Part shown: positions 1 through 33,716 of the stretch, piece by piece
Numbering within the stretch: the stretch's first letter is position 1
How the letters are laid out: the number at the start of each line of letters is the position of its first letter
Virus record (IMG/VR): IMGVR_UViG_3300000115_007025
Coordinates: 1-33,716 of that record
Strand: one strand, 5' to 3'
Length of the DNA stretch: 33,716 nucleotides
DNA from: a virus
Made by a program: the position numbers and the translations under genes
The notes under the pieces: generated by a model
Databases searched by the model: none
What the model was told of the DNA's origin: nothing
What the model saw: the letters and a program-made list of their open reading frames with translations, nothing else

Positions 1-64
1 GTTTATCATAATCATTAACTATTTTATTATGTTTTTTATGTTTTAAACCTTTATATTTCTTCAT
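1..64 (-). CDS. Partial CDS, N-terminus of an unknown basic protein
   Basis: Only the first 21 codons lie in the window; the gene continues past the left edge. The ATG at 64 overlaps the TAA of the upstream gene (TAATG), the tight coupling seen between many genes here. The visible peptide is very rich in Lys and His (begins MKKYKGLKHKK). No function can be assigned. Confidence 0.5.
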   Translation of the reverse strand, partial: MKKYKGLKHKKHNKIVNDYDK

Positions 65-687
65 TATATTCTTGATATATAATTATCTTCATCCTTATTA
101 CCCCCTAAACCTAACTTTTCTAATTGTTGGAGTTGATAATCATCTAATTCCCATTTTACCTCACTTTGATTTATTGGCTTATGATCTTCAATACCTTTAA
201 TTTGTTTGTTTGTAAATATATCTCCAACAGTTAGAAAATAATGATTATAACATAATAATTCTATATTTTCTTTTCTATAATTTTTTTTATTATTATCTTT
301 AAAATGTAACAATAAAGGCATTTTATAATCAGATACTCTGCGTTCATTAAATTTACAAGTAGCACATTCTTCTAATAAATGTCCTTCTGTTATTAACCTA
401 TATTTTATTTTATCAGGTGAAAATGACGATGCGTCAACTCTACCTTCAATTATATCAATTAATGCTGGTTCTTTTCCTTTACCCCTTAAAAATTTAGGAA
501 TACCTTTACCACATTGGTTTTTATGTTGTTCAAATAAATTATCATGAGTATTACTTTCATATAATTTAGCCCATTTTTTATAATGTATATAACTTACATT
601 AAGATATCTACATGCTGCTCTATTACTTTTAGTTTGAGACATAGCAGCTAAAATCATTTCTTTAGTAAGTGGTTTAGCTTTCGGCAT
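64..687 (-). CDS. HTH-HNH-type putative endonuclease / DNA-binding protein
   Basis: A 207-residue protein. Residues about 8-42 look like a helix-turn-helix that reads DNA (NRAACRYLNVSYIHYKKWAK). A treble-clef zinc site follows: C108-x2-C111, then H128-F-K-D-N-N, N141 and C146-Y-N-H149. That is an HNH-nuclease-like layout with CxxH where CxxC is usual. HTH plus HNH fusions are known among phage homing or regulatory nucleases, so site-specific DNA cutting is the best guess, but catalysis is unproven. The start is an ATG at 687 overlapping the zinc-ribbon gene by 14 nt, so the two are probably co-transcribed from the promoter at 945-973. Confidence 0.6.
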   Translation of the reverse strand: MPKAKPLTKEMILAAMSQTKSNRAACRYLNVSYIHYKKWAKLYESNTHDNLFEQHKNQCGKGIPKFLRGKGKEPALIDIIEGRVDASSFSPDKIKYRLITEGHLLEECATCKFNERRVSDYKMPLLLHFKDNNKKNYRKENIELLCYNHYFLTVGDIFTNKQIKGIEDHKPINQSEVKWELDDYQLQQLEKLGLGGNKDEDNYISRI

Positions 688-934
688 CTCCGAATTTTAC
701 CTTTTTATTTAATTCTTCTTGTTTTTTTAGAGAATCATACTGTTCGGATGTTATAACTTGAATAGTATTAGCTGTATTATCCCCACTACCTAATGTTACT
801 GAAATGCCAACCTTAGGTCTTTCAGTAGAGCAATTAACACAAAAATCATATCCGAATTTTGTTAATCTTAATTTAGGCATAGCTGCTCCACACCTAACAC
901 AATCTATCATTTCCATACTGTTCATATTACACAT
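674..934 (-). CDS. Small zinc-ribbon protein
   Basis: An 86-residue protein with two zinc knuckles, C12-x2-C15 and C32-x2-C35, about 16 residues apart, then a polar tail. Zinc ribbons of this size are common phage regulatory or nucleic-acid-binding proteins; the partner is unknown. It is the first gene after the promoter at 945-973. The start is ambiguous: ATGs lie at codons 1, 4, 7 and 9. The -7 box ends only 10 nt before the first ATG, so initiation at codon 4 or later, or a leaderless mRNA, is plausible. All candidate starts keep both knuckles. Confidence 0.65.
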   Translation of the reverse strand: MCNMNSMEMIDCVRCGAAMPKLRLTKFGYDFCVNCSTERPKVGISVTLGSGDNTANTIQVITSEQYDSLKKQEELNKKVKFGDAES

Positions 935-944
935 TTATTAGATA

Positions 945-973
945 AATATACAAAAGATTATTTAAGTAACCAA
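945..973 (-). promoter_or_regulatory. Promoter P1 (TTGG-N19-TATATT) for zinc ribbon/HNH
   Basis: On the minus strand TTGG (973-970) is followed by 19 nt ending in TTTG, then TATATT (950-945). The same box, spacer and TTYG element recur at seven other places, six of them directly ahead of a gene with no other obvious signal. It lies in the 40-nt gap after the 133-aa gene. The layout resembles Bacteroidetes -33/-7 promoters. Confidence 0.7.
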
Positions 974-974
974 A

Positions 975-1376
975 TTATTTATCGGAGTATCTAAATTTAA
1001 TATATGCAAATAAATCTTTAGGGGTTTTTAGTTTGAATTTTTTACCTGATTCTTCTTCAATTAATGGAATAATTTTACCATCAGGACCAATTCTTTCATA
1101 TAAATAAAACATAATAAGATTAGTAGTATCTAAACCAAATTGAAGTTTTAACATATTTTCTATAACTATCCAAAGTGGATGAACTAAAGGATGAAGATCT
1201 AATCCTACCTCAATAGTTTTATCTTCTAAATTTTTAGCTGTTTCTAACTGTTCTACAAATAAAATAAATAATTTTTCTTCATTTTCTTTAATATTATCTT
1301 TTATAATAATATCACTACCTAACATCTGTTTAAATAAACCCCGGATGTCATCCTCACCTTCAAATAATTCTCCCAC
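975..1376 (-). CDS. Conserved-looking hypothetical protein (133 aa)
   Basis: I do not recognise the family. The protein is soluble, acidic at the N-terminus (begins MGELFEGEDDIRG) and predicted largely helical, with one hydrophobic stretch near residues 66-95. The start is GTG at 1376, two nt after the stop of the lipobox gene; the first in-frame ATG is 17 codons later and would lose the acidic N-terminus. It is followed by promoter P1, so it is likely the last gene of the transcript that begins near 1783. Confidence 0.55.
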   Translation of the reverse strand: MGELFEGEDDIRGLFKQMLGSDIIIKDNIKENEEKLFILFVEQLETAKNLEDKTIEVGLDLHPLVHPLWIVIENMLKLQFGLDTTNLIMFYLYERIGPDGKIIPLIEEESGKKFKLKTPKDLFAYIKFRYSDK

Positions 1377-1378
1377 TA

Positions 1379-1561
1379 TTATTTAGTTTCGTAATGTTTT
1401 ATTATTTTATCAGAATTTTTACAGCATTCATCTACTTTAGTAGTAGCACAACTACTGAATAAAGTTATTCCTATTAATAATATTACCATTCCTATAATAC
1501 TATATCCTATTGCTTGCATACTAGCTTCATAGCTTTTTTTACTTTTACCTTGAAATTCCAT
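1379..1561 (-). CDS. Small membrane protein or lipoprotein with lipobox
   Basis: A 60-residue protein. Residues about 17-35 form a hydrophobic helix ending in a lipobox-like L34-F-S-S-C38, followed by a short polar tail with another Cys pair (C46, C47). In Bacteroidetes, -SSC- boxes are typical of lipoproteins, but the 16-residue polar segment before the helix is long for a signal peptide, so a single-pass membrane protein is also possible. An outer spanin (lysis) is conceivable but unsupported. It lies 3 nt after the 50-aa ORF and 2 nt before the 133-aa gene. Confidence 0.55.
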   Translation of the reverse strand: MEFQGKSKKSYEASMQAIGYSIIGMVILLIGITLFSSCATTKVDECCKNSDKIIKHYETK

Positions 1562-1564
1562 ATT

Positions 1565-1717
1565 TTATAATTTTGTTACAATAAATATTTTTTTAAATGC
1601 TACTAAAGACATATCTTTTAACTTAGCAAAATAATTATAAGCTGAAGTTAAGTTATCTGCTGATTTTTTTGCTATTAATTCTTTACCTGATATAAGGAAC
1701 ATTCCATATTTTTGCAT
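1565..1717 (-). CDS. Small ORF, 50 aa, hypothetical
   Basis: The reading frame runs from ATG at 1717 to TAA at 1565 and fills a gap that would otherwise be empty between the Omp28-like gene and the lipobox gene. The peptide starts MQKYGMFLISGKELIAKK and ends with a hydrophobic/basic tail. Two things support it: its fit between neighbours (3 nt to the next ATG) and promoter P2 ending 37 nt upstream. Function unknown. Confidence 0.5.
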   Translation of the reverse strand: MQKYGMFLISGKELIAKKSADNLTSAYNYFAKLKDMSLVAFKKIFIVTKL

Positions 1718-1721
1718 ATGT

Positions 1722-3581
1722 TTATTTGTTGATTATTACTTTAACGTTATCGATAATATACAAACCATTTTCTAAATTTCCAACCTTAGATCTATATTCT
1801 CTACCTAATACATCATAGATTTTATTAATTTTATTAGATGATTCTATTTCGTTTATACTTGTTATAACAAAACATGGTGTATTTATATTGGCTGTGTCAG
1901 ATTCACAATCTAATTGTGTAGCATACGTTCCCATACCTATACCTACGTCAGCACACCCAAATGGTGTACATTCCCATGAATTACTACTTCCAGCACCTGT
2001 TTCAAAATAAGTATTTAATTCAGTGAAGTTTATTAAATTATTTGGATTACCTTCAAATATAACATTATTATTTTGATCAGTTACTAACACCGAACCTACA
2101 CCGTTTGCACAACACATCCCATCACCATATGAATCATATAATTTAAATTCAAAACAACTAGGAAATATAGCTACATATGCTGTTTCATTATATTGAGTAT
2201 TATTTGAATATGGTCCTCCAGAACCATATACTTGCCCAAATTCATCAACAATTTCCCAAGTAGTTTCACTTCCATAACCATCAGTTAAAATAGATACATC
2301 AATTGTTCCAGCAGTAATTCCTGTTATTACATCACCAGATAAATTAAAGTGTTTAAATGTTGAAGTATTAGAATTATTAGTTGTATTTTGATCTACTTGT
2401 CCATTAGGGTTACTAGCTACCCAAGTAATTGTATTATTAGCTTGAGGTATAAAAGCAACGTTATTAATTGTTACTGTTTCTTGAGCACCAGAAATTAAAT
2501 TACCAACCCAATTATACACAGCAGGTGTTCCACCATTAATATCATAAGTTAAATCCAATGAAGTTAATGGTTGATTTCCATAGTTTCTAAATGTGATTGA
2601 AATATCTGTTTCACTTTCACAAATAACATCTTCAGCAGTTGAGTTAGTTACATTAGCATCATAAGCGTTTGGGAATATAGGTATTACATTAGCTTGAAAA
2701 CCAGTAATAATTTCACCGGGGCCTTCAGCTATATAAGCTACAACATCTAAATTTGTAGGATCTAAATCAGGAAAAAATCCAGTAGTTGATTGACCACTAG
2801 CTAAATTAGTAGGCATTTGCCATGTATGTGTATTAGGAACAAATGTACCAGCAGTTGTAATATTAAATTCTAAACCATTAGCACCATCCATTAAATGTCT
2901 AAACATATGTTGATGGTTATAAGTTGGATTCCAAGGTCCTGTTATTATTGCATTTGGGTTATATGATAAAGCACCTGTTTGAGGACCTGGTACGTTATTT
3001 TGTACTACTGCTATGTGTAATATATTTATGTTTGTAGTAGTTTGTGTGTAGTATGTTTCTGTATTAACTGTTAAAATACCTGTTACCATGTCATAACTTG
3101 CTTGAACACCAACATTAACATAAGATGGTTGTGACATAATATCAGCTGATGCTGCTACCCAATCTCCTCTACTTAAAGCTGTAGTACCTGGGCTACCTTG
3201 GGGAGATATTCCACTAAATGTTGCTCTATTAATAGTACCAGCTGGGTAACCTGCTAAACCCGAATTAGCTGCAATTGTAGCTCCGTATAAACAGTTAAAA
3301 TCAGGATCATTAGGTCCATTTGGATTAGCATAACCACCAGTATGTATATTAATTAAGAATACATCATTTGGATTAGCATTGTGTAAATTTTGTGCTATTA
3401 AATGTCCATCAGGGCAAAATTGGCAATAAATGCCTGTAAATTCTTCAAGTATAACATTTTTATTTTCTGGAAGTGTACTTACAAAAGTTTGTGCTTGGGT
3501 TTTTAGAGAGCAAAAAGTTAATATTGCTAACCAAAATATAGTTACTATAAAGTAACCTGTTGGTTTATTTATGTTTTTCAT
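1722..3581 (-). CDS. Secreted Omp28-like thioredoxin-fold protein with T9SS sorting domain
   Basis: A 619-residue, host-like secreted protein. An N-terminal signal peptide (hydrophobic 11-24, probable cleavage after A30) is followed by an Omp28/thioredoxin-like domain with EEFTGIYCQFCPDGH (C53-x2-C56). A CARDB-like beta domain spans about 310-410. A further beta domain spans about 430-495 (DGYGSET ... YDSYGDGMCC), a pattern frequent in secreted flavobacterial proteins, then a Cys-rich linker at 536-570. The C-terminus 586-619 (IYDVLGRE ... NGLYIID) fits a type A Por/T9SS sorting domain, which would send the protein through the host outer membrane. The ATG at 3581 overlaps the upstream gene by 4 nt, so it is in a phage operon, not an isolated fragment. 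The role is unknown; a virion-associated adhesin or a surface-remodelling accessory protein is conceivable. Confidence 0.85.
   Translation of the reverse strand: MKNINKPTGYFIVTIFWLAILTFCSLKTQAQTFVSTLPENKNVILEEFTGIYCQFCPDGHLIAQNLHNANPNDVFLINIHTGGYANPNGPNDPDFNCLYGATIAANSGLAGYPAGTINRATFSGISPQGSPGTTALSRGDWVAASADIMSQPSYVNVGVQASYDMVTGILTVNTETYYTQTTTNINILHIAVVQNNVPGPQTGALSYNPNAIITGPWNPTYNHQHMFRHLMDGANGLEFNITTAGTFVPNTHTWQMPTNLASGQSTTGFFPDLDPTNLDVVAYIAEGPGEIITGFQANVIPIFPNAYDANVTNSTAEDVICESETDISITFRNYGNQPLTSLDLTYDINGGTPAVYNWVGNLISGAQETVTINNVAFIPQANNTITWVASNPNGQVDQNTTNNSNTSTFKHFNLSGDVITGITAGTIDVSILTDGYGSETTWEIVDEFGQVYGSGGPYSNNTQYNETAYVAIFPSCFEFKLYDSYGDGMCCANGVGSVLVTDQNNNVIFEGNPNNLINFTELNTYFETGAGSSNSWECTPFGCADVGIGMGTYATQLDCESDTANINTPCFVITSINEIESSNKINKIYDVLGREYRSKVGNLENGLYIIDNVKVIINK
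1755..1783 (-). promoter_or_regulatory. Promoter P2 (TTGG-N19-TATATT) inside the 3' end of the Omp28-like gene
   Basis: TTGG (1783-1780), a 19-nt spacer ending in TTTG, and TATATT (1760-1755), all within the last codons of the Omp28-like gene. It would drive the 50-aa ORF (ATG at 1717), the lipobox gene and the 133-aa gene. Box, spacing and TTYG element match the other copies exactly. Confidence 0.6.
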
Positions 3582-3898
3582 TGTTTTAATTTATTAATTA
3601 GTTGTTTAATTTCAGCACATTTCTCATATTCTTCATTTTCTTCAAAATAATTACTTATTCTTTTTAATGCTGTTGGGAAATATAAAGATGATAGTTTAAT
3701 TATTATAGATAAATTTACTATATTAAATAATTCTATTGTGGTATAGTTATTTTTAATAGCATCTTTAATAGCCCTAAAAGAATCTCTCATTATAATACCA
3801 CGAAATTCTTCTTTATTTGATAATTCTTTTAATTCCCTTTTATTACTATAACTTATTTCAATATTTGTGATTTTTTTCTTTTTAGTTTTTTTCTCCAT
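3578..3898 (-). CDS. Hypothetical protein with UVR-like C-terminus
   Basis: A 106-residue protein. The N-terminus is strongly basic (MEKKTKKKKITN), the middle is hydrophobic helical, and the C-terminus (NYFEENEEYEKCAEIKQLI) resembles the short UVR helical-hairpin motif found in UvrB and McsA. That motif mediates protein contacts, so an interaction role is possible but not shown. It overlaps the Omp28-like gene by 4 nt and follows the glycan cluster after a 32-nt gap with no promoter motif. Confidence 0.5.
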   Translation of the reverse strand: MEKKTKKKKITNIEISYSNKRELKELSNKEEFRGIIMRDSFRAIKDAIKNNYTTIELFNIVNLSIIIKLSSLYFPTALKRISNYFEENEEYEKCAEIKQLINKLKQ

Positions 3899-3930
3899 AT
3901 TAATAAGTTTAGGGGTAATGGTTATAAATA

Positions 3931-5001
3931 TTATAAATTAATTAACTCATTAACATAATTTTTAATTTTATTTATTTTTATTTTTAAATTACCTAATTCA
4001 AATTCTCCTATTTCACCACTATCTTTTATAATATCATTTAATTGTGTTAATATTTGAAAATCCTGTTGAGTAAAATTATTACCATCAACTGTAATAATAA
4101 TATCTTCTCCACCATTAGACCAAGGTTCTAATGCTTCTTCAATTTGGGGGTTTGAATTTAAGATATTGAAACTTCTTTTATAAACAGGAGATATTATGGG
4201 TTTCATAAACTGATCATGTTGTACTGTTGTACCCCATTTTTTAATGAATTTTTTCATATTAATAGTTGTAGTTTGTAACCACTCATCTGAATTTTTTCCT
4301 GCAGCTCCCCCAGCATGTTTATTAAATCTACTTCCCCTACTTGTAAAGTGATAAACTAAACCTTCCCATGTTTGTAATATTTTATAACCTTTTAAAACAA
4401 AACGGTTAAATATATCACTATCTTCTTTACTTTGTGGAGCAAATAATTCATCATGTCCTCCTATAGCTAAAAAATCTTCTCTATACATACACCAGGGTGC
4501 AAATATACCTTCAGTAACTAATATATTATGTTTAGGTTTATATTCGTTACTAACCCAATTATTAAATTTATCTATATCAAAATCTTCAACTTCAATTCCA
4601 AAGTCAACTAACATTTTTTCAGGTCCATCTGGGTGTAAAGGTGGTTCAACTCGAGTCGCACTTACAACAGTACCTTTTTTAAGATGTTTTAAAATATGTT
4701 CATCTAAATTAGGTGCTGCTACCATATCCGAATGAAAAGCCATTATAATATCTGTTCTTGCCATTTCAATCCCCTTATCAAACATACCAACTATGCCAAT
4801 ACGATCTGGTCCTGGGTTATGGTATACTATTAGATCTTTATCTCCTAAATTATTAATCCATTCTTGTGTTCCATCAGTACTAGCATCATTTAATACTAAC
4901 ACTTCATGCTTTGTTTTTAGGTTTCTAATTGATTTATATGCTAATTGTAAAAACTCTAAGTTATTTCTACTTGGTATTACAAATGTTATTTTTTTACTCA
5001 T
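3931..5001 (-). CDS. Family 2 glycosyltransferase
   Basis: A 356-residue GT-A fold enzyme. The N-terminus has the GT2 nucleotide-sugar pattern (ITFVIPSRNN at 5-14, VLNDASTDGTQ at 36-46). An acidic HSD near residue 90 sits where the metal-binding DxD is expected, and a downstream ED pair near residue 190 may be the catalytic region. The last 100 residues look like a separate, less conserved tail. It presumably adds a sugar to the glycan made by the surrounding cluster; donor and acceptor are unknown. It overlaps the epimerase gene by 8 nt and is the last gene of the glycan run. Confidence 0.85.
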   Translation of the reverse strand: MSKKITFVIPSRNNLEFLQLAYKSIRNLKTKHEVLVLNDASTDGTQEWINNLGDKDLIVYHNPGPDRIGIVGMFDKGIEMARTDIIMAFHSDMVAAPNLDEHILKHLKKGTVVSATRVEPPLHPDGPEKMLVDFGIEVEDFDIDKFNNWVSNEYKPKHNILVTEGIFAPWCMYREDFLAIGGHDELFAPQSKEDSDIFNRFVLKGYKILQTWEGLVYHFTSRGSRFNKHAGGAAGKNSDEWLQTTTINMKKFIKKWGTTVQHDQFMKPIISPVYKRSFNILNSNPQIEEALEPWSNGGEDIIITVDGNNFTQQDFQILTQLNDIIKDSGEIGEFELGNLKIKINKIKNYVNELINL

Positions 5002-5851
5002 ATTGAAAATTTTTTAAATAATCTTCTAAATTTATTTTAGGTTCCCAATTTAATATTTCATAGGCTCTCTTGTCCTCATTTAAAGTATGCCTTGCTTCTC
5101 CGGGTTTTGCATCTTTATATATGGGATCCACATTCATCATTTTTGCAACTTCATTTACTGAGTGGTTTTTACCTCTTCCAAGTTCAAATTCTAACCCATA
5201 TTTTTTCTTTTCCATAATTAAAATTAAAGCATCTATAATATCATCTACATGGGTAAAGTCTCTTCGTTGTTCTCCATCACCATAAATTTCACATTGTATT
5301 GAATTTTTGATATTATTTAACCATCTACCAATTAAAGTAGTATAGCCTCCTTCTGTTAATTGGTATGGACCATAAACATTATAAAAACGAGTTATTGAAG
5401 CTTTTAAACCATAATGTATTTTATACAATTCAATTATATCCTCTCCTAAATCTTTACTAAAAGTATATGGATTTTTATATTTCCCACTATGTTTTGATGA
5501 CGAACCAGCATATATTAAGGGTATATTTTTTTCAGCACAATATTTTACTATTTCATATGTACCTTGAAAGTTAGTATTTATATATTGTTGTGGGTTTTTA
5601 AAGGAGGGTTGTATTCTAGCTATAGCTGCTAAATGAAATATAATATCAGGTTTATAAGATGATAGAGGATCAATAAAGTTCGTATTAAATTTTATAATAT
5701 CTAAATCTTTATATTTACATCCTTCTTGATGGTTAGATTCTAAACCAGTATTGTAATTATCTATTGATTTTACTTCATATCCTTCTTTTAATAATCTTTT
5801 AATAAGATTAGTTCCTACAAACCCAGCTCCTCCCGTTACTAATATCTTCAT
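4994..5851 (-). CDS. NAD-dependent sugar epimerase/dehydratase
   Basis: A 285-residue extended short-chain dehydrogenase. The Rossmann motif GGAGFVG is at 7-13, the SSS catalytic stretch near 117-119, the Y129-x3-K133 pair follows, and DFTHVDD is typical of the UDP-glucose 4-epimerase branch. It interconverts or oxidises a nucleotide-linked sugar in the cytoplasm. It is somewhat shorter than most GalE-type enzymes (about 310-340). It could equally act on a GDP sugar made by Gmd four genes upstream; the sequence does not decide. It overlaps both neighbours by a few nt. Confidence 0.85.
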   Translation of the reverse strand: MKILVTGGAGFVGTNLIKRLLKEGYEVKSIDNYNTGLESNHQEGCKYKDLDIIKFNTNFIDPLSSYKPDIIFHLAAIARIQPSFKNPQQYINTNFQGTYEIVKYCAEKNIPLIYAGSSSKHSGKYKNPYTFSKDLGEDIIELYKIHYGLKASITRFYNVYGPYQLTEGGYTTLIGRWLNNIKNSIQCEIYGDGEQRRDFTHVDDIIDALILIMEKKKYGLEFELGRGKNHSVNEVAKMMNVDPIYKDAKPGEARHTLNEDKRAYEILNWEPKINLEDYLKNFQYE

Positions 5852-6741
5852 ATTTTAAATTTTGATTCATGGTAATATCTTTGATACTGTTCTTTTGCTG
5901 TTTGAGAACATTTATCATACCATTGTTTGTCTTCTTTAAGTTGTGTAAGTTTTTCTTTTGCTGTAGATAAATCTCCTAATTTAACTGTTAAATGAGGATG
6001 ACATACTTCTTGCGTGTCTAATCCTTCATACCCAATACAAGGAATACCTAAATAAGCACAGTTTAAAGCAAATGTACCTGCAGCATGTGTACGCATTAAG
6101 TGGATACCATATTTAAAATTATTAAGTGTTTTAATCCATTCTACCCAATTCATATAAGGTAAATGATTTAAATTCTCCATTTGTTCTTCACCTTCAATTT
6201 TTCTCCCCATACTAGGGATATAAATAGAACAATCTGCTTCTTGTGCTACAATATATGAATCAAATCCTCCGTACCAACTACAAAAATTACCTCCTATAAT
6301 AATATCTTTTCTCTCTATTTGGGGTAAATTATTAATTGAATCTTCAATCATTAAACTAGATAAAATTTTACATTCTTTACCTGTTAAACCTTCATAATAT
6401 TTTTGATCGGATTTATTATGAACAAACATAAAATCTGCTTCTTGTATGGTATTAAAATACCAAATTTGTTGTGGAAGAGAATAATCTTGCCAATACCAAT
6501 TAGGGCCTTCCTGCATTACAGCTATTTTACTACAATATTGTTTTAATCTATTTAAATCAAATTGTGGGTTATTTTTAGGTATAATAATAATCCCTAAATC
6601 ATATTGTTGGTTTGGTAGTGAATTTATATTCCAATGGTCAGCATTTAAAGAACAAATCCAAGCTAAATCTGTACGCATATTGGGATTATCTCTAGAAATT
6701 TTACCTTGATATCCTCCTTCAGTGAAAAATGCTATTTTCAT
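5848..6741 (-). CDS. Putative GT-B-like glycosyltransferase
   Basis: A 297-residue protein. The order of features suits a GT-B fold: an N-terminal sensor-like half (MKIAFFTEGGYQG) and a C-terminal half with a region (GTFALNCAYLGIPCIGYEG) resembling the donor-binding segment of glycosyltransferases where a substrate-rich loop precedes a conserved Gly/Ile/Pro turn. No diagnostic ExxxxxxxE is seen, so the family is uncertain. The tight 4-nt overlap with gmd and with the epimerase supports a role in the same pathway. Confidence 0.6.
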   Translation of the reverse strand: MKIAFFTEGGYQGKISRDNPNMRTDLAWICSLNADHWNINSLPNQQYDLGIIIIPKNNPQFDLNRLKQYCSKIAVMQEGPNWYWQDYSLPQQIWYFNTIQEADFMFVHNKSDQKYYEGLTGKECKILSSLMIEDSINNLPQIERKDIIIGGNFCSWYGGFDSYIVAQEADCSIYIPSMGRKIEGEEQMENLNHLPYMNWVEWIKTLNNFKYGIHLMRTHAAGTFALNCAYLGIPCIGYEGLDTQEVCHPHLTVKLGDLSTAKEKLTQLKEDKQWYDKCSQTAKEQYQRYYHESKFKI

Positions 6742-7715
6742 AGTGTTTTTTTGAAATATTCTAACCAGTGGTCAGTCATTTCTTCCATCATTGATTTAAA
6801 TGTATAAGTTGTTTTCCAACCTAATTCTGTTCTAATTTTAGTAGAATCACCTTTTAAATATGGTAATTCTTCAGGTCTCATAAATTTTGGATTTTGTTCA
6901 ATATAATCCTTATAATTTAAACCTAAATGATTAAATACTACATCACACATTTCTCTTACTGAATGGGTTTCCATAGTAGATACTACCCAATCTCCAGGTT
7001 TATCATGTTGCATCATTAAATGCATTGCTCTTACATAATCATATGAATGTCCCCAATCTCTATAAGAATCTACATTACCTAATTCTAATTTATCCTGTAA
7101 TCCAAGCTTAATCCTAGCAGCCGCTTTAGCAACTTTATTAGTTACAAAATTAGATCCTCTCCTAGGAGATTCATGATTAAATAATATACCATTTGTAGCA
7201 TGTAATCCGTAAGCACGTCTATAATTTCTTACAATATTATAACCAAATACTTTAGAACATCCATAAGGAGATACTGGATTCATTACTGTAGTTTCTCTTT
7301 GAAAATTATCATCATCAACAGATAAACCAAACATTTCAGAACTGCTTGCCTGATAGAATTTAGCTTTAGGGCATGAACGTCTATATGCCTCTAACATATT
7401 AAGAACTCCTAATGCATTTGTTTGAACTGTAAATTGAGGTATATCAAAACTAATTCTTACATGAGATTGAGCTGCTATATTATAAATTTCATCAGGTTGA
7501 ATATCATCTAATAATCTTTCTAATCCTCCTTGGTCTAATAAATCCCCATAATAAGTTGAAACCTTATCTTCTATATTAGCTATTCTAAGATCTTGATTTT
7601 CAGGTGTTGAATTTCTTCTAACAATACCATGAACTTCATATCCTAATTCAACTAAGTATTCTGCTAAATAACTTCCATCTTGTCCTCCTATTCCTGTAAT
7701 AAATGCTTTTTTCAT
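6738..7715 (-). CDS. gmd: GDP-mannose 4,6-dehydratase
   Basis: A 325-residue enzyme of the extended SDR family that turns GDP-mannose into GDP-4-keto-6-deoxymannose, the precursor of GDP-fucose, GDP-rhamnose and GDP-perosamine. Seen here: the cofactor loop GIGGQDG at 8-14, the catalytic SSSE (124-127) and Y151-x3-K155, the R34/R35 pair and NHESPRRG. All are hallmarks of Gmd. It is slightly shorter than the cellular enzyme. The neighbours include a GT10 fucosyltransferase-like domain, which uses GDP-fucose, so a 6-deoxyhexose product is likely. A separate GDP-fucose synthase was not recognised. Confidence 0.92.
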   Translation of the reverse strand: MKKAFITGIGGQDGSYLAEYLVELGYEVHGIVRRNSTPENQDLRIANIEDKVSTYYGDLLDQGGLERLLDDIQPDEIYNIAAQSHVRISFDIPQFTVQTNALGVLNMLEAYRRSCPKAKFYQASSSEMFGLSVDDDNFQRETTVMNPVSPYGCSKVFGYNIVRNYRRAYGLHATNGILFNHESPRRGSNFVTNKVAKAAARIKLGLQDKLELGNVDSYRDWGHSYDYVRAMHLMMQHDKPGDWVVSTMETHSVREMCDVVFNHLGLNYKDYIEQNPKFMRPEELPYLKGDSTKIRTELGWKTTYTFKSMMEEMTDHWLEYFKKTL

Positions 7716-7718
7716 GTT

Positions 7719-8342
7719 TTATTTTGTTTGTAAATAAGGATCTACTCCTTCTATATTATTAAATATTTTCATTTGAGATACATCTGGCCAATCATTTATT
7801 GTCCATTGTATGGGTTTGGTTTTTATTGCATCTGGTAGTTTTTTTAAACCTAATTCAGCAGTTTCTGGGGTCATATAATAATGGTAACCCATAGTATCTA
7901 TATTTTGTTCTCTCCAAGGGACATCTGGTAGCCTACCATCATAAGACATCTTTTTTAATTTAATTGCTGCTTCTTTATTATCCGTTAATATACAACCCCC
8001 TCTACCCAAAGCCAAGTGTTTTCTAAACTGAAAGCTAATACTCATGAAGGTTCCAGGAATATAACTATTTTTTTTCCACAATACAGCAGCATCAATAATA
8101 TTATCAGTTAAATAATAATAATCTTTCCAATTTTCATCCTTAAATTCTAGAAACATATTTAATTTTGATGCTAAAAATGGTACTGATATATAAGTTCTTT
8201 TAGGAACTTTAATTGAATTTATATGTTCATGTCTTAAACATAATTCAATCCCATGAGTACAACAATCTACTGCTATAGCATATTTTGCTCCAAAAAAATC
8301 TGCAATTTTATTTTCAAATGTTTTTATACTTTCAAAACTCAT
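7719..8342 (-). CDS. Short DegT/DnrJ/EryC1-type PLP aminotransferase homologue
   Basis: A 207-residue protein matching the core of DegT-family sugar aminotransferases: FGAKYAIAVDCCTHGIEL, IIDAA with D84 (pyridine-nitrogen Asp) and SFQFRKHLALGRGG with K108 at the PLP-lysine position. Cellular members have about 360-400 residues; this one lacks most of the C-terminal domain, so catalysis is unproven. Such short versions recur in marine phages as far as I recall. With Gmd immediately downstream, amination of a 4-keto-6-deoxy sugar (perosamine type) is one possibility; a scaffolding or isomerase-like role is another. Confidence 0.75.
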   Translation of the reverse strand: MSFESIKTFENKIADFFGAKYAIAVDCCTHGIELCLRHEHINSIKVPKRTYISVPFLASKLNMFLEFKDENWKDYYYLTDNIIDAAVLWKKNSYIPGTFMSISFQFRKHLALGRGGCILTDNKEAAIKLKKMSYDGRLPDVPWREQNIDTMGYHYYMTPETAELGLKKLPDAIKTKPIQWTINDWPDVSQMKIFNNIEGVDPYLQTK

Positions 8343-8878
8343 TTTTTAACTTCTATATTTAAACTAATTAAAGTGCCATTTTCTTTATCCATATGTGGGA
8401 TGTAGGCTTGAGAATGATCGTCAAAAATACCATGCTCAGTTTCTTGCCAAAGATAATAATCCATACTGTGAAATCCAACCTCATCTAATAATTCTTTTAA
8501 ACTATCAAAATCATAAGTAGTTTTGTGAAATATAAAATCTTCCCCCATTTTCATCTTTCCATAAAGAGGTCCTAAAAAATTATTTAAGGGTATATTTTTT
8601 TCTATATATAATTTTGCCATAGTTTTAAAATTAGGTACAGCTAATCTTAATGTGCCCCCAGATTTTAACTTTGATTTCCATTTATTTAAAACCTCAATAA
8701 TTTCTACCCTATCAAAATATTCAATAACATGACTTGCATATATTAAGTCAACGGAATTATCTTTAAAAGGTAGATTAATAATATCACGAGAATCTAAATG
8801 ATCATAATCTCCACCATCTACATGATGCCAATCTTTTCCAAAATTTCTCCACCCACATCCTAAATTTATTTTTATCAT
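8339..8878 (-). CDS. Class I SAM-dependent methyltransferase
   Basis: A 179-residue Rossmann-fold methyltransferase. Motif I is INLGCGWRNFG at 4-14, an acidic residue after the next strand (HHVDGG) should bind the SAM ribose, and LPFKDNSVDLIYASHVIEYF is a clear post-motif II/III block, followed by LKSGGTLRLAVP. The substrate is unknown; position in the glycan run suggests a sugar. It overlaps the DegT-type gene by 4 nt. No truncation is visible for this small family. Confidence 0.8.
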   Translation of the reverse strand: MIKINLGCGWRNFGKDWHHVDGGDYDHLDSRDIINLPFKDNSVDLIYASHVIEYFDRVEIIEVLNKWKSKLKSGGTLRLAVPNFKTMAKLYIEKNIPLNNFLGPLYGKMKMGEDFIFHKTTYDFDSLKELLDEVGFHSMDYYLWQETEHGIFDDHSQAYIPHMDKENGTLISLNIEVKK

Positions 8879-8880
8879 AA

Positions 8881-9300
8881 TTATTTATTGTTTAAAAATT
8901 CTTTATCTAATTTTTGACCTTCATAAGGTCCAGTTTTATACTCATATACTATAGTATCATCTTCTAAAATTTCATAAGTATGACCACCATATAAAGTAAA
9001 ACTTGCATCACCAACTCCTAAAATAGGTTCTGCAATTATTGTATCATCTAAATCATAAAACTTACACTTTACTTTTCCTTTAATTACTACCCAAGATTCT
9101 TGAGCAATTTGTTCAGGATAATGTCTATCTTTAGTTATATGTTTATGTGGTGGGAATGTTTTTCCTTTTTCCATTTTTAAAGTAGCACATTGGATAAAAT
9201 TTTCTTCAGAAACTATGTCTTTTCTTCCTTCAATATCTGACAGTCTATTTATTATATGTAATAATTTATTTTCTTGTACCTTTGAGTATATTTTTATCAT
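8881..9300 (-). CDS. Cupin-fold protein
   Basis: A 139-residue single-domain cupin. The metal-site pattern is present: FPPHKHITKDRHYPEQ followed by ESWVVIKGKVKC, and a second strand motif with GGHTYEIL. Cupins in glycan clusters are often sugar isomerases/epimerases or WbuC-like proteins; the exact reaction cannot be read from the sequence. It sits 2 nt from the methyltransferase gene and 2 nt from the sulfotransferase stop. Confidence 0.7.
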   Translation of the reverse strand: MIKIYSKVQENKLLHIINRLSDIEGRKDIVSEENFIQCATLKMEKGKTFPPHKHITKDRHYPEQIAQESWVVIKGKVKCKFYDLDDTIIAEPILGVGDASFTLYGGHTYEILEDDTIVYEYKTGPYEGQKLDKEFLNNK

Positions 9301-9302
9301 TT

Positions 9303-9944
9303 TTAGTATAGTGTTGGTGAATAATGTTCAAATTTATAATTAAAGTGTTTAATATCATCTTTATGCATGTTTCTTACCCTTTCTCTTGTTTCATCAGTAT
9401 AATAAGTAGAATAATGATCATGTTTGGATTGGTTTTTTTTCATATGAGTATATTTTACATATAAACCAATTTCCCTTAATTTTTCCTCTGATAGTTCTTC
9501 GATTTTTATAAAATGGTCTACATATTTTTCACCATCATATCCCCATTCTAACATTTGTTGGTATTTTAAAACTTTGAAATCTCCCCTATCAAATGATAGA
9601 GTATCTCTATTATCATATATAAATCTTATAAAATCAGTAAAGGTATTACCTTTTTTTTCAATATTTTCAAATTCTGGTATGAAATCAGGGTCTCTTCCTC
9701 CTCTCTGTTGTAAATAAAAATACCAAGATACATACCAACTCCAAGGATTTCTTACTGTAGTAAATGATATATGTTCTTCATAATCATCCATTAAATTTTT
9801 TATATCTTTTAATGTTATATGTCCTACTATACTTCCCATTGCTACTTTTCCTAAATCAAATATATGTTCTATAGTTGTTCCCCCTGTTTTAGGAATATGG
9901 ACATAAACATATTTTTTATTATTATTAAGTATTTTATAAGCCAT
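9303..9944 (-). CDS. Sulfotransferase family protein
   Basis: A 213-residue enzyme expected to move sulfate from PAPS to a glycan hydroxyl. The 5'-phosphosulfate loop VHIPKTGGTT (K19) and the 3'-phosphate site TVRNPWSW (R65, S69) are both clear. The frame can be extended upstream to a GTG at 9971, overlapping the previous gene; I chose the ATG at 9944, 2 nt after the preceding stop, because it places the PAPS loop at the usual distance from the N-terminus. Sulfotransferases are uncommon in phage genomes. Confidence 0.8.
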   Translation of the reverse strand: MAYKILNNNKKYVYVHIPKTGGTTIEHIFDLGKVAMGSIVGHITLKDIKNLMDDYEEHISFTTVRNPWSWYVSWYFYLQQRGGRDPDFIPEFENIEKKGNTFTDFIRFIYDNRDTLSFDRGDFKVLKYQQMLEWGYDGEKYVDHFIKIEELSEEKLREIGLYVKYTHMKKNQSKHDHYSTYYTDETRERVRNMHKDDIKHFNYKFEHYSPTLY

Positions 9945-9946
9945 AA

Positions 9947-12226
9947 TTATTTTTTCTTCCAATATTCCCACACAAAAGGATAATAAAACACAGGTTCATG
10001 TGTTTCTTTTAATTTATTAATAATTTTTTCTCTTCTTTTAATAGGGGTATGAGATAAATAATGGAATTGGATTAAAAACCCATCAATTTTATCTTGAAAT
10101 TCTGAGTCGATAATTTCTTCCAGTAATTCATATTCAGCTCCTTCAATATTTAATTTTATTAAGTCTATATTTTTTAATTTTTGAGAATTTATATATTCTC
10201 TAAATTTAACTTTTTTACATTTTATTGTATTATCACCCTTTATAAACTGAGATGAAGAATTATCGTCTACAACAATTTCAAAATCTTCAGTAGAATCACC
10301 TAATGCAAAACTATTAACTATAATTTTAGGGTTTGTTGTATTTTTATATTTCTCAACAAAAGAAGTTACAGGTTCAAAAGCATGTATGTTACATTTATAT
10401 TTATCATATATTTTAGTAAAATATTCTCCTTCAAAAGCTCCAACATCAAAAACAATAGAATCTTCATTTAAATCAAAAGTATATAAATGAGAATGATCTC
10501 CACCTTTAGTAAAAAATTGGTTTAACCAATAATCTTGTATGTAACCGTCAACTGCTGTTCTAGGATCCGAACTGTTAAGGTTAACTATTTCTGTAGAAGT
10601 ATTTTCTATTTTACTTTTGATTTTATTAAATGAAAACTGTACAGAATCCCTATATTTTTTAGCAATTTTATAGTTTTCTTTTACTGCATCTATTTTTTTA
10701 TTATATTCTTCTATATTTAAACTTTTAATTATGCTTTTAACTTCTTCTTCAGTGTTAAATAAAATAAACCCATCCATATTGAAATATTCTGATATTTTTT
10801 TACAACCATGATATATAGGGATAGTTCCAGTTAAAAGACAATCTAATAGTTTTTCAGAAAAATAATTATCCTGTACATGATTTTCTATTACTAAAGAAAA
10901 TGCATAATCTTTTAAAGCAAGAATTTTACCATCATAATCTCCCCCTTCATGGTTTTCTGGGAGTGGGTTATGTCCTCTACCAAATAATTCAATATTACTG
11001 TGAGGATTACTTTGATAAAAATTAAGTAAACTAATTCTCATTTTTTGGTCTACCGTATAGGTTTTATTAGAAGTTATATAAGAACAAATTTTAGATTTAG
11101 GTAAAATCTTTTGAACTTTTTTAGGCCATATCCATGTTCCTCCATAAGGAGTTATTATAACTTTTTCTTTAAATTTATTAATTAATTGATCATCATATGT
11201 TACAATGTAATCAAATAAACTATGATTATCTTCAATAAATTTATACCTTACAGGATCCATTATCCTACATTCTGTTAATAAGGCTACTTTAGTTTTAGGG
11301 TTTGTTATTTCTTTTATCTTATATATTCCATCTTTTATAAAATAAGTTAAATCTACAGAATTTTGGTTATAAGTTATCTCAAATTCCTTATTATTAATTT
11401 CTTCTCTACACCAAGGTTTTTGTGTATACCAATCATCGTAACCAACGATATTAATAGTGTCTTTTTTTAATTTATCTATTAGCCTCCCTCCTAATTCCTC
11501 AGCAAATTGAGTTTTTGATACCATAGTAATATATTCAATTTCCCCACAACCATTATTTGGTCCTCCTTCCCACCAAAATCCAGGATAAATTTCAAAACTA
11601 TGAGGGGTCTTAGGATTATTATGATAATGTGAAAAATTACCTTTAGTAATTTCTACCCAATGTGTAGAAGACATAAAGTTATCTAATAAAGATAATAGTA
11701 GTTTTTTTGTAAAGATACTGGATAATGTTACAGGGTATGCTCCATTTATTAAAACATCATTAGAGCTTTCTCTACAATGTTTAGCATAATGTGTACCCCA
11801 ATTAAAAATTAAATAATTATCTTTTTCTACTGCTAACCAACTATTTGATAAATGTTCAGCCCTTTTAATCCATTTAAGATCTTGGGTTAATAAACATTCT
11901 ACACCATTTTCAACCATAGCTTTAAAAGAATTATCAAACTCTTTAATATTAAAAATGTGTGAATCTTCTTCCCAAATATAATAATAATCTGAAGGGTTTT
12001 GATTTATTAATAATTTAATTTCTTTAGCCCAGTATTCATCTATATTATCTTTCCAAATAATATTTTTATATTTGCTAAATTCCTTTATAAAATTATCAGG
12101 TAATTTTTCAACAAAAGAAATAATTAACTTATTTAAGTATTGAGACTTTTGTACATTAGCAAGTGAAGTTGCAAACATATCAAAATCATCAGTTGGTTTT
12201 ATATATGTAACTATGTTAAATTTCAT
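9947..12226 (-). CDS. Fusion: GT-A-like domain + GT10 fucosyltransferase + FkbM methyltransferase
   Basis: A 759-residue multidomain enzyme. Residues 1-250 look like a glycosyltransferase-type alpha/beta domain with an acidic YYIWEEDSH patch. Residues about 315-525 hold a GT10-like alpha-1,3-fucosyltransferase segment with the signature YAFSLVIENH ... YFSEKLLDCLLTGTIPIYHG at 441-474. Residues about 560-759 form an FkbM-type methyltransferase (VFDVGAFEGEY near 592-602, HAFEP near 615-619, IDLIKLNIEGAE). It likely adds and O-methylates a deoxyhexose such as fucose. The upstream TTG at 12235 is in frame, but ATG at 12226 is the better start; it overlaps the previous gene by 11 nt. Confidence 0.8.
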   Translation of the reverse strand: MKFNIVTYIKPTDDFDMFATSLANVQKSQYLNKLIISFVEKLPDNFIKEFSKYKNIIWKDNIDEYWAKEIKLLINQNPSDYYYIWEEDSHIFNIKEFDNSFKAMVENGVECLLTQDLKWIKRAEHLSNSWLAVEKDNYLIFNWGTHYAKHCRESSNDVLINGAYPVTLSSIFTKKLLLSLLDNFMSSTHWVEITKGNFSHYHNNPKTPHSFEIYPGFWWEGGPNNGCGEIEYITMVSKTQFAEELGGRLIDKLKKDTINIVGYDDWYTQKPWCREEINNKEFEITYNQNSVDLTYFIKDGIYKIKEITNPKTKVALLTECRIMDPVRYKFIEDNHSLFDYIVTYDDQLINKFKEKVIITPYGGTWIWPKKVQKILPKSKICSYITSNKTYTVDQKMRISLLNFYQSNPHSNIELFGRGHNPLPENHEGGDYDGKILALKDYAFSLVIENHVQDNYFSEKLLDCLLTGTIPIYHGCKKISEYFNMDGFILFNTEEEVKSIIKSLNIEEYNKKIDAVKENYKIAKKYRDSVQFSFNKIKSKIENTSTEIVNLNSSDPRTAVDGYIQDYWLNQFFTKGGDHSHLYTFDLNEDSIVFDVGAFEGEYFTKIYDKYKCNIHAFEPVTSFVEKYKNTTNPKIIVNSFALGDSTEDFEIVVDDNSSSQFIKGDNTIKCKKVKFREYINSQKLKNIDLIKLNIEGAEYELLEEIIDSEFQDKIDGFLIQFHYLSHTPIKRREKIINKLKETHEPVFYYPFVWEYWKKK

Positions 12227-12977
12227 ATTTATCAAATTTTGGAAGAGTTCTTATATGTGCTTCAGTTGATTTTTGTTTTTCTAAATTTCCTGCTGCCTGA
12301 TTTGGATTAGATCTATTTAGAATTAATAAGATATCATCTATTAATTTAATTTTTTCAGAAGAACTACACATTTCTGCTAATGAAAATAAATAAGCACAGT
12401 CTGTGGCCTCAGTATAAAATTTGTTAGATCTAGAATCTATTAAATCTGATTTATTAAAATTATAAAACAAAAATGCTTTATGTGTTCTTAAATGAGAATA
12501 AACATGCATCCAATTTCTATATGCTCTATTTTGATGAATTTCATTTGGTATTTCTATACAATGATGTGATCCATCTTGTCCTGTAGGAAACATTTGATAA
12601 GTTCCATATGTCATCCAACAATTAGTATTATTATAAAATTGATCTAAATATTGTAAAACAAATACTGAAGAAAACCAATCATCCCCATCTAACCACACTA
12701 CTATTTCATTTGGGTCTGGTTTTGCTGTATGAAAGGCATTATAATAATTTTTTAAAGAACTGCCTGTCCTTTCTGGGTTTCTAATATATTTAAATCTATC
12801 ATCCCCTTTAATAGTCGATTCTATGATGTTTTGAGTATTATCAGTAGACCCATCATCTATAATAATACATCTAAAGTTTTTATAAGACTGATGTATAGTA
12901 GTTAGTAAATTTAATTTTACCCATTTTTCTACATTATAACAAGGCATTATAATTAAAAACTTATTAGATTGTGTCAT
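12216..12977 (-). CDS. Family 2 glycosyltransferase
   Basis: A 253-residue GT-A enzyme with a textbook N-terminal half: FLIIMPCYNVEKWV, CIIIDDGSTDNTQNII and the metal-binding WLDGDDW near residues 90-97. The C-terminal part has few familiar motifs. It transfers an unknown sugar onto the growing glycan on the cytoplasmic side of the membrane. It overlaps the next gene by 14 nt upstream and the fusion gene by 11 nt downstream, so all are translated from one transcript. Confidence 0.88.
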   Translation of the reverse strand: MTQSNKFLIIMPCYNVEKWVKLNLLTTIHQSYKNFRCIIIDDGSTDNTQNIIESTIKGDDRFKYIRNPERTGSSLKNYYNAFHTAKPDPNEIVVWLDGDDWFSSVFVLQYLDQFYNNTNCWMTYGTYQMFPTGQDGSHHCIEIPNEIHQNRAYRNWMHVYSHLRTHKAFLFYNFNKSDLIDSRSNKFYTEATDCAYLFSLAEMCSSSEKIKLIDDILLILNRSNPNQAAGNLEKQKSTEAHIRTLPKFDKYEI

Positions 12978-13596
12978 AAAATTTATTCTGTCTTTCTTGC
13001 CTTTTTATATCTTTAGGGTGGTATAAACAATACTCTGGATTACTAGGTAATGATGCAAACTTATCATATCCTACTAATTGCTCATGAACAGGTTTTATCC
13101 ATTTAACCCTATCAGGACTATTTTTATAAATTCTCATTTGTTTATCTGGGAAATTTACCCAACTTTTATCATTAAGGCTCCATCCCCACTTTTGAATATG
13201 TTCTGTAGTTAATCCTTTTACAGTATTAATTCTAGAAACCCAATATGCTTCTACTTCAGGATTATTTTCTATCATCCAAGGTAACCCTTCACAAAGGTAT
13301 TCATTAGGATATTCATCAGCATCAATTAAAAACACCCAATCACCACTACACATCTTGGTAAGATAATTTTTTTGTTGAGCAAAATCATTATTTAAAGGAT
13401 TTGAATGCCATATAAAAGGAGAAACAGTTCCTACACTTTTTGCTCTTAAATACTCTTCTACAACTTTAGAACCATTTTGAGAGTCAAATAGTATTACAAT
13501 TTCATCCTCATTACGTTTATGTTTTATTAAAAAATCTACTAATCTTTGTAATTCATTAATTTCATTACAAACAGGAATGGCATAACTTATTTTCAT
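12964..13596 (-). CDS. Family 2 glycosyltransferase, WaaE/KdtX-like
   Basis: A 210-residue GT2 member: SYAIPVCNEINELQRLVDFL at the N-terminus, FDSQNGSKVV, then FLIDADEYP near residue 115 as the metal-binding acidic cluster, followed by the RIYKNSPDRVKW and HEQLVGY region seen in LPS-core WaaE/KdtX-like transferases. It is likely involved in LPS-like or virion glycan assembly. Promoter P3 lies just upstream, inside the end of the preceding zinc-ribbon gene. Confidence 0.82.
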   Translation of the reverse strand: MKISYAIPVCNEINELQRLVDFLIKHKRNEDEIVILFDSQNGSKVVEEYLRAKSVGTVSPFIWHSNPLNNDFAQQKNYLTKMCSGDWVFLIDADEYPNEYLCEGLPWMIENNPEVEAYWVSRINTVKGLTTEHIQKWGWSLNDKSWVNFPDKQMRIYKNSPDRVKWIKPVHEQLVGYDKFASLPSNPEYCLYHPKDIKRQERQNKFYDTI

Positions 13597-13602
13597 GTTT
13601 TT

Positions 13603-14061
13603 TTAATTTGGTAATATTCCAATATACGAAAGAGCATCCATAAATCCACGTTCTTTATCAAAAGATTTTAGATTTTCCATATCCATCCTATGTTTATAAT
13701 ATTCACCTGGTTTTCCGGGGATTGGATATTTTAATTTATCTTTATCTTCTACTTCAATTGCTTTAACTGCAGCCCATGACCAATTCTCAATATTACTACC
13801 ATTTACAAATACCATTCCTAATTCTGGTTGGTTTACCGTATTAGGGATCCAATATTGGTCATTTTTATCTTTATATATTAAATCTTTATATAATTCAGGA
13901 AGTGACATTAATTGTTGTTCCCAATATTCTTCCCCCTCTTTCATTAATGAGTTTGATATAAAACCACAACCATAACAAACATAATTAGTAATTTTTTCAT
14001 TTACTTCTTGTTTATAACAAGCATCAGAACCACATCTAAGGCATTTAACTAATTCATCCAT
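13603..14061 (-). CDS. Zinc-ribbon hypothetical protein
   Basis: A 152-residue protein. An N-terminal zinc ribbon (C7-x2-C10 and C29-x2-C32) precedes a domain with many Trp/Tyr and acidic residues. I do not recognise the family for certain; similar-looking proteins sit beside glycosyltransferases in other marine phages as far as I recall. The start overlaps the GT4 gene by one nt (TAATG type). Its last codons carry promoter P3. Confidence 0.6.
   Translation of the reverse strand: MDELVKCLRCGSDACYKQEVNEKITNYVCYGCGFISNSLMKEGEEYWEQQLMSLPELYKDLIYKDKNDQYWIPNTVNQPELGMVFVNGSNIENWSWAAVKAIEVEDKDKLKYPIPGKPGEYYKHRMDMENLKSFDKERGFMDALSYIGILPN
13621..13649 (-). promoter_or_regulatory. Promoter P3 (GTGG-N19-TATATT) in the end of the zinc-ribbon gene
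   Basis: Minus strand: GTGG (13649-13646), 19 nt ending TTTCG, then TATATT (13626-13621). The -33 box differs by one base from the TTGG seen elsewhere; spacing and TTYG are exact. The ATG of the WaaE-like gene (13596) is 24 nt further on. It could give extra transcription of the downstream half of the glycan cluster. Confidence 0.5.
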
Positions 14062-15389
14062 TATAATTTTTTTAATTTAGGTAATTTTAATTTAGGAGAT
14101 AGTTTTTCTCCCCCATTTATTTTTTTAAGTTTAGGTAATGATAATTTTACTTGTTCAGGGATATTAATTGTATTTTCTAATATTTCATTTATTTTAGCTT
14201 TCATATTTTCAAAAGCAAAATAAGTTCTACTATGATATCCTTGTCTTTTTGATTGTTCTAACCAAAACTTATAATCATTATATATTTCCTTATATGATCT
14301 ATTTACTTCCATTATGTTGGGTTGAAACCATTGAGATTCTGCAAGTAACATATCTTTTTGTTGAACTGAAGGGTGGAGATTAGTTAATGTTCCATTGAGT
14401 AACAAAGTAAAATCTTTTGAAAGAAAATCTAACTGACCAGACCACCCAGAACAAATTATTGGTTTATTTACTAAAGAAAATTCTAATAGAGGTCTACCAA
14501 ATCCTTCTCCCCTAGTATGAGAAACCATAGCTTTTATTTTAGGGTGGTTGTATAATTCATTCATTTCTTGATTAGTAAAATTACCATGTAAAAGATAAAT
14601 ACTAGGTAAATTTTTACCACAACTACTACGTATTATATCAATTCTTTTCATTATTTCTCTTCTATCCATATAAGAAGAATTTACTGAAGATGTTTTTAAA
14701 ATTAATGCTGGTTTTTTCTTTTTATTTTTAAAAGTATCATAAAAAGATTTAACAGTAACACCCATATTTTTTCTATCTTCACCTAAACTACCCTGCATCC
14801 AATGTCCTACAGCTAAAAAAGCAAAATCTTCAGGGATAGAATTAATATCTTTTAATAAATTTAATTCTTTAAATTCAGAATCTTTAATAGGTTTATAAAT
14901 ATTTAAATCAGCTCCTTCTAATAATACTTCTATAGGTTTTTCAATTTTAATTTCTCCTATTTTTTTATTTGTTTTTTGATCTACTTTATCAAATTTAGAA
15001 TTTAAAAATACTTGTTTAGAATGTTCAGATGAAACAATATTTAAATTCATTTTATTCATACCTTCAATCCAAGGGGCAGAACATAATGTTGTTTCAATTC
15101 CAGCTGTAAATCCTATATTAAATTTCCCAATAGCTTGAAACTCATTAGGTACAGTAATCTGTGACCAAATATCAGGTTGGGAAGTTAACTGTGTTGTAAT
15201 ATGTTTTTGTAAAAACTTCCATTCAGGATTATCATTAATAAATCCAAAAGAAGTACTACCCCACCTTTGAGGTATTATTTTAACATCATATTTATTTAAT
15301 TCTATTATTGATTTAACTAAATCTCTTGACCTTGCTCCATATCCACTGTAAGTGTCAATTGGGCAACTTATAACAAATGTATTTTTCAT
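14061..15389 (-). CDS. GT4-type glycosyltransferase
   Basis: A 442-residue GT-B fold enzyme. SGYGARSRDLV near the start is the acceptor-side glycine loop, and residues around 295-310 hold EGFGRPLLEFSLVNKP, the E-x7-E donor-phosphate motif of GT4. The C-terminus carries a basic repeat in which LPKLKK occurs twice around residues 420-442, separated by a short linker; it may bind membrane or nucleic acid. It belongs to the glycan cluster, its stop touching the zinc-ribbon start. Confidence 0.8.
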   Translation of the reverse strand: MKNTFVISCPIDTYSGYGARSRDLVKSIIELNKYDVKIIPQRWGSTSFGFINDNPEWKFLQKHITTQLTSQPDIWSQITVPNEFQAIGKFNIGFTAGIETTLCSAPWIEGMNKMNLNIVSSEHSKQVFLNSKFDKVDQKTNKKIGEIKIEKPIEVLLEGADLNIYKPIKDSEFKELNLLKDINSIPEDFAFLAVGHWMQGSLGEDRKNMGVTVKSFYDTFKNKKKKPALILKTSSVNSSYMDRREIMKRIDIIRSSCGKNLPSIYLLHGNFTNQEMNELYNHPKIKAMVSHTRGEGFGRPLLEFSLVNKPIICSGWSGQLDFLSKDFTLLLNGTLTNLHPSVQQKDMLLAESQWFQPNIMEVNRSYKEIYNDYKFWLEQSKRQGYHSRTYFAFENMKAKINEILENTINIPEQVKLSLPKLKKINGGEKLSPKLKLPKLKKL

Positions 15390-15391
15390 AT

Positions 15392-16828
15392 TTAATAAAC
15401 TAATTTATGTGGTAAAATTCTTTTTTCATAATCTGTGTCTTTAAGGAATTCATATTTTTCTCTAGGTTCCCATGTTGAAAATAATTCTTCCATTCCTTCC
15501 ATAACTCTATTTGCCATTTTTTTAGAGGTAAACCCAGCTTCATCTCCCTTAGCCCAGTTATACCCCTTTTTACCAATAGCTTTTCTTTCTTCCTTTTCCA
15601 TCTTATATAATTTCATAATTTGATCAGCTACATCATTAATATCATGATGATCATCATATATATAAGGAGTTGGAGGAGAACCAACTAAAGTACTTGATTT
15701 AACATAAACCGGTAAAGCCCACTCACCATGTTTTTTATATTTTCCTTTATGGTTAGAAGGGAATTCATCATTAAATTCAATCCAATCTCCATTTTCATCT
15801 TCAAATCTCATTTGGTCTTGCATTCCCCCAGTAACTACTGCTATAAAAGGTGTTCCTGTTAACATAGATTCAGTTAATGATAATCCCCAACCTTCAGCGT
15901 TTGATATTTGTATTACACCATCTGCAGAATTATATAATAAATTCATTTCCTGAGTTGATAACTTATGTTGTAATATTCCTACTCTACAAGTTTCAGGAGG
16001 ACACATATATTCAATTACAGCTGTTAAGTCTGTCCCATGATCAAATGATGCTTCTGTTTTTAAAGTTAATTGACATTTTTTAGCTTCTTCTGGTGGTAAT
16101 TGTTCTGTAAATAATTTCCATGCCATTATAATATTAGAAGGTTGTTTTCTTCTTATATTTCTTGAATTATAAATTAAATGAAAATTATTATCTTCAGGTA
16201 ATCCTAAATTTTTCTTAAACTGTAGTAATTCAGGAGAATTATCTTCTAATATATTAAATAAAGTATCATTTAATCCGTGAGGAACATATTTAAATATTTT
16301 ATTTTTACCTTTACTACCTAATACTAATTTATTAATATTAACAGTTTGTTTAGATATTCCTAATAATAAATCACAGGATTCATAGTATTCCTTATTATAC
16401 ATTGGAGCTGGGTAATTATCCCAAATATTAAGATATATTATAGGCATTGAATTTCTTATTTGATCTTCAGAATTAAACAACCAAGCAAAATATCTAGGAT
16501 CAGTTATTAAAAATAAAGCATCTGGCTTTTCATTATCTATTATTGCTCTTAATTCATCTATGCTTCCATACCCTTTAGTAGGGTATAATCTTACATAAGG
16601 GTCTTTTTCTTCTACTAATTTTTGAGATATTATTTCTCCAGCAAGATCAATAATTTTACCTTTATCTGGGTGATCTACTGCTCCTGCTATTTGGGCCCAA
16701 TTGTATTTATGTAAAGTATTAAAAACAATTTCTCTTCCTATTTGAGCAACACCAGAATGAACTCTAATATCATCTGTTATTAAAAGAATTTTTTTTCTAT
16801 CTTCTTTTTTAATATAACCTTCTTTCAT
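15392..16828 (-). CDS. GT4-type glycosyltransferase
   Basis: A 478-residue GT-B fold enzyme and the first gene of the glycan cluster. ILLITDDIRVHSGVAQIGRE opens the N-terminal domain; EGWGLSLTESMLTGTP is the E-x7-E motif of GT4 near residues 315-330, followed by GGMQDQM. It is paralogous in layout to the next gene, so the two may act in succession on the same acceptor. It starts 13 nt after the end of the RHH gene; no promoter motif was found directly ahead. Confidence 0.85.
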   Translation of the reverse strand: MKEGYIKKEDRKKILLITDDIRVHSGVAQIGREIVFNTLHKYNWAQIAGAVDHPDKGKIIDLAGEIISQKLVEEKDPYVRLYPTKGYGSIDELRAIIDNEKPDALFLITDPRYFAWLFNSEDQIRNSMPIIYLNIWDNYPAPMYNKEYYESCDLLLGISKQTVNINKLVLGSKGKNKIFKYVPHGLNDTLFNILEDNSPELLQFKKNLGLPEDNNFHLIYNSRNIRRKQPSNIIMAWKLFTEQLPPEEAKKCQLTLKTEASFDHGTDLTAVIEYMCPPETCRVGILQHKLSTQEMNLLYNSADGVIQISNAEGWGLSLTESMLTGTPFIAVVTGGMQDQMRFEDENGDWIEFNDEFPSNHKGKYKKHGEWALPVYVKSSTLVGSPPTPYIYDDHHDINDVADQIMKLYKMEKEERKAIGKKGYNWAKGDEAGFTSKKMANRVMEGMEELFSTWEPREKYEFLKDTDYEKRILPHKLVY

Positions 16829-16841
16829 TTATTATTAAATT

Positions 16842-17036
16842 TTAATTATCAATTTCTAAATTATTGTGATTGTGTATTTTTTTTCTAAAATCTTCATCTG
16901 TAAGATATAAATGTATAGCTCTATCAGATAGTTTCTGAAATGAGAATTTACGTCTTACACATTCAATTTTAAAATTTTCGAATAAATTACTTTTTACTTT
17001 TACACTTGTAAGTGTCATAATTTTTTTATCAGTCAT
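16842..17036 (-). CDS. Small RHH-like putative DNA-binding protein
   Basis: A 64-residue protein. An open frame continues upstream to 17207, but that extension runs inside the nuclease gene in another frame, so I place the start at the ATG at 17036. The remaining peptide has a strand followed by two helices (KVKSNLFENFKIECVRRKF ... FQKLSDRAIHLYL), resembling a ribbon-helix-helix transcription factor. A role in phage transcription control is a guess. It lies between the replication and glycan blocks. Confidence 0.5.
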   Translation of the reverse strand: MTDKKIMTLTSVKVKSNLFENFKIECVRRKFSFQKLSDRAIHLYLTDEDFRKKIHNHNNLEIDN

Positions 17037-17079
17037 AGTTTTACTTTTTAATTTATATTTGTCTATACGTATATGTGGA

Positions 17080-18030
17080 TTATGAATTTTTACCAAGGAC
17101 ATTACATAATTCATCATTTTCTTTAAATGCGCAGAAATGACAATTCCATTTTGATGGTTGTGGAATGTGAAATGTTTCTTTGTATCCGTTATAGTCAAAT
17201 GCTTCATTTATAAATTCATTTAAAATTTTAGTTGCTTTATTTAATTTATTTCTTCCAGAGGCAGGAGAAAATGTTTGTATTCGTTTTTGAGGATATTCCC
17301 CACCATCATACACTTTTCTTCTAACAATTAGGAACTCAATATCAATACTTTCTTCTACTAATCCAAATTGTTCTGCAAAGAATTTTTTATATAAAATTAA
17401 TTGGAATTGTTTTTCTTCATCTTTTTTAGCATAACTATTCCAACCCTTAGTACTGGTTTTTATGTCGATTATTTGGAATGTATCTGTTGGTTCGTGGTAC
17501 ATTACAACATCTAAGAAACCATTGTATATAACGTTTTTATACGCGTTATTAGGCGTAATAGATATAGGTACCTCACAACCTACTAAAAACCATCCTTTTT
17601 TACTAAAATATTTACTTTTATTTTTTTTAAAATAATCTAAAATTTTTATACCATCTTCAAAAAATTCTCTTATTTCTTCAGATGAACTAAAATGTTGATT
17701 TTTATTTTTTTTATATTGAATTAAATATTCTTCTCTTAATTTGCTTTCTAATAATTCTTTAATATTAATTCTATCAGCTTCTGCTCCACTTTTATCATAC
17801 ATTATGTCTAAATAATGTTGTAAAACTTCATGAAAAGCAGTACCAAATACAGTATGAATACTAGGAGTATGTTTTTTATAGCCTTCTTTGTATTGAAGAG
17901 CCCACTTTTTAGGGCAACTTCTAAACATAGATAATTGGGAATAAGAAATATTTTTCTGATACCCAAAATTGATAGGTTCAGGTTTATGGTTTCTAATTAT
18001 TTTTACTATTGGTGGTATTTTCTTAGCCAA
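17080..18030 (-). CDS. Cas4/RecB-like PD-(D/E)XK nuclease with Fe-S cluster cysteines
   Basis: A 316-residue nuclease of the RecB/Cas4/AddB group. SYSQLSMFRSCPKKW carries C39; H67 (FGTAFHE) and the metal-binding GFLDVV (D174), IIDIKTS (D189, K191) and QFQLILY follow in the usual order. Three more cysteines, C297-x2-C300-x8-C309, complete the four-Cys 4Fe-4S site. It likely degrades or processes DNA ends during phage recombination or replication. The start is TTG at 18030; the first ATG (codon 35) would remove the first helix of the fold. It directly follows the Nmad1-like gene. Confidence 0.85.
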   Translation of the reverse strand: MAKKIPPIVKIIRNHKPEPINFGYQKNISYSQLSMFRSCPKKWALQYKEGYKKHTPSIHTVFGTAFHEVLQHYLDIMYDKSGAEADRINIKELLESKLREEYLIQYKKNKNQHFSSSEEIREFFEDGIKILDYFKKNKSKYFSKKGWFLVGCEVPISITPNNAYKNVIYNGFLDVVMYHEPTDTFQIIDIKTSTKGWNSYAKKDEEKQFQLILYKKFFAEQFGLVEESIDIEFLIVRRKVYDGGEYPQKRIQTFSPASGRNKLNKATKILNEFINEAFDYNGYKETFHIPQPSKWNCHFCAFKENDELCNVLGKNS

Positions 18031-18034
18031 GATA

Positions 18035-18391
18035 CTATTTTTTCCATTTATTGCGTCCTACTAACAGACCAATAATACCATAATTAGCAATGTCTATAAA
18101 AGTATCTTCCATTCCTTCACCCTCAACAAATGCTCTACCATTCAATAATAAATTTTTTAATCTACTAATTTTATCAGTTAATCTAATACATAACCCAGTA
18201 AGAGAAAATTTTTTATCATTATTATTATTTAAAATATCTCCCCCTAAAGCTATATTATTTAATCCATAATCCATATGTTTAGCGGCAAATAACTCATACA
18301 TTTCTATTTGTATTTTTTTAAATTCACCTGATAATTCTGGGTATTCTACTTCAAATAATTTTATTATTTCTTCTTTATGAATTTTTTCCAT
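18035..18391 (-). CDS. DUF1599 / nucleotide modification associated domain 1 (Nmad1)-like protein
   Basis: A 118-residue helical protein. The pattern KHMDYGLNNIA, GLCIRLTDKISRLKNLL and DTFIDIANYGIIGLL agrees with the DUF1599/Nmad1 family, whose members are encoded next to DNA-base-modification enzymes in phages; biochemistry is not settled. The window also contains a 7-deazaguanine cassette some 10 kb upstream. It sits between the 72-aa gene (17-nt overlap) and the nuclease. Confidence 0.6.
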   Translation of the reverse strand: MEKIHKEEIIKLFEVEYPELSGEFKKIQIEMYELFAAKHMDYGLNNIALGGDILNNNNDKKFSLTGLCIRLTDKISRLKNLLLNGRAFVEGEGMEDTFIDIANYGIIGLLVGRNKWKK

Positions 18392-18593
18392 AGTATTTTT
18401 CTATTATTTCTAACCTTTCTTCAGCAGAAGCTAATAATTTTAAACTTTTTGTAGCATCTTTAAGGAAATCATCTGCAGTGTGGTCTCCTATTCCTACTGC
18501 ATTTTCAGTTAATAGTTCTAAAGACATTAATGCTTTAGATTTATCTGCTTCTGCTTGAGTTTTTAATGCTGTTATTACTTTATATTGTGCCAT
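18375..18593 (-). CDS. Conserved-looking helical hypothetical protein (72 aa)
   Basis: A 72-residue all-helical protein (QAEADKSKALMSLELL, GIGDHTADDFLKDATKSLK, AEERLEIIEKYY). No catalytic motif. Similar small proteins flank clamp-loader genes in marine T4-like phages as far as I recall, which would suggest a replication-associated role, but I cannot name one. It follows gp62 after 1 nt and overlaps the Nmad1-like gene. Confidence 0.55.
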   Translation of the reverse strand: MAQYKVITALKTQAEADKSKALMSLELLTENAVGIGDHTADDFLKDATKSLKLLASAEERLEIIEKYYGKNS

Positions 18594-18594
18594 T

Positions 18595-19029
18595 TTATAA
18601 TTTTTTAATTAATGTTTTTATTTCTTTATCGTTTATACCTAATCTAATAAGGATTTCTTTAATATCCTCATTATTTAATAAATTTATATATTCATTTGCT
18701 TCTACAAAACTACATTCAAAATATTTTACCATAGGTTCTAATATTTCTTTTGTGTTTTGTTTTGTTTTTGATTTAATGTATCTCAAAAACATTTTTTTTC
18801 TAGGGAGCATTTCACAATAAAAATTGTAAATTCCTTTTTTATCTGTTGGTGAGAATTTTTGTGCTAAATTTGCAATTTCTATATAACCTTGATACATTGA
18901 TACAAATCTATGTATCATATAAGCATTAAAATTCTCCCAAGCACTTTCTTCAAAACTATCTAAACTTGACTTCTTATCAGTAAGTTCATTTAGCCATTCA
19001 AAAATATTTTTAGGATTTAATAAGGACAT
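18595..19029 (-). CDS. 62: Clamp loader small subunit gp62
   Basis: A 144-residue protein matching T4-like gp62, which with four gp44 subunits opens the sliding clamp and loads it at primer ends. The recognisable segments are FEESAWENFNAYMIHRFVSM and YNFYCEMLPRKKMFLRYIK. It is shorter than T4 gp62 (187) but similar to small marine forms. Position after gp44 (with one small ORF between) supports the assignment. It overlaps the 81-aa gene by 20 nt. Confidence 0.78.
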   Translation of the reverse strand: MSLLNPKNIFEWLNELTDKKSSLDSFEESAWENFNAYMIHRFVSMYQGYIEIANLAQKFSPTDKKGIYNFYCEMLPRKKMFLRYIKSKTKQNTKEILEPMVKYFECSFVEANEYINLLNNEDIKEILIRLGINDKEIKTLIKKL

Positions 19030-19255
19030 CTTTGTATTCTTCCCTTAATTCTTTAGGTAAAGAATCTTCTAAAATTTTACCTGTTTCAGAATCATAAAAT
19101 ACAGGTATAGGCATAACTGCGTCAGAATCAGTTCCTGTTACAAATTTAGATACTTTACGTAGTAAAGCTCCTTGTTTCCATATTCTATTTCCACTTTCAG
19201 TTTCAATAGCTGTTGTATTTTTTAAATCAATATTGGGTTGTTGTTGTGGTTGCAT
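19010..19255 (-). CDS. Small hypothetical between gp44 and gp62
   Basis: An 81-residue protein. It recalls a zinc-ribbon family conserved next to clamp-loader genes of T4-like marine phages (core LLRKVSKFVTGT ... MPIPVF), but the positions where the zinc cysteines would fall read TESGN and DSETG here, so zinc binding has probably been lost. That comparison is from memory. Located 12 nt after gp44 and overlapping gp62. Function unknown. Confidence 0.55.
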   Translation of the reverse strand: MQPQQQPNIDLKNTTAIETESGNRIWKQGALLRKVSKFVTGTDSDAVMPIPVFYDSETGKILEDSLPKELREEYKDVLIKS

Positions 19256-19266
19256 AATTAATAATT

Positions 19267-20190
19267 TTAAATAATATTTGGTTTAATTGTTTCAATAATT
19301 TTAGACATCAAAGCCATACAATTTACTTCTTTGTCTATTCTAAAGTTTGATTGATATGAATATTCATTTATATAAAATGCAATCATACCTTCTTTTCCAG
19401 ATGCATATTCAGATGAATTATCATATAAAAATCTATATAACCCTTCAAAATCCTTTACATTAGAATCTGCTACTATTTGTCTAATTGTTCTCCAATTAGG
19501 TTTTTTTAATTTTAATTCTTTTAATATTTTATTTTGATAATTACTTTCTACTAATACATCATTATCAAGTTTTAATGTGTTATCTACCGTAGATACTTGT
19601 ATAGTATTAAGCATTTTACGAACATCAGGGTAGTTGTTGTTGACTATAATTGCTAGGTCATCTACGCGTACTTTAATATCTTCTCTATCAGTAATATCTT
19701 TTAAATGTTTAACAATATCTAATTTACTGGGAGGGATTATTTTTAAAGTTTGACATCTAGATTGCAAAGGATCAATTATACGTTCTAAATAATTACAAGT
19801 TAATATAAATCGGGTTGAACGAGAAAATGTTTCGATTACATTTCTTAATGATGCTTGAGCCATTATTGTTAAAAAATCTGCCTCATCTAGGATAACTATT
19901 TTTAATGATTTAAAAGACATTGTACTAGCAAATCCTGATACTTTATCTCTAATAGTTTCAATCCCTCTTTCATCAGAAGCATTAATATATAATAAATCAC
20001 AATCAATATTTTTTGCTATTAATTTAGCTAATGTTGTTTTACCTGTACCTGCAGGCCCATAAAATAATAAATTTTGAATATCATTTTTTGATATGTAACT
20101 TTTAATAGTATCTTTAATACTTTTATTCCCTATATAATTATTTATATTAGTAGGTCTATATTTTTCAACTAGTAGGCTATGATTTTTCAT
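19267..20190 (-). CDS. 44: Clamp loader large subunit gp44 (AAA+ ATPase)
   Basis: A 307-residue RFC/DnaX-type AAA+ ATPase that, with gp62, loads the gp45 clamp. Visible: VEKYRP (8-13), Walker A GPAGTGKTT at 45-53, Walker B VILDEAD at 99-105, sensor 1 TCNY near 131-134 and the SRC arginine finger at 144-146. All catalytic elements are intact and length is normal for gp44. The -7 box of promoter P4 ends 6 nt before this ATG, so the mRNA may be leaderless. The 81-aa gene and gp62 follow. Confidence 0.93.
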   Translation of the reverse strand: MKNHSLLVEKYRPTNINNYIGNKSIKDTIKSYISKNDIQNLLFYGPAGTGKTTLAKLIAKNIDCDLLYINASDERGIETIRDKVSGFASTMSFKSLKIVILDEADFLTIMAQASLRNVIETFSRSTRFILTCNYLERIIDPLQSRCQTLKIIPPSKLDIVKHLKDITDREDIKVRVDDLAIIVNNNYPDVRKMLNTIQVSTVDNTLKLDNDVLVESNYQNKILKELKLKKPNWRTIRQIVADSNVKDFEGLYRFLYDNSSEYASGKEGMIAFYINEYSYQSNFRIDKEVNCMALMSKIIETIKPNII

Positions 20191-20196
20191 GACGTA

Positions 20197-20225
20197 AATA
20201 TACGAAAGTTATTTTGGGGAAACAA
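20197..20225 (-). promoter_or_regulatory. Promoter P4 for gp44 (TTGT-N19-TATATT)
   Basis: TTGT (20225-20222), a 19-nt spacer ending in TTTCG, and TATATT (20202-20197). The -33 box is TTGT, one base from TTGG. It fills the 39-nt gap between gp44 and the 90-aa gene. The ATG of gp44 begins 6 nt after the -7 box. Confidence 0.68.
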
Positions 20226-20229
20226 ATTA

Positions 20230-20502
20230 TTATGCGCCTTGTTTAAATTCTCCATACATACTAAATTCTTTAGGTTTTTCTTCAGGTACTTCATATTGAT
20301 GGGTTTCAATAGCATATAACTTACTATCTAAAGGAGATAATCTAAACTCACAAGGTTTACCTGTAGATTTAAAATGAGCTTCTAGAGTGTCAGTTAAAGA
20401 CTCATGTACTACTTTTTTTTTATCATCTACTAAAGCCCACTTGTCTCCAGGTGGTACTCTAGTAGCAATAAGCTTATTATGTTCAGTTTCTTTTATTTCC
20501 AT
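20230..20502 (-). CDS. Hypothetical protein (90 aa)
   Basis: A 90-residue soluble protein, mostly polar, with the block RVPPGDKWALVDDKKKVVHE and an acidic/basic tail. No family recognised and no catalytic motif. It follows GroEL after 1 nt and precedes promoter P4, so it should be the last gene of the chaperonin transcript. Function unknown. Confidence 0.5.
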   Translation of the reverse strand: MEIKETEHNKLIATRVPPGDKWALVDDKKKVVHESLTDTLEAHFKSTGKPCEFRLSPLDSKLYAIETHQYEVPEEKPKEFSMYGEFKQGA

Positions 20503-20503
20503 A

Positions 20504-22144
20504 TTACATTCCCATCATCATTGAAGGATCCATTTGTGGTTGTGAAGTATCTTCTTTAGGTTCATCAACAACTATACATTCTGTAAGTAATACAGTTCCT
20601 GCTACTGCAGCAGCATTTTCAAGTGCAGTTCTAGTTACTTTAGTAGGATCGATAATACCTGCTTTTTTCATATCAGTAACTACCCCAGTTTTAATATTAT
20701 ATCCCGCCCAAGTATTATTACCTGAATCTACTAAATTATATTTTCCTATCATTTGAGCTTCAACTGAATCTTTACCAGCGTTAACTAATATTTGTTCAAA
20801 TGGTTTACCACATGATTTATATACAATATCAGCTCCTATACAATCATTACACTTACCTGAAACTGGTATTGCTTCTCTAGCATATAATAAAGCTGCCCCT
20901 CCTCCAGGTACTATTCCTTCTTCAATTGCAGCTTTGGTAGCATGTAAAGCATCATCTACTCTATCTTTTTTTTCATTCATTTCAGTTTCAGTATAACCAC
21001 CAACATGAATAATAGAAACCCCACCAGCCATTTTGGCTAATCTTTCTTGTAATTTTTCGGTTTCAAATGAAGATTGGGCTTTATCAATTTGAGTAGTAAG
21101 TTCTTCTAATCGTTGTTTAACAGATTCTTCATCTCCCTTACCGTCTATAATAGTTGTTTTTTCTTTTGAAATAGTTACAGTACGTGCTTCACCAAACCAC
21201 TCCCAAGAAAATTTATCAAGTTTCATCCCTTTATCCTTATCAAATACTTGAGCTCCTGTTACAGAAGCAATATCTTCTAAAATTAATTTTCTCCTTTCAC
21301 CAAAATCTGGTGCTTTAACAGCTGCGACTTTAATGGTACCTCTTGCTTTATTAACAATTAATGTTGCTAAAGCTTCACTATCTACATCTTCTGCTATTAT
21401 TAATAGAGATTTATTAGTATTAGAAACTGCTTCTAACATGGGTAATAAGTCTTTAACTTGAGACAATTTTTGGTTTAATACTAAGATATAAGGATCTTCT
21501 AAGGTACAAGTCATAGTACTATTATTAGTAACAAAATAATGAGACAAATAACCCCTATCAAACTGCATTCCTTCAACTGTTTCTAAATAAGTATCTCCTG
21601 TTTTAGATTCTTCAATATGTACTACTCCTTCAACACCTACTTTATCCATAGCTGTAGCTATTAATTTACCTACTTCAGGATCATTATTTGCAGAAATGGT
21701 TGCAATTTGTTCTAATTGGTTTTCATCTGATATGTCTTCTGAAATGTTTTCCCTTAAATTATTAACAACTTCTTTTACAGCAGTATCAATACCTCTTTTA
21801 ATTTCAACAGCATTAGCTCCATTAGCTAAATATTGTAACCCATCTTTAATCATTTCTCTAGCTAATAAAGTAGATGTAGTTGTACCATCACCAGCTTTAT
21901 CTGCAGTTTTTATTGATGCCTCTCTAACTAAATTTACACCTAGATTTTCTACAGGATCACTTACACTTATATGTTTTGCTACTGTAACTCCATCTTTGGT
22001 TGAAATGGGTGATTGGTTTTGTCTTTCAATTACCACATTTCTACCATTAGGACCTAATGTAGATACAACAGCATTAGCTAACGTATCAATTCCTTTTACT
22101 AATTTATTTCTGCCTTCAGGGCCAAATTCTATAATTTTACTCAT
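20504..22144 (-). CDS. groEL: Chaperonin GroEL (Hsp60)
   Basis: A full-length 546-residue GroEL. It forms a double-ring ATP-driven folding chamber for cytoplasmic proteins. ATP-site elements are intact: TLGPNGRNVV, DGVTVAK (D51), GDGTTT (D86-T90) and the catalytic D398 in RVDDALHAT, then IVPGGGAALL and DPTKVTRTALENAA. The tail ends SMMMGM, like the usual GGM tail. An unusual cysteine cluster, C432-x2-C435-x9-C445, lies in the region of the equatorial domain. A complete GroEL is uncommon in phages. It follows GroES after 3 nt, in host-like operon order, so it could replace or supplement the host chaperonin. Confidence 0.96.
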   Translation of the reverse strand: MSKIIEFGPEGRNKLVKGIDTLANAVVSTLGPNGRNVVIERQNQSPISTKDGVTVAKHISVSDPVENLGVNLVREASIKTADKAGDGTTTSTLLAREMIKDGLQYLANGANAVEIKRGIDTAVKEVVNNLRENISEDISDENQLEQIATISANNDPEVGKLIATAMDKVGVEGVVHIEESKTGDTYLETVEGMQFDRGYLSHYFVTNNSTMTCTLEDPYILVLNQKLSQVKDLLPMLEAVSNTNKSLLIIAEDVDSEALATLIVNKARGTIKVAAVKAPDFGERRKLILEDIASVTGAQVFDKDKGMKLDKFSWEWFGEARTVTISKEKTTIIDGKGDEESVKQRLEELTTQIDKAQSSFETEKLQERLAKMAGGVSIIHVGGYTETEMNEKKDRVDDALHATKAAIEEGIVPGGGAALLYAREAIPVSGKCNDCIGADIVYKSCGKPFEQILVNAGKDSVEAQMIGKYNLVDSGNNTWAGYNIKTGVVTDMKKAGIIDPTKVTRTALENAAAVAGTVLLTECIVVDEPKEDTSQPQMDPSMMMGM

Positions 22145-22147
22145 TTT

Positions 22148-22486
22148 TTAATCTTTTAAGGGTTCAGTTTCTTCTAATATTTTTTCAATAATTACTTCTT
22201 TTTTTACTCTTGCTAAAATTTGATTTTCAGGTCCAACTAAATAATCTTCCCCATTATGTTCTAACTTTGTAAATCCTTGAGTAGGTAATACAACAATATC
22301 CCCAACTTTACTTACAGTTTCAATAAATGTTCCTGAAATTGTGTTTTGGCCAGGTCCTACTGCTACTACTTCTCCATGTTCATTTTTATCTTTTCCCATA
22401 TCAGGAACTACAATTGAACCATATTTAGTCTCTTCTGCTTCAATTGGTTTAACTATAACGGCGTTAAATAATGCTTCTAAATTCAT
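22148..22486 (-). CDS. groES: Co-chaperonin GroES
   Basis: A 112-residue Hsp10 cap of the chaperonin. The mobile-loop region ETKYGSIVVPDMGKDK and the EVVAVGPG roof strand are clear, and GDIVVLPTQG follows. Length is close to cellular GroES (about 95) with a short C-terminal extension. It looks closer to cellular GroES than to the divergent T4 gp31. It overlaps the 98-aa gene by 4 nt and precedes groEL, so the pair is coexpressed. Confidence 0.9.
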   Translation of the reverse strand: MNLEALFNAVIVKPIEAEETKYGSIVVPDMGKDKNEHGEVVAVGPGQNTISGTFIETVSKVGDIVVLPTQGFTKLEHNGEDYLVGPENQILARVKKEVIIEKILEETEPLKD

Positions 22487-22779
22487 ATTTCAATTTTTTC
22501 TTTAATGTTATTTAAATTTTCTTTAATTTTATCCCATTTATCCAAATATTCTTGGATGGATGAATATTCTCCATTTTTTTCGTTTAATCGGTGTTTCATA
22601 ATAGCTTCTAAAGCATTACCAAAATCACTATAATGGCCTATAGGTTTTTCATAATCTTTACCTAAACTACCTTTTTCTAAGTATTTTTTTTGTGGTGTTA
22701 TCACTTCATATGCTGTGTAGCAATATGCATCTTTACCTATAAAATAAGGCTCTAACAAAGGGTCTCTAATAATAGTCAT
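22483..22779 (-). CDS. Conserved-looking hypothetical protein ahead of groES
   Basis: A 98-residue protein: IIRDPLLEPYFIGKDAYCYT and YEKPIGHYSDFGNALEAI are strong-looking conserved blocks, with a coiled helical C-terminus (WDKIKENLNNIKEK). I recall similar proteins in other phages but no function. It is the first gene after promoter P5 and overlaps groES by 4 nt, so it is cotranscribed with the chaperonins. Confidence 0.55.
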   Translation of the reverse strand: MTIIRDPLLEPYFIGKDAYCYTAYEVITPQKKYLEKGSLGKDYEKPIGHYSDFGNALEAIMKHRLNEKNGEYSSIQEYLDKWDKIKENLNNIKEKIEI

Positions 22780-22806
22780 ATAACTTTAATTTTTTAATTA
22801 TGATGT

Positions 22807-22835
22807 AATATACGAAAGGGTTTTGGATAAACCAA
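22807..22835 (-). promoter_or_regulatory. Promoter P5 for the groES-groEL operon
   Basis: TTGG (22835-22832), a 19-nt spacer ending in TTTCG, and TATATT (22812-22807), in the 74-nt gap between hsp20 and the 98-aa gene. It would drive the 98-aa gene, groES, groEL and the 90-aa gene. No CIRCE-type heat-shock operator is seen. Confidence 0.72.
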
Positions 22836-22847
22836 CCTAAAGGGCGC
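22836..22847. repeat. Left arm of an imperfect inverted repeat flanking hsp20
   Basis: The 12-nt block CCTAAAGGGCGC at 22836-22847 recurs inverted as GCGCCCTTAGG at 23334-23344, one base shorter. The arms flank hsp20, and GC-rich runs are rare in this AT-rich DNA. They may be chance, or traces of how the gene was acquired. Confidence 0.3.
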
Positions 22848-22853
22848 TTTTGG

Positions 22854-23276
22854 TTAATTAATTTTCAAAACTTTTGGCATAGCTTCTTTAGCAAATGGAA
22901 TTGTCACAATTAGTAAACCATCAAAAAAATTAGCTGTTGCTTTTTTAAGATCAAACTTAGTTCCTACTTTATATCCTAAATTAAAAGAACGTTTTGCTAT
23001 TCCTCTATGAATATAGTTTCGGGAAGGAGATTCTGGTGTCTTCTCCTTATCATAATTAAAGCTGATTAGATCTCCTTCTAGTTTTACTTCAATAGCATCT
23101 TTAGGAATGCCAGTGCAAGCTAACTCAAAAGTTAAACCTATATCATCTTCAAAAATATTAATTGGGTATTGTTGTTTGGCTTCAGTAGCCGGTGTAAATT
23201 GGGTTCCTGCTTCGAACAGGTTTCTAAATAATAGATCAAACGGATGGTGTGATCTTTCTAAAAAATGTGTACTCAT
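22854..23276 (-). CDS. hsp20: Small heat-shock protein Hsp20
   Basis: A 140-residue alpha-crystallin-domain chaperone (holdase). The domain covers about 38-135, with YPINIFEDDIGLTFELACTG at its start and the conserved ATANFFDGLLIVTIP near its end. The C-terminal VLKIN fits the IxI-type anchor used in oligomerisation. Hsp20 is a hallmark gene of many T4-like marine phages. The 76-nt gap upstream (23277-23352) has no copy of the recurring promoter motif. Confidence 0.88.
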   Translation of the reverse strand: MSTHFLERSHHPFDLLFRNLFEAGTQFTPATEAKQQYPINIFEDDIGLTFELACTGIPKDAIEVKLEGDLISFNYDKEKTPESPSRNYIHRGIAKRSFNLGYKVGTKFDLKKATANFFDGLLIVTIPFAKEAMPKVLKIN

Positions 23277-23333
23277 ATCACTTTGTTTTTATGCTGTCAT
23301 TAAGATCAGCGGTTAATAAATAGTTTAAAACGT

Positions 23334-23344
23334 GCGCCCTTAGG
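23334..23344. repeat. Right arm of the inverted repeat flanking hsp20
   Basis: GCGCCCTTAGG, the near-perfect inverse of 22836-22847. It lies between hsp20 and the stop of gp45. Confidence 0.3.
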
Positions 23345-23352
23345 TCAATTTA

Positions 23353-24099
23353 TTATACATATGTGGCATCTTCTTTTCTTACCATATAGTATAAAGTCTT
23401 TATATCTTCTGATTGGAATTCTAATTTCATAAATCCTTCTTCTGTTAATGAAAGTTTACCACTTTCTAAATCTTTATTTGCTGCTAAAATATTTTTAAAT
23501 GAATCAGAATTAAAAGGTAACTTTAATTCTTTATTTATTGTTATATTTTCATCTACAATATATTTAATCTTATTTGAAAAATCATTTAAGTCCCCAAATG
23601 CAAATTGTACTATAGTTCCTCTATCAGGATCTTCTTCAGTACTAATCATTACATCATTTATATCTGTTAATGCACTTTTAGCTTTAATAAAATTAGTTAC
23701 AATTTCAGGTGTTAGTTCTATTATAACATCATATTCAGTAGGAAAGTTAATTGTTCCTCTTTTAGGAACTAATAGAGAATCTGCTAAAGAATATGCTACA
23801 TTGAATGAATTATCTTGTATATGTAGTTTTGAAAATACTTTATGTTCTTTTTCTAAAGTAAGTAATAATTCACCATTAGTAACTGATATTAACTTATTTA
23901 ATTGTGCAGTATCAAATATTGCTATTTCACTATCCTCTACAGGTGAAACATCACATATTAGATCTCCAGCTATATCTTTATGTTCTGAAGTAAAACTAAT
24001 GCTTAATTTATTATTTTCAGTCAACCATCTTACAGATTGAACTAACCCATTTAAATAATATTTAGATATTATTGATTGTAACTTTGATTTATTTATCAT
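23353..24099 (-). CDS. 45: DNA polymerase sliding clamp gp45
   Basis: A 248-residue clamp of the T4 gp45 type; it trims as a homotrimer round DNA and gives the polymerase processivity. Evidence is weaker in single motifs but consistent overall: a two-domain all alpha/beta protein, FNVAYSLADSLLVPKRG and NITINKELKLPFNSDSFK, normal length (228 in T4), and position next to the polymerase half and within a gene set with gp44 and gp62. It follows the C-terminal polymerase gene after 2 nt. Confidence 0.85.
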   Translation of the reverse strand: MINKSKLQSIISKYYLNGLVQSVRWLTENNKLSISFTSEHKDIAGDLICDVSPVEDSEIAIFDTAQLNKLISVTNGELLLTLEKEHKVFSKLHIQDNSFNVAYSLADSLLVPKRGTINFPTEYDVIIELTPEIVTNFIKAKSALTDINDVMISTEEDPDRGTIVQFAFGDLNDFSNKIKYIVDENITINKELKLPFNSDSFKNILAANKDLESGKLSLTEEGFMKLEFQSEDIKTLYYMVRKEDATYV

Positions 24100-24101
24100 A
24101 A

Positions 24102-25031
24102 TTAAAAATTAAAAAATTTATTTCTATGAGGATTTAAACTTAATGACCAACCTAAATCATTATAAAATCCTTCTAACTTGTTTAATAGTATACTTTCAAA
24201 TACTTTTTGTTTATCAGCATACTGCTCAATGAATGTACGAATTTGTTTTGGTATATCATAATCTAGAAAAGCAATAGCATCAATTCTATAGGGATTATTT
24301 TTTAAATAAATCCATTTAATTTTTTCTCCTTGAGTGATATAATTATATTTTTTATCTAATTTCCAAAATCTTAATAAATCGTTATAAATAATAGAAGCTT
24401 TAACAGCCGCAGGTGCACCTTTACCTATTGTAGAAAACATTTCTCCAGCACGAGCTTTACGCTCTGTAAATTTATTTAATTTTTTAACTGCTTGGGGATT
24501 TCCAATTTTTTCTAAAGGTATTTCCCCACTTAATATCTGTCTCCTAAATTCTAATAATTGAGAATCTATTTCATGTTTAGGTACCCCTTTAAGTACTTGT
24601 TCTAAACAACTTTTAAAAAATTTACCAAATACAGGAGGGAAATTAGCTTTTTTAAATTCTAATCCTTTTACATCTAAAGTTTCATTTTCAATACCTTCTT
24701 GTTTAGTAATCCATTGTGCATAACGTCTTGTAGCTCTAAAATAAGCTGATCTAATTACACATTCAGTTTTCATCTCTAATCTATGGGTAGAAACATTGAA
24801 ACAATCTTTAGCTAATCTATCATAATCTTTAGTTATAATATCTTGATACTTAAGTGCCTCTTTTTCTAAAACATTATCTCTTTCCTTATCAGACATTTCA
24901 TCAAAATTAGAATATAAATGTCTTAATAAAGGTTCTGCATTAAAATAATTAGAATCCGTATCAACATAAGCACAATAATTTGTATCGTTTGGGTCACAAA
25001 TCCACCAAGGAGTTTCTTCTAAATGTTTCAT
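24102..25031 (-). CDS. 43B: DNA polymerase gp43, C-terminal part (motif C, thumb)
   Basis: A 309-residue protein that completes the family B DNA polymerase. Motif C is intact at residues 22-27 (YVDTDS), and a downstream block, YFRATRRYAQWI near 119-130, matches the T4 KKRY region. It has no exonuclease and no motifs A or B; those are in the gene at 25374-27053. Both parts must associate to make an active enzyme. The start is its own ATG at 25031, 2 nt after the cupin stop. Confidence 0.88.
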   Translation of the reverse strand: MKHLEETPWWICDPNDTNYCAYVDTDSNYFNAEPLLRHLYSNFDEMSDKERDNVLEKEALKYQDIITKDYDRLAKDCFNVSTHRLEMKTECVIRSAYFRATRRYAQWITKQEGIENETLDVKGLEFKKANFPPVFGKFFKSCLEQVLKGVPKHEIDSQLLEFRRQILSGEIPLEKIGNPQAVKKLNKFTERKARAGEMFSTIGKGAPAAVKASIIYNDLLRFWKLDKKYNYITQGEKIKWIYLKNNPYRIDAIAFLDYDIPKQIRTFIEQYADKQKVFESILLNKLEGFYNDLGWSLSLNPHRNKFFNF

Positions 25032-25033
25032 AT

Positions 25034-25384
25034 TTATTCTCTATTATAATCGTCTTCTATTCTAACTATATCATCTTCCCCAAAATAGGATCCATATTGA
25101 ACTTCTATAAATACTAGATCATCATATCCTTTATTTTCAACACGGTGTTTCGTACCTTGTGGTATTAGAATTGTTTCACCATAAATATAATCACTAATTT
25201 TATCATTTAAAGTCATAGTAGCTACTCCTGATACTACTGTCCAAACCTCACTCCTTTGATGATGGTATTGATAACTTAATCTACCTTCAGGATTTACTGT
25301 AATACGTTTTACTTTACAATCATCATTATCGACTAATACCTCAAATTTACCCCAAGGACGTTCTTCTGTGTAATTATTTTTCAT
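25034..25384 (-). CDS. Type II phosphomannose isomerase-like cupin
   Basis: A 116-residue single cupin domain matching the isomerase part of bifunctional ManC/phosphomannose isomerases: RPWGKFEVL, KRITVNPEGRLSYQYHHQRSE with the metal-binding His pair, VWTVVSGVATM, IPQGTKHRVEN and FIEVQYGSYFGEDDIVRIED. It should interconvert fructose 6-phosphate and mannose 6-phosphate, the route to GDP-mannose, which Gmd uses. It sits between the two polymerase parts, overlapping the upstream one by 11 nt. No guanylyltransferase domain is present. Confidence 0.88.
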   Translation of the reverse strand: MKNNYTEERPWGKFEVLVDNDDCKVKRITVNPEGRLSYQYHHQRSEVWTVVSGVATMTLNDKISDYIYGETILIPQGTKHRVENKGYDDLVFIEVQYGSYFGEDDIVRIEDDYNRE

Positions 25385-27053
25385 TTTTTATAACTTTATT
25401 CATGTGTCTATTAGCGCATAAAGCACTTTCTTGGATAATACGCTGACCGCTTAATGTAATAGCTTCAGATAACACTACATTACCATATCTAAACGAACCT
25501 AATGCAGTAGCGCCATATAAACTATTTAATAAAATTTTCATAGTATATTGCTTCATATGCATAGCTGCACCTAATTCTTTATCTCCAGATTTAAATGCTT
25601 TTTGCATTTTACCTTTATATAAAACTCTTTCATCAAACCATTTCTTTAAAATAGTTGATAATACTGACTCACGGTTTGTATTAAACATAACACCATTAGC
25701 TGAAATAGCCCAATTATGTTTTTCAATAAAACCTATTAAATCACCAATAGTAACTTTAGTACGTTTACGTTTAGGATTTTCAATTAATATTTCTTCTTTT
25801 GGATCTTTAGATTTTAAATCATTTAATCCTAATCTATTATTTCTATCATCAGCATCAATAATTCTAGCTACCATTGTTTCTTTACCAATATTAATAGTCA
25901 TTATAATTGAAGGATATAGTGAAGTTAAATCTTCATCAAACATATAATTATACAAACCTGCTTGAGGACAAAATAAATAACCACCAGCATATCCTTTTTT
26001 ATGAATTGGATTACGATCTTTAGCAGGTGGTATAATTTTTTTACTTAATAAATATGCTGAAATGGCTCCATCTTGAGTTTTAGTATTAGCATATACTTCA
26101 CTATAGTTATGTTTTCCTTTGTGGGCTAAATTTTTAGTTAATGCTAGGTAATCTAGTTTTTCATCTAATAACTTTAAAATTTCAACATCTACAAAGTTAT
26201 ATTTAATAAATTTATTAATGTCGGAGTTAAATAAATCATCTAAATTACCTTCATATTCAATTTTATTCATTCCAACATATTTTTCCCCAATAGCATCTAA
26301 TCTCATTGAAGGTTCATCTGCCCAACTATATTTCTTATGTAATCTCATATAATCTAAAGATTCTACACCACATATTTGTATGTATTGATCTTTATACCAA
26401 GGAGTTTCTCTTACGTAACCTATTGGGGATAAAAATCTTGCAAAATCCTGACCTAAAACATTACATAATCTATAATATAAATAAGGAATATCAAAGTAAT
26501 CACTATTCCATCCTACAATAATATCAGGATCAATATCTCTAAATCTTTCTAAAAATTTACTTAATAACTCAGTTTCATCTTTACAGGGAATAATCTCTTT
26601 ATTTGTTTTTGTTTTAGTATGTTTTAATTGATTTTTTTCATCTAAAATAACAATACCCCATTGGTCTAATTGTTTATCATACCAAGCAATTGATGTAATT
26701 CTTTTGGGAGCACTTTGAATATATTCAGGAGTTAAAGCATCTCCCATTTCACATTCAATATCAAAAAATAATTCTCTATGTGTGGTAGAAGGAGTATCAT
26801 TTATACCATATTTTTCAATTAAAAACTTTTGATGAGCAGGCATATCACCAAAATGAATTCTAGTATCATCATTATTCCAATACTTAGTTTTTTTTAAAGA
26901 TTCTCCATTTAATCCCGTGTAAGTTGCTTCAGTATCAGGGCATTCAACATAAGCTTGATTATCCCATTCTACTTTTTCATAACCTTCATCAGTCCATAAA
27001 TGTATTAAATGTTTATTTCCTTTAATACGTCTTGCAAATGCTTTTTTGTACAT
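25374..27053 (-). CDS. 43A: DNA polymerase gp43, N-terminal part (exonuclease, motifs A and B)
   Basis: A 559-residue front part of a family B polymerase. Exo I FDIE (D98, E100), Exo II GWNSDYFD (D188), Exo III YNFVD (D289), motif A DLTSLYPSII (D375) and motif B KILLNSLYG (K506, N510) are all intact. The protein then stops, before motif C, which is encoded separately at 24102-25031. Splitting of gp43 between these motifs is known in some T4-like phages, usually with a homing endonuclease in the gap. Here a sugar-isomerase cupin occupies it. Promoter P6 lies upstream. Confidence 0.92.
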   Translation of the reverse strand: MYKKAFARRIKGNKHLIHLWTDEGYEKVEWDNQAYVECPDTEATYTGLNGESLKKTKYWNNDDTRIHFGDMPAHQKFLIEKYGINDTPSTTHRELFFDIECEMGDALTPEYIQSAPKRITSIAWYDKQLDQWGIVILDEKNQLKHTKTKTNKEIIPCKDETELLSKFLERFRDIDPDIIVGWNSDYFDIPYLYYRLCNVLGQDFARFLSPIGYVRETPWYKDQYIQICGVESLDYMRLHKKYSWADEPSMRLDAIGEKYVGMNKIEYEGNLDDLFNSDINKFIKYNFVDVEILKLLDEKLDYLALTKNLAHKGKHNYSEVYANTKTQDGAISAYLLSKKIIPPAKDRNPIHKKGYAGGYLFCPQAGLYNYMFDEDLTSLYPSIIMTINIGKETMVARIIDADDRNNRLGLNDLKSKDPKEEILIENPKRKRTKVTIGDLIGFIEKHNWAISANGVMFNTNRESVLSTILKKWFDERVLYKGKMQKAFKSGDKELGAAMHMKQYTMKILLNSLYGATALGSFRYGNVVLSEAITLSGQRIIQESALCANRHMNKVIKNEK

Positions 27054-27073
27054 TAATAACCTGTTTTGACGTA

Positions 27074-27102
27074 AATATAATAAAGGCTTAGCATGTTTCC
27101 AA
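27074..27102 (-). promoter_or_regulatory. Promoter P6 for split DNA polymerase, overlapping the terminator
   Basis: TTGG (27102-27099), 19 nt, TATATT (27079-27074), then 20 nt to the ATG. The -33 box lies in the loop of the hairpin at 27083-27112, so the spacer contains one stem arm. The element before TATATT is TTAT, not TTYG. Confidence 0.6.
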
Positions 27103-27112
27103 GCTAAGCCTT
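27083..27112 (-). terminator. Rho-independent terminator
   Basis: A perfect 10-bp stem (AAGGCTTAGC/GCTAAGCCTT) with a 10-nt loop, followed on the minus strand by a U-rich tail (TATTATATTT). It ends the transcript of the 183-aa gene and insulates the polymerase genes from it. Confidence 0.8.
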
Positions 27113-27142
27113 AATTACTTTTAATAGATTTTAATTCTTCTA

Positions 27143-27694
27143 TTAAGAATTTGTAACGTAAGGTATAAATTCTACTACTACTTTTACTTGACAAAGAGCT
27201 GTTAAATCAGAACCTCCTGCTACTATTGTTTGGAAGAATAATGATGATCCATTGACAAAATATAATGCTGAATCTGCTGCCATTGCAATAGCGTTTCCAC
27301 CACTAGTTAATGCATGTTTAGTAGAAGTTGAAGTAAATGAATTTAATACTATATCAGTACCTGCTGCATTCAATATTGTTGATGCTACAATTGACACATC
27401 TGCTGATGCATTACCAAATGCAACTGCTAATGTTCCACTACCTTGAATATTTGCATTTTCAGTAAAGAAAACACCTACAGATGTTAATAGGGAATTTTCT
27501 GGAATGAAATTTAATAATTCATTATTAGTTGTTCCTTGAGCTGCAGGAATTGTTATAATGTTTGATACAGCACAACATGCTGCTGTATTTCTTACAAATG
27601 AACCTATAGTGTCTAGTCTTCTTGATACTCTTTTTAGATCACTTTGGCCATTTACATAAGTAAAATCAGCTCCTGCTGGGATTGTGTTTTCCAT
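27143..27694 (-). CDS. Putative virion (structural) protein
   Basis: A 183-residue protein rich in Ala, Ser, Thr and Gly. Short beta-strand-like stretches alternate with turns (GSGTLAVAFGNASADVSIVA, TDIVLNSFTSTSTKHALTSG), and there is no enzyme motif or signal peptide. This composition suits a phage decoration or fibre-type protein. It stands apart from the early genes: a possible late promoter precedes it and a strong terminator follows. Not recognised beyond that. Confidence 0.45.
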   Translation of the reverse strand: MENTIPAGADFTYVNGQSDLKRVSRRLDTIGSFVRNTAACCAVSNIITIPAAQGTTNNELLNFIPENSLLTSVGVFFTENANIQGSGTLAVAFGNASADVSIVASTILNAAGTDIVLNSFTSTSTKHALTSGGNAIAMAADSALYFVNGSSLFFQTIVAGGSDLTALCQVKVVVEFIPYVTNS

Positions 27695-27742
27695 TTTTAA
27701 AATTTTAAGTTATTAATATATATTATTTAATTATACATATTA

Positions 27743-27751
27743 ATATTTATC
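27743..27751 (-). promoter_or_regulatory. Possible T4-type late promoter
   Basis: GATAAATAT on the minus strand resembles the T4 late box TATAAATA (seven bases identical) and lies about 50 nt before the ATG of the putative virion gene. In AT-rich DNA a chance match is quite possible; no gp55 is seen in the window. Confidence 0.3.
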
Positions 27752-27769
27752 TAAAAATTTAAAAATTAA

Positions 27770-28282
27770 TTAATCTTCTTTATCGAAAAATTGATTTAAA
27801 TTTGGAGCAAAATAATTTACTGATTTCATTACTTTTCTATCACTTGAACGATACACTACATAACGATTACCAATTTTTTCCCAATGGCAAGGATGACCTT
27901 TTTCTTCGGATCTTACTTTAACTGTTTCCTCAGCTTCTTCTTTAGTTGCACAAGACTTAGACATATTAGATGCTTGAACTTCTTGATATGCTTTCCAAAT
28001 ATGACCTTTCAAACCATGTAACATTGTTCCATTACCTAATGAAACATATGTAATATCACATAAAGCATCTAATACACCTATTATATCTCCTTTTTCACAT
28101 GCTTCTTTATATTCTTCTAATTCTTCAAGAATAAAATCATATACAAACTGCCATTCCTTCTTTTTACCAATTGTTGGCTCATAATTATTTGGTTTACCAA
28201 ATGTTTCATTAAATGTTTCTACCTCATTTACAAAAGGTACATTCCAATATTTATTACCTAATTTTTCTTTTTTATTATCCAT
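27770..28282 (-). CDS. MazG/HisE-like NTP pyrophosphohydrolase
   Basis: A 170-residue all-alpha pyrophosphatase-like protein. The metal-binding pattern EELEEYKEA (E53, E54, E57) and LDALCD (D72, D76) is typical of MazG/HisE-type enzymes, which cleave nucleoside triphosphates to the monophosphate and PPi. A role in cleaning or reshaping the dNTP pool, or lowering ppGpp, is inferred. The second half is unfamiliar. It is 5 nt after folE and probably in its transcript. Confidence 0.65.
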   Translation of the reverse strand: MDNKKEKLGNKYWNVPFVNEVETFNETFGKPNNYEPTIGKKKEWQFVYDFILEELEEYKEACEKGDIIGVLDALCDITYVSLGNGTMLHGLKGHIWKAYQEVQASNMSKSCATKEEAEETVKVRSEEKGHPCHWEKIGNRYVVYRSSDRKVMKSVNYFAPNLNQFFDKED

Positions 28283-28287
28283 TGTTT

Positions 28288-28968
28288 TTATATTTGATGT
28301 CCTCCGTTATTAATTTTTAATGAGTTAAAAAACTCTTGTCTTGCATCATTTCCATTATGTCTAAACACACCTGATGCTTTAGTGGTTACCATTGCTGCTC
28401 CTCTATGTTTAACACCTCTACAACTCACACAATTATGTGTCGCTACTATTGTAATGATAACACCTAAATTATCTTCACAAATTTTATCTACTGCATTATG
28501 AATAGCAGATGTTAATTGTTCTTGTATTGCACCTCTTCTACCAAAATGTTCTACAATTCTATTTAATTTACTTAAACCTACAACTGTTCCTTTTTCAGAT
28601 GTAATATAACCAATATGGACTACACCTCCAATTGTTTGGTGGTGATGAGAACACATTGAAGTTAGTGGTATATTTCTTTCAATTACAATTCCATCATATC
28701 CATCAGAAGGAAATGACGTTATTGGTGACATTGCAGTATATCTACCAGCCCATAAATCATTTACATATGCTTTCGCTACTCTTCTTGGTGTATCATTTGA
28801 ATTTGGATCATTTCTCCAATCACATTTTAATGCATCTAAAAATTCTCCATATGCTTTAGTTGCTTTAATAATCATATCTGATTTTTCTTGATCATTTAAA
28901 GGAAAGCCTGGTGCTACACCATTAGCAAATCCTTCTTGTGTGCATTCTAAGTCTAATTTTTTATTCAT
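28288..28968 (-). CDS. folE: GTP cyclohydrolase I
   Basis: A 226-residue enzyme that opens GTP to dihydroneopterin triphosphate, the first step to 7-deazaguanines (and folate). The zinc ligands are seen: C106-x2-H109 in MCSHHH and C180 in THNCVSCRG. KLNRIVEHFGRR and QEQLTSAI are family hallmarks. Length is normal. Promoter P7 precedes it and the queCDE/dpdA genes are just upstream, so supplying the deazaguanine pathway is its likely job. Confidence 0.93.
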   Translation of the reverse strand: MNKKLDLECTQEGFANGVAPGFPLNDQEKSDMIIKATKAYGEFLDALKCDWRNDPNSNDTPRRVAKAYVNDLWAGRYTAMSPITSFPSDGYDGIVIERNIPLTSMCSHHHQTIGGVVHIGYITSEKGTVVGLSKLNRIVEHFGRRGAIQEQLTSAIHNAVDKICEDNLGVIITIVATHNCVSCRGVKHRGAAMVTTKASGVFRHNGNDARQEFFNSLKINNGGHQI

Positions 28969-28989
28969 TTTTAATTATTTATATTATAC

Positions 28990-29018
28990 AATATACGAAA
29001 ATTTATTTAAAAAACCAA
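28990..29018 (-). promoter_or_regulatory. Promoter P7 for folE
   Basis: TTGG (29018-29015), 19-nt spacer ending in TTTCG, TATATT (28995-28990), in the 51-nt gap between the phosphoribosyltransferase and folE; ATG 21 nt downstream. Confidence 0.75.
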
Positions 29019-29019
29019 A

Positions 29020-29421
29020 CTATTTTAAATAATCTTGTATAGTTTCACTATCATCTCTTTCCCATGGATATATAATCCACTCATCACCTTCATGTGTAAA
29101 AGCATGCATTGTAGGTTTTAAACATGATGTGTGTGGTTTATAATGTAATACTGCTGTAGTATATTCTACCCCACATTTTTTAAGAGTTTCTCCACTATCA
29201 CATATATCATCTATTATTAAACATTCCATAGGTTCATAATGTTTAGGAGTATCTATATATTTTAAATTTAAAATATGTGAAACTAAAACAGCAGGAATTA
29301 ATCCTCCTCTTTTTAAACCATGCACATATTTAATTTCTGGGTGATTTGTTTTAATTTGATAACATAAATCATCAACAAATTCTTCAATTGCAGGCCATCC
29401 TATATAAATTTTATTTTCCAT
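29020..29421 (-). CDS. Phosphoribosyltransferase
   Basis: A 133-residue type I PRTase-fold protein. The PRPP-binding motif CLIIDDICDSGETL (67-80) is clear and GLKRGGLIPA forms the pyrophosphate loop. The base acceptor (purine or pyrimidine) is not evident; nucleobase salvage is likely, and Gpt-like proteins are of similar size. An upstream in-frame GTG (29463) exists, but ATG at 29421 has a GGAGG 10-12 nt upstream and starts right after the SNase stop, so I use it. Confidence 0.8.
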   Translation of the reverse strand: MENKIYIGWPAIEEFVDDLCYQIKTNHPEIKYVHGLKRGGLIPAVLVSHILNLKYIDTPKHYEPMECLIIDDICDSGETLKKCGVEYTTAVLHYKPHTSCLKPTMHAFTHEGDEWIIYPWERDDSETIQDYLK

Positions 29422-29422
29422 A

Positions 29423-29764
29423 TTATCTTTTTCCTCCAAAATATTCTGTAGCATGACCCTCACTAATTAGTTGTCTATTAAGACTTACTTCATCTTCTTT
29501 AAAAATTTCTCCTAAACATCTACCATATTTTCCTACACCATGAGATTGAAGAGTAAATTCTCCATCACCCAACATTTCTATAAGTCTTGCTTTAGCAGCT
29601 AATCCTAATTTTTTTTCTTCTAAATCTCTAGTTCTAGACTCAGGAGCATTCATACCCATCATTCTAATTCTTACTTTTTTCCAAGTATCAAATCCTAAGT
29701 CTACAAGAGCATCAACAGTATCACCATCAACTACTCTATCTAATTTTGCGTTATATTTATACAT
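29423..29764 (-). CDS. Staphylococcal nuclease-like (SNase) protein
   Basis: A 113-residue OB-fold nuclease. DGDTVDALVDLG, then VRIRMMGMNAPES with the catalytic Arg and Glu, and GKYGRCLGEIF with the second Arg match the SNase family. No signal peptide, so it should act in the cytoplasm, perhaps degrading host DNA or RNA. It sits in the deazaguanine operon, where modified DNA might be spared, but that link is speculation. It overlaps the small upstream ORF. Confidence 0.82.
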   Translation of the reverse strand: MYKYNAKLDRVVDGDTVDALVDLGFDTWKKVRIRMMGMNAPESRTRDLEEKKLGLAAKARLIEMLGDGEFTLQSHGVGKYGRCLGEIFKEDEVSLNRQLISEGHATEYFGGKR

Positions 29765-29891
29765 TTTTTATATATTCTTTAAGTTTATCTATTAATAATA
29801 ATACTTCATCTGGTTCCATAGTTACAGCGCAACATATTTCTACATTTTCTTCTATTTCTTCTAATATTTTTAACGCCTCCTCCTTAGACAC
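29757..29891 (-). CDS. Small ORF, 44 aa, GTG start
   Basis: A frame of 44 codons filling the 119-nt gap between queE and the SNase gene. It starts with GTG at 29891, overlapping the queE stop by 8 nt, and its TAA overlaps the SNase ATG by 8 nt, a tidy fit for translational coupling. The peptide is acidic and helical (KILEEIEENVEICCAV ... LLIDKLKEYIKN). No ATG and no clear SD, so it may not be translated. Confidence 0.45.
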   Translation of the reverse strand: MSKEEALKILEEIEENVEICCAVTMEPDEVLLLIDKLKEYIKNV

Positions 29892-30657
29892 CCCTTTGTG
29901 TATCAAAAGCAATAATATGATCTCTACCAGTCATATTATAACCTTGTTCAGCACACATATTAAATACTAAAGGATACATTTTAATTAATTGTTCTCTTGT
30001 ATCTCCTGCAGGCATAATAAATGTTTTATATTTAGGTATATTTAATTCAATCCTATAATCTTCAATTTCTTTTAAATTTCCCTTTGTTCCATCCCATACA
30101 GGTTTATAATGGTAATCAGAATGAAACTCCATCATTTTTTTAATTGCCTCTGTATTTAATCTTTTTCTATTATGAATATCTATGAATTTTTGGTCAACAA
30201 CTTTCCCAGCAGGAGTAACAGCTCCAATAATAGGAACACTATTAGAAAATTTAGGGCTAAGAGAAATAAGGTTAAGAGGATAATCGGTTTCAATAAAAGC
30301 AGATCCCTCAGTTTCAATAGTAACAATAATATTTCTTTCATGTGCAAAGTATGTTATTTCATTAATTAATGCTGCGTGCATTGTAGGTGACCCCCCAGTT
30401 AACATCATTTCTTTTACATGAGGATTTTCATCATATATTTTTATAATGTCATTAAATGTAAAAATACCTTTTTCGGGATGAATACTAGTGTACCAACTAT
30501 CACACCAACCACCTTCTCCAAAATAACATCTATGAGTACAACCAGTTGTTCTAACTGCAATAGTTGGTCTACCAATTCTACTTCCTTCTGATTGTACACA
30601 ACGATATACCTCTACTATGGGTAATCTTTTGTTATAATCTTCTATCCTTTTTAACAT
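29884..30657 (-). CDS. queE: 7-carboxy-7-deazaguanine synthase
   Basis: A 257-residue radical-SAM enzyme that contracts 6-carboxytetrahydropterin to 7-carboxy-7-deazaguanine. The Fe-S cysteines are C40-x3-C44-x7-C52, an insertion variant of the usual CxxxCxxC, with QSEGSRIGRPTIAVRTTGC upstream and MLTGGSPTMH as the SAM-binding GGEP equivalent. The start is ATG at 30657, in a gap that has an AGGAG further upstream. It follows queD after 42 nt. Confidence 0.85.
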   Translation of the reverse strand: MLKRIEDYNKRLPIVEVYRCVQSEGSRIGRPTIAVRTTGCTHRCYFGEGGWCDSWYTSIHPEKGIFTFNDIIKIYDENPHVKEMMLTGGSPTMHAALINEITYFAHERNIIVTIETEGSAFIETDYPLNLISLSPKFSNSVPIIGAVTPAGKVVDQKFIDIHNRKRLNTEAIKKMMEFHSDYHYKPVWDGTKGNLKEIEDYRIELNIPKYKTFIMPAGDTREQLIKMYPLVFNMCAEQGYNMTGRDHIIAFDTQRGV

Positions 30658-30699
30658 TTGTTAATTTTTTTAAGTGGTTTTTCATTCACTGTTATACTC

Positions 30700-31188
30700 C
30701 TATTCAATATAATAAGCTGCATTTTTACCATGTTCCATAAATTTAACTTTAGTAACTCTAACTCTATTATCTGTTTCAGCCTTTACAAACTCATTTATAT
30801 TACTATAAATATATTCAGCAAATTTTTCTGCACCAGTAGCTGGAATTATTCTTAATTGTAAGCCACCTTTATTATTATTTCCTAAATTGGGAAGATTATC
30901 TAACATTTTAAATTCAGACAATAAAGGATCATCTTCAGCAATAATTACTGTGTGATCAAACATATAATCCATCCATGCTTTTGGTTGTTTACCATCTATA
31001 AGAGTATTTGCTCTTTTCATTCCTCCAAAATCCCAAACCCAATTTCTATCGTCTAATTTTCCTTCAAAATATATTTTAAATGATATAGCATAGCCGTGTA
31101 GAAATTGGCAATGTGTGGTTGTTGCTTTCCATTGGCGGAATACACAACTAAATCCATCAAATACTTTACTTGATTGATATTTTCCCAT
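30700..31188 (-). CDS. queD: 6-carboxytetrahydropterin synthase-like
   Basis: A 162-residue QueD/PTPS-family protein acting between FolE and QueE. The catalytic C27 (THCQFLHG), H31 and DFGGMK are present. The canonical zinc ligands seem reduced: HGH reads HGY (31-33) and the first His region reads FRQWKATT. DHT (79-81) and the late Glu are retained. An upstream in-frame TTG (31203) exists, but ATG at 31188 overlaps the thioredoxin stop (TAATG), so I use it. Confidence 0.8.
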   Translation of the reverse strand: MGKYQSSKVFDGFSCVFRQWKATTTHCQFLHGYAISFKIYFEGKLDDRNWVWDFGGMKRANTLIDGKQPKAWMDYMFDHTVIIAEDDPLLSEFKMLDNLPNLGNNNKGGLQLRIIPATGAEKFAEYIYSNINEFVKAETDNRVRVTKVKFMEHGKNAAYYIE

Positions 31189-31445
31189 TATGAGTGAAAC
31201 CAAGTTAATACTTGTTCTTTAGTCCAACCACCAGCTTGGATTCTTTTAATTTCATTTCCATTTAAGTCTGTTAATACTAAAAGTGGAATACTTTTAACTT
31301 GATATTTTTCAGCATTCATAGCATCATATTCAGTATTTATACTTTTTACTGCAATTCCTTCTTTTTTTATTTGATCCATTACTGGTTTTAATACTTTACA
31401 GGGTTCGCACCAAGGTGCATTAAAAAATAACATTCCTTTATTCAT
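31188..31445 (-). CDS. Thioredoxin-like protein
   Basis: An 85-residue minimal thioredoxin with APWCEPCK (C13, C16), the cis-proline block SIPLLVL and the following GG turn. It should reduce disulfides in the cytoplasm; phage thioredoxins usually serve ribonucleotide reductase. It is embedded in the deazaguanine operon, with its stop overlapping queD by one nt. A role in this pathway is unproven. Confidence 0.85.
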   Translation of the reverse strand: MNKGMLFFNAPWCEPCKVLKPVMDQIKKEGIAVKSINTEYDAMNAEKYQVKSIPLLVLTDLNGNEIKRIQAGGWTKEQVLTWFHS

Positions 31446-31461
31446 AATTTTTATATTTAAT

Positions 31462-31692
31462 TTATACTAGTTCTTCTATTATACCTATTACTTCACTTAA
31501 TATAAGTAAAGCTGTTGCTGTAACCAAATTAAAAGGTAAGAAAAAATATCCTACTATTCTAACACCAGATTTAAAAAAACTTATCTGTTGGTGTAATTTT
31601 TGATCAGGCATATGTTTTAAATTATTCCTGTCTTTTTCTATGTCATTAAAATCTTCCATAGTTATATAATCTTCACCTTTACTATTTTTCAT
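31462..31692 (-). CDS. Small membrane protein
   Basis: A 76-residue protein. The first 40 residues are charged; residues 44-75 are hydrophobic, enough for one or two short transmembrane segments (VGYFFLPFNLVTATALLIL). No signal peptide. It overlaps queC by 11 nt. Function unknown. Confidence 0.55.
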   Translation of the reverse strand: MKNSKGEDYITMEDFNDIEKDRNNLKHMPDQKLHQQISFFKSGVRIVGYFFLPFNLVTATALLILSEVIGIIEELV

Positions 31693-32506
31693 AATTTTCT
31701 AATAATTGTTTAACATGATTTTCTGCTACTTTATAATCTACAGGACCTGTTTCATCTGCGTACTTTGTAGGATCAGGTCTTCCTAATTTTATAAATGCTT
31801 CAATTCTTTCTACAGATGATGCTGATTTATAATCTGAATACCACTCATATGCATTAGTTTCTGGTTTATGATAATGTTTAATTGGTTTATAAGATGTATG
31901 TGTTCTTTTATAAACTTCATTAAAATCTAAGTCTAATATTTTACATGCAGATTCTCCATCTAATAATATATCATATTTATCCCCATCTATAAAAGGTGTA
32001 TAATATTTTACTTTATCAGCTTCCCAATTACCTTGTTTAAATGCTTCATAATCTGCATCTCTAAATTCTTGTCTACAATCAGGATAAATTGCATGATCAC
32101 CAGCATGAATACCCATTGCAATATCTACGTTACAATTATTTTCATTTGATATAGATAATGCTACTGCTTGAATAATAGATGAAAACATCTTATTTCTATT
32201 AGGTACAACTGTATCTTTCATATTATCTTCTTCATAATGTCCTTCAGGAACATCCTTTCCTCCTTTAACTAAATTTGAGTTTAATAAATCTACTAAACCA
32301 TCTAATTTTATTATTTGAAATTTTACTGTTTGGTTATTTACATTTAAATAATTAACTAATTCTCTTGCTCTTTCTAATTCAACATCATGTTTTTGACCAT
32401 AATCAAAACCAACTGCTGTTACTTTATAGTCATGTGCTAATAGATGCAATAGTACTGTACTTGAATCCATTCCACCTGATAATGATAATACTGCTTGTTT
32501 TTTCAT
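31682..32506 (-). CDS. queC: 7-cyano-7-deazaguanine (preQ0) synthase homologue
   Basis: A 274-residue PP-loop enzyme converting carboxydeazaguanine to preQ0. The ATP loop SGGMDS (10-15) and VPNRN (101-105) are clear. The usual four zinc cysteines near the C-terminus are missing: the region 201-232 reads RTHTSY and SDYKSASS where cellular QueC has a Cys and CGxCxxC. So the protein is either a zinc-free form or has altered chemistry. Two genes after dpdA in the same operon. Confidence 0.85.
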   Translation of the reverse strand: MKKQAVLSLSGGMDSSTVLLHLLAHDYKVTAVGFDYGQKHDVELERARELVNYLNVNNQTVKFQIIKLDGLVDLLNSNLVKGGKDVPEGHYEEDNMKDTVVPNRNKMFSSIIQAVALSISNENNCNVDIAMGIHAGDHAIYPDCRQEFRDADYEAFKQGNWEADKVKYYTPFIDGDKYDILLDGESACKILDLDFNEVYKRTHTSYKPIKHYHKPETNAYEWYSDYKSASSVERIEAFIKLGRPDPTKYADETGPVDYKVAENHVKQLLENYEK

Positions 32507-32533
32507 ATTAATTTAATTTAAAATTTCCCTGTA

Positions 32534-33340
32534 TTACTCGGATATGGGATTAAATCCGTTTATTCTTCTAAATTTATTTACATTATAAAGTACACTTCCA
32601 TACTCAAGTTCATTTTCTTCCATATCAAAATATTCATTCATATTTGCTTCAGGTTTACAATCTAAACCATGATGTTCATATTCAATTTGCTCTATAGCTG
32701 ACATTACTGGGTTAGAAGTGTCAATTGATTCAATTTGAGGGTGATTATCATACCAACCAAATTCTTGAGGTATTGAACATCCTAGTAAATGAAATTTAGT
32801 ATGCTTAAATTGTTCTAATTTTAATAACCCTTGTACAAATCTTATTCTACCTAATGCTTTACCCATATCTTTATTTGTATGTGGAAAAAAATCATTATAC
32901 CAAGTAGCACCATAGGATACACATAATTTTTCATAACCTAAATTTTGTAGTAAATTAGCACATAAATATGCTTGATCTTTGTCTTCACCTTGGATTACAG
33001 CTGTTATCTTTGTTTTTTTAGGATACTTAAATTGTTTCCAATACTTAGCTTGTGCTGCTGTTTGACCACAATTCATCCAAACGTCTGGTACTATAAATTC
33101 ATTAGGTTCTAGTTCTTTAATCCAGTGTAATAATCTTTTTGAATTATATGCTTCTCCTAATTCATGGAGTGAATTATCCATAATAACATATCTACCTTTA
33201 TCTCTAGCATTTATAAAATGTTGTAAATACTCTTCATCTTGATCTAATAGATGAGGTAAACAATAATCATAATCATTAAATTCAAGAGATGCTTTTAAAA
33301 GACATCTTGGTACTTCATGGCTAATCTTTATTTGAGACAT
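32534..33340 (-). CDS. dpdA: DpdA-like DNA 7-deazaguanine transglycosylase
   Basis: A 268-residue TIM-barrel protein resembling tRNA-guanine transglycosylases and their phage DNA paralogue DpdA, which swaps guanine for preQ0 in DNA. Segments of interest: VIMDNS (52-57), VPDVWMN (84-90), AVIQGED (114-120), HLLGCSIPQE (184-193) and SIDTSN (205-210). The evidence is moderate on motifs but strong from context, beside queC, D, E and folE. First gene after promoter P8, ahead of queC with a 27-nt gap. Confidence 0.68.
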   Translation of the reverse strand: MSQIKISHEVPRCLLKASLEFNDYDYCLPHLLDQDEEYLQHFINARDKGRYVIMDNSLHELGEAYNSKRLLHWIKELEPNEFIVPDVWMNCGQTAAQAKYWKQFKYPKKTKITAVIQGEDKDQAYLCANLLQNLGYEKLCVSYGATWYNDFFPHTNKDMGKALGRIRFVQGLLKLEQFKHTKFHLLGCSIPQEFGWYDNHPQIESIDTSNPVMSAIEQIEYEHHGLDCKPEANMNEYFDMEENELEYGSVLYNVNKFRRINGFNPISE

Positions 33341-33470
33341 AATTTATTATTTTATATTTAATATACAAATAAGATTGCTGTAATCCAAGTCCTCCTAAAA
33401 GAATTGTAAAAATATTTGGATGCCAATGTTCACCACAAAGTCCAAGTGCATGTTTTAAAAATTCTATCAT
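33321..33470 (-). CDS. Small ORF, 49 aa, hydrophobic
   Basis: ATG at 33470 overlaps the stop of the 65-aa gene (TAATG); TAG at 33321, 20 nt inside dpdA. The peptide (MIEFLKHALGLCGEHW ... FTILLGGLGLQQSYLY) has one likely membrane segment. I recall similar short proteins in marine phages but cannot name a role. Promoter P8 lies inside this ORF. Confidence 0.5.
   Translation of the reverse strand: MIEFLKHALGLCGEHWHPNIFTILLGGLGLQQSYLYIKYKIINYVSNKD
33360..33388 (-). promoter_or_regulatory. Promoter P8 for the dpdA-queC-queD-queE operon
   Basis: TTGG (33388-33385), 19-nt spacer ending in TTTG, TATATT (33365-33360); the dpdA ATG is 19 nt downstream. It lies within the 49-aa ORF. Confidence 0.62.
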
Positions 33471-33667
33471 TAGTCTTCTTCTACGAATTCTACGTCACCA
33501 TAATCATCAATTGGTTTATCTCTTACTAAGTCCCAATCTGCATCATCTATGATTTCTTGTTGGATATCTTCATCACCTGTTTTCCACTTTGCTAATTCTT
33601 CTTCTGTTAATACATATTCTTCCCATCTGAAGTTTGCGTAATTTACTGTTCTTGTTAATTTTGCCAT
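33470..33667 (-). CDS. Hypothetical acidic protein (65 aa)
   Basis: A 65-residue, strongly acidic protein (TVNYANFRWEEYVLTEEELA, then many Asp/Glu). No motif recognised. The ATG at 33667 overlaps the TAA of the upstream gene, and its TAA overlaps the ATG of the 49-aa ORF, so the three are coupled. Confidence 0.55.
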   Translation of the reverse strand: MAKLTRTVNYANFRWEEYVLTEEELAKWKTGDEDIQQEIIDDADWDLVRDKPIDDYGDVEFVEED

Positions 33668-33716
33668 TATATTACTCTTTTAAATATTGATTGTTCTTTT
33701 AATTTTGCCTCAATTA
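33667..33716 (-). CDS. Partial CDS, C-terminus only
   Basis: The last 15 codons of a gene that enters from the right edge, reading IEAKLKEQSIFKRVI before TAA at 33669-33667. The stop overlaps the next ATG. No function can be assigned. Confidence 0.45.
   Translation of the reverse strand, partial: IEAKLKEQSIFKRVI

Follow-up and report, generated by a model that had tools for sequence, protein, structure and literature searches.

The Omp28-like gene and its neighbourhood

The window, by which we mean the whole 33,716-base stretch of DNA analysed here, is a single linear IMG/VR virus record in which essentially all genes lie on the minus strand; it encodes a T4-like DNA polymerase and clamp loader, GroEL, Hsp20, QueC/QueE, GTP cyclohydrolase and a long glycan island. 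At positions 1722-3581 on the minus strand lies an intact open reading frame of 619 amino acids, which the ORF call, profile matches and intact homologues identify as an Omp28/HBP35-like protein with a signal peptide and a short T9SS-type tail. The gene start overlaps, as ATGA, the stop of a conserved 106-aa ORF (3578-3898, minus strand) that is directly upstream in eight of eight phage relatives, and this overlap makes translational coupling of the two likely. The 106-aa product looks cytoplasmic, has no Pfam match and is assigned to no family. Immediately downstream is a gene for a 60-aa small membrane or lipobox-like protein (1379-1561, minus strand), which several relatives keep; this is a statement about neighbourhood and does not imply that the two proteins act together. 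A promoter scan returned fewer sites than did shuffled sequences.

On the other side, positions 3931-16828 (minus strand) hold a glycan-modification island recognised by PHROGs and Pfam matches, with glycosyltransferases, nucleotide-sugar epimerases/dehydratase, a sulfotransferase and methyltransferases; GDP-mannose dehydratase-like, fucosyltransferase-like and FkbM methyltransferase genes are among its members, and the Omp28-like gene sits at its edge. The content of the island differs among related phages right up to this gene: in two relatives (L006 and L007) the glycan genes further upstream are replaced wholesale, although the 106-aa ORF is still directly upstream of the Omp28-like gene. 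Elsewhere in the window, at 24102-27053, two separate genes (25374-27053 and 24102-25031) encode the halves of a split DNA polymerase B, and a mannose-6-phosphate isomerase-type cupin gene (25034-25384; PF01050, E = 6e-33) lies between them; in an 84-kb relative (G003) nothing is inserted, and the halves overlap by 4 bases.

Domain architecture and structural likeness

The architecture of the protein can be read from its sequence. Residues 1-31 (MKNINKPTGYFIVTIFWLAILTFCSLKTQAQ; 3489-3581, minus strand) form a Sec-type signal peptide that ends ...KTQAQ/TFV; phage relatives always keep a signal peptide, but in two interchangeable types. The Omp28/thioredoxin-fold domain follows (residues 32-295; 2697-3488, minus strand), with PF11551 matching over residues 105-260 just above its cut-off (E = 9e-9, 35.8 bits against 34.9), where the relatives score 62-74 bits, and NF033782 matching over residues 12-246 (E = 1.1e-18). 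The latter match, at 67.4 bits, is below that model's own cut-off of 150 bits and the mature N-terminus, TFVST, carries no cysteine, so the protein does not qualify as an Omp28 lipoprotein. Alignment places a CxxC active-site-like motif at residues 53-56 (CQFC, within EEFTGIYCQFCPDGH; 3414-3425, minus strand); F48-I51, C53, C56 and P57-H60 (CxxCPDGH) are invariant in all 18 aligned phage and host homologues, and H223 and H225 are conserved in the same alignment. Next come a CARDB/Ig-like beta domain (residues 300-412; 2346-2684, minus strand), within which AlphaFold predicts beta strands over residues 309-411, a DGYGSET/YDSYGDGMCC beta domain recognised from sequence (residues 413-530; 1992-2345, minus strand) and, from alignment and identities, one copy of a Cys-rich linker (residues 531-572; 1866-1991, minus strand), of which hosts L013 and L014 have an extra copy. 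An earlier note made from the DNA alone had proposed a signal peptide, a CxxC thioredoxin-like Omp28 domain and CARDB-like and DGYGSET-type beta domains. The first two are borne out by the cleavage site, the PF11551 score and the invariant CxxC, and the DGYGSET-type region stands; the CARDB-like region is present as well, but its profile match is sub-threshold and found only in one relative, L063.

In Foldseek searches the best PDB match was HBP35 (5y1a; E = 1e-10, TM 0.58 by target length), whereas searching the PDB by sequence returned no more than a weak match, to a cellulose-binding protein, and Foldseek against viral models gave generic beta-domain matches only. HBP35 is a T9SS cargo of P. 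gingivalis with thioredoxin activity that binds hemin and aids growth in low haem (PMC2907840), and nested deletions showed that its last 22 residues, which contain motifs D and E, are required for GFP to reach the surface through the T9SS (PMC3120885). The two proteins have in common a signal peptide, a thioredoxin-fold domain with CxxC, a beta region and a T9SS tail; they differ in the extra DGYG and Cys-rich modules of the phage protein, and identity is 15%. With the Omp28 family (PF11551; NF033782 lipoproteins; NF045500 selenoproteins) the phage protein shares the Omp28 domain and a CxxC-type redox site, but it falls below the NF033782 and NF045500 cut-offs and, in place of a lipoprotein cysteine after the signal peptide, has a T9SS-type tail.

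A resident gene of a phage lineage

Eight relatives in IMG/VR, on contigs of 24-84 kb from several samples, carry copies that are 82-90% identical, and the genes downstream are common to them (the 60-aa lipobox protein where present, then proteins of 133, ~80 and 207 aa). The T4-like DNA polymerase and clamp loader of the window and the tail sheath (PHROG 23, 6e-74) and tail tube of G003 mark these as phage genomes, and the sheath proteins of G003 and the cultured Flavobacterium phage immuto share 52% identity. The gene has a GC3 of 0.115, the same as other phage genes, against 0.16-0.17 in host copies, and dN/dS among relatives is 0.17-0.39, values that show the gene, at the level of sequence, to be under purifying selection. 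The earlier note had named host DNA joined into a viral contig, beside the lack of a TIGR04183 or Omp28 match, as findings that would overturn its reading, and the Omp28 domain of the body is in fact 83% identical to host. Nevertheless, such close relatives with a shared neighbourhood imply that the gene is not an assembly chimera: eight contigs from different samples have the same neighbours, and host copies differ in both ends, in neighbourhood and in GC3. We therefore reject a chimeric assembly, which is next to inconceivable on these data.

The same neighbourhood bears on whether the product could instead be a virion protein, such as a tail or fibre adhesin, whose apparent export signals are incidental. 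Its beta-rich modular body would suit such a part, and in phage L184 a short Omp28 gene and its neighbour lie near structural-looking genes. However, clear signal peptides are present in all complete copies, a PHROGs search with the Omp28-like gene gave no match, and the position of the gene, in the window and in the closest relatives, is next to glycan genes and a long way from those for sheath and tube; we consider a virion role very improbable.

A compact T9SS-type tail

The relatives' alignment, AlphaFold and motifs defined previously (PMC11969387) delimit a compact T9SS-type tail at residues 573-619 (1725-1865, minus strand). Its landmarks are a predicted cleavage site at T574/S575-I576 (cleavage-type motif TSINE), motif B at K587-E595 (KIYDVLGRE), motif D at N605-I610 (NGLYII) and motif E at K614-K619 (KVIINK); the YPNP half is absent. 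The C-terminal block had been read in the earlier note as a T9SS sorting domain detectable with TIGR04183. The sorting-type motifs are indeed there, but the domain is not: although PF11551 recovered Omp28, TIGR04183 and PF18962 gave no match to the window tail in profile searches even at E <= 5, because the tail is of a different, short type. The relatives' short tails likewise escape PF18962/TIGR04183 or reach 12-13 bits where the cut-off is 23, whereas host copy L013 has a full Por_Secre_tail (37.1 bits; PF18962, 1.1e-12).

When short and full tails are aligned, the TSINE/TAINE region, IYDVLGR, NGLYI and KV..K are kept, and the YPNP segment and the loops are lost. All 26 host copies with a readable C-terminus end in a full T9SS tail (YPNP... 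to ...GxYYV...K) and all 12 distinct phage copies end in a short tail of ~45 aa; tail type thus tracks phage versus host, although the phage copies represent at least two lineages. In hhalign comparisons of short with full tails, 0 of 100 column shuffles reached the observed score, with modest probabilities of 14-64%, and short tails from hosts aligned with full tails at E = 6e-5. AlphaFold predicts three short strands in the window tail (588-590, 606-610 and 613-617) at low confidence (pLDDT about 45-57).

These properties resemble those of the short CTDs of Prevotella intermedia, which are 40-51 aa long with PT/GI cleavage and Ile at +2, motifs B (Tyr and Gly, following basic residue), D (GxY-I) and E (basic residues), and three predicted strands, and for which cleavage and C-terminal glycosylation have been observed; according to the same study, short CTDs are on record only for that species (PMC11969387). 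From S575 to K619 the window tail is 45 aa long, viral short tails being mostly 39-46 aa, and it has the cleavage motif with Ile at +2 and motifs B, D and E; 35 of 42 viral short tails fit a loose regular expression for a PT/GI-type cleavage motif with Ile at +2. Length, motifs and Ile +2 are thus common to both sets, and the low-confidence strands of the window tail would suit a three-stranded sheet; the difference is that the CTD-like tails described here occur in marine Flavobacteriales and their phages and that their cleavage site is predicted. One candidate explanation, that the tail is a decayed full tail peculiar to this gene, was discarded, because many phage and host proteins have the short tail. 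We know of no experiment in any Flavobacteriales on so short a tail.

Relationship to Flavobacteriales hosts

In a scan of a genome collection, Flavobacteriales genomes yielded copies with 65-74% identity across most of the protein's length (L012-L016) as well as remoter copies (L017-L019); the ninth match, L011 (CAJQJC010000069.1), is a Flavobacteriales-phage contig mis-binned into a Pelagibacter MAG. At the level of the family, Omp28 matches occur in 42 of 52 genomes. A tree built from 40 Omp28 domains places the window phage and its relatives in one group with L012-L016/L141, supported at 100/100, and supplies the phylogeny against host proteins that the earlier note had called for; the tree does not resolve the branching inside this clade. 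Phages L063/L096 and L181-L184 are placed elsewhere, and the phage copies are therefore not one clade. The Omp28 domain of the window is 77-84% identical to host copies L012-L015, and from that domain through to the Cys-rich linker the four body segments are 83, 76, 61 and 40% identical to host L013, compared with 53, 74, 83 and 71% to phage L063; in the DGYGSET domain, identity is 83-87% to phages L063/L096 and 61-70% to hosts L012-L015. As judged from these comparisons, the body came from, or was exchanged with, the host lineage represented by L012-L016.

Candidate hosts, which are inferred from gene content, belong to a T9SS-bearing group by their own sequences: SprA is present in five of the six candidate host genomes searched, each candidate genome encodes 22-41 full Por_Secre_tails, and in three genomes (G009, G012 and G013) the host Omp28 gene lies about 1.7 kb from the T9SS translocon gene sprA. 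Matches to a short-tail profile occur in 38 of 52 host-family genomes, and these host short tails belong to proteins with signal peptides whose genes lie in the chromosome beside housekeeping genes (L136); both hosts and phages also have a sister compact tail (LFYIYDDGTVEKK). Among 98 other genomes, from Pelagibacteraceae, the family of the mis-binned MAG, a single weak short-tail match was obtained apart from the mis-binned phage contig (E = 0.009), with an internal stop. The proposal that the phage makes a protein which its host exports is accordingly upheld in part: the protein is host-derived and, from its sequence, probably exported by the T9SS, but it lacks the standard TIGR04183 tag.

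Signal peptide and tail as shared phage modules

We scanned 2.9 million viral contigs with a degenerate DNA pattern for K[IM]YDxLGRE, a strict pattern that misses variants, and obtained 49 stretches. Motif B lies 14-26 codons before the stop in 46 of the 47 viral ORFs that contain it, and the single exception (L052) ends in a full-length tail; this terminal position, with the full Por_Secre_tail of host copies, indicates that the tail is more than a chance likeness. Signal peptides were predicted, by a simple home-made rule applied to contigs that are fragments, in 33 of 34 complete viral ORFs with the tail; of 443 other ORFs from those contigs, 51 had one (Fisher 8e-27, a value that overstates independence because 29 of the tailed bodies form one homologous cluster). 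The tailed cargo falls into six unrelated groups: a CDS-motif-rich family of 150-290 aa (29 members), Omp28-like proteins (7), a third family (4) and three singletons.

The signal peptides are shared in a similar manner. An exact 24-base stretch from the DNA of one signal-peptide type (CTTGGACTACAAACACAAGCACAA) occurs in 26 viral stretches, and 18 of the 19 complete ORFs that include it carry the tail; the nineteenth comes from a tailed gene whose reading frame is broken. In their signal-peptide DNA, the Omp28 genes of L005 and L009 are 85-88% identical to the CDS family, and the window matches an unrelated cargo gene in L062 at 71 of 94 positions (score 69, shuffled maximum 28), while comparison of this DNA with host copies gave nothing comparable to the phage-phage likeness. 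The tail DNA of the Omp28 genes in L011, L063 and L096 is common to the CDS family and not to the tails of host copies; the window tail DNA has diverged further from this phage pool, which makes the case for tail exchange less direct for the window. Both ends of the gene nevertheless appear to be phage-type export signals exchanged onto a host-derived body. A homologue search with the tail alone recovered only near copies and one 592-base fragment, because its tblastn confirmation step is too stringent for 45 aa.

Several phages carry more than one such gene. The Omp28 gene adjoins a short-tailed CDS gene in L063 and L096, G002 has both genes apart from each other, and G003 has its Omp28 gene together with a 997-aa repeat protein that bears a full tail. 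The presence of the same signals on unrelated proteins in related viruses suggests that these viruses have their own set of exported proteins. The gene, which the earlier note expected to be an unusual accessory, is not a one-off; it belongs to a phage cargo set with interchangeable signal-peptide and tail modules. We lean somewhat towards the more general proposition that marine Bacteroidota phages own a modular secretion wrapper (signal peptide plus compact T9SS signal) that recombines onto captured host genes and onto phage genes. Every phage would in that way place a secretome of its own on the cell that it infects, and the compact signal would be a class of T9SS tag that is widespread in marine Flavobacteriales but that existing models do not yet cover.

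Other tailed cargo was seen during this survey. Large signal-peptide proteins in viral contigs L222-L232 terminate in a second compact tail (xxITDLLGRP..LLFYIYDDGTVEKK), a type that is common in host genomes, and one phage genome of 151.9 kb (G070, L066 record) has three Por_Secre_tail ORFs and a short-tailed 257-aa ORF. Phages L182, L183 and L184 share a cassette comprising an OM-barrel-like signal-peptide protein (in L182 and L184), a thioredoxin-like secreted protein, a short-tailed Omp28 protein of ~330 aa and a large GCTDPxAxNYxP-repeat protein, the last with a full T9SS tail in L184 and a 5' MAM domain in L182 (PF00629, 1e-22); G003 has the same set, without Omp28, at 28821-33906. The cultured phage immuto encodes gp015 (NC_055915.1:12691-13422, L202), a signal-peptide protein annotated as 'cohesin domain-containing' that carries a full Por_Secre_tail (13186-13410, E = 3e-10), and thus has a T9SS cargo gene in a phage that can be grown in the laboratory.

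The modular distribution of the tail bears directly on a periplasmic alternative, in which Sec alone exports the protein and its site of action is the periplasm (in thiol redox, or in a chaperone-like or stress role), the short tail being a relic that does not address the T9SS. Thioredoxin-fold proteins often act in the periplasm. Curated T9SS tail models do not match the tail, its dN/dS over 47 residues (0.26-0.67) is noisy but above that of the body in most pairs, and a secreted thioredoxin-like gene adjoins the Omp28 gene in L182-L184. On the other hand, every one of the 12 distinct phage copies has an intact tail that keeps the cleavage-type motif as well as motifs B, D and E, the tail DNA is common to unrelated secreted cargo, and such tails also occur on host chromosomal proteins; several cargo families would not have gained a mere relic anew, which counts against this alternative. 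We regard it as unlikely.

Proposed function

The explanation that we consider probable is that a captured Flavobacteriales surface-protein gene with an HBP35-like fold has been placed in an exchangeable phage secretion wrapper and that its product is exported by the host T9SS and may change the cell surface. Under this model, the gene is kept by a lineage of lytic-looking T4-like marine phages and would be expressed during infection from an operon adjoining the glycan genes. After Sec export, motifs B, D and E would allow the host T9SS to recognise the protein in the periplasm; it would then pass through the SprA pore and be cut by the PorU sortase at about T574/S575, which would leave the mature protein on, or released from, the surface of the infected cell. 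There its HBP35-like thiol/adhesin body may alter the surface, most likely together with the products of the phage glycan genes, such that further adsorption is lowered or cell-cell contact is altered; the earlier note had put forward surface remodelling, superinfection exclusion or biofilm as candidate roles. We infer T9SS use, cleavage, surface location and role from the features described above; export through the T9SS is a reasonably good prospect, and a surface-remodelling role, if export takes place, is about an even call.

Export as proposed could also serve another end, namely nutritional or redox support through HBP35-like handling of haem, metal or thiols, an auxiliary metabolic job as opposed to surface remodelling against other phages. 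The fold match to HBP35, with its thioredoxin and hemin-binding activity and its part in low-haem growth (PMC2907840), is consistent with this, as are the invariant CxxCPDGH and the conserved H223/H225; however, identity to HBP35 is only 15%, and the position of the gene beside a variable glycan island points to surface interactions. A nutritional role is thus a possibility that we hold to be doubtful.

Phage-encoded T9SS cargo is already on record, in Cryophage, a Bacteroidetes phage (PMC7468147), and as T9SS-tagged ORFs near BACON genes in phages (PMC6949934). Those cases resemble the present one in that phage proteins bear T9SS sorting domains, are presumed to use the host T9SS and vary between related phages; they differ in having standard T9SS tags (type A for Cryophage) on enzymes or a PA14 protein, and were called a unique occurrence, whereas here a compact tag, shared as a module with unrelated cargo, is found on a thioredoxin-fold Omp28 protein. 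Searches of phage GenBank with the whole 619-aa protein and with a 170-aa short-tail protein gave no match, the 997-aa protein gave repeat-driven matches only, and a literature search for Omp28 plus phage returned only false matches. What is new is the compact tag in marine Flavobacteriales and their phages, exchanged as a module together with the signal peptide, and the identification of a cultured phage, immuto with its gp015, in which the general idea can be tested.

If this reading is correct, tailed phages of an abundant marine bacterial group would dress the infected cell with several phage proteins by way of the host's own type IX machine. The compact tag is invisible to standard models, so such proteins would be missed in phage and host genomes alike; it would also provide a directly testable minimal T9SS signal outside Prevotella. 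The swapping of gene ends would then represent a capture route by which host surface proteins are re-addressed.
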